Shown: positions 1-64,000 of the stretch, in pieces | How positions within the stretch are numbered: the stretch's first letter is position 1 | Layout of the letters: every line of letters begins with the position of its first letter | Source of the DNA: Acholoe squamosa | Taxonomy: Eukaryota; Annelida; Polychaeta; Phyllodocida; Polynoidae | Assembly (NCBI GenBank): GCA_949317995.1 | Contig: OX439035.1 | Coordinates: 6,902,427-6,966,426, forward strand | Reading direction: 5' to 3' | Length of the DNA stretch: 64,000 bases | Position numbers and translations under genes: made by a program | Notes under the pieces: generated by a model | What the model saw: the letters and a program-made list of their open reading frames with translations, nothing else | The model's database searches: none | What the model was told of the DNA's origin: nothing

Positions 1-22
1 TTACATGGAGGGTACAATTTTT

Positions 23-78
23 TAGCGCCTCCCACGCCGCGTAGCGGCGATACCGCGAAGTGGTATGGGAGTGCGCTA
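23..78. repeat. Three-way-junction inverted repeat
   Basis: An outer stem pairs 23-33 with 67-78, with one bulged base at 72. It encloses two hairpins: 35-40 with 44-49 around a GTA loop, and 50-56 with 60-66 around a GAA loop. Almost every base is paired. It may be the end of a foldback element cut by the window edge. No function is recognised. Confidence 0.6.
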
Positions 79-404
79 TGATGATTGCATTTGTCCCATG
101 TGATGAGGTCTCACAATACAAAATTACTGAATAGAGAAATTGATAATTGTGAAATCTTCTTTATGTCTGCTTTTATGAGACATGTCATCAAACACTGGTA
201 TACCGACATTAACGGCGGGAGGCTTTTTTTACGCGGTCACAACCGCATTTCTTGTTAGAGCAGTACTAAACCTTTTAAAATTTAGGCCCAGCTGCACCTT
301 TTAGCATTAACTCATGGTGCACCTTATATGTGAGATGTGCAGGAGATTATTGTGTATCTGCTGCTATCAACCATCACTCCATTATACAGTAAAGGGATTT
401 CATT
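79..404. other. Non-coding, nothing recognised
   Basis: AT-rich single-copy-like sequence. No convincing gene, RNA or repeat was seen. Confidence 0.5.
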
Positions 405-545
405 AACCCTTCAAGCACCGCTGATGCACGAGTGCATCATGCCCATTGGTCATCATGATGCACCAATGAAGTGCTGGTGAGACTGCTCACCAGCACTTCA
501 TTGGTGCATCATGCCGACCCTGTGGGGTGGATCTATAAACTCCCT
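405..545. repeat. Nested-palindrome element, copy 1
   Basis: Contains the family hairpin in which GCACCAATGAAGTGCTGG is followed by its inverse, with ATCATGATGC/GCATCATGC boxes and the left end (CCGCTGATGCA). The right half is missing, so this is a partial copy. Confidence 0.75.
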
Positions 546-701
546 GAGGATCATCATGTAGCTATTTTGGGTCAATATCAATATATATTCTAAATTTCCC
601 CTAAAATCTACCCCTGGCTTATAACTAGGGTTTTATTACCATAGATAAGTGTATATTAGACATAACCAATATTTCTTCATTTTCAGAACCCCCTTTAACT
701 C

Positions 702-924
702 TACCGTAAATCCCCGCCTATAAGTCGATTTTTTAAAAAGGTTTTTTTCTTGTATAAGTCGATTTTTGATCCCAAGTTGGGGGGGTCGACTTATATGTGG
801 GGTTTTTATATAATAGATTATAGTGTTAATATTTCTCAAGCCTTTTTCTATAGGTCGAATTTGTTTCTCAAAGAAGGGGGTCGACTTATAGGTGGGGTCG
901 ATTTATAGGCGGGGTTTTACGGTA
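702..924. repeat. MITE with TACCGTAAA ends, copy 1
   Basis: Terminal inverted repeats of about 26 bp begin TACCGTAAATCCCCGCCTAT at the left and read TACCGTAAAACCCCGCCTAT in reverse at the right. The terminal TA may be the target duplication, which would suit a Tc1/mariner-type non-autonomous element. It has no coding capacity. Confidence 0.7.
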
Positions 925-1196
925 CTAGTAATATATATTTTTTCCCAATAATTTTCAAGCGCACAGTGAGCTAATAACGTTGTATAGGTTGATTGCACTA
1001 AGTAGTCTTCATGGAGTTGTAGAGTGATTCAGTATAACATATACATCAGGCAGTCAGACTAGGAGAAACCATTATATACACATTGTAACAATAGGAATAC
1101 ATCAAAAGGGCCATGTTCACTATGTGGTCTCTAACAACAAGACCTTCACTGGACATATCCCTCTAAGGGATACATATCTCTCTAAGGGGCATTAAC

Positions 1197-1470
1197 CGGG
1201 GTTCCCACGTGTCATGGAAAGTCATGGAATTAAAAGTTGTAAGGGAAAGTCATGGAATATCATGGAATTTCTGAAAATTTCTTCTTGAGTCATGGAAAGT
1301 CATGGAAAATGGGAAAAATGAAATATTTGTTGCAAAATCCTTTTTTTTTTTCCACCTCGATTTCAAGAATTTTGCCGGGAGATCAACCCCGATAATGTCC
1401 AAATATAGTTTAAAATGTCATGGAAAATTTTGATTTTTGTCATGAAAACGTCATGGAATTTGAACCCTGA
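1197..1470. repeat. hAT-like MITE (GTCATGGAAAGTCATGGA), copy 1
   Basis: Starts GGGGTTCCCAC and contains several GTCATGGAA repeats and an A/T-rich core. It aligns along its length with 3862-4141. Ends of the CAGGGTTCCCAC type resemble hAT terminal repeats, but no clear 8-bp duplication was found. Confidence 0.6.
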
Positions 1471-1492
1471 AATTTAACGCATTATTAGTGTT

Positions 1493-2250
1493 TCATGTCC
1501 AACTGGTCGGTATGATGATGCACTGGTCCAATGATTTGCTGGAGACTCGGCTCACTAGCACACTTTGAGTGTATGAATCACAGAGAGTTGTTATAACAGT
1601 GAATATGAAAACTTGCGCGACTTTACCTGTAAAATCGCTGCCGGGCCTGCACGAGGGTGTCCTGCCCATTCAGGCAGGGCACCCGAGTGAAGAAACAGGA
1701 AGCTCAAACTGATCAGAGTTCATCTTTACATTTATGTCAAGGTGTTTGAGTGGAAAATCAATCGATATTTCATCAATGAGATTGAAATTAAACCCTTATT
1801 CACCTGTTGTCATTGCGAAATGCTGACCGCCGCCATCTTGGATGTTTACGCTTCAAAAGGGCTGCGCATGTGAAATGGACCTATGAAGTCATTGTGCGGA
1901 TTTGGCGCTGGTTATTCAATGCACGGGTGCAATACGCGGTGTCAGTGCTTTCTCTATGGAGCATCGATATATTCACCTTGACATAATGTACCAATGGAAT
2001 GCAGGTGACTTGCTAGCACTTTATTTTATGTGAATAACTTCTTCCCGTAGAGATAGCATTGCGCGGCCGATCGCCACACCCCCAGTGGCGTAACGTGTGT
2101 CGATCCACCACCGCGGCAGATCCACCACTGCAGCCTCGTTCTGGGTGCATGTAAACATTCAAAATGGCGGACCGCCGCTCGTACGGGTCACTACGGTAAC
2201 GGATTTTGATAATATTTCCTTATTTAAACCCTCTAAAAACATAAAATAAA
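1493..2250. other. Non-coding with decayed palindrome copies
   Basis: Holds very degenerate relics of the nested-palindrome family near 1500-1580 and 1918-2025, and a hairpin at 1655-1686 (GGGTGTCCTGCC paired with GGCAGGGCACCC). No gene was seen. Confidence 0.4.
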
Positions 2251-2251
2251 T

Positions 2252-2391
2252 ATAGAACTAAACTCCCCTGGTATCCTCGGTGGCCTATCCACCCCTCGGG
2301 AGTTGTCTCCCCCGAGGGCGTTAGCCCTCGGGGGAGACAACTCCCTCATGGTGGATCGACCACCTCGTACACCACGGTCGTTTAGTTCTAT
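2252..2391. repeat. Foldback MITE with 22-bp perfect central hairpin
   Basis: The ends ATAGAACTAAAC and GTTTAGTTCTAT are perfect inverted repeats. The centre (2298-2319 with 2324-2345) is a perfect 22-bp stem with a GTTA loop. The arms between are partly complementary, so the whole 140 bp can fold into one hairpin. Confidence 0.75.
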
Positions 2392-2529
2392 CTATGTATT
2401 AATGTATCATACTGACCAGTGGCCATGATACAGATACAAGCTCTTACTCGCTTCCCACTTCTACAAAGTCCTCGCTCGTGTATGAGGATCACGGTATTGA
2501 TTGGGACTATTTAAACTGTCAAAGCGATT

Positions 2530-2779
2530 TGAATCTTCTTACATTGAACTAAATAAAATGCACCTCATTGACCTCCCATTGAGACAGATAGTAGAAAATT
2601 CCTTTTCCATAGCAGGAGAATGTGAATTTCACAAGTTTTAAATGTAAACAAAAGGAACTTTGCCATGGCGGAGGGGCACAGGTCCTAATCTCTACGCAAT
2701 TTGTCTGAGTTCCTCGATGGCCCGCGGACGTAAAACTAAACGAAACAAACAAACAAAAATCCCATGTAAGAAGATTCGC
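2530..2779. repeat. MITE with 16-bp terminal inverted repeats
   Basis: GAATCTTCTTACAT at the left is mirrored by ATGTAAGAAGATTC at the right, giving an element of about 250 bp. The interior is AT-rich with no credible coding frame. Confidence 0.55.
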
Positions 2780-3063
2780 CCAGATCGGCGCACAAGGTGG
2801 CGCCGAATATAGGAGCGAGATATTCCCGTATTAGAAAATCGAGGCTCAGGAGCTTGTGGCATGATGCAGTCCTTCAGAAGTGGCTCTTAAAGGGTCAGCT
2901 AAAGTTTCTATAGTAAAAAGTTGAAGCACGATGACCTTTTCATGACCGTTTATAAACATATCGTTTGATCGTCTCTATGTCCGGACACCGAGACACCTGC
3001 CCCAGTCGGGGTGGTGAAAGATAGAACTTAATAGGTCCCTATAAAAGTCTCATAAACTTATGG

Positions 3064-3130
3064 ACAGCAAATGCAGGAGTGCATCATGCCCATTGTTAGG
3101 CATCATGCACCAATGAAGCTGGTCCTTCAG
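3064..3130. repeat. Nested-palindrome fragment, copy 2
   Basis: Contains GCAGGAGTGCATCATGCCC and GGCATCATGCACCAATGAAG. It breaks off just before the adjacent TACCGTAAA element. Confidence 0.6.
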
Positions 3131-3166
3131 GGGTGTTGTAACTCCGTAAGTTGGCAGAATACAAGT

Positions 3167-3392
3167 TACCGTAAATCCCCGGTCATAAGCCAGATTTTTT
3201 TTTCTATTTTGGGCCCAAACCGGCTTCTAAATTTTTCCCAAAGTCCCCCCCGGCTTATGACCGTTTTTTTTTTTTACAATAGATTAAAGAGGAATTAGGG
3301 AAAATTATGCACCAAAATCAGCTTATAACATTTCCTGAAACTCTACCCCCGGCTTATGACCGGGGCCGGCTTATGACCGGGGATTTACGGTA
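3167..3392. repeat. MITE with TACCGTAAA ends, copy 2
   Basis: The terminal inverted repeats are TACCGTAAATCCCCGGTCAT and its inverse. An interior GGCTTATGACCGGG repeat recurs in the other copies of this family. Confidence 0.7.
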
Positions 3393-3395
3393 CTC

Positions 3396-3830
3396 ATAGT
3401 CAATACGAAAACCCACCAGACACAAGCTTTAGCCAGCAAAATCGGTTCCGGACTGGCAGAAATTGCCAGACTGCCCGACCAAATATCTGGCTGTAATCTT
3501 GGGACCGAGGGCTACATTTTGGCTTCATGGCTTGCAAACCTGGCCATTATTACCAGCACAGGTTTTACAGCCATAACAAAAAGCCTAACTGCTCATCAAA
3601 TTTCAAAGAGTTAAATGATAGAAATAGTGAGTAATAGAAATAACTCTTGTTTTTACATTATTCTTCCCAGAAAATAATGATCTTGAGGTACTCGGTCCTG
3701 CCAAAATCAGTCCGAGCTTGCAGAAGAATCAAATCTGCACGGCCAAATGACCCGCATGGGGAAAAACCTTCCATATAGACTGTACCCACCAATGGTCGTG
3801 CTGCACCATGCAGTCTTCAAGGGCTTCATA
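3396..3830. repeat. Interspersed repeat (GACAGAAATTG family), copy 1
   Basis: Aligns with 29410-29770 and 57955-58350. Shared blocks include CAATACGAAAACCC, the GGCAGAAATTGCCAGACTGC inverted motif, and a distal block with TCCCAGAAAATAATG. No open frame is shared between the copies. Confidence 0.55.
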
Positions 3831-3861
3831 ATATCCTACAGGTTTCATACGCACCCGGAGC

Positions 3862-4141
3862 AGGGTTCCCACGCATCATGGAAAGTCATGGAATAATAAG
3901 TTGTCAGGAAAAGTCATGGAATTTCCGAAAATTTTATTATGAGTCATGGAAAATAGGAAAACTAAATATAAATTTCAAATCCATTGGTCCGTGCCATTTT
4001 TTTCCACCTCAAGTGCAGAAATTTTGCTGGGGGATCAAGCATAATTATGTCCAAAATTAGTTCAAAATGTCATGACCAATTTTGATTTTCGTCATGGAAA
4101 TGTCAAGGAATTTGAGTCTGAGGAATTTGTGGGGACTCTGG
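3862..4141. repeat. hAT-like MITE (GTCATGGAAAGTCATGGA), copy 2
   Basis: Bounded by CAGGGTTCCCAC and GTGGGGACTCTG, which are near-perfect inverted ends. It is colinear with 1197-1470. Confidence 0.65.
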
Positions 4142-4154
4142 AGTAGAGTCGGCA

Positions 4155-4252
4155 GGATGTATACACCAATGACGTGATGGTGAGCAGTCTCGCCAACACT
4201 TCATTGGTGCATCATGCCGACCAATGGGCATGATGCATTCCTGTATCAGGGT
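4155..4252. repeat. Nested-palindrome element, copy 3 (right half)
   Basis: Carries CACTTCATTGGTGCATCATG followed by CCGACCAATGGGCATGATGC, the typical right half of the family. Confidence 0.7.
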
Positions 4253-4514
4253 TAAGATATACCTGCAGGAGACACCATGAAGTCATGCGAGAGGTTACTG
4301 AAACCATGAGTGCATACATGATTCTACTGAACATCTTGAACTTTGTGAAATAGTGCACCCATAGGGATTCCAGTTTGGATGGGAAATAAATAGATGAAAA
4401 GGGGGAGCTCTCAAGATTCATTAACAATTAATGGGACTTGGAGCTCAGGTAAAACAATGAAGCCTTTCAGCAGTCCATTTCAATATTCATTAACAATTAA
4501 TGGATCAGGCCCAT

Positions 4515-4703
4515 TTGTCGTCAACGCGCTGGTAACTCGCCAGTGCTACATTCATGCATCATGCCCACTCTACAGGGTTGATACAGTCCCAGAGGGTCGG
4601 CATGATGCTCAAATGAAGTGCCAGGCGAGCAGTCTCACGGGCACTTCATTGGTGCATCATGACGACCAATGGGGATGATGCACTCACTCCTGCATCAGCG
4701 GCC
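4515..4703. repeat. Nested-palindrome element, copy 4
   Basis: Has a type-B half hairpin (CTACATTCATGCATCATG), a central GGGTTGATACAGTCCC spacer, a type-A hairpin and the right end CAGCGGCCCTTAAAAGGGG. Most of the consensus is present. Confidence 0.75.
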
Positions 4704-5327
4704 CTTAAAAGGGGTTCGGTAAAACAATGACGCCTTTCAGCGGTCCGTCTGTGGCATCGTGCATTAACACAATACGGAACACTCACAGGCTTACAGTAGA
4801 TACACAGCGGCCTAACTTCGTCTTAGTGCAAAAAGGTTGTAACTGACATTTTGGTGGAAATGAGTTTTCTTCTGTTTTAACATGTATTGACCTTTAGCTA
4901 CCTTCGACAACTAAGGTCATAATCATGACACAAGGTTACAGATGATTGTGTTGGTGCCCGCACATATATGCACTACACACACTGAGGGGATAGGACAGAG
5001 GAGACATAGACCCTTTTAAATGGGCTAGGGAAGCCTATGCCCTTACAGAGATAGGGACTACCCCCCATCCACCACATCTGCTGGTAGCCTCACGTCCTCC
5101 TCCAGTTCACTAGAAATAGGAGGTCGTCCGTCCTCATAATGGCGCCATATATTACCCCCGGCTCCCAAGGCATATATCGGCGGTAGCCATCGCAGCGCTC
5201 GGAGCCGCTTTAAATTGCCGCGTCCATCATATAATTCACCTGATGTGGGCATTAGGGGGAGAGTCCTGGGCATTCACTGTAGGGCGAATGGAAGAGTGGT
5301 TGGGTGGATGGGGGGCCCTTTATGGGC
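4704..5327. other. Non-coding, nothing recognised
   Basis: Single-copy-like sequence. Short open frames are present, but none has recognisable domains or splice context. Confidence 0.4.
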
Positions 5328-5552
5328 TTCTAATGCATTAATGCACTATGCCCATTGCTCGCTATGATGCAAGAATGCAGCCCTGCTTGAGTAACTCACC
5401 ATGGCTGCATTCATGCATCATGCCGACCGTACAGGGTTGATATAGTCCCGCTCGGTTGGCATGATAAGTGCTGCCGGGCACACTCACATGGTGACGACGA
5501 GCAATGGGCATGATGCACTCCTGCACCTTCAACCCTTTAAGGGTTAAAGGCC
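5328..5552. repeat. Nested-palindrome element, copy 5
   Basis: The left arm is followed by a type-B hairpin (GAATGCAGCCCTG...ATGGCTGCATTCATGCATCA), the spacer and the right arm with CCTTTAAGGG. Confidence 0.75.
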
Positions 5553-5692
5553 TCAAGAGCCTAACATTAGGCTGTACACATACTTATATGGCTTACTCCA
5601 CTCCACTCACCACACTACCTCTGCTACACTTTAAAAGGTATCATTATGTTTTTATGTACTGTTGTGCTTTTTCGCCGTATGATTGGGTTACA

Positions 5693-6493
5693 ACCGTAAA
5701 ACCCTGTATAAGCTGCACCCATGTATCAGCAGCACCCTGACTTTGGAAGAATGGCATGAACTGCATTTGGGGTCTGAAATGGTTGTCATTCCTTACTTTA
5801 GTCTATGGGAGCCATATCCTATACGTCCACCTATTTTGAATTTCCTTGGTTGAGGTAGGCCCTATTGATAAGACATACCATGATGGTACCTTGTCCCCGA
5901 GTAACACCCATTTCCAGGGACATGCCAGTCCCGTCTCATAAGTTCTAATATCAGTGTAATATCGGCAGAACCAGCTCCAGTCCCGCTTATACCCAATAGA
6001 TGGTTTTATGCGCTTTTGCCGAGTATAATTGGGTTACGGATGTGAAACCCCACATACCAACTGCAACCATTTTATAACCCTGACATAAGCTGCATGTGGG
6101 GTCTGAAAAGGTTTGTCATTCCTGACTTTAGTCTATATACCGTATTCGTTCTTATAAGCGCACATGTGCAGAAAATTAATTATTAGATGCTCAAAACATC
6201 AATACAAAATTACCGGTAATTCTAATAAGCGCACCCTTAAAGGCTAAAAATTGTTGTTTTTGCCCTAAAGATCGTTGTTTTTGCTCTCAAAATCTCTGTT
6301 ATTGCACTGCATTTGCATGATTTGAGGTCCCAAAAGGTGGGATGTGCGCTTATTAGAGCATACATGTGCGCTTATTAGAATGAATATGGTATGTAAAACC
6401 CCTCATATGGTCCTCTGGATGATCCTATGAACCACACCAAGGGTCTGAAATGATGAGTCCATAAGCCACAGCTTCTACAAGGTTTTACGGTAG
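5693..6493. repeat. ACCGTAAAACC-ended element with nested insertion
   Basis: The ends are ACCGTAAAACCCTGTATAAG at the left and the inverse of CTACCGTAAAACCTTGTAGA at the right. The interior holds two degenerate copies of a unit of about 330 bp (TGATTGGGTTAC...CATTCCT...ACTTTAGTCTAT). The element at 6136-6392 appears to be inserted within it. Confidence 0.5.
6136..6392. repeat. MITE with TACCGTATTCG ends, copy 1
   Basis: Inverted repeats of about 30 bp run through CGTATTCGTTCTTATAAGCG and its inverse. The inner boxes TAATAAGCGCAC and GTGCGCTTATTAGA are also inverted. It is shared with 8679-8864 and 9651-9916. Confidence 0.7.
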
Positions 6494-6618
6494 TACCCTA
6501 TTAAGTAAATGCGCATCTGGGGCCTTCTGCAGCTGGTTAAGTCACTCAATCATCCCAAACTCAAGTTGAACCTTATATGTGGGATGCGCTTTATACGAGG
6601 AACTTTAGGGTTGAACTG

Positions 6619-6727
6619 CAGGAGCGTAAGAAGCAAATTTTAATTGGGGGGGCCCGATATATTTTTATATAGGCTTATATAGGGAACCTCTTCATTATTG
6701 CCCCCCCCCCCTTTTCCTACGCCCCTG
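6619..6727. repeat. CAGGGGCGTAGGAA MITE with 5-bp target duplication, copy 1
   Basis: The ends CAGGAGCGTAAG and CCTACGCCCCTG are inverted. The flanks are AACTG at 6614-6618 and AACTG at 6728-6732. The element sits at the edge of a nested-palindrome copy. Confidence 0.6.
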
Positions 6728-7018
6728 AACTGCATTCATGCATCATGCCCGTGTGACATGAGAAATACAGAATTTTTTTTATTTTTTTTTAACTTTCTCA
6801 GTTTTTTTTGCCTGAAAAATTTATTCAAAAATTTAACAATTACAAAAGAGATTGTCACTGTTTGTCATCATGCCAGCCCTCTGGGAGGGTATTAACCCTG
6901 TAGGGTCGGCATGATGCATGATGCATGGATGCAGCCCTGGTGAGTTACTCACCTGTACTGCATTCATGTATCATGACGACCAATGCGCAGAATGAATTAA
7001 TGCATTAGCGGCACTAAG
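6728..7018. repeat. Nested-palindrome element, copy 6 (interrupted)
   Basis: A left fragment (GCATTCATGCATCATGCCC) is separated from the right part by about 110 bp of T-rich DNA. The right part has GGGTCGGCATGATGCATGAT, a type-B hairpin and the arm ending GCATTAGCGGCAC. Confidence 0.65.
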
Positions 7019-7245
7019 GCATTAATCGCATCCCCCTGCCTCCCCATTTCTTACCCACCCATTACCAAATTGGAAACGTTTTCTGTCATCCAGCGTAGAA
7101 TTAAAGACAATGTCCTGGCTGAGCCACAGCCTCTCCACCTTTCTCTTTATCCCCGACCACCTCAGCAATCCACGTCCTTTCTTCTCGGATTTTAACGACG
7201 AACGCGGTTCATTAACCGGGACTTATTCGTCCTTATTTCCCACAG

Positions 7246-7401
7246 CCAAACAGTGTGCGGAAGCGGGAAAAAGACAACGAAGCGAGGAAAATCTTGAAAT
7301 CCTCAGGCGTGCATATCCATTTGTGGCAAGAATTATCTGAAGATGAGGATTGCCCAGGGCGGGTTTTTGAGCAGCACATCACAGTTGGGTGCTCCGCGTA
7401 A
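7246..7401 (+). CDS. Candidate terminal exon, unknown protein
   Basis: A pyrimidine-rich stretch ending TTATTTCCCACAG precedes a 51-codon frame that ends in TAA. The predicted peptide is charged and protein-like (it begins PNSVRKREKDNEARKIL and later reads WQELSEDEDCPGR). No domain is recognised, and no matching upstream exon was identified. Other open frames cross the same DNA on both strands, so this could be a chance frame or a relic. It rests on the acceptor-like signal and residue composition only. Confidence 0.25.
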   Translation, partial: PNSVRKREKDNEARKILKSSGVHIHLWQELSEDEDCPGRVFEQHITVGCSA

Positions 7402-7723
7402 TGGAGGCGGAATAACGCTGTGTCAGCCATCTTAATTTCAGACTGTGGGCAGAGCAGGGCATATTGTATCCAGTAATTACATAGAAAGGAGTCTTGTCCT
7501 CTTTACCCAGCTCTTCACACCAGTAAATGTACATTATCCATTTCAAAGTAGGCTCTATAAAATCTCAGTGGTGAACAACTGCAATTCACATGGTCTATGG
7601 GAGTGTGAATTAACAGTACACAGGGATGTAAGTTTTCAGAATTGTGTCTGATTTCAGCATTTTCAGATTTTGAGATTTCTATTGATTTAGCCAGGTTTCC
7701 TTTCTACATTCAAGCATCATTTA

Positions 7724-7900
7724 GGACAAAGGTCGGCTTCTAACATTAGCTCAAAGTCCTCCCCCCAGCTTAATTAGGGGTGTAATTACAATAGATTATA
7801 GAGACAACCCAGGCCCTATAATTTAATTGGCCTATAGGATTTTCTCAAAGTCTACCCCTGGTTCATGACTTGGTCGGCTTATGAGCGGAGTTCTACGGTA
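7724..7900. repeat. MITE with TACCGTAAA ends, degenerate copy
   Basis: Internal blocks GGTCGGCTT and the GGTCGGCTTATGAG...TTCTACGGTA end match the family. The left end is decayed. Confidence 0.5.
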
Positions 7901-8132
7901 ACAACAAACCCAGAACTTTACAGAGGCAATGTTAGACTTTCCCTGTTTAGCAGGAAACAAAAAGAGGCTTCATTCAGATTGGGTTGCAGCCAATTCATTA
8001 ATAGTTGGGTTGAAAACTGACTACCGGCGCATGACGCGGGTTGCATTCTCAGGGCTGAATATTTAGAGTCTCTCCCCAGTTGTGGTAACACCATAGAAAG
8101 GGTAGGCTAGGTATCCAACTTTGCCCTTATAT

Positions 8133-8302
8133 TGCAGTCCTCTAAGGGTTATTTATGCAGGAGTGCATCATGACCATTGGTCTTCATTAGAGCATCATGC
8201 CGACCCTCTGGGACAGTATCAACCCCATGGGGTCGACATAATGCATAAAAATAGTAGCCCTGGCGAGTTACTCACCAGGGAAATCATGGTGACCAATGGG
8301 AA
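8133..8302. repeat. Nested-palindrome element, copy 7
   Basis: Left arm with GCAGGAGTGCATCATGACC, then GGGTCGACATAATGC, then a type-B hairpin AGCCCTGGCGAGTTACTCACC. The right arm is truncated. Confidence 0.7.
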
Positions 8303-8409
8303 TTTGTCTAGTTTCATGATTTTGACATACGTACATCTATTTTAAGATGGAAGTATTTTCTGATGAATTCAGTTTCTGTATCTCTCACACACACTCCCTT
8401 ATACCCTGG

Positions 8410-8582
8410 CAGTGGTGGCGTATGCAGTATTTGGGAAAGGAGGGGGCGCGGCCCAAAAGGAGGGGGCGCACCTCTATTTTTGGGCAAATTTTGAGGTCCA
8501 AAATATGTAGTTAAACTCAAGTACTGGGAAAAAGGGGGTGCGTGCACCTCCAGCGCCCCCCCCCCCTCTAAATCAGCCACTG
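8410..8582. repeat. hAT-like MITE (CAGTGGTGGC...GCCACTG)
   Basis: The short inverted ends CAGTGG and CCACTG enclose GC-rich GGAGGGGGCGC repeats. No target duplication was confirmed. Confidence 0.4.
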
Positions 8583-8678
8583 CGGGCCCTGCTAATCAGT
8601 TTGTACGGGCTGATTGTGGAATAGTGGTGGCTCGTACTGTAATGTGCACCATAATGGTTTTTTGTGATACTTTATGAG

Positions 8679-8864
8679 TACCATATTCGACATAATTAGG
8701 GCACTGTGCGCTTAAAAATTATCCCAAATCTTGGTTCAGCAGTGAAGAGTTTAATTGGGCTCCAAAAATGGAAAATATTAGGTCATTTATAGTCTAAAAT
8801 ATCACCAAAAAGAAGGGTGTGCGCTTATTAGGGTATGTGCGCTAATTACGTCGAATACGGTATA
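8679..8864. repeat. MITE with TACCGTATTCG ends, copy 2
   Basis: TACCATATTCGACATAATTA at the left is mirrored by TAATTACGTCGAATACGGTA at the right. Its GTGTGCGCTTATTAG box is shared with the other copies. Confidence 0.65.
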
Positions 8865-9439
8865 CCTATTCATCCAAGTGTCCCAGTGATTGAGGGGGGC
8901 TTACGAGTGGGGTTTTTTAATGGTATGCCAATGAGATGGCACAATATCGCCCCACCACTATTCTGCCTTTACCAAGCAGGGGTGTGAAATTTCCGCGATT
9001 GAAAAATGTGGGCATCCCAATGGTAGTTCCAAACATACTTGTACAACAGAGTGTGTTATATTCTGCCCAAAGAACATTTAGATCACTTTTATCCAACATT
9101 GAAACATTAGCTAGCAAGCCGTATATTACACTTCAGAGGAAATAGGTTTTAGGATTTCACACACCTGCCAAGCCATAGATAAACCTGTTGTTTGAATACC
9201 CAGTGCTGCTCCTTGCTGTTCCCTATACCTACACATAGTACTCTGTTTACCCACCCTGTACAACTAATCCGCCTAATGGAATTAACCAGCGGCATTACAT
9301 AGCCCAGGAATTTCACCGGCACACCGCCTTACTATCAGCATACTCATTGCCACTGTTTGAACTGGAAAGTGAAACTCCCCCCCCTCTCCAGTCCATTGAC
9401 TCCCCTCAAATTTCCTAATACTAGTAAATTAGTCATATC
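8865..9439. other. Non-coding, nothing recognised
   Basis: No supported gene. Two antisense short frames overlap at 8917-9145, and neither shows domains or splice context. Confidence 0.4.
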
Positions 9440-9551
9440 ACAAAACCCCTGTCACAAGCCGGCCCCTGGGCATAATCCAGGGGTAGACATTAGGCGAATG
9501 CTACGAGCTAATTTTCAATTATAATCGGCATATGACTGGGGGTTTACGGTA
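9440..9551. repeat. MITE with TACCGTAAA ends, short copy
   Basis: CAAAACCCCTGTCACAAGCC at the left and CGGCATATGACTGGGGGTTT with ACGGTAC at the right form the family's inverted ends around a short centre. Confidence 0.5.
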
Positions 9552-9650
9552 CTATAAATCCCAGCATATATGTCATGGATTATTGACCATTTCAGCGTGC
9601 TACAGGACTTACAGGCCTGGTTTTGTTTTGTTAAGAGTTCTATTCTGATT

Positions 9651-9916
9651 TACCGTATTCGTTTTAATAAGCGCATATGTGAGGAAATTTAATTGTTAGA
9701 TTCTCAAAACATCAATACAAAATTAATTCTAATAAGCGCACCCCCTAAAGCCTAAAAATCGATGTTTTTGCCCTCAAAAATGATGCTTTTGCCCTCAAAA
9801 TCGATGTTTTTGCCCACAAAACTCTGTTATTGCATTGTATTTGCATAATTCTAGGTCCCAATAGGTGGAGTGTGCGCTTATTAGAGCATGTGCGGTTATT
9901 AGAATTAATTCGGTAT
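9651..9916. repeat. MITE with TACCGTATTCG ends, copy 3
   Basis: TACCGTATTCGTTTTAATAA at the left and its imperfect inverse ending at TTCGGTA. The body contains three copies of an AATCGATGTTTTTGCCC-like repeat and is colinear with 6136-6392. Confidence 0.7.
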
Positions 9917-10137
9917 GTTATTTTCCTGGGAAAATGTGTCAAAAGTCCTGTTTTCCGGGTTTTAGTCGGACAGCGAGTGATATCTCTGTATAGGGTCTTC
10001 ATGAAGTGACAGTATGGCTTATACATGGGGGTTTTACTTTGGTGAGGAATACGAAAATGTCAGCCCCAAAGAGTGGCTATTAGCAAGGCCGGCCACTAAG
10101 TTTGTGGTTCATGTAGGTGCAGTATATACCTAGAGTT

Positions 10138-10217
10138 CTCTGCTCGCCAGCACTTCATTGGTGCATTATGACGAACAATGGGCATGATGCATTAATGCAT
10201 CAGCGGCCCTTAGAGGA
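10138..10217. repeat. Nested-palindrome element, copy 8 (right half)
   Basis: GCTCGCCAGCACTTCATTGG through CATTAATGCATCAGCGGCCC. Only the right half is present. Confidence 0.7.
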
Positions 10218-10519
10218 TGTGAAAAAGGCAACAATTTGAGCATGGATGTGATTTCTCCTAGGATTTCCTACAATTCAGGGTCAACGTGATTTTCACAGAT
10301 CCAATGAGAAATTTTAACATGTATGGGTGGGGGGTGCTTTTAATATGTTTAGACTATGAATCACCAAATGAGCCACAGACTGTCGTCTGATCAAGATTCC
10401 TACATATTGGCCAAAATGAAATCACACCCCTGTTTGAGGCGTGCTGTGGTTTGGGGTGGGCATGTTGGAAGCTGGTGTCCATATGCACATTCCTGGGCCT
10501 ATAGGCTTGTTTTCTGCCA

Positions 10520-10805
10520 TGAGACTCCCCCCTGTGGAGTTTGTGCCTTCATTAGAGGGCATGAAAGATCAGAATAACTTCATTTGGAGTCCAGAAAGGA
10601 GAAATTCTCCTTCCATTCTACTAGTGGGCATATCAGATTCGTAAAAGGCAACAAACTCAGGGTTTCTTGTGGCCTGAGGTGAGTGTGGGCAGCTGGTTTC
10701 CATATGCGCAGACCCAGGCCTATATGTGTGTTTTCTGCCATGGGATTCCTCCTCAGTGAACCATGTCTCAGCGATCAAAGCCCATCAGCCATGGTTTGTC
10801 TGGCC
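10520..10805. repeat. Dispersed 270-bp repeat, copy 1
   Basis: Aligns with 16203-16475. Shared blocks are AATAACTTCATT, GGCATA-CAGATTCGTAAAAGG, GGGTTTCTTGTGGC, GCCATGGGATTCC and CAGTGAACCA. Open frames differ between the copies. Confidence 0.6.
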
Positions 10806-11109
10806 CTGCGAATGGGACCAGGCAAATAAAAGAACACTTGCTATCTAGGAGTTGAAAACCTCCCCACACTTTAAAGATTTTTAAATCACTTCCCTGTAAA
10901 CTAATCAATTGGTCAGGAAGCCATATATAAAACATAGGCTCATGACCAGGGTTGTATTTTACTGTCCCAGTATGAGGTGCCTTCAGTAGAAGGGGGAGGG
11001 GAGAGAAAGAGTAGGTACTTGTAAGTGAGTAATGTCCCTGTAGCAGTAGTACCGGTGTAATGACTAGTCTGACAAATGGCCTGTACACAGCTCCACCTAC
11101 GCTGTCCCC

Positions 11110-11390
11110 TCACTCCTCAATGCTGTACGCTTCAAAAGTAGAACCATCGCAATGTAATACCGAGTGAATCGCCTTTGGAAGCTATAAGTATGTATACGCA
11201 GTTCTGAAAAAAAGGCTAAATTCTCAATTGAGAGAAATTTGTAGAATGACAGAGAATAAAATCCACTACCTCCTCAATCCTCTACACTGCAAACGCTGAA
11301 CCATCGCAATGTGAATCGACTTTGGAAGCCGCTCTATGCTGTATGTATAATGCAGTTCTGAATAAAGGCTAAATTCTCAATTCAGAGAAT
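11110..11390. repeat. Tandem duplication of about 150 bp
   Basis: Two degenerate units share CACTCCTCAATGCTGTAC, ACCATCGCAATGT, GCAGTTCTGAA and GGCTAAATTCTCAATT. It is non-coding. Confidence 0.55.
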
Positions 11391-11508
11391 TCCCAACTGT
11401 TGATCCTACCTGCTGGAGTCTTGGAGTAGCCGGAAGGTTTAGGTGAATCACTCCTTCAGACTGATTCTGTGGGGGCACGCTCTGTCTGAGTGGTGCCAGA
11501 GGGCTACT

Positions 11509-11537
11509 CCGAGATCCCTCCGAGGAGGGATCTCGGA
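11509..11537. repeat. Perfect 13-bp inverted repeat
   Basis: CCGAGATCCCTCC and GGAGGGATCTCGG are separated by two bases. It lies in a region where GTGTCCAGTGGACACA palindromes also recur (11594-11608, 11692-11706). Confidence 0.6.
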
Positions 11538-11858
11538 GATATCCGGATGGGACACAGAAATATTTCTCTGGACACAACCTTTTTTTTTAAAGTTGTGTCC
11601 AGTGGACACAGCTGCAAACCAGGGATTTACATTGACTTGAATGGCATAGGCACAACATTTACCTGCTGGACACAACTTTGATTTGGCTTTGTGTCCAGTG
11701 GACACACTGATTCCAAACTGATTTGTTGAGCCCTGTTTTCACAGGCTCCTGGCGCCCATCCCTACACAATGATATGAAAGTCTTATAAATCTGTTCATCT
11801 CTCTTTGTGTCTGGTGGGTATAACGGCACTGAATTGTGCATCTTTCACAGACAGAAAC

Positions 11859-12010
11859 TACCGTAAAATCTCGCTTATAAGCTTACCCCAATGATAAGCC
11901 ATATCTGAGTATGAGAGAGAAAGATGATTGGTTTTGATATAGGGAAAAAGTTAAGAATTCTTGGTTCCTTTCTTTTTTGTATTATATCAAAACTTCACCT
12001 ATGAGCTAGA
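11859..12010. repeat. TACCGTAAA-type element fragment
   Basis: Begins TACCGTAAAATCTCGCTTAT with AAGCTTACCCC. The right end is not clear. Confidence 0.35.
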
Positions 12011-12457
12011 TTTGAGTTTAAGGGAAGGTTCTATGATAAAATATTTCCATCCCTCAAATATTTATATGTGCTGGGGTGCTAAACTGCAGTAGTAAGGTGA
12101 TTTCCTGAAAAGATCCTTGAAGAAAGTGCCTGTTTGTATAACGGCCTGGGAAAAACGTCCCTCCAAATCTATATTTGATAGGGTGCTAATTCGCAGCGAT
12201 AAGGTAATTCCTCCTTTGAGGAATCTAACCCTGCTACAGACCCAACCACTGCTGTTGGTGCTGCTGCAACCTCCCGGGGCGGATAAATCAAAATAAACCC
12301 GAGAAAATATACGACCGGGCGGAGAGAAAAGGCCGTAAAAGGGAAACCATTAGGACAAGAGAAAGGATGTCTCTGGTGGTCTGTGCACCTCGGGGTAGGC
12401 CATAGGGAGTAGATAAGTTGTGGTGGTAGGGGGGGGTTAAGGTAGGGGGAGGCTTAA

Positions 12458-12701
12458 CCCTTTAAGGGCCGCTGATGCATTAATGCATCATGCCCATTTG
12501 TCGTCATGATGTTCAAATGAAGTGCTGGCAAGACTACTCATTAGAGCATTACGCCAACCTTCCTGGAGTATATATGTATCAACCCCGTAGGGTCGGCATG
12601 ATGTTCTATTGAAATGCTGGCAAGCAGTCTCGCCAGCACTTCATTGGTACTTCATGATGACCAATGGGCATGATGCATTAATGCATCATAGGCCCTTAAA
12701 G
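12458..12701. repeat. Nested-palindrome element, copy 9 (near full length)
   Basis: One of the best copies. The left end is CCTTTAAGGGCCGCTGATGC, followed by ATGCATCATGCCC, hairpin one, the spacer with TATCAACCCCGTAGGGTCGG, a type-A hairpin, then ATGGGCATGATGC and GGCCCTTAAAGG. Left and right halves are inverted copies, and each contains its own hairpin. Confidence 0.85.
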
Positions 12702-12850
12702 GTTTCAGAGGTCCTGGGTGAGGGAACTGGCCTTGAAGGATAGGCGAGATAACCACCCACTCCCCTCCGCTAACAGCACCTGCACATAAGCCGAAGAATG
12801 CTGTAAGCCTCAAAAGGTTGTCATTCCTTACCACATTCTATACATGGCTA

Positions 12851-13080
12851 TGTAAAACCCCATACATTATAAGCTGCACGTTTTCAGGATGGCCCTACAG
12901 ATGTATAGAAAATAACAACAACAAAAATGTAAACCCCAACCCCCCACACTTTCCTTTCTCGCTGCTCCCCCCCCCCCTCCCACTGAACCACACCCTGAGT
13001 TTAAGATGATCCTATAAACTGCACTGTGGGTGTGAAATTTCTATTATAAGCTGTGGCTTATATGCAATGTTTTACGGTAG
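12851..13080. repeat. ACCGTAAAACC-ended element, copy 2
   Basis: GTAAAACCCCATACATTATA at the left and ATGCAATGTTTTACGGTAG at the right. The AAGCTGCAC / AAGCTGTGGC boxes match 5693-6493. A CCAACCCCCC-rich centre is present. Confidence 0.45.
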
Positions 13081-13930
13081 CTTAAGCTGCTCCAGCCCAA
13101 TACCATCCCCTGCCATTGGGTATTTTTAGCGACAGCCGGATGGCCTATATAGAATGCAGAGTGTATCGTGGGGTTTATGGGGTTTGGGAGGGGGGAAATG
13201 GACAGGTGGTTGTTGGAACCATGCGAAAGGGTCTGTTTTAGAGGGAGATGGACTAAAGTGCATCTGTCGGGACATAACCACCCAACCTCTGCATGAGTGA
13301 AAAGTATTATAGTCAAGGAACAAGTCATCGCCTCAGTGCTACAGGGATGTAAGTCTTCAGGATTTATCAGGATTTCCTGATTTCTGAAAATTTTGAATGC
13401 CATGTACTTTCCTTATACGAGTGGTAAAGAGGGATTTTTGGAAAAATAGAAGGCTTTTATATCAAGTAAATGTATGGCTTCCTGATTTTTGCCCATGCCT
13501 GACTTACATCACTGAGTGCAACAAGGTTGTATCTGCATAAGTTATATTTTATTGTATCTGCAAGTTTTGCAGGAGAGATAAAAGAAGTCTTGAAATTACT
13601 ATAGCACCAAGTGGACACAACCTTATTGCTCTGGGTTCTGTAGGCAGACATAGACAGAGCTTCAGTTCTTTCGTAGGTAGATAAGTAGATAAGGGGTATA
13701 TAAGGATGTTAAAACAGAAGAAAACTTAATTTTGCCAAAATATCAGTTACAACCTTGTTGCACTGAGGCGACGAAGTATATTTCCCTCTATTTCATGATA
13801 GCACTCCAGTTTCTATTCATATTGTAACGTAAAGCTGATGCACAATATTTTCTTTTTTAAAGATGCCATCACCTGATTTTTAAAGGTGAACACCGCTAGG
13901 TATATTCTAGTTCTGTTTTAACTGTTGTAT
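13081..13930. other. Non-coding, nothing recognised
   Basis: No supported gene. A minus-strand open stretch at 13044-13403 lacks domains and overlaps the end of a repeat. Confidence 0.4.
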
Positions 13931-13939
13931 AGTTATACA

Positions 13940-15905
13940 CCATGACAGTAGTAGTAGTGTGGTGCCAACAGCTGAGGGATGGACTATACAGCACTACAGT
14001 AGTAGTATTGTGGTGCCAACAGCTGAGGGATGGACTATACGGCACTACAGTAGTAGTATTGTGGTGCCAACAGCTGAGGGATGGACTATAGGACACTACA
14101 GTAGTAGTATTGTGGTGCCAACAGCTGAGGGATATACTATAGGACACTACAGTAGTAGTATCATGGTGCCAACAGCTGAGAGATGGACTATATGACACTA
14201 CAGTAGTAGTATTGTGGTGCCAACAGCTGAGGGATGGACTATAGGTGACTACAGTAGTAGTATTGTGGTGCCAACAGCTGAGGGATGTACTATAGCACAT
14301 TACAGTAGTAGTATCTTGGTGCCAACAGCTGAGGGATGGACTATAGCACATTACAGTAGTAGTATCTTGGTGCCAACAGCTGAGGGATGGACTATAGGGA
14401 ACTACAGTAGTAGTATTGTGGTACCAACAGCTGAGGAATGGACTATAGGTGACTACAGTAGGAGTAGTGTGGTGCCAACAGCTGAGGGATGGACTATACG
14501 GCACTACAGTAGTAGTAGTGTGGTGCCAACAGCTGAGGGATGGACTATACGGCACTACAGTAGTAGTATTGTGATGCCAACAGCTGAGGGATGGACTATA
14601 GGTGACTACAGTAGGAGTATTGTGGTGCCAACAGCTGAGGGATGTACTATAGCACATTACAGTAGTAGTAGTATCTTGGTGCCAACAGCTAAGGGATGGA
14701 CTATAGGATGCTACAGTAGTAGTATTGTGGTGCCAACAGCTGAGAGATGGACTATAGCACATTACAGTAATAGTATCTTGGTGCCAACAGCTGAGAGATG
14801 GACTATAGGACACTACAGTGGTAGTATTGTGGTGCCAACAGCTGAGAGATGTACTATAGGATACTACAATAGTAGTATTGTGGTGCCAACAGCTGAGAGA
14901 TGGACTATAGGACACTACAGTAGTAGTATTGTGGTGCCAACAGCTGAGAGATGGACTATAGGACACTACAGTAGTAGTATTGTGGTGCCAACAGCTGAGG
15001 GATATACTATAGGACACTACAGTAGTAGTATCATGGTGCCAACAGCTGAGAGATGGACTATATGACACTACAGTAGTAGTATTGTGGTGCCAACAGCTGA
15101 GGGATGGACTATAGGTGACTACAGTAGTAGTATTGTGGTGCCAACAGCTGAGGGATGTACTATAGCACATTACAGTAGTAGTATCTTGGTGCCAACAGCT
15201 GAGGGATGGACTATAGCACATTACAGTAGTAGTATCTTGGTGCCAACAGCTGAGGGATGGACTATAGGGAACTACAGTAGTAGTATTGTGGTACCAACAG
15301 CTGAGGAATGGACTATAGGTGACTACAGTAGGAGTAGTGTGGTGCCAACAGCTGAGGGATGGACTATACGGCACTACAGTAGTAGTAGTGTGGTGCCAAC
15401 AGCTGAGGGATGGACTATACGGCACTACAGTAGTAGTATTGTGATGCCAACAGCTGAGGGATGGACTATAGGTGACTACAGTAGGAGTATTGTGGTGCCA
15501 ACAGCTGAGGGATGTACTATAGCACATTACAGTAGTAGTATCTTGGTGCCAACAGCTAAGGGATGGACTATAGGATGCTACAGTAGTAGTATTGTGGTGC
15601 CAACAGCTGAGAGATGGACTATAGCACATTACAGTAATAGTATCTTGGTGCCAACAGCTGAGAGATGGACTATAGGACACTACAGTGGTAGTATTGTGGT
15701 GCCAACAGCTGAGAGATGGACTATAGGACACTACAATAGTAGTATTGTGGTGCCAACAGCTGAGAGATGGACTATAGGACACTACAGTAGTAGTATTGTG
15801 GTGCCAACAGCTGAGAGATGGACTATAGGACACTACAATAGTAGTATTGTGGTGCCAACAGCTGAGGAATGTACTATAGGGTACTACATTAGTAGTATTC
15901 TGGAG
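13940..15905. repeat. 51-bp minisatellite with 17-unit higher-order repeat
   Basis: About 38 units of 51 bp with core GTGGTGCCAACAGCTGAG and a variable GTAGTAGTAT segment. A 17-unit block is duplicated: matching positions are offset by 870 bp early (for example 14191 and 15061) and by 867 bp (17 x 51) after an extra AGT near 14663. Because 51 is divisible by 3, long frames stay open. One minus-strand frame (13896-15926, 676 codons) is uninterrupted and reads a 17-residue Ser/Thr/His/Cys/Trp repeat (SPSLSCWHHNTTTVVSY-like). It has no signal peptide, no recognised domain and no splice evidence, so I treat it as a by-product of the array. Confidence 0.9.
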
Positions 15906-16059
15906 CAGTAGACTGGCTGGCCGCATGGCGCCTGCTGCAGTGTGGGGTAAATGATATGCTCGGTGAGCAGCTCACCACTCTGTCCTGGTCTGTGCCTGGT
16001 CTCTGATCACTGGCATTGGATCGGTCCCCAGTGACCGTGAGCCACGCTATTCTACTTTA

Positions 16060-16195
16060 AGTCTGTGCGTCTCGCCCTGCCTCCTTCTGTGTTGGTGCTA
16101 GCCAGGCAGACAAGACGGCTACCGTCCCAATCCTCCCAAATCATGCAGTATAGTGCTAGCCAGGCAGACAGGCAGCTACCATTCCCATCCTCCCC
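16060..16195. repeat. Outlying copies of the 55-bp minisatellite unit
   Basis: Two to three diverged units (GTGCTAGCCAGGCAGACA with CCCAATCCTCC) precede the dispersed repeat and the main array. Confidence 0.6.
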
Positions 16196-16202
16196 TCATC
16201 AT

Positions 16203-16475
16203 TCTCCCCCTGCGGAGTGGGGACCTTCATGTGAGGGCATGGAGGAGCAGAATAACTTCATTGGGAGTCCACAAAGGAGGAATTCTTCTATTCTACCAGT
16301 GGGCATACCAGATTCGTAAAAGGCGACAAACTTGGGGTTTCTTGTGGCTTGGGGTGAGCATGTAGGCAGCTGGTGAACATATGCGTGGGTCCGGGCATAC
16401 ATGCTTGCCTTTTGCCATGGGATTCCCCCACAGTGAACCACGTCTGAGTGATCAAAGGCCGTGGTTTGTCTAGCA
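16203..16475. repeat. Dispersed 270-bp repeat, copy 2
   Basis: Colinear with 10520-10805. Here it lies between outlying and main copies of the 55-bp minisatellite. Confidence 0.6.
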
Positions 16476-16606
16476 AGCAGCATATAAATACCTGTCTAGC
16501 TGTTTGGACAAGCAGCTTTTAAAAACCTGTCCAAAAAGAAAAGAAAGGACTTGATGTCAGCGAACCCCAGAAATGTCTGCTAACTTTTAAGTACTATTAG
16601 TGGACA

Positions 16607-16637
16607 TAAAATCAACCAAACCAAACCAAACCAAACC
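16607..16637. repeat. (CCAAA)n microsatellite
   Basis: Four to five pentamer units. Confidence 0.8.
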
Positions 16638-16639
16638 CC

Positions 16640-17518
16640 TCATCATTCAGTATACTGGTAGCCAGGCAGACAGACGGCTACCATCCCAATCCTCCCCTCA
16701 GGCAGTATACTGCTAGCCAGGCAGACAGACGGCTACCGTCCCAATCCTCCCAGATCATGCAGTATAGTGCTAGCCAGGCAGACAGACGGCTACCATCCAA
16801 ATCCTCCCCTCAGGCAGTATAGTGCTAGCCAGGCAGACAGACGGCTACCGTCCCAATCCTCCCCTCAGGCAGTATAGTGCTAGCCAGGCAGACAGACGGC
16901 TACCGTCCCAATCCTCCCCTCAGGCAGTATAGTGCTAGCCAGGCAGACAGACGGCTACCATCCCAATCCTCCCCTCAGGCAGTATAGTGCTAGCCAGGCA
17001 GACAGACGGCTACCATCCCAATCCTCCCCTCAGGCAGTATAGTGCTAGCCAGGCAGACAGACGGCTACCATCCCAATCCTCCCCTCAGGCAGTATAGTGC
17101 TAGCCAGGCAGACAGACGGCTACTGTTCCAATCCTCCCCTCAGGCAGTATAGTGCTAGCCAGGCAGACAGACGGCTACCATCCCAATCCTCCCCTCAGGC
17201 AGTATAGTGCTAGCCAGGCAGACAGACGGCTACTGTTCCAATCCTCCCCTCAGGCAGTATAGTGCTAGCCAGGCAGACAGACGGCTACCATCCCAATCCT
17301 CCCCTCAGGCAGTATAGTGCTAGCCAGGCAGACAGACGGCTACTGTTCCAATCCTCCCCTCAGGCAGTATAGTGCTAGCCAGGCAGACAGACGGCTACCA
17401 TCCCAATCCTCCCCTCAGGCAGTATAGTGCTAGCCAGGCAGACAGACGGCTACTGTTCCAATCCTCCCCTCAGGCAGTATAGTGCTAGCCAGGCAGACAG
17501 ACGGCTACCATCCCGATC
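16640..17518. repeat. 55-bp minisatellite with 110-bp dimer phase
   Basis: About 16 units of 55 bp, with GGCAGTATAGTGCTAGCCAG then GCAGACAGACGGCTAC. From about 17040 the array alternates TACCATCCC and TACTGTTCC units, giving a 110-bp dimer. It is non-coding. Confidence 0.9.
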
Positions 17519-17833
17519 CCGAGACAGGCTACTTCCCCTACACACAAATGAAAATGATAGCATGATATATATAATTTCAATATTTTGAAATGTAGTTGAT
17601 CAACATTTGTACAACTAGTGCTGAGCATGGATTCAGCTTTGAGCTGATTTCTGTTCTTCCTTGGAAGGGGTGTAGTGCAGTCTGTGTGGATTGAGCTGTT
17701 CTTTTCCCCCAATGCTTCAAAGCGCACTAACTAAAACATGACCATCCAGCACCCTAAGGACTTCACAGGAACTTTCTGCTTGTGATGCGTTTTTAATGAG
17801 GCTGCCACAGGTAGAATGGTGTCTTAATCCTTT

Positions 17834-18033
17834 AACCCTTTAAAGGTCGCTGATGTATTAATGCATCATGCCCATTGGTCATCATGATGCACCAATGACG
17901 TGCTGGTCAGACTGCTCGCCAGCACGTCATTGGAGCATCATGCCGACGCTCCGGGATTATATGTATTAACTCCTAAGAGTCAGCATGATGCACCAATGAA
18001 GTGCTGGCGAGCAGTCTCGCCAGCACTTCATTG
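17834..18033. repeat. Nested-palindrome element, copy 10
   Basis: Left end CCTTTAAAGGTCGCTGATG, one complete type-A hairpin carrying CACGTCATTGG on both arms, the spacer, a second type-A hairpin, then a truncation. In hairpin one both arms share the ACGT change. Confidence 0.8.
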
Positions 18034-18194
18034 AAATTTCTATAAATTCCTTATACAAATAAATCGCCAAGTGACCAGGTAGACATCTAAATGGGATGAA
18101 GTTACATTATGGTTGTCAGTATCAGGAAGTTTCTGCAAAATAGTTTAAATTATATAATCAATTTGATAGATATTGGAAAGGGGCAGAGTTAATC

Positions 18195-18312
18195 TTCTAC
18201 TGAAATAAATACAAGCCTGCCTCAAATATAAACCTGCCCCGAATACAAGCCTGGTCAATTTGCCACTTAAAATCATTATAAGCCCAGGCTTCTAATCGAG
18301 GAAATACGGTAA
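18195..18312. repeat. Short inverted-repeat element (AAGCCTG family)
   Basis: AATACAAGCCTGCC and GAATACAAGCCTGG oppose AAGCCCAGGCTTCTAATCGA and AAATACGGTA. It resembles the TACCGTATT-type elements. Confidence 0.35.
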
Positions 18313-18597
18313 TATAGACCAGAATTTGGTTTAAATAAGGAGATGTCAGAGAGATAGTAAAGGCATACCTGCTACCACTGAAAGGTGAAGCTTCTTTGCT
18401 ACAATGTTAAAGTATATACATTCCATTTGGAAACCTTTGTTAACCTTCTTTCCCGCCCTTTTGTGGTGTGTTAACCAGCTGTAGTGCTGATGTCATACAT
18501 GTACTATGACAGAGTCTGAATGATACCACAAACCACCCCTCCTCTTCCGAGTTAGGTGCGACTATGGCGCATTCCTCTAGTATTCTATATGCTAACC

Positions 18598-18725
18598 TTA
18601 CGGGGTTCATACTCTCACTCCCAGAGGATCAGCATGATGCGGCAATGAAGTGTTTGCGAGCAGACGTGCTAGCACTTGATTGGTGTATAATGCCAACCAC
18701 TGGGGATGATGTACTCCTCCATTAT
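18598..18725. repeat. Nested-palindrome element, copy 11 (degenerate)
   Basis: GATCAGCATGATGCGGCAAT and TGGGGATGATGTACTCC with a decayed hairpin between them. Confidence 0.55.
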
Positions 18726-19379
18726 GGTCAGAAAAAATAATCATTAACTCGAAAAGCGAGGTTATAAGGAGACACATTGGGGTCCTGCACTTTCAGTCAT
18801 TGCGGTGGTGCGAATAAGTTTGAAAAAAGTTGGAATTTTGTATAAAAGAGGCAGAATTAGTTAATGAATTTGTAGTGCCATTAAAGGAGATGTAGGGGTC
18901 TTGCAGGAAAAGGTATTTCATTACCAAGTTTTGTAAATTTTGAGAAATTGTCAATATTGTACAGACTCAGGTGTTTGGCAGCCATAAGACACTTTTTGCC
19001 TCCAATGGTGAAGGTATATGATGTTGATCCATGTATCAACTTTCCCGCCTTTTTGGGCAATGTGGTGCAAATAGCGCAGTTTTTGCAGGAGTTATGCGAA
19101 TAGTGGCTTGGTGGTGCGAAAAACCTGGGTAAAGGAGTGCTGATGCAACAGGATGAGTGAACAACTCATGGGAGCCAATCACAGGCTTTTCACTTTTCGA
19201 GTTATCAGCAATTTACATTGCTGCATTATATTTTTTTATGTCAAAACGAAAACTCGCAGGACACTGTTTTTTTCGGACAAAACTGTGGGAATTCATAGGT
19301 TTTTGATCTCTCATCCCTGTTAACAGTTTAAGCGTTAATAGCAGTAAGTTAAACCTTGTTTCTCTGTTTGTCGTTACAG
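18726..19379 (+). other. Probable intron upstream of terminal exon
   Basis: Non-coding. It ends in a pyrimidine-rich tract (CTTGTTTCTCTGTTTGTCGT) followed by TACAG at 19379. No further exon of the same gene was identified by eye. Confidence 0.4.
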
Positions 19380-19472
19380 GATCTGGAGATGTTGTCGGAG
19401 GAAGTTGTGCGCCTCAGCAAACTGAACGGGACATCGCCGACAGCCTCGTTGCCACCTTCCGTGTTCCAGTAA
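19380..19472 (+). CDS. Terminal coding exon of an unidentified host gene
   Basis: Directly after a strong 3' splice site (polypyrimidine tract then ACAG), an in-phase run of 30 codons ends in TAA. The peptide starts DLEMLSEEVVRLSKLN and ends PPSVFQ. The first half has the hydrophobic spacing of a short coiled-coil or amphipathic helix, followed by a Ser/Thr/Pro tail. The exon opens in phase 0. I do not recognise the protein. The putative 3' UTR follows, with an AATAAA at 19708-19713. Base composition (GC-richer than the flanks) and the clean acceptor make this the best host coding evidence in the window, but upstream exons were not found. Confidence 0.5.
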   Translation, partial: DLEMLSEEVVRLSKLNGTSPTASLPPSVFQ

Positions 19473-19985
19473 CGAGAAGGTCTACAAGACTCTGAGTGGA
19501 GCTACAACTACACAGGTCTAGAGCCCAGTGGGCCCCTTTCTATTTATATAAGTCAGCCAAATTTGTCTTCTCTATTACAGGAAACATACAGTCCTCAAAT
19601 GGTCCATAAAAGTTCACAGAATGAAAGGAAATGAAGTAAAGAGAGAGGACTTTGATTTTTGAGAGGAGTTGGTATTCAGAGAGGGAATATTCTTTCCAAT
19701 TCCATAGAATAAAATCATCGGCATGCGTAATGAGTTGATTACACCTGGGATTCACAGGCAAAAGATGGCTTCCTGAAGAAAAGTGTACTCCAACATTGCC
19801 TTTCCCGTCAGTATCTTGCCTGATCATCACTCCTAATATAATCTGAGTAAAAAAAATTGTAAACGATTTGCCCACCCTTAATTTTCTGGATGAAATGAAT
19901 ATGTTAATTGGTATGGGATGTCACCTGGGCTGATTTGCATTTTGGCGCTGTGGGTAGGCGGTTTGTAGAACTCGTATCTGCTCCC
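19473..19985 (+). other. Putative 3' UTR or intergenic
   Basis: Follows the TAA of the terminal exon. It contains a possible poly(A) signal AATAAA at 19708-19713. A minus-strand open stretch at 19540-19875 is not supported as a gene. Confidence 0.3.
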
Positions 19986-20005
19986 AATTTGATACATGTA
20001 TACAT

Positions 20006-20008
<3 letters not shown>

Positions 20009-20085
<77 letters not shown>
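20009..20085. repeat. (AT)n microsatellite
   Basis: Uninterrupted AT dinucleotide run of about 75 bp. Confidence 0.95.
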
Positions 20086-20089
<4 letters not shown>

Positions 20090-20247
20090 TATACATACCC
20101 CTCACCTAGCATGTAGTGCATTCCACATAGACGACAGCTCCTATACGATGGAGCAATCGGGGGTTATGGGCCATTCATAAGTATTTCCAATATTGGGGTA
20201 TAGAGTACAGATCATGACCGTTGTTTTAACTGACATTATGACATTAT

Positions 20248-20476
20248 TAACGTAAAACCTCAGTCATAAGCCGGCCCCAGTTATAAGCCCTGGGGAGAGT
20301 TTGAGAAAAAGCCATAGGCTGATTTCGGGGAACTTTTTTTCAAGGTTTTCCCTATGATCTATAGTAAAAAAAAAATCATTCATAAGCCAGGGGAGAAATG
20401 GGAGAAATTTAGAAGCTGGTTTTGGTCAAAAATAAGAAAAAAAAGATCCGGCTTATGACCACGGTTTACGAAGGTA
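20248..20476. repeat. MITE with TACCGTAAA ends, degenerate copy
   Basis: CGTAAAACCTCAGTCATAAG with CCGGCCCC opposes CCGGCTTATGACCACGGTTT and ACG. The ends carry substitutions. Confidence 0.5.
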
Positions 20477-22454
20477 TAAAATGTCTCATGATCATGACAT
20501 AATTGTTATTTAAAAAGAAGGAAAAAAAGATTATCCAGTTGAATTAGATTTCGTACGGTTTCCCCCTCTGAAAATTGACTGTTTCCCACTTGTGTGTGCT
20601 AGGCCTATGGCTTACTATTGGTGTTATTATATTATGGTTGTTATCATGGCTTAGCCTCCACATTGTTATCTATGTTGTTGTTGTTGTTGTTGTTTGCGGT
20701 AGACTGGTATTATGTATATCGATAATGTAGGCTAAACGAGACCACTATCAGTTCCTTGGCTGGATCTATATAATAACTAGCGCTTGTGGTATCGATGATT
20801 TCCTTCGCCAATGTGAAACTTTGCAGGTTTTAAAGAAAATGATCATATCTGGTTATTGTTAGCCGGTCATATCAGGAGCCTGAAATTAATTCATGATTAT
20901 AATGATTACAATTTATGAAAATAGTAATAGATATTCTGCTATTTTCTGATTTTTACTGCCCATGCCATTTACTATTGATCATTCTGGCGGGTGCAGATGA
21001 TGATTGATAATGTGGGTGTAGGAGGGATTTGGAATTGACTCTTGTTCTCTTAGAAACTATTTTAAAATTTCCCTCTCTTGTATTAAGCAATGCATGGAAC
21101 TCATATGTTTGATTATAGTATTGGTATGAAGGATGATGATATTCCATTTGATAAGCCACCTACCTAATCTAAAGTATATCCTACTCGCATGATTCAAACT
21201 TATTCACATTTTTGGCGTAAGACGGCAGGACTCAGCTGAAGCCAGGCTAACATTTCCTCATTATAATGATAATAATTTTCTCATTATTGATATAGTCGTT
21301 AGTTCAAACATACACAAAGTTTCCAAATATATTGAGAAACAGCACAGTATATACAGCAAGGTGCACAGAACATTCCAAGCGGATTTGGAGATTGTGTGTA
21401 TACAGCAAGATATACAACAGGCTATAGTAGTCTAGGACCATTATATAGTAACAATAGTCCCATTGGCTTATGGATATGTATATAAGATATTGGTCCAAGT
21501 CACAGTCCTATGTTATCATATTTCAAAGTTCATAATATCACTCAGTCTGCACCTAGCACCTTGTAAATTCTCACTTCTCCGAGCCAAGGAAAAGAAGTGG
21601 AAATCTAGTTTTTTTCCCTTTCAATCTAATTATATTCAAATGTAGTACACTGAAAAAGGTTTTCCTTCAGCCTAAAGTCCAAGGGGATTGTTTTTTTTTT
21701 TTTTGTAGTTTTTTGATAGATTTTAAAGGGCTGTTTTTCAGGGTTGTGAATTTTTAAAGTAATTTCTCTTAACTTTGATATTGGCTTGTTTTGATATTGC
21801 TATATAACCCAGCTCCAATCTGTAAATGCAGTTTGCATAAATTAATATTAATCTAAGTACTGAAGTGTTGTGAGAATTGCTGGGGAAAGTCAAAGCTCCT
21901 CTATGGCATCATCCCTCCACTAGGCAGTCTGTTCCGTCTCTAATTCTCGGATTCACATCGGTGTGGATATCTCGTCCGGCAAACTCCGTAGTCTCTCACT
22001 GACTCCATATTGCAGTGCCAAGCACTCGGTAGGAGCAGAGTAGGTCCACTCTTTTATATATATAGGCATATCGACAGCCAAGTCTCAAAATCCATAAAGG
22101 GAGGACTCTTTGATCCCTATCTGTAACTGTATGTAAACAAGTACAAAAACAAGTGAAATGTCCAAGGGAGATTTTTTGCTTATTTGATTCCCAATTTCAT
22201 GCCCTTATTTAGCATTTGAGAGTACTCTTGATTCCCAAGTTCATGTACTTATTGCAATTGGAACATAATCTAATAGGCTTAATTCCTCAACCCCTCTGCG
22301 CATTTCCAGTTTCCATTCTGCATAGAAAAATTGTATGTTTGGCATAGAAATAGGATATTACAGTGCTTTTCATGTCCTTTGATTGTCATACCTGGTTTTA
22401 TGGGAGAGCAGTAGAGTTGTCTGAGCCAGGTTGGTGAGACTAGGTGAGAGTTTC
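20477..22454. other. Long non-coding stretch
   Basis: AT-rich, with a (TTG)n run near 20673-20695 and T-runs near 21690-21705. Short open frames are scattered and unsupported. No family repeat was recognised. Confidence 0.45.
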
Positions 22455-22531
22455 AGGCATTCAGATGGTGTAGTGGTAACATGCCAAACTGTAGAATTTG
22501 GAGACCCGGGTTCGAATCCCGGTTGAATGAA
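22455..22531 (+). repeat. tRNA-derived SINE head or tRNA pseudogene
   Basis: An A box (GATGGTGTAGTGGTAACATG) and a perfect B box (GGGTTCGAATCCC) lie at tRNA spacing, flanked by pairable GCATTCA and TGAATG acceptor-like ends. The anticodon loop has 8 bases instead of 7 and there is no terminator directly after, so a SINE promoter or pseudogene is more likely than a working tRNA gene. Confidence 0.65.
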
Positions 22532-22589
22532 TGAAACTTCTCAATTGGGATAGGTCCCCCATGTAGGGGGACCAAAATGGCTGTCTGCA

Positions 22590-22840
22590 CTTTCCCTATA
22601 TGTTGGTAGAACAGGGGGACAAGATGGCTGCCTGCACTGTACAAACCACCCTGTCCCTATATGGTGTACACTGGTAGCAGGTGTGTGTATATATAGGGAG
22701 TGATTGTAGTAGAACAGGGGGACAAGATGGCTGCCTGCACTGTACAAACCACACTGTTCCTATATGGTGGACATTGGTAGCAGGTGTGTATGGTGTGTGT
22801 ATATAAGGGGTGATTGGCTGGGTAGCTGTGGTAGAACATG
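22590..22840. repeat. Imperfect tandem repeat of about 103-122 bp
   Basis: The block AGAACAGGGGGACAAGATGG, CTGCCTGCACTGTACAAACC and the trailing GTAGCAGGTGTGT recurs at 22608, 22711 and partly at 22833. Confidence 0.65.
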
Positions 22841-23054
22841 GTTGGTGAGGGGTAGGGTGCGGTGTTTACCTTCCATTAGCGGTGTGTATGGTAACGTGTT
22901 GGTACGCGGCCACTGTGTACCCACGTGTAAGCTTGTTGGTATGGCCACCATTCTGTGGTACCCACACACACAAGCTATATCCCTTCAACTCTTTAAGGGC
23001 CATGCGCAACCTATATCCCTTTAAATCAGGCGTACACAAGCTGTATTCCTTTCA

Positions 23055-23175
23055 CTCTTAGATCCGCTAATGTATTAGAGCATCACGCCCATCACGATGC
23101 ACCAAGAAGGTACTCGCATGAATCCGTGTCGTGTAACTCGCCATGGCTCCATTCACACCTCATGCCAATCCGGAT
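23055..23175. repeat. Nested-palindrome element, copy 12 (degenerate)
   Basis: ATCCGCTAATGTATTAGAGC, then ATCACGCCC, then GATGCACCAAGAAGGT and ACTCGCCATGGCTCCATTCA. Left half, diverged. Confidence 0.5.
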
Positions 23176-23662
23176 AGATACACTCCAGCGTCTCGATAAG
23201 CTCACTGGTACTGATGTAATCACTAGGGCTGACAACAAATGACAACGGTCTGAGGATTTCCGCCTCTCGTAGATATACAAAACATTCATTGACACCTTGT
23301 CAGCTGTACCGAGCAGAGTTGAATGCCAAGAAAAGGAGCCATCGTAAACTGAATATGACTATGTCATAAGTGTCCATGCAGAATGAGGTCCCTACTGTTA
23401 ATCCTATGGGATTATGTTCCAGATGTAATAATTATGTTGCTTGAAGAAAATGAAGTTGCAAATTCTGAAATCAGAGAACTGAACAAAAGCTTCATGAAAA
23501 GCTTCTCAATTTTCTTTTGTTTGAGTTCAGACAAAAACCTTTATCAAAATATTGGTTACATAAACCCAATAATGTTTTCAGATTCCAAGGCCCAAACCCA
23601 CTGTATCAATTCATTCAAATATAGACATATATATCTGGTCCAGCTGTACATATTTCTGCAGG

Positions 23663-23746
23663 ACATCGAGGTTAGCATCCTGCGGACACACATCGAGGTT
23701 AGCATCCCGCGGACACACATCGAGGTTAGCATCCCGCGGACACACT
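23663..23746. repeat. 27-bp tandem repeat, three units
   Basis: The units share ACATCGAGGTTAGCATCC and CGCGGACAC. The first unit has one difference. Confidence 0.9.
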
Positions 23747-23749
23747 AAA

Positions 23750-24690
23750 CTTATACTCACCACTATTATATAGCATGCACATAGTTTTCTGTATGACTGA
23801 AGCAGGAACTTACTTGATGTGGTTCATTTTGATGCCGTGTAGGTAAAAGAATTTATCGACGACGTCGAGGGAAGTTTGAATAAGAGTCCCGTTAGGCCCT
23901 CAAGGACATGACAGTTTATAATGTAACACTCACTGCCAGTCTTAGATTCTGAAAATGTCCCTGGTTTAAGTCTTACAATTTTTATTTTAAAAAATTTGTA
24001 GAGAAATGAGAATTTTTTGAATGGAGAGACACAAAATGATTAGAAATTGCTGATCTAGCAAATCAGTCAAATGTCGTAGTTTCAGACCAACCTAATGGCA
24101 CTTGTAAATTTCATAATTATGCAGTCTAAGTGTTAATCACACAGTATACGGAAAGGAGACAGAAGTAACCGAAGTCTTAAATGAAGTGGAAACATATAGG
24201 TGCCTCAATGGTGCGGCATAATCTAGTTATTTGTATTAGTGCCATTTTGATGTATGTAGAAAACAGAATGAACAGGTTGAGGAATTATTTAAAGAAATAT
24301 TTCTTGCTTTAAAAGAAATGATTACTCACATTCATAAAGAGGCCTGTTTTCTAAGGTCCCAGTTCCGAGTATTTATTTTTTAAGTTGTTTTAAAATGGTG
24401 ATCTTGTAATATATGGTCATCACGTGTGCCCATTTGGCATGGTTGTAACTTTTCTTTGTGAAAATATTGATATGATACTCTTAGGTGAACTGGCATTATT
24501 GGCCAGCCAAGATGGCAGACATTATCCTTATCTGTATTCATTGGTATATTGGATATGGTTGTTATAAACATTAAAGATTGCCCTTGACATTCTTTTCTGT
24601 ACAACATTCCGGAGGATTAATTCTATATACGATATTATCTAAGCGGTTCAGAAAGATTTCCTCTTCCTATTGTACTCGTGACTGTTCCAT
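23750..24690. other. Non-coding, nothing recognised
   Basis: AT-rich, no supported features. Confidence 0.4.
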
Positions 24691-24694
24691 TTGT

Positions 24695-24915
24695 TAGGTT
24701 TGACAGTAGCCACTAAGACCTTGACAGTTCCCACACCTGACCATGACAGCTCCCATTGTTGACCTTGATATTTCCTGTGTTTGACCTTGACAGCTCCCAC
24801 TTCTAAAATTATAAGTGGGACTTTGGAAGTTTCAACTTTCGAAATTGAGAGTTACTGCTGTCGACTGTGACAGTTTCCGCTTTTGACCTTGACAGTTCCC
24901 TCTGTTGACCGCATC
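24695..24915. repeat. Degenerate minisatellite (TTGACCTTGACAGTTCCC)
   Basis: About eight irregular units of 24-30 bp. The same motif resumes at 25262-25420, so the array seems split by about 340 bp of unrelated DNA. Confidence 0.6.
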
Positions 24916-25043
24916 TGGGTCTCTTCTTGGGATTTGTACCTGGCCGGAAGTAGAATGACGTCACACTGGAGACAAACAATCACGCTGCCTCAGTTCCTCA
25001 GGCACGTGGTGGGACCATGCTGTCACACACTTCTGACTGTTTT

Positions 25044-25061
25044 CAGATGAGATCTCATCTG
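25044..25061. repeat. Perfect 18-bp palindrome
   Basis: CAGATGAGATCTCATCTG is its own reverse complement. A related CAGATGATCTCATCTG lies at about 25097. Both sit in the DNA that splits the TTGACCTTGACAG array. Confidence 0.7.
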
Positions 25062-25261
25062 AATAATAATCTTCCATGTAAGTTTCCCATAAGTTTCAGA
25101 TGATCTCATCTGAATATAATTTAAATTCATATGAGATATGGCAGATATCCTTGATCAGGGGCTCTGCCCCTGAACCCCTGTTTGGCCGGGCACCCGGGGA
25201 ACCACGGCGGCGTCAACATTCGTCTCCACGGAGGGCCAGGAACATTCTGCAAGAAGTGATC

Positions 25262-25420
25262 CTTTTGCCTGTTGACCTTAATAGTTCCTACAATCAATGT
25301 CACAGTTAACTTGATATGGTTTACTTTGAAAGTTCCTATAGTCAACCTGACCTTTGTTGCTGTCAACTTGACAGTGGTTGCTGTCAATATGACAGTTCCC
25401 GCTATTGTCTTGACAGTCTT
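25262..25420. repeat. Degenerate minisatellite, second block
   Basis: Units such as CCTTAATAGTTCC, CTTTGAAAGTTCC and TCAACTTGACAGTGGTTGCT continue the motif of 24695-24915. Confidence 0.5.
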
Positions 25421-25712
25421 ATTTAATGGGCAGTGCAATACTTATAGTAACTGAATGATTATGTAGATTACTTTCTTTGTACAGAATTAGAATCTAACAC
25501 AAACCACAGATAAACAGATATTTGTGCTTCATGTGTGTTTTACAATGTTAATTGTTGAGTATCTCTATCATGTACTATCTAGACAACAAGTTTGACGAAG
25601 ATATAAGACGACCGGAAGTAACGATGAAATCACTTTGAATATGACATATATATTTCAGTTTCCATGGTTATGACACAATGAAGTGTAGGTTGTGTTGTTC
25701 AGAATGGTACAT

Positions 25713-25820
25713 GATCTATATGTGACATTTTGGTAACAATGGCTAGATTGAGACACACCCTTGTTCTATATATGTGACATTTTGGTAACAATGGGTAGAT
25801 TGAAGCACAACCTTGCATGT
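25713..25820. repeat. Tandem duplication of about 54 bp
   Basis: The TATATGTGACATTTTGGTAA and CAATGG-TAGATTGA blocks occur twice. Confidence 0.7.
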
Positions 25821-26470
25821 GTATATCCATTTGTCTGTATGATGACAATGGTGAGGTAAAATAAATCCATTGATATCCTCAAGTACAAGGTATAGTATAT
25901 CAGTCTAAGGCCATTGTGTTCTTGTGTATTTGTGAATTTAATTAGCATATATCATATTATGTGAACACATAATTAGCATATATCATATATGTGCATATAT
26001 AATTAGTATTATCTGTTTTATAGTGAGCCTTTATGATATCGTTATCGTCCATTAATATAGCACTAACATCTAGAGCTGAAATTCAGAAGAAGAAAAAAAA
26101 AATAACGAGAAAAAACTGAGTGTCCGCTGAATGTACGAAATAAGGCCTATTTTAGGCTTATATTTATCGGATGGTGATTACGCTAAATTTCAACTTTTAT
26201 CAAAGTCATTTTCTTCTTTGCTGATTAGCAATATAAGTATGATCCAATTTTCTGATATTATGTATACACAAATCTGTAAAAAATCACCCCCTTTAACTGT
26301 TGGAATTCAGCTGACTTTATTACATTGCAATGACATTGTACAAACACAGAGTAAAAATCCTAGATAGGTTTAGGGGTAATTAAAAAAACAAAGGAGAATG
26401 AAAATTAGTCCCAAGTGTACCCAGAAACGTGTTGTTCACATTTAAGATGAATTGATAGTTTCATCCTTTA
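25821..26470. other. Non-coding, nothing recognised
   Basis: AT-rich with short AATTAGCATATATCATAT duplications near 25940-26010. Confidence 0.4.
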
Positions 26471-26474
26471 AAAG

Positions 26475-26600
26475 ACATTAATGCAATGAGGAGTCATGCT
26501 CGTAGTGCATCATCGATGCAGAAAAATAGCGGTGATAGGTCTGCTCGCTGCAACTACATTCATGCGTCTTGCCAACAATAGGTGGTTAAAGTTGATACTT
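26475..26600. repeat. Nested-palindrome fragment, copy 13
   Basis: Diverged left half adjacent to the 34-bp array built from the same GCATGATGC box. Confidence 0.35.
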
Positions 26601-26649
26601 CCAAAGAATCCTCAGGATGTGTCAATGTTCCGTTTACGAGCCTGTTTGC

Positions 26650-26912
26650 CCAGTTGGCATGATGCATCAATGCATCATGATGAGCAGTTGGCATGATGCG
26701 TCAATGCATCATGATGAGCAGTTGGCATGATGCATCCTTACATCATGATGAGCAGTTGGCATAATGCATCCTTGCATCATGATGAGCAGTTGGCATGATG
26801 CACCAATGCATCATGATGAGCAGTTGGCATGATGCATCAGTGCATCATGATGAGCAGTTGGCATGATGCATCAATGCATCATGATGAGCAGTTGGCATGA
26901 TGCATTAGTGCA
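26650..26912. repeat. 34-bp satellite derived from the GCATGATGC box
   Basis: About 7.5 units of 34 bp, each with GTTGGCATGATGCATCAATG then CATCATGATGAGCA. Each unit contains a GCATGATGC/GCATCATG inverted pair, like the boxes of the nested-palindrome family. Confidence 0.85.
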
Positions 26913-27795
26913 CGGTGGTCTTTCGCCGTTATGATATTGTGTGAATTGAGCATTGGCGAATAACGCGCCAGCACAATATTCATAAACCTAGGATTAGACC
27001 GATAAACAATTATGAAAACAAATCTATTGCTGTAGTTTTAGTTCTTGTGATTTTCAATTCATGGACCATGAAACTTTAAATGTGTGTTATTTCATGTAAT
27101 GGAAATATGAAAACTTTTTATTATTACTATTTATTGTTTTGTGATAGAAAAAGGTTGACAGTATCAAAATGGATCCAGTATATATATAATTAAGACAAAT
27201 TGTCCATAGACTGTTGTAAATGTTGACAAATCGTCTATAGATAGATCAATAAACTACAGAGGCGCGGTCTGAGCCCTTAGTAAATCGGAATACGGCTAGC
27301 CAGGGACGGGTCGTGTATTACTATTACTACTATTACTACATGGATGCTTCGGTTTCTTGTAATATCTAGTGAAATAAATGTTTCTGTAAAGATTAATTGT
27401 GACTTGTTTGATTTTTTCACACAACAGTAAAGCTTTCTGGGGGTAGAACAACTCTTAGGCAGGTGTCCCACTGGATCCAATATGATGATCGGGAACAATC
27501 AGATGCCAGGTTTAATCCAATGGAAAGAAAAATAGCTGGACTGGAAAAGGATCGGGAGGCATTGGGCAAGAAACCTTAAAAAAGGTTTTTGAGATATTAC
27601 TGGAATTTTCTAGCCTACCTGATGTTTCTTTATTGTCCCTGATATGGAAATTCTTTAAGAAAAAAAAAGGTTGAAAATACTCTTTAAAAAGGGCCTGTAA
27701 GGGCATTACAATTTGTCCATGTAAATTAGCACCTGGCTGATATATATATCAGCCTCTGATTTAACCTGCACTTATGTGGGACCTTAGCTTTATTT
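26913..27795. other. Non-coding, nothing recognised
   Basis: AT-rich. No supported gene or family repeat. Confidence 0.4.
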
Positions 27796-28245
27796 AGTGT
27801 TGCCACATTATACTTTAATTAAAGTAAATACTTTATTTTAGCAATTTTGCAAATTTATACTTAAATTGATCAGATACTTTGAGCACTTTATTTTCAAGTA
27901 AAATGGGGAAATTTGAGAGTATTTTGGAGGATCTTCGAAATCGATGCTTTATTTTCAATATACATTCTAGGGTCTCAACAGCTGTTTTTGGGAAACGCAC
28001 CTTGCCAAACTTTCACTCTCATGAGGATTCTTTTTTTTTTTGTGCTGATACGCGTAAATTCACTCAAAATTCTCTTCACACTGTCACCCCTAAGGTTAAA
28101 ACATGGAAAATAGTGTAGAAATTACTTAGATCTCATAGAAATACAGCATTTTAGAAGACACGATTAGACTTTATTTCACATTTATGCATACTTTAATTTG
28201 AATGCGACGATACTTTATTTTGGTCAAGAGCATGTGGCAACACTG
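27796..28245. repeat. MITE with AGTGTTGCCACAT ends
   Basis: AGTGTTGCCACAT at the left is mirrored by ATGTGGCAACACT at the right, with TACTTTA-rich subterminal repeats on both sides. Such ends are hAT-like. No target duplication was confirmed. Confidence 0.6.
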
Positions 28246-28499
28246 CTGACTTGAAGTATAATACTGTTTGGATTTAAAACCATTTTCTATCCTGCGGTAA
28301 AACAAGACTCATTTGAAAACCTGCACTGAAACTGGCCACAACGGTAAGCCCGATTTGAGTTTGAAAGCCAAATTTCAGCCATATGAAAAAGCTTTTTAAA
28401 AGGATTTACCCTATAATCTATTGTAACAAAAAAAATATTGGCTTGTAGTTTTAACACAGTAATGTTGAAGAGAAGTCCAATACTTCACCTAGTGTAAAG

Positions 28500-28735
28500 A
28501 ATTACTGTACAATCTACCAGAGTTCCCGATAAGACTGAGCATTGAACCACCGTAATTGTATTGCAGTGAACCAGTGTGGTTTTCACAAAAAGCCTCACCT
28601 AGCAGTACGGTGGTACACAAATCTATAAGGAATCTCTCTGAAAATGACAACATCTTTTTGGGACAAGGATTCTGTCGATTCTGTTAACATTTTTTAACAG
28701 TATACCCAGCACACGATTCGCCAAATCGTGGGAGA
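28500..28735. repeat. Interspersed repeat (GGGACAAGGATT family), copy 1
   Basis: Shares GAACCACCGTAATT, CAGTACGGTGGTACA, TCTCTCTGAAAAT and TTTGGGACAAGGATT with 54770-55030 and 56930-57020. Confidence 0.5.
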
Positions 28736-28946
28736 CTAAGTCTAGCTGGGTGTGTCAACCTTACCTTACCTTGATTCTTTGATTATAAGGATCCAACAGC
28801 CAGCCCTCTACCCCACCCCCTACCCTCAATTACTCCCAAACCCCCCCCCCCCCCACAACCATAAAGCTCCAACAACCAGCCCAACACATACCTCCCACTG
28901 CCACTCAACCACTCCCTCCCCCCTCCCCATCCACACACACTCTTCC

Positions 28947-29310
28947 TGGAGGGTGTTGCCCCTATAGTAAAAGGAAGAGCTGGCTAAAAATGCCCTCATT
29001 TCCAGTCCATTCTTTTCATGTAGATATAACTTGTCCCTTTTGTTGCTCACAAGTGGTCATTCAAGTATGGTGCTAAAAAAGGGGGATTTGAGTGGGTACC
29101 AGGTTGGGAGAAGTCAGTCAGTATAATATACTATAGAGTGTGTGACATGAGTAGGTACCTGATAGTGCAGCTCTCTCTGTTTTAAACAAGGCAGGTGCCT
29201 TTTCAGACTAATGTGGTGAGTGCAAGTTGAATGGTGGAACAGAGCATGACTTCTTTTGAAAAGAGGGTTCCTACTGACAGCTCTTTTTACCATAGGAGCA
29301 ACACCCTCCA
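28947..29310. repeat. MITE with TGGAGGGTGTTGC ends, copy 1
   Basis: Inverted repeats of about 35 bp: TGGAGGGTGTTGCCCCTATA with GTAAAAGGAAGAGCT at the left and the inverse of TGGAGGGTGTTGCTCCTATG at the right. It aligns with 62672-63011. Confidence 0.75.
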
Positions 29311-29409
29311 GGACTAATAGGTGTGCACTTCTGTGGTATGCACTGACACAGCGGCTTCATCCACTAACATGAGCCACTCTCCTAGCAGCAATACTTAGCC
29401 CACCTTTAA

Positions 29410-29770
29410 TACACAGTCGATACGAAAACCCGCCAAACACCAGCCATAGCCGGCAAAATGGCCGCATGTTCGGAGGAAATTGTCACACTGCCGGACAAAA
29501 TGTCTAACTGTGAATATCGTCATTAACGGTTTGACAGCATTTATACAAAAGATGTTATTGTTTCCCTAAGGTTTCTCCACAGTTTTAGTTATCTCAATGA
29601 GATAATTGATGAAATAAAAGATAGGTGATTCTTGGTTTCTATTATTTCTTGTTTCTACTGACAAAAATCATCTTGAGGAATTCAGTCTCGCATTTTGAGT
29701 TCAGAATAATCAAATTTTCATGACCGAATGGTCTGCATGTTAAAAAACCTTTGTATGGACTACACCATGG
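29410..29770. repeat. Interspersed repeat (GACAGAAATTG family), copy 2
   Basis: CGATACGAAAACCCGCCA, then GGAAATTGTCACACTGCCGG, then the distal GACAAAAATCATCTTGAGG block. Colinear with 3396-3830. Confidence 0.55.
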
Positions 29771-29979
29771 TTATTCATTTTTGGCACTCAAATTGAGTGC
29801 CTCAGAACCTAAGGGGTTGTATTTTAGGACAGCAATCTTATGATAAAAAAATTGGCGCAAGTGAACATGGAGTCTACTTCTGCTCCAAAGTTTGGGTTGC
29901 ACCTTATTATAGGCAAGGAGTTTACTGAAACCAAAAAAAAAGAGAAAAAAAAGCTCTGTGGTGTACTGTATCGGTTCAG

Positions 29980-30800
29980 CATCAATTCAGGGTGCACCTT
30001 ATACATAGACAAAGGTTCACGAGTGTTGGGTCTGACTGAGGGCTATCTCAGGAGGCAGAGTGGAGTGAGATAACCCTCAGTCAGACCCAATACGAGTAAA
30101 CCCTTTTATTATATGGCTAATATCGACGACACTATAGATTAGTACTACTTACTCCATATTCAATGGGGGGGGGGGTGGAATACGATCCTCGCATATTCAG
30201 TGGCGCCATTTTGAAATTTATACAGAGCTAACTAGTTTCGTATTTAGGTATGGTTATTAGAAGTTTTACGCAAAAAAAGAATGATTGAACTAGTTAAATA
30301 ATATGTTATGAATGGTTTAAGGTATATCTAAATGTTAGCCCCATGTTAAAAAAGAAGATATTGCCCTGCACAAGGAACATTTATATCGAAACTAAAAGTA
30401 GCGGCTAGCTCCGTATCATGTGACCAATTTCGTCGAGCAAGGTGTCATGGTGGATCAAGACAAACCGGGACGTGTCTATGCCTTCAAAACCAGTAGGTAT
30501 AACGGCTTCGTTGAATATGGGCAGCCCCACCTTGGTGAATACGCTGTAAAATTATTCACTGGTCGTGGACATTTGCTTATGTATCCATTTCTTATCTTTC
30601 ATCAGAAACATTGAAAACTCTTTCAAAGTACCATAAAAGATGGTTTTATACATGTTTTGTGGCTATTTGGGGTGGTGTTACTGGCCGTGAGATAAGGGGT
30701 ATGGTTATCTCGCGGGTGGTGTGAGATACAGAACCCTAAGGTTAAACCTATGGGGTGTTTGTATTACACTTCATCCAACATGAAATAAAGGGGGGTGCGA
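29980..30800 (+). repeat. Old interspersed element, plus orientation
   Basis: The block CCGTGAGATAAGGGGTATGG through GTTAAACCTATGGGG at 30685-30760 is found inverted at 52680-52760. The upstream flank also has weak counterparts there. An open stretch at 30420-30614 is not recognised as a protein family. Confidence 0.4.
30028..30088. repeat. 23-bp stem inverted repeat
   Basis: GGGTCTGACTGAGGGCTATC with TCA pairs with TGAGATAACCCTCAGTCAGACCC with one mismatch, around a loop of about 15 bases. Part of an old element described at 29980-30800. Confidence 0.7.
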
Positions 30801-31164
30801 GACACTGTATTAAACACTAGTAAAATAAGAACATAGCAGTACAGGGTTTTCAAAGTAAATAGATTATACCAAAAGTGATCAGGTCAACAAAAAGGTACAC
30901 TTGTGCAGAGCCACCAGCATTTATCTCAAGTGCTGCTAGGAGAGTGTGCATATGGCTGATCCAGCCAATACACTGACTAAAGCTGAAATGATAAAAACTA
31001 TGTTCACAGAGAGGCGTAGTTGTTTCCCCCCGTGTTTTCATTGTCACTGGAGATGAAGCAGAATTGGCATCAGGGTGTAGACCTACGCTTTTTTCTCATA
31101 TTGAAGTAAGCCTATAGATGTTGAGGGGGAAAAGGGACATATTTGTCAGAGAGTTAAATATAAA

Positions 31165-31528
31165 TGTAATGGTTCGTATTGACTTATATGTTGGGTGGCT
31201 CTTTGGCTCGCTTACCACTAGATGTACCAACACAACACGAGTAGTTCGGGTTGGGCAAAGCCCCAGAAACCCCTACCTCTCGGGTAGGACTTTATTCAAT
31301 CTCTCTGATGACAAAGTATTAGCGTCTGGACTGGACCATGTCCAGTCCCCTTCTGCCGCTCGTCCGGCTCCTTAGTAGGAGCTGGACGCGAGGCATGGTG
31401 CTGCCCCCTCTTGTACCAACGAGGTATCGCAAAGCGACACCTAGCTAGCATAGAAGGAACAAGCACCACACGAACACGTCTCTCGGATGAACGGCACTAA
31501 TATATATACAATGATGCCGGCCCCTACA
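31165..31528 (-). repeat. 3' LTR (left copy)
   Basis: 364 bp, identical by eye to 43648-44011. In sense orientation it starts TGTAGGGGCCGG, has TATATATA about 20 bases in, a poly(A) signal AATAAA (plus-strand 31291-31296) and ends CCATTACA. It contains several hairpins, among them GGACTGGAC/GTCCAGTCC at 31328-31348. Confidence 0.95.
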
Positions 31529-31539
31529 CCACCCCCACT
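31529..31539 (-). promoter_or_regulatory. Polypurine tract
   Basis: The sense-strand sequence AGTGGGGGTGG directly abuts the 3' LTR, the position where plus-strand DNA synthesis is primed. It is purine-rich with two T interruptions. Confidence 0.75.
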
Positions 31540-32282
31540 AGACTTTACCTAGGGTTGTGTGTAATTAACAAGTAACTATTGTTGACTTTATACAGTGGTG
31601 TTATAAATAAATAGGTAAGTCTATATATACACAGTTCGTATTAAATATAGAACATTTAAGGGGCATTATAAGTTATATGTACACAATAAGGCATCATCGT
31701 ATATAACCCGAAGTGTTTATAAATAATAACAAAAATAGGAAGTGGCCCCTTATGGACCATCGACCTATGGTGATAATATTACACGTGTGTTATTATTAAA
31801 CATGAGACGCGACGAAGAATATTCGATGTGTAGTAAGGTGATATTGAAAAATTTTTACAATGTTTTTACCGACCCGAGGTGGGGTAAATAACCCGAAAAA
31901 ATTTTGACTTTTACTTACAAGAATATAATATACGATATAAAAAAAAATTTATACAAAATATGAAATATAGGTGTCCTACCAGGGTAGCAGGATCACCCTT
32001 ACAATATACCGGACTTCCGGCGAACCTGGAACGACTGGTTTCTGCAGCTCCATCCGGCGACATATGTGTGGTGGCAAACCACGTTGCTGTTATGATGTGC
32101 CCTGATGAAGATGGGAAGATGGAGACCCGGTTAGATGTTGTAGTCCATTGGGTGTTCGGGTTAGCGTCCATCCTCGCTGCAGGTTACGATCCAGGTATCA
32201 GGAGTCCAGCGTAAGGAACAGTGCCTCTGGCATATTAAATGCATTTACCCTCGGGTACCAGGAGACACCAACAGATGGACAC
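31540..32282 (-). other. Element 3' untranslated region
   Basis: About 740 bp, AT-rich, between the accessory ORF stop and the polypurine tract. No frame of note. It is far more AT-rich than the adjoining ORF. Confidence 0.6.
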
Positions 32283-35200
32283 TCAAAGATCTTCAGGATC
32301 TGTGTCCATCTTCTCAGCCGGCTCCACTGAGGCAGATGGAGCCGAGCTGCTACAGCTGCTCGTAGAGAGCGCCGCTGAAGCCTCGCTGGGAGTCTCGCTC
32401 CCCAAGCTCAAGGCCCTCATCACTGCGGACGGACTGTCCATTGCCTCGGATGCTGGTGCAGCAACCGTGGCAGTTGGGACAGCCCGGTTCCAAGTGGGGG
32501 GCGGGAGCAAGAGAGCTGCCGGAATCGGCGGAGCAGCCGGGACCGGTGGAGTGGCCAGGACCGGTGGAGTAGCCGGGGCTGGCGGGGCATCCGGGGGTAT
32601 CTCTGGAACGAAGATGAGAGACGACGGTAAGCCGTCCCACTCCTCCAGATGTTTCCCGAATGCCAGGAAAAACTTGAGGTCCGCCTCCTTAAATCGATGG
32701 ATATATCTGGAGTTTTCAGCTTCGTGAAACTCTTTAAGCTTTTCGGCTTCCTTCTGTTTTCGCCGGCAGGACTCGAGGGCCTCCTCGACCTTCTTCCTTT
32801 CCAGCTCCCTGATTTTATCTTCCTCCCGCCTCTGGATCTCGTAGACCAGATTGACGGTGGCTTCAGTCATCACACGCCAGTAGTCAACAGACTTCTGGCG
32901 GTGCAATGCCTGCCATTCTTCCATCAGCTCATTCTGGATCTGAACCGTTCGGACATCGCGGTGGTCGACGAACGTGTTCGGATCCTGAAGACCTGACAGG
33001 GTACCGGAGATTAGTTCCATTAGGGGTACCCGAGGACCTGTTGGTGGAACTATCACTGGTGGTGGCGCTGGGGCCTCCACTGAGACAGGCGGGGTGCCTG
33101 TTGGAGGAGCAGACGGGCCCTCTACCGTGATGCCTCCTCGGCCTCGGCCACCACCCGGAGAGCCTCGGGTGGACTCCAGCCCACCGCGGCCCCTACCACG
33201 AGCTTTGGCCCGGCCCAAGGGGGTAAGGACCTGCGACTCGGGTCCAGCCGGTCCCATTGAAGGGAACTTCGCCGCGTACTCACTGTACGTGGGGCGTTTG
33301 CCGGAGGATCCCTCTCCAGCCCACCAAGTAGAATACCCGGATGGGGGAGCGAGCAGTTCGCCCCCATCATCCTGGCCGCCAGAGGCTTCGCCCGGGCGTT
33401 GTTCCGCGGGTGCAGGTGTGGAGGTGGCTGGAGTCGCCGATGCGGTCGCCTGGCTACCCGACCTGCGGGCCTGGTTGCCAGGCATCTCCAGAGCCGAGAC
33501 CTGTTGTCCCGACTCGCGACGATCAGCTGGATTGGCTGGTCTGGGCTGGTCCTTGCCACCCGAAGGGCTCACGGACCGGTCTGCTCGGGTCCTCTTGGAA
33601 GCAGTAGTCGTGACTGTGCCTCCGTTTGGACCTTTAGAGCGGGCTTTGGCCTTCTCTCGCTTGTCGTCTCCTCGCCACTTTTTCACCTTCAGGTGCACCT
33701 CGCTGGGCATCCCGAATTTTGTGGACGAGGAGTTCGTCTGGAAGTAAGTCAGCAAGTTGCCGCTCTTCCACGAGCAGAATCCGGTCTCGAATGCCTGCTC
33801 TTTCACTTCCTTGATGCTCAGCGCGGACCAATTTGCAAGGAGCTCGCTGAAGCACTTGATGGCTCGTTTCCTGGTCTTCTCCAGGCCGATGCCATGGGCC
33901 TTCTGCAAATGCAGAGCCATGTCTCGGCGCCGGTGAGTGCTGAACGAGCCATCACAATGTTTACTCGGGCGGTCCCCGAGCACACACATCATCACAGGCT
34001 TGTGATGCATATGAAATTCAACGATGTGTCGAGCGAAGCGGGGCTTCGTCTCGAACATCTTCTCACCCGTGAGAGACAGCTGGCAAGACTCAAACGGGCA
34101 CCTTCGGCGGTTGCCGGTTGGTCCCCATTGGGTCATTGCCCACTGGACTTTCGTCCGGGCCTCGTAGCTGTAGATCGAGCCTAATTTGGACTTGAGCTGG
34201 TCAATCCAAATCAGGTAGAACTTGCGTACTGGCGTATCCGAGGGGCCGGACTTCATCCACTCCTCGTCATCGCTGTCACCGTCCTTATTGACGGCGCTCG
34301 GACACATATAATGGACTGTGTCGTAAGCACAGTCCGCGAAGCAGCGGGGAGTCCGTTCCTTGAACCCCTCGGCTGCATTCTTCCACATCCACTTCTGATT
34401 GTCGTCCTTGGGAACATCCGTGGTCATTTCTTCCCACGTTGTCACGGACTCCAAATCAGATTTGGCAGACTCGGGCAGCTCTGGATCGCTTTCGCTTTCC
34501 TCGCTGTCTGTGTATATGTCAGCTCCCCTACGGCCGGCTCGGCTGGAGGTGGTAGTACCAGTCGGAGCCTTGGTAGGGGACTTCGTCTTTGCACCCGACG
34601 TGCTGGCTGCAGAAGATGCAGTAACCGAGGTGGCTACCGTGGTGGTTGTAGTGGTGGGAGCGGGCGTCTTCGGTTTGCCCTTACCCCTCGGCTTGGTGGG
34701 GGGCGTGGGCTCTACCGGAGACGCTTTCGCTCCATTCTTCTTCTTCCGGCGCACAACCTTAGTCGGTTGGGCCGGAACTTCGGGACTGGAATCCGACTCG
34801 CGTCGGCTCCTGTCCCCTGTCCGAGGGCTCCTCCTTCCGCTGACTGGGGAGTCAGAGTCGGAAGAGATCTCTGTTTTTCGTTGGGCCTGCTGCTTGCGAT
34901 GGGCCCGGCGAGCTGCGGTGAGCTCCTTCTGCTGCTTGGCAAGCTCGATTCGCTTTGCCTCTACAGCAGCCTGCTGGCGTGAGATGTCCTCTTCAGAGAT
35001 CTCGCCAGGTGCCTCTGGGATGTCGGCAGCTGGGTCGGTCTCGGTCGTGGACCTCTCGACGGCGATGCGGACATCTTCAGCCTCCAGGTCGCTCTCAGTG
35101 AGAGGACCCTTGGGTGCAGGTTTACGGGTCAATCGCTTGACCCGGTCGGTTTCCACCGACGACAAGGTTACCGTGGAGTCTGTATCCATGTCGGATTCGG

Positions 35201-35789
35201 ACTCCCTTAACTCCGTGGCCTTCTGGATGATGCCCGCAGAGATCAAGACGGCTCGAGCTAAATTCTCGTTAGTCGCCATATTCTCCGCCAACTTTAGGTA
35301 GTTGCGGAGCCAAGAAACTGGCATGTTGTCAGCCAGCTCGTCACTACACGAGTCCATTACCATAGTTTTGAGTTCATCTGGTATGGGCTCGGGCACGCCC
35401 TGCTCCACCGCCATGGGCCCGCATCCGAACATGGAGGCGTGCATAGGGATGTACGTACCCCAGGAGGTATACACGATACCTTCCTGGCGATCGACGTGTG
35501 CTAGACGTCTGATCTGCGTCCTGAATCCCGGAGGATACATTGGAATGTCCAGGACATCCACTTTGCTACCCGAAGCGTCTGTTGTAGACGGGCGCTCCGG
35601 GCGTGGCGGGGGTGGAGGTGGCATCCTCTCCCGGTCGGTTGCCTCGGCCATAGCCGTGAGCGTCCGGGCGGCCTCCTCTGTCGAAGAATCCATAGATTCC
35701 TCGACCCGAGACGGGACCTTCGGGTCCTCGTCTTGTTCCAACGGAATGTTGGCTGTTTGACGCGCAGCGTCAATCGTTCCATGTGCCAT
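32283..35789 (-). CDS. Accessory ORF3, zinc-finger/RG-rich/coiled-coil protein
   Basis: An uninterrupted frame between pol and the 3' LTR, on the same strand as gag-pol. The ATG at 35789 has good context (GCCATGG). The frame is open a further seven codons to a TTG at 35810 and beyond. Residues below count from that TTG (1175 in all). Residues 80-200 look folded. Residues 200-480 are Ser/Pro/Lys-rich and disordered. Residues 485-640 hold two C2H2-like fingers: C571-x4-C576-x18-H595-x4-H600 and C609-x9-C619-x14-H634-x4-H639. Residues 866-893 are an RG-rich box. Residues 950-1055 form a charged coiled coil, and the tail is Pro/Ala-rich. No signal peptide, membrane helix or furin-type site was seen, so it is not an envelope. 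Visible features suggest nucleic-acid binding and oligomerisation. I do not recognise the family. Its GC content appears higher than that of gag-pol. Confidence 0.85.
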   Translation of the reverse strand: MAHGTIDAARQTANIPLEQDEDPKVPSRVEESMDSSTEEAARTLTAMAEATDRERMPPPPPPRPERPSTTDASGSKVDVLDIPMYPPGFRTQIRRLAHVDRQEGIVYTSWGTYIPMHASMFGCGPMAVEQGVPEPIPDELKTMVMDSCSDELADNMPVSWLRNYLKLAENMATNENLARAVLISAGIIQKATELRESESDMDTDSTVTLSSVETDRVKRLTRKPAPKGPLTESDLEAEDVRIAVERSTTETDPAADIPEAPGEISEEDISRQQAAVEAKRIELAKQQKELTAARRAHRKQQAQRKTEISSDSDSPVSGRRSPRTGDRSRRESDSSPEVPAQPTKVVRRKKKNGAKASPVEPTPPTKPRGKGKPKTPAPTTTTTTVATSVTASSAASTSGAKTKSPTKAPTGTTTSSRAGRRGADIYTDSEESESDPELPESAKSDLESVTTWEEMTTDVPKDDNQKWMWKNAAEGFKERTPRCFADCAYDTVHYMCPSAVNKDGDSDDEEWMKSGPSDTPVRKFYLIWIDQLKSKLGSIYSYEARTKVQWAMTQWGPTGNRRRCPFESCQLSLTGEKMFETKPRFARHIVEFHMHHKPVMMCVLGDRPSKHCDGSFSTHRRRDMALHLQKAHGIGLEKTRKRAIKCFSELLANWSALSIKEVKEQAFETGFCSWKSGNLLTYFQTNSSSTKFGMPSEVHLKVKKWRGDDKREKAKARSKGPNGGTVTTTASKRTRADRSVSPSGGKDQPRPANPADRRESGQQVSALEMPGNQARRSGSQATASATPATSTPAPAEQRPGEASGGQDDGGELLAPPSGYSTWWAGEGSSGKRPTYSEYAAKFPSMGPAGPESQVLTPLGRAKARGRGRGGLESTRGSPGGGRGRGGITVEGPSAPPTGTPPVSVEAPAPPPVIVPPTGPRVPLMELISGTLSGLQDPNTFVDHRDVRTVQIQNELMEEWQALHRQKSVDYWRVMTEATVNLVYEIQRREEDKIRELERKKVEEALESCRRKQKEAEKLKEFHEAENSRYIHRFKEADLKFFLAFGKHLEEWDGLPSSLIFVPEIPPDAPPAPATPPVLATPPVPAAPPIPAALLLPPPTWNRAVPTATVAAPASEAMDSPSAVMRALSLGSETPSEASAALSTSSCSSSAPSASVEPAEKMDTDPEDL

Positions 35790-35810
35790 GGCACCGGGTT
35801 CGACTTCCAA

Positions 35811-36309
35811 AATTAATTGGCAAGTTTTGTTGGACTCCTCCCGAAGGATTCGTCCAACAGAAAGGCTTTTGGGGGGTTAGCTAGGCTAACACGACAGCTA
35901 CAGGCTGTATAACCGCCGACAAATAACTAGAGCAAAAACGGGTGGCGTCTAACCACCACGAGTCCGCTCTAGTTATGACCAGTATGACGTCAGACCTCTC
36001 GTCTCGCGAGATCCCGCCATGGCTATCCGGTGACCTAGTTCCGCGCTTTCCCGCCACACCAGCAGCGCCACCTAGGGAACTAGATCCGAACCAACATTCG
36101 ACTCGACATGTGAGACGCGGCCTACTACCCGAGTGCTATCGTCTGGAGCTTAGCGGTGTATACAACGCTTCAAAGCGAATGTACCGGTTAATCCGACCGC
36201 CACTCACGGGATACAGCCACCCGGGGAGGGCGCGTTCGACATCTCAGGCCGTGGAACGTATGTTGCCTGCCTATGGCGGACAACACGCAGCAGCTCGTTG
36301 TGTACTGAG
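35811..36309 (-). promoter_or_regulatory. Pol-ORF3 spacer with stem-loops
   Basis: About 500 nt separate the pol stop from ORF3. The spacer folds locally into at least three stems: TAACTAGAGC/GCTCTAGTTA (35924-35933 with 35966-35975) enclosing GGTGG/CCACC; GTTAGC/GCTAAC (35876-35890); and GTTGGAC/GTCCAAC (35829-35835 with 35852-35858), whose sense-strand tip is a TCC-TTCG-GGA tetraloop. The last lies about 40 nt upstream of the ORF3 ATG. A role in internal initiation, splicing or a subgenomic promoter is inference. Confidence 0.4.
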
Positions 36310-39300
36310 TTAGGTTACAGCAGACCTCAACCGGGGGCTGCGTCTAACGCCTTCGGTTAGCATTTTATTTTTCCCGGCTTTACGTACGGCCTTTTCTGGA
36401 TCTCGCTTAGTCAGAGCGGGACCCTTCCCATACGTAATGCCTTCACTCAGCGAGACTTTCTTCCATTTCTTACGATTAGGTCGTTTCCTGGCCTTCGTCT
36501 TCTTTTTTACTATAACCTCGTCTCCCGGCGTCTTTCTCGGCCGGCCTCTAGGGCGTTTCGTCAGTACTACCACGCTCGGTCCGCTAGGGACAGATTCAGG
36601 TGGTTTGTAACCGAACTCCCTCTCCGCCTCTTCGCGTCCCTTCCAGGGCCGAAGTTTTCCGACATTTGTCTTCCATTTCCTACCCGTCAGGCAGTCCTCT
36701 ATCATCACCGTGGACTCGGAGATGACGCGAACGATTTTAAATGGACCTTCCCAAGGCGTTACGAGCTTCAGCTTATCCAGCGGCTCGTAGTACCTTAGTA
36801 CTTTGTCCCCAACATTAAAACGAATTCGTTTAGCATTGGTGTCATAGCCCACCTTCTGCCACTTCGCACTCTTCAGCAGTTCTTTCCGAACGGCCTCGTA
36901 TGCCTGTTTGAACCGGTCCCTTAATGACTCTACAAACAGCACCGTGCAGGGCGCCTCCGGGTCTATTCCAACCACTCCATACACTAAGTCGGCGGGCATT
37001 ATGATGTCCTCGCCGAACACTAGCATGTTTGGGGTGCAGTTAGTTGATGAATGGACAGTGTTGTTGTAGGCATGTACTACAAACTCGCACTGTTCATCCC
37101 AGTCATCCTGGTGGGTATTAACCAGGGGCTTTAGTACTTGTATGAGGGTTCTATTGAAGCGTTCTACCTGCCCATCCGACTGTGGTCGGTACGGGTTTGT
37201 TCGGGTCTTACAAATGGCTAGGTAATGGCACATTTCCTGCCAAAGTTCTGACTCGAACTCCCTTCCCTGGTCACTGTGCATCATAAGGGGAACACCCAAA
37301 TGCAGCACCCAGCCTTTCACAAATGCCTCCGCGCATGTGGCGGCTTTGTGGTTGGGAAGGGGGAACACCCGAGTGTACTTAGTATAATAGTCAGTTACGA
37401 CCATCATACAAGTATTGTCTCGCGGCGTCGTCTTAATCCCACTGATGATGTCTATCGCTATTCGAGCAAATCTGACACCAAACAATTCCTGTGATAAGGG
37501 TTGCTTACCCAGGCCGGGTCCCGGTTTGTTTTTACAACAATCCGGGCAAGTGGCGATCCACCGGAGCAGGTCGCCTCTCATACTGGGCCAGTAGTAACGC
37601 CTTTGTAGACGCTCTATCGACCTTCTCTTACCGAAATGGCCACTCGTTTGGTGGCCATGGCAATAATACATGATATCCCTCCTCATCGGGGCGGGTATCA
37701 CTATTTGCAACAGCCTACCGTTGGTGGGAGTTGTCTTCCACCTACATAGTATGCCGTCTCGGATCTCTAGCTCGGCCCATTGAGCCAGCAACCGCCTCGC
37801 TTCCCTATCCTCCAGGGAAACTAGAGGCCTTGCCGGTTTAATGCCTGACCGTAGGTATTCCATTATGCGCGCAGTGGTGGGGTCTGACTGTTGAAACTTC
37901 TTGATGGTCTCCGGGGACCAATCGAGATAGCTGCATACAGCCTCCTCCCAGGGGATACGGGGGGTGGTATAATTAAATACCAACCCGGCTACCACAGCAT
38001 TGTGGGCCCCGCAGTCTTCACATGTGGCATTTTGGCACCTTCGGATAGGCCGTCTTGACAAGGCATCCGCATTGATGTGTTTAGCACCGGGTCGGTGCTC
38101 TATTTGTTTATGCTCTAATCCGAATTCGGATAGGTGAGCTAACCAACGTCCAATCATCCCCTCGGCGTCCTTGAAGTTAAGGAGCCACCTAAGAGACGAA
38201 TGGTCTGTTCTTAAAGTAAAGTCACTTCCCCAAAGGAAATGCTTAAACTTCTTCGTATACACCACCACAGCGAGGAGTTCTCGCTTGGTGGTACAATAAT
38301 TTCGCTGTGTCTTGCTTAACGTGTTGCTAGCAAATGCTATTGGCACTTCGACTCCCTCTTGGACCTGAGAGAGAGCTGCCCCAATCGCATCATTGCTCGC
38401 ATCGGTGTCTAAGATGAAATGTCCCTCGGGAGTGGGATATTTCAACACGGGTGTATTCCTAAATAAATCTTTTATTTTATTAAAAGACTCTTCTTGCTCG
38501 CTGGTCCATGGGAATGGGTCCCGTGCCCTACCCGGGGTCCAGTGAGCTAAGCACTGCATGGGGAAGCTGACACGAGAGTAATTCGGTATGAAATCACGAT
38601 AATAGGAGCAAAATCCTAAAAATGATCTCACCTCCTTAGCACTCGTGGGTCTTTCCCAATTTTCTACAGCTTCTAATTTTTCCGGATCCGCACTTACCCC
38701 GTTAGGAGTAATGATCCTTCCCAAGTATGTAATGGTTTTCTTAAACAAATTACATTTCTTGGGTTTAAGTTTAAGACCGTTTGATAGTATCCGGTCGAGG
38801 ACTAATTGCAGATTTGCCAGGCATTCCTTGAATGACTTGCCGAACACGACCACATCATCCAAGTAAACCAGGCATTTCTTCCACAAAAGGTCACTCAGTA
38901 AGGATTCCATCATAGCCTCGAATGTAGCGGGGGCGTTACACAATCCGAAGGGTAGGACATTATACTCAAACAACCCCATATGACTGGAGAATGCTGTCTT
39001 CTCCTTGTCTTTGGGGTGCATTGGTATTTGCCAATATCCGGACTGTAAATCCAAGGTACAGAACCATTGGTTTCCGCCCAAGCTATCTAAAGTCTCGTCT
39101 ATCCTTGGTAAAGGATACGAGTTCTTTTTTGTTATACCGTTCAATTTCCGGTAGTCGACACAAAAGCGGATTGTACCGTCTTTCTTAGTAGTCATACAAA
39201 CAGGGCTGGACCAGGGACTCGAGCTAGGCACGATTACCCCTAGGTCCAACTGTTTTTGTATTTGCTCTTCACAGATTAACTTCTTTTTAAGGGGAAGTCT

Positions 39301-40545
39301 ACGATACGGGATTTTAAAAGGTTTCTCGCTGCCCACATCTATGGTGTGCAACACCTTATCGGATCTACCCACCGGGCCTCCTTCCCTACCAAAAGCACCT
39401 TCGTACTTTTGTAGAAGTCTCGCTAGGCAATCCTTATCGTCCGTATTCTTTAAATCTGACTGATCAATCAGCTTTTGGAATTCTTCATCCATAGGATGCT
39501 GACTAACTGGGTTTAGTGGTTTGTTAAATTTAGCCTCGGCGACATGTTCTACCGAACTCATCCTTCCAACACTGTCGCCTCGCCTCAAATAAACCACTGA
39601 ACCACTTCGGTTAGTTATGGGTAATACGGACCAAGCTGCATTAGCCACTAATGTATCCACTGAGTCTAACCCGATGCTTGACAAATACACCGTGTCGGGT
39701 TCGTAGACTCCAGCTTCATTCCTCTGAGCCATGGATCCGCCACAAAGGACATCGCAAGTGGTACCCGGTGGGATCTTCACCGTATGTACCACTGCTGCGA
39801 CCGAAGACACCTGTCTCAATACGCATTGGACATGCAAGCCATACGGGCTCCGTATATCCATACTACCGTCCCTCGGGTCCAAGACGGCCCCGTATAAGCT
39901 TGCAAAATCCAATCCGAGGATTCCGTCATCACTAACCTCTGCTATAGTTGGCGAAAGAACAAACTCTTTGCCTCCTATATGGATAGGCATAAACGTCCTA
40001 CCAAATGTACGCATACTGCTTCCGTCGGCCGTGCAAGCATTTACCCCCGTTTTGAGGTTCTCATGGCTGCCGGCCACCGAATCGAAGAATCTTTTGGACA
40101 CACATGAATGACTAGCTCCAGTATCCACCAAGAATTCCCCCACCCGGCCTTCCACAGATATGGGTACATACCACCGTCTCCCCCCTAAAGGCGAGGGGTT
40201 ACTGGTAAACTGGTGAAAGTCTCCCGAATCACCAAGATTCAATCCGAGTCCTCTCAGGAATTCCAGACACGGATGACTTGGGGGAAGGCGTGTCCCACAC
40301 ACTCGAATCAACTCTTTGATCCATCCTTCCTCTCCCCTAGTGCGGCCACTCGCCTCCATATGATCACTCCTGCACATATCAACACTAGGGTCCCTGGCCC
40401 CGGCCGAGGTGCAGGGGTGCGCACCCTCAGCCACCCGGCCTCCAGGTGTAATTGACTCGAAATCTTCCACCGGGATACCCCCGGTAGCATTTTGGCATTC
40501 GTTCCCACTCGGGGCCATGTCAGATGCCGTTGACACAACCCCCAC
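36310..40545 (-). CDS. pol: Pol polyprotein: protease, RT, RNase H, integrase
   Basis: 1411 residues counted from a GTG at 40545, which is probably not a true start since the frame overlaps the gag end and suits -1 frameshifting. Domains in order: aspartic protease with DTGAS at 141 and ILGLDF near 209; reverse transcriptase about 400-620 with LDLQSGYW near 498 and YLDD at 561-564; RNase H with D713, E756, D781 and D827; integrase with H965-x4-H970-x29-C1000-x2-C1003, then D1032, D1092 and E1128 (D-D-35-E spacing), and a GPF motif at 1267-1269. All catalytic residues are present. The C-terminal tail carries an AT-hook (RPRGRPRK, 1331-1338) and a basic patch (1347-1363) in place of a chromodomain. 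The reading frame is intact throughout, which supports a recently active element. Confidence 0.95.
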   Translation of the reverse strand: MGVVSTASDMAPSGNECQNATGGIPVEDFESITPGGRVAEGAHPCTSAGARDPSVDMCRSDHMEASGRTRGEEGWIKELIRVCGTRLPPSHPCLEFLRGLGLNLGDSGDFHQFTSNPSPLGGRRWYVPISVEGRVGEFLVDTGASHSCVSKRFFDSVAGSHENLKTGVNACTADGSSMRTFGRTFMPIHIGGKEFVLSPTIAEVSDDGILGLDFASLYGAVLDPRDGSMDIRSPYGLHVQCVLRQVSSVAAVVHTVKIPPGTTCDVLCGGSMAQRNEAGVYEPDTVYLSSIGLDSVDTLVANAAWSVLPITNRSGSVVYLRRGDSVGRMSSVEHVAEAKFNKPLNPVSQHPMDEEFQKLIDQSDLKNTDDKDCLARLLQKYEGAFGREGGPVGRSDKVLHTIDVGSEKPFKIPYRRLPLKKKLICEEQIQKQLDLGVIVPSSSPWSSPVCMTTKKDGTIRFCVDYRKLNGITKKNSYPLPRIDETLDSLGGNQWFCTLDLQSGYWQIPMHPKDKEKTAFSSHMGLFEYNVLPFGLCNAPATFEAMMESLLSDLLWKKCLVYLDDVVVFGKSFKECLANLQLVLDRILSNGLKLKPKKCNLFKKTITYLGRIITPNGVSADPEKLEAVENWERPTSAKEVRSFLGFCSYYRDFIPNYSRVSFPMQCLAHWTPGRARDPFPWTSEQEESFNKIKDLFRNTPVLKYPTPEGHFILDTDASNDAIGAALSQVQEGVEVPIAFASNTLSKTQRNYCTTKRELLAVVVYTKKFKHFLWGSDFTLRTDHSSLRWLLNFKDAEGMIGRWLAHLSEFGLEHKQIEHRPGAKHINADALSRRPIRRCQNATCEDCGAHNAVVAGLVFNYTTPRIPWEEAVCSYLDWSPETIKKFQQSDPTTARIMEYLRSGIKPARPLVSLEDREARRLLAQWAELEIRDGILCRWKTTPTNGRLLQIVIPAPMRRDIMYYCHGHQTSGHFGKRRSIERLQRRYYWPSMRGDLLRWIATCPDCCKNKPGPGLGKQPLSQELFGVRFARIAIDIISGIKTTPRDNTCMMVVTDYYTKYTRVFPLPNHKAATCAEAFVKGWVLHLGVPLMMHSDQGREFESELWQEMCHYLAICKTRTNPYRPQSDGQVERFNRTLIQVLKPLVNTHQDDWDEQCEFVVHAYNNTVHSSTNCTPNMLVFGEDIIMPADLVYGVVGIDPEAPCTVLFVESLRDRFKQAYEAVRKELLKSAKWQKVGYDTNAKRIRFNVGDKVLRYYEPLDKLKLVTPWEGPFKIVRVISESTVMIEDCLTGRKWKTNVGKLRPWKGREEAEREFGYKPPESVPSGPSVVVLTKRPRGRPRKTPGDEVIVKKKTKARKRPNRKKWKKVSLSEGITYGKGPALTKRDPEKAVRKAGKNKMLTEGVRRSPRLRSAVT

Positions 40546-43500
40546 TAGTTTTCCACATCTGTGGAATCCCTAGCATTCTCCCTTTCTACGCCGTCGTCTT
40601 CGGCTTCATAGAAGGCAGCCATTACCGGCTTAGTAGCGGTACATTCAGATGAGTAGTGTCCCATGCGCTGGCACCTGAAACACTTAACCGTTCGGCGATC
40701 CACCCGGGGTCTTTGCCGATTGGCTTGGATGGCATCTGTAATTTTCTTACACATGTCTTCCAGAAGTTTGGTCATGTCCGGGGACTGAATCTTCACTTTG
40801 TCAGTGCTTACAATGGACTTGACCGCCTTATCGACAGCCTTCGGGTCACTCTTGACCTCGGATGAAGGTCTAGAGTCCCTTTGTTTATTGAAAGATTTCC
40901 TGGGAATATACTTCCTACCTGAAGTATTCTTCCTTAATTGCATCGAACAGAAGGTGCCGTCTTCCTGTTCGATATCAATCAATTCGAAGTCGTCTGATGG
41001 AGTATCGACCTCCGACTGCTGGGTCACCGATGCTAGGGGTACCAAGCCGCTGGCATTAGGTATGTCCCCAGCTAACATAGCTCGCTTCTTCACGGCCATA
41101 TCTATACCATTAAAAATGCCGTGTAGTGTTATGCCCTCCTTCCAGGCATCCCTCGCTGCTATTTGTTCATCTCGGTCTCTTAGACCCTTGACGAATTGAG
41201 TGATCAAATCGTCCATATACCAGTCCTGGTTTTCAGTACCGGGTCTGGCCTTACTTAGCAGGGCATGGAGTTCCATACCGTATGCTCTGAAAGCTTCATT
41301 CGGCTTCTGTGTGCGTTTCTTAAAACGGACCATCGGGTCTTCCTTGACCATATTACATAACAGTCCACTAGCAGTTTCTACTAACTGCTCAAAACTCCCA
41401 ACGAGGCCGTACCAGGTTCGCCATTGCTCTACAGCCATGCGACCCGGCCCGCCTTTCAGACATCTCACCAGATGTGGCTTGGCCTCGTATGGGGTCCATC
41501 CATTACAGTTCATCACATCGATGAAATCTTCAAACCACTCTTTCCATGGTCGAGTACCGTCATATTCTTTAGGAATAACGGCTACCCTTCGGGCAGAATT
41601 GGGAGCATACATCAATCTAGTGCATTGCTGTTTGCTCCATTCAATCGCCTTGGTTTCATTCAAGGTCCGATTGCCCCCTATACCACCGAAGCTAGAATTG
41701 CCAGGTGGAGGCGGTGGTGGAGGTTGAGTATACGTCCACTGTGTACCACCGTGGTTCGTATAACTCGCACTACCTTGGTTGGGGCCGGTACCCGAGGTAC
41801 CACTATAGCTTGTGGCACCCGAAGCAGCGCCCCCCCCTTGCGCGCCTTGGTACCCGCCATCGGATGGCTGGTTTCCCGTTGACTGGCCGCCATCGTTTGA
41901 TGGATTCGGTTGGGTGTTGTCATTACCAGCACCCAGCCCCGGGTCGTTACTAGGATCCACATGAATGTGGAACCCACTGGTCTCCGCACTACTGTCGGAA
42001 GCCTCTCTAGGGGTATAGTCCGGGTCCAGGTTGTGGACTATGGGCACCTCACTTATCCGGACTCTACTAGTTCGGCCATGCTTATCCTGGGTTCTGATGT
42101 AAACACCCCCTTGATCTACGTTCCGCGAAGCATTATCATTTACAAAAGGATTATACTGCGGATTCTTCGGTGTAGAACAGGAGACCGGGTCGCCCTGTTT
42201 CACGAACGTCGAGTTCGGGTTTATCACCCTACTCGCCGGAGGGGCATGTGTTTCCTCTTGCTCCTGTAAATAACTCTCCATAGCGGACTTATTTATTGTG
42301 AGGGTAGCTACGTCTGTAGTCAGGTTTCGCTGTTCCTCCCTAAGCTGTGCGTTTTCTGCCAAGATTTCGGATCGAATCTTTTCATTTTCAGCCACAGCTC
42401 GGTTTCTTTCTTCTTGGGCGATCATTGCCTCTCGCTTAAAAGTATCCTTAAGTAGGCGGTACTTTTCACCCTTCTCTTTCTGAGACCTGTTATATTCAGT
42501 AGTCTCCTTCCTAATCTCGGCTTGTTCCGAGACCATCTTGGCTTCTGTCTCAGCTTTCCGGAGTTGAAGTTTCTTAAGCTTCTCCTCCATTGCGTCCAAC
42601 TCAGTTTGTAATTTATTTACATCCCGAGCCTTAGCAACCTCCTCGGCTCTAGCCTTGTCGATTGCTCTAAGTTTATTGGCTTCCTCGATTTCCAACTCAG
42701 CCAGCCTCTTTTCTTTTTCCTGTGCGTCTCTTTCCTTCCGCTCCAACCGATGGGATACGGAGGATAGACGATATTTGAGGTCGGATTCTTTTAGAATCGC
42801 CTCCTGCTCCACGGATCGTAATTTTCCGATCCGGGACTTAGCTTCCTCCTCTATTTTGGATTGGGCTAACATGAATTGTTCATGTTGCCTCTTTGCCTGT
42901 AACTCTACCTGTTCCTTGGCTTTCAAATAGGCCTGAGTATTTTTATACCCGGGACCCATCCGACGTCCGTAGATAGACTTGCGATTGCCTCCAGGGTAAA
43001 ACATGGAGTCAGACAAGCCTTCGTCTAGAGATCGGCCTAGGTGATGCCTTTCCGAGCTTTTCGGTCCGGTACCACTAGGCTTATCTTTTGATTTCGCGTC
43101 TGGGACTATTGCGTCCCTTTTGGTTTTACCATCGTCGCTGTCATGATCCGACGATGTCATTAGTGGGGCTACTTCGGTTCCACCACCGGGTGCTGAACCC
43201 TGGGGGGTTGCAGTACGCTGCATAGGGCTTTGTGCAATTGGTGTACCCAAGCCGCTAGCCGAGCCTGTTGGTACCATAGGACCTAGCTGGCGTCTGCTAG
43301 TTATAACTTGGGACCAATCGCTCAAGTCTAAAGTTGGGGGTCTTAACACTCCCCTGAACAATCCGGTATCCGGTACTCCTGTCTGGGGTGTAGCCGGATA
43401 CAATTTTACGATGCCATCTCTGGTGGCATTGTCCCTAAGGTCGGGTGTAGAAAAAATATTTCGTACACCCTCCTGATTAAACATTTGTTGTTGACCGGGT

Positions 43501-43604
43501 TTCCAGTCTAACAACAGATGCTGGGATGTGTAATCATCCTCTTCGAATCCCTCTAGCCCAGGGCTGGGGGGATCCGCTTCGGGTTTCCCGAGGCTTTCGG
43601 CCAA
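40545..43604 (-). CDS. gag: Gag polyprotein with long coiled coil and CCHC knuckle
   Basis: The frame gives 1019 residues from a TTG at 43604. The first ATG is Met41 at 43484 (979 residues, weak context), and upstream the frame stays open through the primer site into the LTR as far as 43694. Gag forms the virus-like particle and binds the RNA genome. Visible parts: a Ser/Pro/Gly-rich N-terminus, a long Lys/Glu-rich coiled coil about 220-450, a Gly/Asn/Pro-rich linker 500-640 with a polyproline run, a capsid-like helical region about 675-850 (WKEWFEDFIDVMNCNGW), and a CCHC knuckle CFRCQRMGHYSSEC at 975-988. The frame ends at TAG 40547-40545, overlapping pol. It is longer than most Ty3/gypsy Gags owing to the coiled-coil and linker parts. 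Confidence 0.9.
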   Translation of the reverse strand: MAESLGKPEADPPSPGLEGFEEDDYTSQHLLLDWKPGQQQMFNQEGVRNIFSTPDLRDNATRDGIVKLYPATPQTGVPDTGLFRGVLRPPTLDLSDWSQVITSRRQLGPMVPTGSASGLGTPIAQSPMQRTATPQGSAPGGGTEVAPLMTSSDHDSDDGKTKRDAIVPDAKSKDKPSGTGPKSSERHHLGRSLDEGLSDSMFYPGGNRKSIYGRRMGPGYKNTQAYLKAKEQVELQAKRQHEQFMLAQSKIEEEAKSRIGKLRSVEQEAILKESDLKYRLSSVSHRLERKERDAQEKEKRLAELEIEEANKLRAIDKARAEEVAKARDVNKLQTELDAMEEKLKKLQLRKAETEAKMVSEQAEIRKETTEYNRSQKEKGEKYRLLKDTFKREAMIAQEERNRAVAENEKIRSEILAENAQLREEQRNLTTDVATLTINKSAMESYLQEQEETHAPPASRVINPNSTFVKQGDPVSCSTPKNPQYNPFVNDNASRNVDQGGVYIRTQDKHGRTSRVRISEVPIVHNLDPDYTPREASDSSAETSGFHIHVDPSNDPGLGAGNDNTQPNPSNDGGQSTGNQPSDGGYQGAQGGGAASGATSYSGTSGTGPNQGSASYTNHGGTQWTYTQPPPPPPPGNSSFGGIGGNRTLNETKAIEWSKQQCTRLMYAPNSARRVAVIPKEYDGTRPWKEWFEDFIDVMNCNGWTPYEAKPHLVRCLKGGPGRMAVEQWRTWYGLVGSFEQLVETASGLLCNMVKEDPMVRFKKRTQKPNEAFRAYGMELHALLSKARPGTENQDWYMDDLITQFVKGLRDRDEQIAARDAWKEGITLHGIFNGIDMAVKKRAMLAGDIPNASGLVPLASVTQQSEVDTPSDDFELIDIEQEDGTFCSMQLRKNTSGRKYIPRKSFNKQRDSRPSSEVKSDPKAVDKAVKSIVSTDKVKIQSPDMTKLLEDMCKKITDAIQANRQRPRVDRRTVKCFRCQRMGHYSSECTATKPVMAAFYEAEDDGVERENARDSTDVEN
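40548..40554 (-). promoter_or_regulatory. Putative -1 frameshift site GGAAAAC
   Basis: In the gag frame the mRNA reads G-GAA-AAC followed immediately by the gag UAG. Re-pairing one base back gives GGA-AAA-C and enters the pol frame, which is open from 40569. The pattern fits X-XXY-YYZ with an imperfect P-site triplet, comparable with the known retroviral GGAUUUA site. Termination-reinitiation at the overlapping TAGTG is the alternative. Confidence 0.55.
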
Positions 43605-43631
43605 TGTGGCCGCGCACCACCCCCGAACCGA

Positions 43632-43646
43632 CTGGTCACGGCACCA
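43632..43646 (-). promoter_or_regulatory. Primer binding site, tRNA-His type
   Basis: The sense-strand sequence TGGTGCCGTGACCAG starts one base inside the 5' LTR. It is complementary to a tRNA 3' end CTGGTCACGGCACCA. The GTCACGGC acceptor strand is typical of metazoan tRNA-His. Confidence 0.75.
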
Positions 43647-43647
43647 G

Positions 43648-44011
43648 TGTAATGGTTCGTATTGACTTATATGTTGGGTGGCTCTTTGGCTCGCTTACCA
43701 CTAGATGTACCAACACAACACGAGTAGTTCGGGTTGGGCAAAGCCCCAGAAACCCCTACCTCTCGGGTAGGACTTTATTCAATCTCTCTGATGACAAAGT
43801 ATTAGCGTCTGGACTGGACCATGTCCAGTCCCCTTCTGCCGCTCGTCCGGCTCCTTAGTAGGAGCTGGACGCGAGGCATGGTGCTGCCCCCTCTTGTACC
43901 AACGAGGTATCGCAAAGCGACACCTAGCTAGCATAGAAGGAACAAGCACCACACGAACACGTCTCTCGGATGAACGGCACTAATATATATACAATGATGC
44001 CGGCCCCTACA
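43648..44011 (-). repeat. 5' LTR (right copy)
   Basis: 364 bp, identical by eye to the left LTR. It should carry the element's promoter. TATATATA lies about 20 bases from its sense-strand start, and AATAAA is at plus-strand 43774-43779. Confidence 0.95.
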
Positions 44012-44202
44012 TAAATGTTGCTATCAGCTTAGACTAAACCCGTTTCTTTGATGCACAATTCCAATCAGGGAGATTTTGACACCTCCTGATGGGGTGTAAA
44101 AGGCGTTAACCCCTTGTGGGGGGGGGGGCAAAAATAAAAATAAAATAATGACCACCTTACATGAATAAAATATTTGTGAATCCACTCTCTAAGACTGTAT
44201 TC

Positions 44203-44453
44203 ACCCTTTAGGGCGTCTGATGCATTCATGCATCATGCCCAATGGTTGTCATGATGCATGAATGTAGCTCTGGAGAATAACTCGCCAGGGCCACATTCAT
44301 GCATCATGCCGACCCTACAGGGTTGATACAGTTCCAGAGGGTTGGCATGATGCACGAATGAAGTTCTGGCAAGCAGGCTCACCAGAACCTTCATTGGTGC
44401 ATCATGCCGACCAATGGGGATGATGCACTTCTGCATCAGCAACCCTTAAAGGT
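44203..44453. repeat. Nested-palindrome element, copy 14 (near full length)
   Basis: Starts CCCTTTAGGGCGTCTGATGC. It has a type-B hairpin (CATGAATGTAGCTCTGG and its inverse), spacer GGGTTGATACAGTTCC, a type-A hairpin (AATGAAGTTCTGG with AGAACCTTCATT) and the right end CAGCAACCCTTAAAGG. One type-B and one type-A hairpin in the same copy. Confidence 0.85.
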
Positions 44454-45110
44454 ATAAGGGGTTGATGCCCAAGTGTTAAAATGATGCTTAAATAATGTGC
44501 TTTTAAGTAGACTCGCTATTGCCACAAACTTTCTACCTCAATCAAAATTCCAGTATGCCATGATTTTAAATCACTAGGTTAGGGGAGGTGGTCGACCCCT
44601 CTTCAGGGGAAGCATAGAAATTCTGCCTCCTTTTATCATTTTGATTTCAATATGCAACAATGTTAAATCACTTTTGGATGCTATTCAGGCAGTCTGGTTA
44701 GAATTTCCCCTGTGAAACATGGGTATAATTTACACTGCTACACCTTAGTACCTTGTCACTGTGATGGCTATTCCCACCTTGGTAATGACCCAATTTATAC
44801 CCAATTATTACCAAATAACCTCCCTCTGTTCTCGGAGAGAGCCGACCCTGATCGACCCGGTAGATTCATTAGTCGTTAATGTTCCCATCAGAGTCTATTA
44901 TACTACTATTTTGGATGGCATTGTTTCAGACCTAGCCATTCACTACTGGGCTAGGACAGGCTTGGTGGATTTCCACCCTTGGGAATCATTCCATTGGGTT
45001 ATCATTGTGGTAACAGCCCCAATGATATTATTTGTGCCTCAAGTAAAAATTTTGAGTTAATTTATCGTTTCTCATTTATTGTGTATGAGCCGCACGTAAG
45101 TGTAAGTCTC
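44454..45110. other. Non-coding, nothing recognised
   Basis: A plus-strand open stretch at 44761-45060 has no domain or splice context, and its start region is repeat-like. Confidence 0.35.
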
Positions 45111-45117
45111 ACCCTGG

Positions 45118-45270
45118 CTTTAACAGATTGCTATAAGCCACACCTTGGGATTGAGGATTGCACTGCTCTGCCTTTGCGAAAAAGAAATGTAAACCTGAGT
45201 TGTTCAAGGCGTTTCTCTAAGCCAAATCTAAGGTATCAAAGCGGTGGCTTAAATATAGGGTTTTACAGTT
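45118..45270. repeat. ACCGTAAAACC-type element fragment
   Basis: Contains GCTATAAGCCACACCTTGGG and GGGTTTTACAGTTT, resembling 5693-6493. Confidence 0.3.
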
Positions 45271-45894
45271 TTGAACTTTGTCATATATATTATACTCTCC
45301 CATTTTAATCACCTGAGTGCTTGCTAGATGGCTTATCCTTAATCCATCTCACTGCTGCTTTGACAAGCACTAAAAGTCTAATGCACACTTAACCATAGGG
45401 CACACCTGCTAGAGGTAGGTGTTTAGAGAGTAGACTGTACTCAGCGGTATAGCTCCATTTCAAGAATTGACTTCTCATCATATAACTGCCAAAGGGTTGT
45501 TTGGACTGCAGAGAGAAAGCTATCAGTTTCCCTGATCTTTCTTCTAGGAGTTTGGTCCCTTTAACATGCCACCCTCAAAAATCAGTTTAAAAAGAAGAAT
45601 TCATAAGCGAAATAAAATTTAGACTGGGAAAGAACTTAGTACAATGTAATTGGTATCTCCCTGTGTAATATAGATATGACTAATGGATCAATAGCATCTG
45701 TTCCTATACTACTCAGACATATAATATTCTGCTTCTTTTTGTATACCACTCAAAGATTGCCTTTGATAGCAAATGCCATATAATCCCTATAATACTCATA
45801 GGAAAATGTGAGTGCGCAAAGGTAGAGGGTGACATACATGTGTGAGTACAGGTATAATGGTGCTGCTTTGATGCTCACAGATCTAATGACCCTA

Positions 45895-47700
45895 GCCAAT
45901 GTCAATGCCACGTTCCCTATACTACTCACAGAATGCCCTTGGCCAAAGTCACCTTTCCCCACACTACTCACAGTATGACCTTAGCCAATGTCATCTTTCC
46001 CTATACTACTCACAGAATGACCTTGGGCAATGTCATCTTTCCCTACACTCCTCACAGAATGACCTTGGGCAATGTCATCTTGCCCTATACTACTCACAGA
46101 ATGACCTTGGACAATGTCATCTTTCCCTACACTACTCACAGAATGACCTTGGCCAAAGTCACCTTTCCCCACACTACTCACAGTATGACCTTAGCCAATG
46201 TCATCTTTCCCTATACTACTCACAGAATGACCTTGGACAATGTCATCTTTCCCTACACTCCTCACAGAATGACCTTGGTCAATGTCATCTTTCCCTATAC
46301 TACTCACAGAATGACCTTGGGCAATGTCATCTGTCCCTAGACTACTCTCAGAATGACCTTAGTCAATGACATCTTGCCCTATACTACTCACAGAATGACC
46401 TTGGTCAATGTCATCTTGCCCTACACTCCTCACAGAATGACCTTGGACAATGTCATCTTTCCCTATACTACTCACAGAATGACCTTGGGCAATGTCATCT
46501 TTCCCTATACTACTCACAGAATGACCTTGGACAATGTCATCTTTCCCTATACTACTCACAGAATGACCTTGGGCAATGTCATCTGTCCCTAGACTACTCT
46601 CAGAATGACCTTAGTCAATGACATCTTGCCCTATACTACTCACAGAATGACCTTGGTCAATGTCATCTTGCCCTACACTCCTCACAGAATGACCTTGGAC
46701 AATGTCATCTTTCCCTATACTACTCACAGAATGACCTTGGGCAATGTCATCTTTCCCTATACTACTCACAGAATGACCTTGGACAATGTCATCTTTCCCT
46801 ATACTACTCACAGAATGACCTTGGGCAATGTCATCTTTCCCTATACTACTCACAGAATGACCTTGGGCAATGTCATCTTTCCGTATACTACTCACAGAAT
46901 GACCTTGGGCAATGTCATCTTTCCCTATACTACTCACAGAATGACCTTGGACAATGTCATCTTTCCCTATACTACTCACAGAATGACCTTGGGCAATGTC
47001 ATCTGTCCCTAGACTACTCTCAGAATGACCTTAGTCAATGACATCTTGCCCTATACTACTCACAGAATGACCTTGGGCAATGTCATCTTTCCCTACACTA
47101 CTCACAGAATGACGTTAGCCAATGCCATCTTGCCCTATACTACTCTCAGAATGACCTTAGTCAATGTCACCTTTCCCTACACTACTCACAGAATGACCTT
47201 GGGCAATGTTATCTTTCCCTACACTACTCATAGAATGACCTTAGCCAATGCCATCTTGCCCTATACTACTCACAGAATGACCTTGGGCAATGTCATCTTT
47301 CCCTATACTACTCACAGAATGACCTTGGGCAATGTCATCTGTCCCTAGACTACTCTCAGAATGACCTTAGTCAATGACATCTTGCCCTATACTACTCACA
47401 GAATGACGTTAGCCAATGCCATCTTGCCCTATACTACTCTCAGAATGACCTTAGTCAATGTCACCTTTCCCTACACTACTCACAGAATGACCTTAGTCAA
47501 TGTTATCTTTCCCTACACTACTCACAGAATGACCTTAGTCAATGTCATCTTTCCCTACACTACTCACAGAATGACCTTAGTCAATGTCATCTTTCCCTAC
47601 ACTACTCACAGAATGACCTTAGTCAATGTCATCTTTCCCTACACTACTCATAAAAAAAAGTCATAGCCAATCCTATCTTTCCCTACACTACTCACAGAAT
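45895..47700. repeat. 42-bp minisatellite with variable higher-order blocks
   Basis: About 43 units of 42 bp: ACTCACAGAATGACCTTGGG, CAATGTCATCTTTCCCTATA, CT. A marker variant (CTGTCCCTAGACTACTCTCA) recurs near 46333, 46585, 47005 and 47341, so blocks of 6, 10 and 8 units have been copied. Since 42 is divisible by 3, frames stay open on both strands. They repeat 14 residues, carry no domains, and are taken as by-products. Confidence 0.9.
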
Positions 47701-47904
47701 GGCCTGATGTAATGTCACCTCTTCCTGTACTACTAAAAAGATTTCCATTCATTCTTGGGTGACTAATTAGAAACTATTTTGAGCTTGAGAGTTATAATTT
47801 GATAAACTATTTGTTAAAATAGTATGTGTCTCTCAAGTGCTAAAGTGCCTTATCACAGCACAGGTAAATCAGCAATCAGTGTGTCGTCTGTGAGTAGGCA
47901 GACA

Positions 47905-48118
47905 TTGGTCTTCATGATGCACAAATGAAGTGCTGGCAAGGCTGCTCACCAGCACTTCATTGGTGCATCATGCCGACTCTTCGGGGTTGATACTTATACT
48001 CCTGGAGGGTCGGCATGATGCTCCAATGAAGTGCAGATGAGCAGTGTCACCAGCACTTCATTGGTGCATCATGACAACAAGTGGGTATGATGCATTAATG
48101 CATCAGCAGCCCTAAAAG
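47905..48118. repeat. Nested-palindrome element, copy 15
   Basis: Two type-A hairpins separated by GGGTTGATACTTATACTCC, with right end GCATTAATGCATCAGCAGCC. It lacks only the far left end. Confidence 0.8.
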
Positions 48119-48120
48119 CG

Positions 48121-48366
48121 TTAAGAGCCGCAGGAGTGCATCATGCCTATTGGTCACCAATAAAATGCTGGCGAGTGGGGTTCCCTGCACTCTATAGTCG
48201 CATCATGCCGAAGTGCATCAGTCCCATAAGGTAAGCATGATGCATGAATGTAGGCCTGGCCATCGGTGCATTCATGCATCATGACGAACAATATGGACAT
48301 AATGCTTGTAGTTGATCCACTGAGGCATTAATGCATAAATCCAGCCCTGGAGAGGAACTCGCTGCA
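48121..48366. repeat. Nested-palindrome element, copy 16 (tandem with copy 15)
   Basis: Begins a few bases after copy 15 (AGAGCCGCAGGAGTGCATCA). Its hairpins are diverged, one type A and one type B, followed by a decayed tail. Confidence 0.65.
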
Positions 48367-48369
48367 TTT

Positions 48370-49100
48370 GAACTGTATTATTACTTTTTCAATTATTACT
48401 TGATTGACTAGACGTCAATCAAGTATTTACTTCTATCTAAACCTTACCATATTGTGCAGATACAGTGTCTCCATGAGCATTGCAAAGCTGTTACCTTATA
48501 GGACAGGGACCCTGTATAAATCTATTGTGCTGGCAAGGCATATTAAGAGGGCTACTAGCAGATTATTCACACATGGGAAAAGAGTATTGATGTTGTCTCA
48601 CCTCTGGGTAATCCTTAACCCTTTAACAGGCCACCTACATATATGTACAACCATACAAAGGCCTTATTGCCCTAAGGTTGGTATGATGCACTAACACTCT
48701 GTGTCCCTTGAGGTACTCAACTAGTTCCGCTTTAGCCAATCTCAAAATGCCACTACAAGATTTTTAGCCAGGCACCTCTCTACAGGGAACCCTTTAAACC
48801 TTGCACATAGGCATCACTGACTTTTAGCCCTTTAAGAACAGGATCACTTACACAATCTTATTATCTGATTGACTAGACATCAATTTCTAACATTGCAGCC
48901 CTGGTGAGTTATGGCCATAGTACATGATAGTCAATCATACTTGTGCCTGTGGCACAGCCTTAGACATTTTGATATGACTTATCTTGCTATGATTTATGTT
49001 ACACCGGACCTGGTCCTATTCTTGTAGAGTATAACTTTAAGAAATTCAATTCAATTCATGTATCCATGGCAACCCTTCCGTGTTGATACTGTACCAAATG
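48370..49100. other. Non-coding with palindrome relics
   Basis: Scattered AACCCTTTAA and short box remnants near 48615-48700 and 48785-48920. No supported gene. Confidence 0.35.
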
Positions 49101-49262
49101 ATGCTCCAATGAAGTGCGGGGGGGGGGACATTTCTGTTGTTATGAAATGACCACTCCCTAAGATGACAGAGACAACATTGCTAGGTGCTATATCTTGTTA
49201 TAGAATGCAACTTCTCCCCCCAAACCTCCACCACCACCCCTCCCCCTCCAAACACACCCCCT

Positions 49263-49265
<3 letters not shown>

Positions 49266-49329
<64 letters not shown>

Positions 49330-49330
49330 C
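49266..49330. repeat. (CA)n microsatellite
   Basis: About 32 dinucleotides, ending with a CG interruption. Confidence 0.95.
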
Positions 49331-49494
49331 TGGGTACTTTGTGGCTGCGCTTTGTTCAAATATTCATCACGTCTTTGATGCCACAATCCCGGAGGCTCAA
49401 AGTCAGAGGGTGTATATATTATTAGTGTAGAGTAGCTTTATATGGCACCACGCAGACATATGGTATTACCTCCAGCCACCGGAGGCCTTCTTTT

Positions 49495-49733
49495 AACCCT
49501 TTAAGAGCCGCTCATTCAGGAGTGCATCATGCTCATTGGTCAGCATGATGCACTAATGAAGTGCTGCGAATCTACTCGCCTGCACTTCATTGGAGCATCA
49601 TGCCAACCATCCTGGAGTGCATCAACTACATAGGCTAGATATAATGCATCAATGCAGCCCTGGTGAGTTCCTCGCCAGGGCTGCATTCATGCGTCACTAA
49701 TGCATTAACGCATTAGCGGTCGTTACAGGGTTT
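49495..49733. repeat. Nested-palindrome element, copy 17 (near full length)
   Basis: CCCTTTAAGAGCCGCTCATT at the left, a type-A hairpin, spacer, a type-B hairpin (GCAGCCCTGGTGAGTTCCTC with GCCAGGGCTGC) and right arm GCATTAGCGGTCG. Confidence 0.8.
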
Positions 49734-49800
49734 TAATACCCAGTATATCTATGTTGTTCTGGCTTGTATGAGTGCCCACCCAGTCATCATAGACACTTTG

Positions 49801-49863
<63 letters not shown>
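49801..49863. repeat. (GAT)n microsatellite
   Basis: About 21 trinucleotides. Confidence 0.95.
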
Positions 49864-49864
<1 letters not shown>

Positions 49865-49869
49865 AACAA

Positions 49870-50960
49870 TAACAACTTGTTAGGCAACTCAGAATTTTCT
49901 TTTGATACTACCCAGTAAACACAGAAACTTTATCCAATGTAGCAAATTGGTAGATGTGAAATATAATGTTAAAACAACTTGAAAAATTGATTATGTCTTG
50001 GTTACGTTTGGTGAACGTTTTTGTAGAATTTAGGCCTGCATGAATTTTCAGGGTGCTATGTGGCCATAATTTGTATGTATAGCTCTTTCTAGATCGGTTT
50101 CATAGGTGGACCTAGTATCTGTATGTTGATACTTCAATAACAGCAAAAGAGGTCCACACAGCCCTGAGAAGCTATAGATATGTTTGACGTCGTGGCCAAA
50201 TAGGTTCCATTCTGTCCTTCAAATCCAAAGATAACCACACCCTAGTTTTGAACCCTGGTGTCAGAAGTTTTATTTTCTATGTTTCCCATTAGAGAGGGTA
50301 GGTTCAAACCTAGCCACCCTTGACTTCATTCGGCTATGGCTTCATTCAGTCACAGATCGCTCCATACACCCACCATTTTAAACACTTACACCACCTTCCA
50401 TGCACAGATCCTGGTCAGATTCTTTGCAGGTTTCTCCTCCACATTGTCTCTACTAGATCGACAATCACATTTGAAAGGTCGGCACCGAAGAACTCTTAAG
50501 AAGATTTCTATCAATCAAATGACAAAAGGCTATGATGACTAGATTCGGAAATGCCGCCATTGTTTTTATGTTCTGCACATGCGTAGTAGGAACCTCTTCT
50601 GTAGCTGGTTCCCGAAATCTTAAGGCTGTAGATGGATACTTGCTCCCTCCTTTTAATAGGAGGGTTCTGATAATTGCCACCTTGTCTTATTGAAACGACT
50701 GGGGAGCCAAGACCTTTCTTTAAACAGAGCTGATGTTTCTCTGATAAATAGTTGTAAATCAAGGATCACATGGCAGGATTTTTCATGACATATTCATCCA
50801 TCATTTCAGGACATATTTGGCAATTATCAACAGACATTTCATCATAGATTCCATGCTTGAAAATAAGTGGATGTTGATTGTTCAAAAATACCATTGCGTC
50901 CACACAGGACGATGAGGGTGTAGCTGCCTCCATCGTCGACAGGGCTAGTTCAAACCCAAT
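49870..50960. other. Non-coding, nothing recognised
   Basis: Short open stretches at 50336-50762 on both strands are unsupported by domains or splice sites. Confidence 0.35.
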
Positions 50961-50964
50961 ATAA

Positions 50965-51065
50965 ATGCATTAATGCATTCATTGTGACCCTGTTGTGTAC
51001 TGGCTGCATGCATGTATCATGACATCTAATTGGCATGATGCATGAATGCATTAGCAGCCCTTAAA
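50965..51065. repeat. Nested-palindrome element, copy 18 (right half)
   Basis: GGCTGCATGCATGTATCATG, then TTGGCATGATGCATGAATGC and ATTAGCAGCCCTTAAA. Confidence 0.65.
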
Positions 51066-51097
51066 TGATAGATAAACTACAGAACACTTCAAAGGTT

Positions 51098-51099
<2 letters not shown>

Positions 51100-51158
<59 letters not shown>

Positions 51159-51163
51159 TATAT
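51100..51163. repeat. (TA)n microsatellite
   Basis: Long TA run with one C interruption near the end. Confidence 0.95.
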
Positions 51164-51380
51164 TGAACAAGTAATCAATGGATTACTCATGACGCGTGTG
51201 TGTTAGTGAAGGATAATGACACGAGGCCATAGGCCGAGTGTTATTAGCCTTTGCTAACACACACAAGCAGACAGCGACAGCGCACACGGCGAAAAAAGAT
51301 GCTTCTCGCAGTTATGTTTGTGTATAATATACCTCCTCGCCCGGCAGCGGACAGCGACAGCACACACGGCGAAAAAAGAT

Positions 51381-51454
51381 GCGTCCGGGCCAGGATTTGA
51401 ACCGTGTACCTCACGCGGCTGAGCGCAAAGCGCTAACCGCTAGACCACCGCGCC
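51381..51454 (-). repeat. tRNA-like SINE head, minus strand
   Basis: The minus strand reads an A box (TGGTCTAGCGGTTAG) and a B box (GGTTCAAATCC) at tRNA spacing. It is flanked on both sides by copies of a TATGTTTGTGTATAATA and CCTCCTCGCCCGGCAG block. It resembles a tRNA-derived SINE or tRNA pseudogene. Confidence 0.6.
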
Positions 51455-51582
51455 TTCTCCGTTCACTGCGTCTCGCGGTTATGTTTGTGTATAATACACC
51501 TCCTCGCCCGGCAGTGGATAGCGACAGCGCACACAGCTTTGTATCATATCGAGACGTGGTTCGAACCGAGCATTTCTCGTCA

Positions 51583-51654
51583 GTCCTTGTGGCGCAGTGC
51601 ATAAAGAGTTGGATTTGGGTTGTGAGACTGCAGGTTCGATCCCTACCCTGGCCT
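51583..51654 (+). repeat. tRNA-like SINE head, plus strand
   Basis: A box TGGCGCAGTGCATAAAG and B box GGTTCGATCCC at tRNA spacing. The acceptor ends do not pair well, so a SINE promoter is more likely than a tRNA gene. Confidence 0.6.
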
Positions 51655-51709
51655 GGAAAATTTCGTGGGTTTTAACATGTAACATATGACATGGGAGGAC
51701 ATGAGAGGC

Positions 51710-51786
51710 ATGCTGTTATCCTGGATAACAGCACACTTTACATGGATAACAGCACGCCTTACATGGATAACAGAACGCCTTACAAA
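51710..51786. repeat. 21-bp tandem repeat
   Basis: Three to four units of ACATGGATAACAGCACGCCT, preceded by the inverted GTTATCCTGGATAAC. Confidence 0.75.
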
Positions 51787-51899
51787 ATTGATGCTAAAGT
51801 ATACAGGGTGTGCAATATCGACAGATATGTGTATGGGAATAGCCACGAAAAAGCACTGTGTACCCAAGAAATCGTGGTATAAATATATATACCTTTGAT

Positions 51900-52052
51900 G
51901 TGTCTAGGTAGGTCCTGATGAACAAAGGCTGGGTATGGCTTTGAGGCCGTCAGTGGATGTTATGAGGATAGTTATCGTGTCTAGGTAGGTCCTGATGAAC
52001 AAAGGCTAGGTATGGCTTTGAGGCCGTCAGTGGATGTTATGAGGATAGTTAT
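51900..52052. repeat. 77-bp tandem duplication
   Basis: GTGTCTAGGTAGGTCCTGAT through GAGGATAGTTATC occurs twice with one difference. Confidence 0.9.
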
Positions 52053-52312
52053 CCCTTTTAGGGCAACTGATGCAGGAGTGCATCATGCCCAATGATCGTC
52101 TTGATGCACCAAAGCAATACTGCCTCGCCCACACTTCATTGGTGCATCATGCCGATCCTTCAGGGGTCTATCAACCCTGTAGGGTCAGCATGATGTATGT
52201 GGCAATAGCGAGTAACTCTCTATGTAGCACTGGTGAGTTATTCGCCACGGCGAGCATCATGGCGATCAACGGGCATGAAGCATTAATGTATAAGCGGTCC
52301 TTAAAGGGTAAA
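52053..52312. repeat. Nested-palindrome element, copy 19 (near full length)
   Basis: CCCTTTTAGGGCAACTGATGC, degenerate type-A hairpin, GGTCTATCAACCCTGTAGGG spacer, degenerate type-B hairpin and AAGCGGTCCTTAAAGGG. Confidence 0.75.
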
Positions 52313-52417
52313 CAGATCCTTCACATGTAGATGTGTGTGTGTGTGGGGGGGGGGGTAAAATCCTGCTGTACATGGGCTCTCACACCTGTTATAACTGGTT
52401 TATGAACATAGTGGTAC

Positions 52418-52637
52418 AGAGACAGAGAGGGAGAGAGACAGTCAGAGAGACAGTCAGAGAGACAGACAGAGAGACGGACAGAGAGACGGACAGAGAGACA
52501 GACAGAGAGACAGACAGAGAGACGGACAGAGAGACAGACAGAGAGACGGACAGAGAGACAGAGAGACAGACAGACAGAGACAGACCGACAGAGACAGATT
52601 AAGATTGAGACAGACAGACAGAGACAGAGAGAGGGGC
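52418..52637. repeat. GACAGAGA-type microsatellite
   Basis: Purine-rich GACAGAGA/GACGGACAGAGA repeats. The open Arg/Glu/Thr/Asp frames across it are artefacts. Confidence 0.9.
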
Positions 52638-52669
52638 ATGAGACTCAGTAGGCAAGTTTTATTTCATGT

Positions 52670-52945
52670 TGCAAGCAGTGGAATACGGATGCCCCATAGG
52701 TTTAACATAGAAGCTCCATATCTCACACCCACCTTGAGATAACCCTTCCTGGTATCTCACGGCCAGTACCGGCTGTTACAATGATCTTAAAAACATGTAA
52801 ATAATTGTCCTTTTGAATACGTTTTGAACCTTTCTGACTTAGATAACATGAAATAAATACAAATGTTCACTCGTAGTTGGTCTGCTTGAGGGATACCCCT
52901 GAGGCAGGCCCACTTAACGAGAACCTTTGTCTGCTCATCTCAAGG
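52670..52945 (-). repeat. Old interspersed element, minus orientation
   Basis: The inverse of this DNA matches 29980-30800 (GGCCGTGAGATA, GTGTGAGATA, GTTAAACCTATGGGG). Confidence 0.45.
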
Positions 52946-53159
52946 TAAAAACATTGAGATACTGGGGTGCCATAGAGATAGCATTACAAAGCCGTATTAC
53001 ATGGATGGGGTTATGTTATACGCAGGGTGCATATTACACTCCCTGGTCACGTGATCTTTTGATGACGACTTCGATTAAAAAAATCAAAAGCAAACAAAGC
53101 ACATGGCTGATACGCGTCCGATATATTGCTGAATTTTTGTTAAGGAAACGTTTGATGTA

Positions 53160-54110
53160 ATTCCAAGCCATGAGATAAATGCAAAAGAGCACTCATGGGA
53201 AGGATGAGTGAGGTATATCACCCTTTCAGTCTGTCTGCCGCATCGCATGACGCCTGTAGATAACGCTAAATTAATAAGAGTTGAAACAACGGTAAAATAA
53301 GTTTGAATTTGAAAGTTAACACAATATAACCAAACCTTCTGTGATTCAACATCGACACATCAGAATGGATTCAACGTATGTATGTTCTATGTTTATTCAC
53401 TGTTGATGTGATTGTATTTCAAAATTGACAATTGTAACGTTTTTTCAGAGTTTGCATATTAACATTAAATCAACATGGGAACCAACATTGCTGATTTAAT
53501 GTTGACAAAATCAATGTTGATTTGAGAACAATCTTTAGCCACTGATATGTCATGATAAGAAATAAGAATTAAGAAAAAGGCTTTTTGGTAACCTAGAAAA
53601 CGTTTTCGTTTAAGTTTAAAACAAACATTATTAAGTCCTATACCGCCAAAAAAAAAAAAAAAGAAGAAAACTCACACATAAAAAAACACATTTTTCAGCT
53701 CACTGAATATGTCCCAAATAGGGAAGGTCTAAAGGCCACCCTTACAGGTACCTCTCCAACGACTGTTTATGGGCAGCCCTGTCTTGGATGGTGCTCTCCA
53801 TCGCCTTTGACAGCCCGCGTTAAAGATGTATGGTCAATTTTGTATCCATCACACCAGTGATAAAAAATGCATTGTCAGCCCGGATTAGTCCGCCAACTTT
53901 TAAAGCCATGAGGAGGCGCCAAGGGAGGGGAGCGACTGTTATTTATTGCACCCGTTTAAACCATTGGTTATCCATTAACACGTTAAGCTATTAACTCTTG
54001 GAGGGTAACCCAAGCGGTTGATGTTATTCGCATGAGGATCTCGTGCGAATAAGACCTGCTATTCGCACAAGATTTCATAATATACAGGACATATATGGTA
54101 CAAGAAAAAA
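53160..54110. other. Non-coding, nothing recognised
   Basis: AT-rich with an A-run near 53648-53665. A short inverted TCGCATGAGGATCTCGTGCGAATAA region lies at 54027-54068. Confidence 0.4.
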
Positions 54111-54123
54111 TTAGGAATGGTTA

Positions 54124-54463
54124 GATACAGGACAAACACATAAGGTACAGGACACCCTGAGTAGTGGTAAGATACAGGACAAACACATAAGACACAGGAC
54201 ACCTTGAGTAGTGGTAAGATACAGGACAAACACATAAGACACAGGACACCCTGAGTAGTGGTAAGATACAGGACAAACACATAAGACACAGGACACCTTG
54301 AGTAGTGGTAAGATACAGGACAAACACATAAGACACAGGACACACTGAGTAGTGGTAATATACAGGACAAACACATAAGACACAGGACACCCTGAGTAGT
54401 GGTAAGATACAGGACAAACACATAAGACACAGGACACACTGAGTAGTGGTAAGATACAGGACA
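54124..54463. repeat. 47-bp minisatellite
   Basis: About seven units: GATACAGGACAAACACATAA, GACACAGGACACCCTGAGTA, GTGGTAA. 47 is not divisible by 3, so the three staggered minus-strand frames rotate through the same Cys-rich peptide and are artefacts. Confidence 0.9.
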
Positions 54464-54769
54464 TTGGGCTGTATTCTATTGTAAAGCGCAGCTTATATGT
54501 GAGGGTAAGCCCTATCTGAACCTCTCACTGCCTCTCCCACCCTCCCTGTGCTTGCCTCACATTCCTAGGTGTTAAAGAGTTAAGGTTTATAGCCCCAGGG
54601 GCAGGGCTGGTATATCTGGGTAGGGAGGGATGTATTTTACTACTAGGGGTGTGTGGCCTGGAGTTATTTATCGGTACCAAACATAGGTCTATATGTCGTT
54701 GTCCTCAATTACCCCCCCCCCCATCCCCATCCCTACCCCACCACACACCTGTTCCCAAGTCACATCTCC

Positions 54770-55030
54770 CTGCACTGTGAAAAATAACTGTTGAAACTAC
54801 CAGGGATCCTCGTAAAATTCAGCAGTGGACCACTGTAATTTGTATAACATTGAACCCGTGTAGTTTTTACAAGAAGACCCAGGTGGCAGTGCAGTGGCAC
54901 ATACTACACAGATGCACTTGTGTAGTCTCTGTTAAAAAACAACAAAAACAAAAACAATGGACCTCTGGCAACCTTGGGACAAGGATTGCAACATTATTTC
55001 GATGACATTATTTTTTACAGTGAGATGTCT
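54770..55030. repeat. Interspersed repeat (GGGACAAGGATT family), copy 2
   Basis: GGACCACTGTAATT, GGTGGCAGTGCAGTGG and CCTTGGGACAAGGATT match 28500-28735. Confidence 0.55.
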
Positions 55031-55429
55031 TAAGGGAGTGGACAACAAGGTAGGGGGTAGTGGATTTTACGGAGGCATTTTTGAATTTAGAAGAATATTT
55101 CAATGTGACCGATGATCAGATGTTGAAATAGCAATGTTGAATCAGAATTGACAACAAGTTGGTCAACATTGTCAACACAAATTAACCAGTTGTCAACATT
55201 GATTCATAGGGGTAGTATACCATTGTTTGAATACACCAGAGACCTCCCATGAGCCCCCCCCCCCACCCCCTAAGCACAGGCCACCCAGCGAGTCCTTTGC
55301 AGCACAATAGATTACTATATCATCAGCATACAATTTTATTATGATTTCTTGCTTTCTGAGTCCCTCTATCTGCCCCTGCCATAATATCTTCCTCTAACTC
55401 TGCCACTGTGTCTCTGTTCCTTTCTACCT

Positions 55430-55524
55430 CTCTTTCTCTCCCTCTGTCTGTCTGTCTGTCTGTCTCTCCTCTCTCTCTCCCTCTCTCCCCCTCTCTCTCT
55501 ATCTCCCTCCCTCCCCCCTTTCTA

Positions 55525-55582
<58 letters not shown>

Positions 55583-55620
55583 CCTCTCTCTCTCTCCCTC
55601 CCCCCCCCCTCTCTCTCTCT
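55430..55620. repeat. (CT)n-rich microsatellite
   Basis: Long CTCTCTCT tract with CCCTC interruptions. Confidence 0.95.
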
Positions 55621-55649
55621 ACAGAACGATTTTGGGTGCCCAAACTGGA

Positions 55650-55839
55650 GAATCCAGCCCTGGTGAGTAACTCACCAGAGCTACATTCATGCATCATGCT
55701 GACCCTGCAGGTTGATGCAGTTACAGAGGGTCGGCATGATGCACCAATGAAGTGCTGGCGAGTCTGCTTGCCTACGCTTCATTGGAGCATCATGCCGACC
55801 AATGGGCATGATGCACTTCTGCATCAGCGGCGTTTAAAG
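55650..55839. repeat. Nested-palindrome element, copy 20
   Basis: Type-B hairpin (CAGCCCTGGTGAGTAACTCA then CCAGAGCTAC), spacer, type-A hairpin and right end CATCAGCGGCGTTTAAAGG. Confidence 0.8.
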
Positions 55840-55854
55840 GAACTGTAACTGTAA

Positions 55855-55995
55855 GAGAATTCAGTGCATCATGGCATAGGGTCCTGATGCATGAATGCTT
55901 GGCGTGTATGTTACTGGTGAGGGCTTCATTTGTGTATCATGAGAAGGTTGATGCGCTCTAAAATGGCGAGTTACTCACTATGGCTGCATCACTGA
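55855..55995. repeat. Nested-palindrome element, copy 21 (degenerate)
   Basis: Immediately after copy 20. GTGCATCATGG, CTGATGCATGAATGC and ATGGCGAGTTACTCACTATG remnants. Confidence 0.5.
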
Positions 55996-56639
55996 ATTGT
56001 AGAATTACCTTTGAAATTTGATGTGGTCCCAAAAGGTGTATATATAAAGTGTCACGGTGTAATTCACATGAATAGTGCTAAGTGAGGAGCAAATGGAGCG
56101 TGAACCGTCATTGGTTCCGCTTTAATGCTCCGAGTAGCACCAGTTGAAAGGTTGGAATCACGATCTACTCAAACGGCACCTGGTGGCAAAAAAAATCTTT
56201 ATCAACACTTTAAGTGTGCTACATTGACATTCTACTCATTCTTATCACTGGATTTCATATTTCCTGTACCCATAGACTCCTATACTAAAGGAATTAGTAA
56301 TAAATTGAGTTTATTCAGGAAAATATCATTTTGCTTGTGACCCCCTACCTTTTGGTTCCAAAATGTTTCTAATGATCTTAAATATAAATACCTGAGGATT
56401 GGATAACAAATTGTTTGAAGATCTTTTTCAAAAATGAAATTAAATGTAGGAAAATACAAATACTCATAGGCAGCCATAGTACCCCCAAACCTCAAAGCCC
56501 TCCAGTGAAGAAAGGTATACCATGACCTATGGTGTTTATGCTTTCTTTATGTTACCTAAGCATCAATCTAACATCCCTGAAAGTCACTAAGAGAAATAAT
56601 TTGCCAATTTTGAAGCAGCTAGATCGTATCTACTACCTC

Positions 56640-56884
56640 TAACCCACTCAGAGCTGCTTTTACAGGAGTGCATCATGCCCACAGGTCAGCATGATGCACC
56701 AATGAAGTGCTTGCAAGACTGCTCACCAGCACTTCATCGATGCATCATGCTGACCCTCCGGGAGTGCATCAGTCCCATTTGATGTATGAGTGCAGCAATG
56801 GTTAGTTACTCGCCAGGGCTGCATTCATGTATCATGACAACCACTGAGCATGATGCATTACTACATTAGCGGCTCTCACAGGGT
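56640..56884. repeat. Nested-palindrome element, copy 22 (near full length)
   Basis: Type-A hairpin at the left and type-B hairpin at the right, with right arm ACATTAGCGGCTCTC. Confidence 0.8.
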
Positions 56885-56929
56885 TTAATAACCCAGTCCG
56901 AGGATATTACACAATGCATGTGATTAACA

Positions 56930-57020
56930 TGGTTTTAAGATCCCCACATGGCAGTACAGTGGTACAAGAAGTCTCTCTGAAAATAAAAACGGATCTCTGG
57001 CATCTTTGGGACAAGGATTT
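56930..57020. repeat. Interspersed repeat (GGGACAAGGATT family), copy 3
   Basis: GGCAGTACAGTGGTACA, GTCTCTCTGAAAATAAAA and TTTGGGACAAGGATT. Confidence 0.5.
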
Positions 57021-57299
57021 CACCATCTTTTATAATGTATCTAAAGGAGGTAATTTGGCCATTATTTACCAATGGGAGGGGTGGATTTTTCGAGCAGAAA
57101 CATGTGCAATTTTCAGACACCCTCTTGGAAAGGATCACATTTTTTTTGTCCCATCAGAACAGTCACTGTCAGGACACATGGAATTATGCATATCACTGCA
57201 AAGTTTGTAAACAAAACAAGGGATGTGATATCTCTGTATTTACTTGGGTTTATGAGCTGAAAAGCTGTATGATGGAAGGTATAGGCATACATGAAATTA

Positions 57300-57950
57300 T
57301 GGGCACATTACCAGGGGCTGTAATGGTTTAGAGAAGCAGTAATCAATACATAAAATATCCAGATGACTACCCTAACTCAGTGTGTATATAATGGTAAGTA
57401 CTATACTAACTGCAGGGCTAGGATTATACTAACTCTGTTTTTGCTCAAAAGCAGAATTTGGATATTATTTTAAAAAAGGTATTTACAGTGCTTTCCTGAT
57501 GTGCATTTATGATGCTAATGTACCTTGTACAGTGTAGGATCTATAACGTTTATGGCAGCACACCTTGAAGTACAATTGATAAACAATATTCCATAACAGA
57601 GGTCATGTGGTTGGGACTAAACTAACTAACATGACTAGGGTAACTACTAAAACTTTAGTCTATAGGAATTCAATTGACGGAAATGTCTAGGAAATTGATC
57701 CTGGTCAGGAGGGCATTGTGCTGGTAGTAGGAAAAGAAATTCATAGTGACTGACCACAGAAGTAGCTAGTGGTCGGTATTATTACCACTACTCTATTGAA
57801 AAGCCACTCATGTGTTACATCAAGTGATTCATCCTACCTTCCTGAGGGGGAGCTGGTACACACTATAATTACCTCATAGAATAAAGGGGAGTGATTGTTT
57901 AATCCCCTGAAAAGGAGTGTTCCACAGCTATTGATTTATTTTGTGGCTCT
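57300..57950. other. Non-coding, nothing recognised
   Basis: AT-rich, no supported feature. Confidence 0.4.
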
Positions 57951-57954
57951 TACA

Positions 57955-58350
57955 GGCTTGGCAAAATCCCATCGGACACTTGATATAGCCGTCTGAATGG
58001 CTCCCAGGCCGACAGAAATTGTCAGACTGCAGGACCAAATGTCCGGCTGTCATCCTCAGACCTTAGGCTACATGCCATTTTTATGGCACTCAAATCGGAC
58101 CATTATTAAGGATTTTACGGCGTAAAACAAAAAGCATTAACATATTATGATTTTTTTTCTCAGAACTTCATCAATCCTAATTGATTTCATGATAAAAATA
58201 GAATGTACATCCTTGTTTTATGATATTTATTCATTCCCAGAAAATGGCCTCAGATACTCGTTATGTTTCGGTCCTGAGAGAATTGAACTGGGCCTGCAGA
58301 ATTAGAAATTTGCAGGACCGAATATCCTGCATGATGAAAAACTTTTCGCA
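57955..58350. repeat. Interspersed repeat (GACAGAAATTG family), copy 3
   Basis: GCCGACAGAAATTGTCAGAC, GTCCGGCTGTCATCCTCAGA and the distal ATTCCCAGAAAATGG block. Confidence 0.55.
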
Positions 58351-58942
58351 AAGACTGCTCTTATAATTGGCCTTGCACTGTGCGCAGTATGTAATTTTTG
58401 GTGACAGGTCTATGCAGGGCTCAGCCTACCAGCACCTACATTAATAGCACTGTCTGTTTCAATGCCTGCGAGTCACACACTACCATCAGATAAAGCAACA
58501 GGGCTGGATTTTCCTACCATCACTGGGGGGCCTGATGGTAGGAAGTTTTGAATTAACCTTCAGCCTTCCTGTAGAACTTCTAATATTAACATTCTTATGT
58601 AGAGGCTTTTAGGTTGATATGGTGGCAGATTGAAAGTTCCACTATCCTTTGAAATGAATTATTAGTCTCTGCAGACAAAAAAGTATCAATGTAGAATTTT
58701 TATCACTGTAAATAAGCAACCAGAAAGAGTACAGAGTTAGTCACCTTTTTGTCAGTTAGTGTAGTCAAGGTCTCTAACACAGATAGCAGTTAGCATAGTC
58801 ATTCACTTAGAGTTAGTATATTGTCATACAAGGAATATGTGTATGATCAAGTTGTCATATGAGGAATATCATATGACTAGTGGCTATAATGAGTAAGTAT
58901 ATCAATCTCTTATATGGATTCCAGTTATCACTGGTTTATTCA

Positions 58943-59900
<958 letters not shown>

Positions 59901-60287
59901 AAAATTTCGTCTGCTATCTGTGATGAGATCTTCTATGTCTGACATCTGACTGCCCAATATAAGTAAATTTTGTAACATTGGAGAAAACGTTGTACGAAAA
60001 AATGTTTGGCTAATGACGTTTCTTACATTGAAAAACATTTCATGGACCTTAACATAAGGTTTAAACAATATTTTAAAGACCGTTGTTAATCACCTTTCAA
60101 CATAGGTTTTACTCTTGAACAAACCTCTCTTTTTTTTCTCTTTTTTTTTAATTTTTAAGCTTTTTTCTTCAATGCGATTCTTCGTGCACCTGCTATTCCA
60201 AACAATGATTCACAAAGATAGCTTTGAGTCCCAACCCCGGGTCAGGACATAAGAGCTAATGTAAAAGGAAGTAGATTGGATATATGG

Positions 60288-60555
60288 CAGGGGCGTAGGA
60301 AAAGGGGGGCCATGACCCATGATAAAATGCAAAAATTCCTTAAAATTTCCCCAGGTATTTTGCCAGTCTGGTAGGAGACTGGAGAAAATGGGAGCCTTGA
60401 CTTCAAATCACAGGGAAAAGTCACCAACAACTACTTTTATATATAAAGCTATATACACATGAATAAGTGTCAGCACACGCTAGCCTGTGATTTATTATTG
60501 GTGTGACGTGGTCCCCCTGGGCCCCCCCAATCAAGATTTCGTTCCTACGCCTCTG
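60288..60555. repeat. CAGGGGCGTAGGAA MITE with 5-bp target duplication, copy 2
   Basis: CAGGGGCGTAGGAA and TTCCTACGCCTCTG are inverted ends. The flanks are TATGG on both sides (60283-60287 and 60556-60560). Confidence 0.7.
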
Positions 60556-60788
60556 TATGGAAGTTGGCATTCATGGGCTTTTATGTATATGCAATTTAAA
60601 ATATAACCCCCCATGTCGACATTCAGGTAATCTATAATGTTTTGTAATGGTTAACTCTCCTATAGTCTTATCATGTACCCTAAAACCAATCACACCCATG
60701 GTTCAATACATTACCAGGGTCCCCTAAACACAGGTTATGTAGCATCTACATACCCTCTTCCTCACTTCACATTCAACGGGCGACCTCA

Positions 60789-60965
60789 GGCTTCCCTAGC
60801 CCACTTAAAAGGGTCTATATCTCCTCTTTCCTATCCCCTCAGGATGTGTGTGGTGCACATATGCGCGGGCACTGACACATTCCTCTGTTAAATTATCAAC
60901 CTGTGAAGCACGGGATAGCCACTTAGTGCCGCTAAAGTGCTGTAAAACACAAATCAATCAATCAA
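60789..60965 (+). mobile_element. LINE/SINE-type 3' end with 16-bp target duplication
   Basis: The direct repeat TCAACGGGCGACCTCA flanks the insert (60773-60788 and 60966-60981). The insert ends GTGCCGCTAAAGTGCTGTAA then AACACAAATCAATCAATC, a short-tandem 3' tail typical of non-LTR retrotransposition. There is no tRNA promoter and no coding frame, so it is probably a 5'-truncated LINE or its SINE partner. Confidence 0.6.
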
Positions 60966-61080
60966 TCAACGGGCGACCTCACCACAACTCTCCTTACCAC
61001 AACTCACAATTCCCCACCCACCCACACCTCCTCTTAACATCACTTCATTTTATTCAATTTGCTATTAATCGTTATTAATT

Positions 61081-61225
61081 ATGCCGACCCTATGGGGTTA
61101 ATACACATGGAGGGCATGATGCTCCAATGAAGTGCTGGTGAGCAGTCACACCAGCACTTCATTGGTGCATCATGACGACCAACGGGCATGATGCACTCCT
61201 GTATCAGCGGCCCCTAAAGGGTTGA
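61081..61225. repeat. Nested-palindrome element, copy 23 (right half)
   Basis: Spacer, type-A hairpin with AGTGCTGGTGAGCAGTCACA then CCAGCACTTC, and right end CAGCGGCCCCTAAAGGG. Confidence 0.8.
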
Positions 61226-61342
61226 ATGTGGCGGCTTTGGTAGTTAACCATGAAGCCTATAGTTTTAGTCATCAATCACCTGCTAGTATTGTCTTGGTTT
61301 GTATCTGTTTAAACTGTTTATATACTTCCTTCTAACACAAGC

Positions 61343-61832
61343 TACCATAAAACCTCCCTTTAGAAGCCAACCTCATTCAGAAGCTGACTTCAGGACAATT
61401 TAGAAGCCGAATTTTGACCCCATTTAAACAGCTTTTAACTAAAAGCAATGTATTTAAAACCTCCCTCATAAGCTGCCCTCCCCACTTCACTCAAAACCTG
61501 GCAGTTCTCAAACTAGTCAGCGGTGACGACTTTAGGTGCACAGGTTGACAATACCTAAAATAACTACCTTAGATGGTCAAAATGACGACTTCAGGCCGTC
61601 AACCTGATGACCTTAGTTGTCAGTATGACAATACTGCAGAGTCCTCATACTGACAACTTATGTCATCAGGTTGATGACTTAAAGTTGTCAATTTGACCAC
61701 CTAAGGTAGACCTAAAGTCGTCAGCACTGACTAGTTCCGGAACTGGTTTTGAGAGTTTGCAAGGATTCAATAAGCCGAATTTATTCCCAAATCTCAAATT
61801 TTGTTCGGATTCTGAGAGAGGTTTTATGGTAC
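61343..61832. repeat. TACCATAAAACCTC-ended element with nested palindrome
   Basis: TACCATAAAACCTCCCTT at the left is mirrored by GAGAGGTTTTATGGTA at the right. The CATTTAGAAGCC-like boxes continue on either side of a separate 226-bp palindrome at 61511-61736. Confidence 0.6.
61511..61736. repeat. 226-bp near-perfect palindrome
   Basis: AACTAGTCAGCGGTGACGAC at the left is mirrored by GTCGTCAGCACTGACTAGTT at the right. Inner boxes (GACGACTTTAGGT, CAACCTGATGACC, TTGTCAGTATGA) are also mirrored around a centre near 61624. Confidence 0.75.
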
Positions 61833-61839
61833 ATATAGA

Positions 61840-62670
61840 CCTATAGGGTAAGTCACCCCTGACTCGACCGCTAGACATGTTGGTACAGATATAAAATACC
61901 TTTAAAACTAAATGTTTGGGACAAGTGAAAAAATTCGTGCTAAACGAATTTCGTATTATCCAAATCTAGCCAGTTTAGGGTCAGGTAGTAAGAAAGCCGT
62001 ACTGTATGTAAGGAAGTCCATATATGACACACGACCTTACACCCCTCTGATACCCCCCCCCCCCACTTCTTGCCGCATACAGGGGGCAGAGGGGAGGGGA
62101 GGGAAGTCCTGATACACGGTCTAACATTCCTCTGATGACATAATTTACAACGTAATGATTTATGCAATCTGTGTGCATAGATTCTCTGAAGAATATCTTT
62201 TTTGTCAAGATAACTTCGTTAGATCCGAAATTTCATGCTAAACCTTTACTATAGAGATATATGGCAATAATTTGGTGCCCAGCATTTTGTTTGTTATAAC
62301 CGGAATTTTGTTATAACAGGATATGTTACATAGGAATTTTACTGTATACCACCCCTCCATCACGGGTAAAGTTCAGAACATGTTAGTGAATTTTGGGTTA
62401 TGTGAAAGATATGAATTTATGATTTTATGATATAGGCTAGTCTAGGTTGGTCAACATAAAATACCAATATGCCTAGTGATCGATTCAGAGGCAACTGACC
62501 ATTCTTCCTGGGAGGGGAGCTATACATCATGGTTCTTTAATGTAATCAATATATTTTATGCAGGATCAGGCTACACAAAAGTAACCAACATACACGGAAG
62601 TCAAAAACAGCATTAATAAGGCATAAACATTATACAACTAAGGAGGTTACACATGGACAGTTTAGGCAGT
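61840..62670. other. Non-coding, nothing recognised
   Basis: AT-rich. A C-run near 62047-62060 and unsupported short frames. Confidence 0.4.
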
Positions 62671-62671
62671 A

Positions 62672-63011
62672 CAGGAGGGTGTTGCACATTGGAGTAAAGG
62701 TAGATCTGAAGTGCCTCACTTGCAACAGTCTCTTTCATTTCCGTCTTAAGATTTGTTCATGTTGCACAGAAGTGTTCACATCAGTCAGGTGCAAGTACCT
62801 TACAATCAAGATGATAGCTGCTCAATACAAGAGCAACAAAAAGAGAGTCTCACAGTGAGGTACCTGCTTGTGCAATACACACTATTCTTAAACAAGGTGA
62901 CCTTTCAGTCTAATGTGACGAATACAAGTTGAATTGTGAAGCAGACTGTGACTTTTACATTGAGTAGCACCTACTTAGTTCTCTTTTTACCTTATGTGCA
63001 ACAGCCTCCTG
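62672..63011. repeat. MITE with TGGAGGGTGTTGC ends, copy 2
   Basis: CAGGAGGGTGTTGCACATTG at the left and the inverse of CAGGAGGCTGTTGCACATAA at the right. Colinear with 28947-29310. Confidence 0.7.
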
Positions 63012-63229
63012 AGCTTGTTTAGGACTAGGCGGAGTTTGGTTTTTGTATATATTGCAATACAGACACAGTTCTCTTTGACTGGATACTCTGGCTTGTTAAG
63101 GACTGGAATAGCCTATACATGTGTATTAATATATATTATACCAATACCGAGCAAGGTAAGTTTATTAAGCTATACTTTATGCAATGTGATACCAGTAAGT
63201 GTAAACTCAGCCATTTAAGGATCTGTTTG

Positions 63230-63383
63230 GGCGTCATGATGCACCAATGAAGTACTCGTGCGACTGCTTGTCAGCACTTCATTGGTGCATCATGCCAACC
63301 CCGAGGGTGTATGATGCATGAATGTTGCCTCGGCGAGTTACTCACCAGTGCTGTGTGCATGTTTCATGCTGATCAATGGGCAT
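63230..63383. repeat. Nested-palindrome element, copy 24
   Basis: Type-A hairpin, a shortened spacer (AACCCCGAGGGTGTATGATG), a type-B hairpin and TGATCAATGGGCAT. Confidence 0.7.
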
Positions 63384-64000
63384 ATACTCTATTAATGGGG
63401 AGCCCAGTATGTACATGCACCCCTTTTAGTAATCAAGCACCTATACTTATCTGTCATATGCATGTTAATATATCAGGGACTTCTTACATCAAATACAGTA
63501 TATCATATTCATTTATAAAAATAAAAAAAAAACTGCATTCTTTATGTGAGAGAATCAGGCCAGAAGTCTTTCTCAAGAAAATAAGAAAAGAAAAGAAGGA
63601 AAACCTCACTTTTGTAGAAGTCTTTAACCTGTCGGCAGCTATTAGATCTATAGCTTTATCTCTGTGAAGGAATGCTGTCCTTTGGACCAATAGTTGTCTT
63701 AAGGTGCTTAAATACCTAGACCTACCATTACTTATAATTATCTCATACCGATACCATACTGAATGCATTTCCTAACATTGAGAGTTCTTCTCATATCTAG
63801 AGCTTCCTGTAATTAAGAGAGCCCTAAGAAAGGGTTTTGGATATTTTCTGTCCCTCCAAGAGAGTCCCAAGGGGTCTAAAACTTTCTCCTTTTTTTTGTC
63901 TTTACAGGATTAGCCTCCCTTGGGGTCATAGGAAGACCATTGAACACAGGTCTTCTGTAACTGTCCTCAGCTCCAAATAAAGCAATAGAAATGGCAGAAT
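63384..64000. other. Non-coding, nothing recognised
   Basis: AT-rich. Overlapping short frames on both strands (63311-63768) have no domain or splice support. Confidence 0.35.

Follow-up and report, generated by a model that had tools for sequence, protein, structure and literature searches.

A predicted non-envelope zinc-finger protein encoded by a long-kept third gene of a Ty3/gypsy clade

What does the long gene that follows pol in a Ty3/gypsy element of Acholoe squamosa encode, and for how long has the lineage kept it? Non-envelope third genes are known in LTR retrotransposons; to our knowledge, a role has been established for few of them, and few have been followed from one divergent family to another. 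The 64,000-nucleotide stretch of DNA that we analysed, hereafter the window (GCA_949317995.1, OX439035.1, 6,902,427-6,966,426), contains one complete element on the minus strand (31165-44011), in which gag and pol are followed by an intact third gene, ORF3 (Table 1). It has the TG..CA ends of Metaviridae (Ty3/gypsy), a TTTA duplication within their 4-6 bp range, a CCHC gag, and the pol order PR-RT-RH-IN according to Pfam. The gag product contains coiled-coil segments within residues 274-448, a capsid-like part and a CCHC knuckle, and its capsid-to-knuckle part matches the Gag of a relative, L059 (E 7e-17). The pol frame is open from 40569, overlapping gag in a different frame, and its best match among solved structures is Ty3 (E 1.4e-111). 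After integrase there is a GPF/Y motif (WEGPF), of which W1265, G1267 and P1268 are unchanged across 19 aligned pols. Troyka elements, as described in the available part of PMC12440569, have a 3-bp target duplication, CG..CG ends, no GPF/Y and mostly a single Gag-Pol, and membership of that group is ruled out by the TTTA duplication, the TG..CA ends and the GPF/Y motif. The family is young and numerous: among the matches listed, 150 of 150 places show 100% identity across 131 aa, and the LTRs of the window element are identical.

Table 1. Features of the Ty3/gypsy element, in window positions.
Feature	Position	Strand	Details
5' LTR	43648..44011	-	364 bp, TG...CA; identical to 3' LTR
3' LTR	31165..31528	-	364 bp; identical to 5' LTR
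Target-site duplication TTTA	31161..31164 and 44012-44015	.	Sequence at both element ends
Putative primer binding site	43629..43646	-	TGGTGCCGTGACC..., immediately internal to 5' LTR
Polypurine tract	31529..31541	-	Sense GTGGGGGTGGTG, immediately ahead of 3' LTR
gag frame	40545..43604	-	Listed 1019 aa from TTG; first in-frame ATG near 43484
pol frame	36310..40545	-	1411 aa; PR, RT, RNase H, H2C2 zinc domain, integrase (Pfam)
pol-ORF3 gap	35810..36309	-	About 500 nt; acceptor-like CACCCGTTTTTGCTCTAG/TTAT, AG end near 35927
ORF3, third gene	35789-32283	-	1168 aa; first in-frame ATG, context GGTGCCATGG
Acidic motif SDDEEW, residues 506-511	34257..34274	-	SDDExW in 4/4 aligned homologues, window counted
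Finger 1: C564, C569, H588, H593	34011..34100	-	Cys pair and H-x4-H in 4/4 sequences, window counted
Finger 2: C602, C612, H627, H632	33894..33986	-	All four ligands in 3/4 sequences (second Cys matched by eye, not within one alignment column)
RG-rich box, residues 864-886	33132..33200	-	Read from sequence
C-terminal charged region, residues 955-1060	32610..32927	-	Motif F-x3-F-x6-W-x-G (F1040 to G1053)

The original prediction had placed an intact long frame between pol and the 3' LTR, and its coordinates are right, with the minus strand as coding strand. The longest reading (32283-35810, minus strand) gives 1175 aa from a TTG, and the prediction numbered residues on this version; subtracting 7 gives the ATG numbering used here. 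Stops in the other five frames of this stretch occur at 2.6% per codon; at that rate, 1168 consecutive codons without a stop would arise with a probability of about 10^-13. Two C2H2-like fingers had also been predicted, and all eight Cys and His lie where they were expected; each finger has its Cys pair and its His pair at finger-like intervals, and these ligands recur in homologues. The Cys pair of finger 1 is spaced C-x2-C in L059, finger 2 is spaced C-x4-C...H-x4-H in the host-gene-like homologue L074, and the final His of finger 2 is missing from a rearranged copy (L075). The conserved core of the predicted protein is thus the SDDExW motif and the two C2H2-like fingers. None of the Pfam finger profiles matched ORF3 using HMMER, AlphaFold on the finger region with two-row alignments was uninformative (mean pLDDT 34.3 and 38.7), and sequence matches to the PDB (E 0.04, 0.67 and 0.62) were taken as chance. 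Further along the protein, the predicted RG-rich box does exist near residues 864-886, but its RG count was equalled in 58 of 500 shuffles and L074 contains no RG. A C-terminal coiled coil was not borne out: heptad scores peak at 8.3 (residue 266), below the 95th percentile of shuffled maxima (9.6) on a simple home-made measure that parts of Gag 274-448 do pass. The short motif F-x3-F-x6-W-x-G may be common to the homologues, being aligned in 3/3 sequences long enough, with weak pairwise matches of the C-terminal part alone (E 0.03 to 4.8).

ORF3 is under purifying selection among copies, as had been argued from its intactness. In 30 copies, with residues 553-683 (the finger query) masked because every copy was found by a finger match, shared variants comprised 10 nonsynonymous and 34 synonymous changes, giving an omega of 0.13, far from 1 (p 2e-10); for pol, omega was 0.14 in 20 copies. 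This set consisted of the first 30 places listed, minus three in the best-match list, plus three with long frames, one of which spans only half of ORF3. It leaves out L035 and eight copies ranked by whole-protein match that had been included in an earlier set of 39, where shared variants stood at 10 to 39 (omega 0.11). Single-copy ORF3 variants gave an omega of 0.29, as expected of young copies. By region, omega was 0.11 in residues 901-1060, while on small counts it was 0.54 (n 6) in the pre-finger stretch and 0.45 (n 13) in the tail, neither significant. ORF3 was stop-free in 39/39 scored best matches, and among the matches listed 130 of 150 places hold an open frame of at least 1197 codons (hand count), although this absence of stops is weakly informative because mostly long frames were read. 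Four single-copy stop variants were seen in the pol copies.

Looking for the same frame in related elements had been proposed with the original prediction, and we found it both in L059 and in a second multi-copy family of the same genome. The pol of L059 is 48% identical in its best segment, and a homologous ORF3 lies at the same place. Among 72 ORF3-core matches in that genome, 20 lie downstream of an integrase match of the second family in the same orientation, at a distance of 2154-2172 nt in 19 and 1657 nt in one, against a chance expectation of 0.015. The pols bearing ORF3 bracket one pol clade, and ORF3 is therefore probably ancestral to it. Fifteen pol relatives were present in genome contigs and 14 were scanned for the ORF3 core, which L059 alone has; the lack of ORF3 in the other contigs is no evidence of absence, since 10/13 run on for less than 1.7 kb past the pol match. 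Searches of 5.8 billion proteins gave 0 matches with ORF3 residues 440-780 (1899 candidates) and 0 with the two-sequence alignment A2 (8000 candidates sharing most words scored), so that homologues were reached only by walking from pol. Likewise, viral contigs gave 0 matches to ORF3 and 0 to pol. As judged by these comparisons, ORF3 is a genuine third gene that one Ty3/gypsy clade has long retained, and it is predicted to encode a non-envelope zinc-finger accessory protein. We found no description of it in the literature, subscription papers and Repbase being outside the scope of the search; it is a new protein family, and an accessory gene of an already known kind.

Profile searching with HMMER returned neither an env nor a host-gene match, as the original prediction would have it, but a single-copy, host-gene-like homologue does exist. 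This is L074, an ORF of 596 aa that carries one C2H2-like finger more. Among the 73 matches listed, the L074 ORF occurs at full length once, and the other 72 share 29-36% identity over the core. Within its 3 kb there is no gag/pol match better than E 0.08, an acceptor-like TTCCTTTTTCAG/GG stands 67 nt upstream of the first in-frame ATG, and a poly-A signal follows 148 nt downstream of the stop. These features would suit exchange with the host: ORF3 may have been captured from the host, L074 then being the living copy of the zinc-finger gene concerned, or, in reverse, L074 may be an ORF3 taken over by the host. We put this forward tentatively, as having a little less than an even chance, and against it the evidence comes from one species and only 3 kb around L074.

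With regard to function, it is possible, though not quite probable, that ORF3 is a nuclear RNA-binding regulator, encoded by a spliced mRNA, that allows nuclear export, or expression, of the unspliced genomic RNA. On this reading ORF3 would have its own subgenomic mRNA, spliced from a donor close to the 5' end to an acceptor lying 137 nt upstream of the ORF3 ATG; the protein would then enter the nucleus and bind the element's own RNA via the finger pair and basic linkers, and the unspliced genomic RNA would in consequence be exported or expressed. In action this would be like CERV of Cer1 or Rev of complex retroviruses, with descent from neither implied. A donor-like GTG/GTAAGC inside the 5' LTR (GT near 43698) is the only GT[AG]AG in the first 600 sense nt, which is about chance level. 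The acceptor near 35927 has a pyrimidine share of 0.78, compared with 0.67 at the 95th percentile of the element's AGs, and no ATG before that of ORF3. In both the window and L059, the acceptor of the pol-ORF3 gap richest in pyrimidines is followed by no ATG until the ORF3 ATG, a loose test that any acceptor in the last 230-280 nt upstream of ORF3 passes, and the putative donor of L059 is not singled out (8 GT[AG]AG matches in 1.9 kb). A classical leucine-rich export signal had 0 matches in 3/3 ORF3 homologues, and basic nuclear-signal motifs of the window ORF3 were barely above shuffles, two counts being reached by 42/500 and 65/500.

The same fingers, with one more in L074, together with the acidic SDDEEW patch and the basic linkers, would also suit a protein bound to chromatin or to the cDNA-integrase complex that directs entry into the nucleus or the selection of integration sites. 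We consider this unlikely; as weak tests, eight 3' flanks (seven host flanks and one second element copy in tandem) have no common sequence, and places listed for the family lie on each of C1 to C17. ORF3 might instead be a Tat-like or anti-silencing factor that counters host silencing (piRNA or chromatin) or activates the LTR. Being young and numerous, with identical LTRs in the window, the family must escape silencing somehow, and a regulatory role is proposed for the plant Retand accessory protein in the available part of PMC11963269; however, no known suppressor resembles ORF3 in Pfam, and long conservation of the core suits a role on the element's own RNA equally well as a host-directed arms race. 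We consider such a factor unlikely as well. A structural or packaging role in the particle is very unlikely, although ORF3 is close to pol in size and its fingers are likely to bind nucleic acid: a CCHC knuckle and coiled-coil segments are already in Gag, and ORF3 is separate, possibly on its own mRNA.

That the protein is not an envelope had been predicted, and this held. Hydropathy revealed no signal peptide or membrane anchor in ORF3, where the top 19-residue mean (1.41) falls in a Pro/Ala tract, and a hydrophobic N-terminus or transmembrane-like stretch is absent in 3/3 homologues (hydropathy only, no dedicated predictor). Furthermore, HMMER found no Pfam family in ORF3, hence no env, enzyme or known-suppressor match, and what is conserved is the finger core. 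An Errantivirus-type envelope is contradicted by the lack of signal peptide, anchor and env homology on these measures, and it is extremely improbable that ORF3 is an envelope or fusogen that has decayed or diverged strongly. As a whole, the original reading of ORF3 is partly supported.

One genome thus holds at least two multi-copy families with a homologous intact ORF3, plus a divergent outside relative and a single-copy host-like homologue. With this set one can ask whether proteins for RNA export or against silencing have arisen repeatedly within Ty3/gypsy elements, and which way genes have moved between element and host. The fullest reading, that a whole Ty3/gypsy clade has long carried an undescribed zinc-finger accessory gene regulating the elements' own nuclear RNA, Rev/CERV-type control having been invented independently, and that the gene has been exchanged with the host genome (L074), is unlikely to hold in all its parts.

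Comparable systems, as set out in the available parts of the cited papers, share some of these traits. Drosophila MDG1-group sORF2 is likewise a non-Env accessory protein of Gypsy-type retrotransposons but, unlike ORF3, is about 70 aa, transmembrane, fusogen-like and usually encoded upstream of gag (PMC11952523). The planarian Burro giant elements are also gypsy-like animal elements with accessory domains or ORFs; unlike the element here they exceed 30 kb, with many domains in one huge polyprotein and an env-like region in frame between gag and pol (PMC6431247). Plant Retand TRP28 is an extra ORF in a long pol-3'LTR region, with predicted DNA binding and a function described as unknown; it differs from ORF3 in being antisense to gag and pol, and the main text mentions no zinc finger (PMC11963269). 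Several families of bdelloid rotifer elements, Vesta and Juno, also have a non-Env third ORF after pol, encoding a GDSL esterase/lipase, a DEDDy exonuclease, or small transmembrane or coiled-coil proteins (PMC5408684); a GDSL or DEDDy enzyme is ruled out for ORF3, which has no catalytic-domain match in Pfam. CERV of Cer1 (C. elegans, Gypsy/Ty3) is required for export of Cer1 genomic RNA; it has 517 aa, with exons 1-3 in the gag frame and no obvious homology beyond nematodes (PMC10309623). The same source describes leucine-zipper, G-protein-like and ring-forming domains, a candidate export signal, a cysteine-rich finger-like part and a basic motif proposed as a nuclear signal. Set against CERV as there described, ORF3 has different domains and no classical export signal, but shares its type of placement, as a non-Env ORF between pol and the 3' LTR.

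The element in the window is bounded by identical LTRs of 364 bp, with TG..CA termini and TTTA flanking both sides, and has a primer-binding-like site just after the 5' LTR; the 3' LTR has a purine tract just ahead of it. Gag (1019 aa as listed) contains a CCHC knuckle, and Pfam places protease, RT, RNase H, H2C2 and integrase within the 1411 aa Pol in the order of Ty3/gypsy, with Ty3 the best solved-structure relative. The original prediction located the third gene, ORF3, exactly and left its strand unstated, which is minus. The first in-frame ATG of gag, which has a poor context, lies 120 nt past the listed TTG, and candidate Gag starts are non-AUG or by way of a spliced leader. At another site in the same genome (L008), a primer-binding leader directly follows the 3' LTR of the first of two ORF3-bearing elements, which indicates that these are in tandem with one LTR in common. 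The tandem repeat at 13896-15926 looks minisatellite-like, with no evidence of a gene.

Coordinates of features in the window, its genome and related contigs
Feature	Coordinates	Strand	Description
Complete Ty3/gypsy element	31165-44011	minus	
ORF3	35789-32283	minus	1168 aa, between pol and 3' LTR
gag frame in 5' LTR	43484-43694		frame already open inside LTR
Overlap of pol with gag end	40545-40569		~24 nt, different frames, frameshift-like arrangement
Minisatellite	45788-47300		42-bp unit, at least 34 copies in part searched, starts ~1.8 kb from 5' LTR
Tandem repeat	13896-15926		SLSCWHHNTTTVV-like units, long open frames on both strands (676 aa minus; 283 + 275 aa plus)
Paired ORF3 matches (L008)	G000:C17:140570-156576		spacing 12,482 bp
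ORF3 homologue (L074)	G000:C10:27363765-27365552		single-copy, intact, 596 aa
Repeat in pol frame of contig L059	L059:2429-2768		five copies at 57-60 bp spacing, apparently between protease and RT
Frames downstream of pol, contig L063	L063:5458-9454		503 + 727 codons; contig filed as Limnohabitans

Searching the 1.48 Gb genome (63 contigs) that holds the window, we found ORF3 to be stop-free in all 39 scored best matches. With a 131-aa finger piece as query, every one of the 150 matches listed was 100% identical in protein and 130 lay in frames open for 1197 codons or more (counted by hand); these are the best scorers among at least 150 matches, and ORF3 copy number is a lower bound. After masking of the finger query, variants were counted across 30 copies, and those common to at least two copies comprised 10 nonsynonymous and 34 synonymous changes (dN/dS-type ratio, omega, 0.13; p 2e-10), with 33 and 50, respectively, among single-copy variants (omega 0.29). 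In pol, counted over the RT-IN part of 20 copies, shared variants numbered 6 and 20 (omega 0.14), and single-copy variants included 4 stops. Constraint on ORF3 is thus about equal to that on pol, and the selection originally proposed from the intact frame is borne out. The tightest parts were the N-terminal 300 residues (0 nonsynonymous and 13 synonymous shared variants) and residues 901-1060 (omega 0.11), counts for other regions being based on few sites.

ORF3 was also sought in related elements, and homologues were present in L059 and in a second family of the same genome. A protein search with window Pol returned 1429 proteins, of which the best 120 were listed, few of them named, and the best 19 of these are 60-67% identical across 89-100% of Pol. 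L059, found by pol alignment search, is a contig of 13.4 kb and is filed with a Calditrichota MAG, in which it is probably a eukaryotic contaminant; its first 91 bases recur at its end, as expected if LTRs had collapsed in assembly. Its pol frame spans 1586 codons (best segment 48% identical to window Pol), its Gag matches that of the window in capsid and knuckle (E 7e-17), and its 1051-aa ORF3, 666 nt downstream of pol, matches window ORF3 in the finger core (27% identity, E 7e-6) and weakly at a C-terminal W-D-G motif (E 0.07). Among the 14 pol-bearing contigs scanned the core was found in L059 only, 10 of the other 13 being too short to show it; likewise, it was not found in the two post-pol frames of L063.

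Using L059 ORF3 as query on the window's genome, nine significant places were recovered (E 5e-13 to 3e-8), none coinciding with listed window-family copies, and sequence was read at two, L074 and L075. The latter is a rearranged copy, its ORF3 core opposed on the other strand by a pol fragment around integrase that is 57% identical to window Pol. An L074 query gave at least 72 further core matches (73 of 6375 candidates scored), with 22 of those listed in 1009-1013-codon frames, 20 of them stop-free, and an L075 integrase query gave at least 105 places at 98-100% identity, many in 1570-codon frames (105 of 22337 candidates scored). For 20 of the 72 listed core matches there was a same-strand integrase match upstream, the distance being 2154-2172 nt for 19 of them and 1657 nt for the other, and 15 of these 20 had the 1009-1013-codon frame; among the matches listed no pair occurred in any other orientation, and the chance expectation was 0.015. 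A second multi-copy family thus has an ORF3, mostly intact, in the same position. The remaining 52 core matches had no integrase among the matches listed, and a further ORF3 family is likely, matching approximately L074 residues 139-286 in frames up to 983 in length.

Alignment of four homologues, window included, showed a conserved core of ~150 residues, formed of S-D-D-E-x-W, a stretch with Tyr in all four, a Cys pair accompanied by A-R-H-[IL]-[IV]-E-x-H, and after these another Cys pair, R-R and H-x(3,4)-H. The paired C2H2-like fingers first noticed in the window hence recur, with finger 1 ligands in four of four and finger 2 in three (second Cys by eye). A C-terminal F-x3-F-x6-W-x-G is present in all three sequences reaching that far, pairwise matches alone being weak (E 0.03 to 4.8). 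Elsewhere ORF3 is mostly low-complexity, basic and Ser/Pro/Thr-rich, and by eye only N-terminal residues ~80-190 of the window protein look ordered. The RG-rich box is present in window ORF3 but is not shared, the L074 homologue having no RG, and the C-terminal coiled coil proposed earlier is unsupported. No significant match was obtained in Pfam, NCBIfam or PDB; searched by itself, a C-terminal piece of 165 aa scored E 0.003-0.004 against two uncharacterised families, short of the cut-off of either.

L074 carries an additional N-terminal C2H2-like finger, is full length once among the 73 matches listed, and within 3 kb shows gag and pol matches only at E 0.08 or worse. An acceptor-like site lies 67 nt upstream of its first in-frame ATG (pyrimidine share 0.89, >99th percentile of its AGs) and a poly-A signal lies downstream of its stop. 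L074 resembles the final coding exon of a host gene, and may be a domesticated ORF3 or else kin of the host gene from which ORF3 derived. A quick maximum-likelihood tree built from 53 pols puts the window within a 20-row clade (support 100), and the L075 fragment, covering 28% of columns, beside pol proteins P0032 and P0035 in an adjacent group, the wider join having support of just 83. L059 and P0041 are outside both, inside a 38-row clade (support 95). ORF3-bearing elements thus bracket the pol clade, and by parsimony, judged from the rows whose ORF3 could be read, ORF3 would be ancestral to it; alternatively, separate lineages may have gained ORF3 independently from a common source.

The ~500 nt gap between pol and ORF3 contains stops, and its most pyrimidine-rich acceptor lies 137 nt (window) or 86 nt (L059) upstream of the ORF3 ATG, with no ATG between. 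This hints at splicing but is suggestive only, the last 230-280 nt being ATG-free anyway, and the window 5' LTR has one donor-like site, a count no higher than chance would yield. Errantivirus env is expressed from a spliced mRNA, and from these donor- and acceptor-like sites ORF3 could be as well, as is CERV, the non-Env regulator needed for export of Cer1 genomic RNA in C. elegans. Because a splicing element would have to solve the same problem as Cer1, we tentatively choose nuclear regulation of RNA as the role of ORF3, a possibility somewhat short of probable. However, a classical export signal is absent in all three ORF3 homologues and nuclear-signal motifs of ORF3 are barely above shuffles, both of which count against this role. 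ORF3 might instead act in chromatin or integration targeting, or serve silencing escape or LTR activation, each of which we regard as unlikely, and a particle function appears more doubtful still.

Non-envelope third ORFs as such are already known, namely those of bdelloid GDSL/DEDDy elements (PMC5408684), TRP28 of Retand, another extra ORF of LTR elements (PMC11963269), and CERV of Cer1, made from spliced mRNA (PMC10309623). The ORF3 protein was not found described in the literature searched and, on sequence grounds, it is this protein itself, matching no Pfam profile, that would be new. The domains reported for bdelloid GDSL/DEDDy, TRP28 and CERV set those proteins apart from ORF3.
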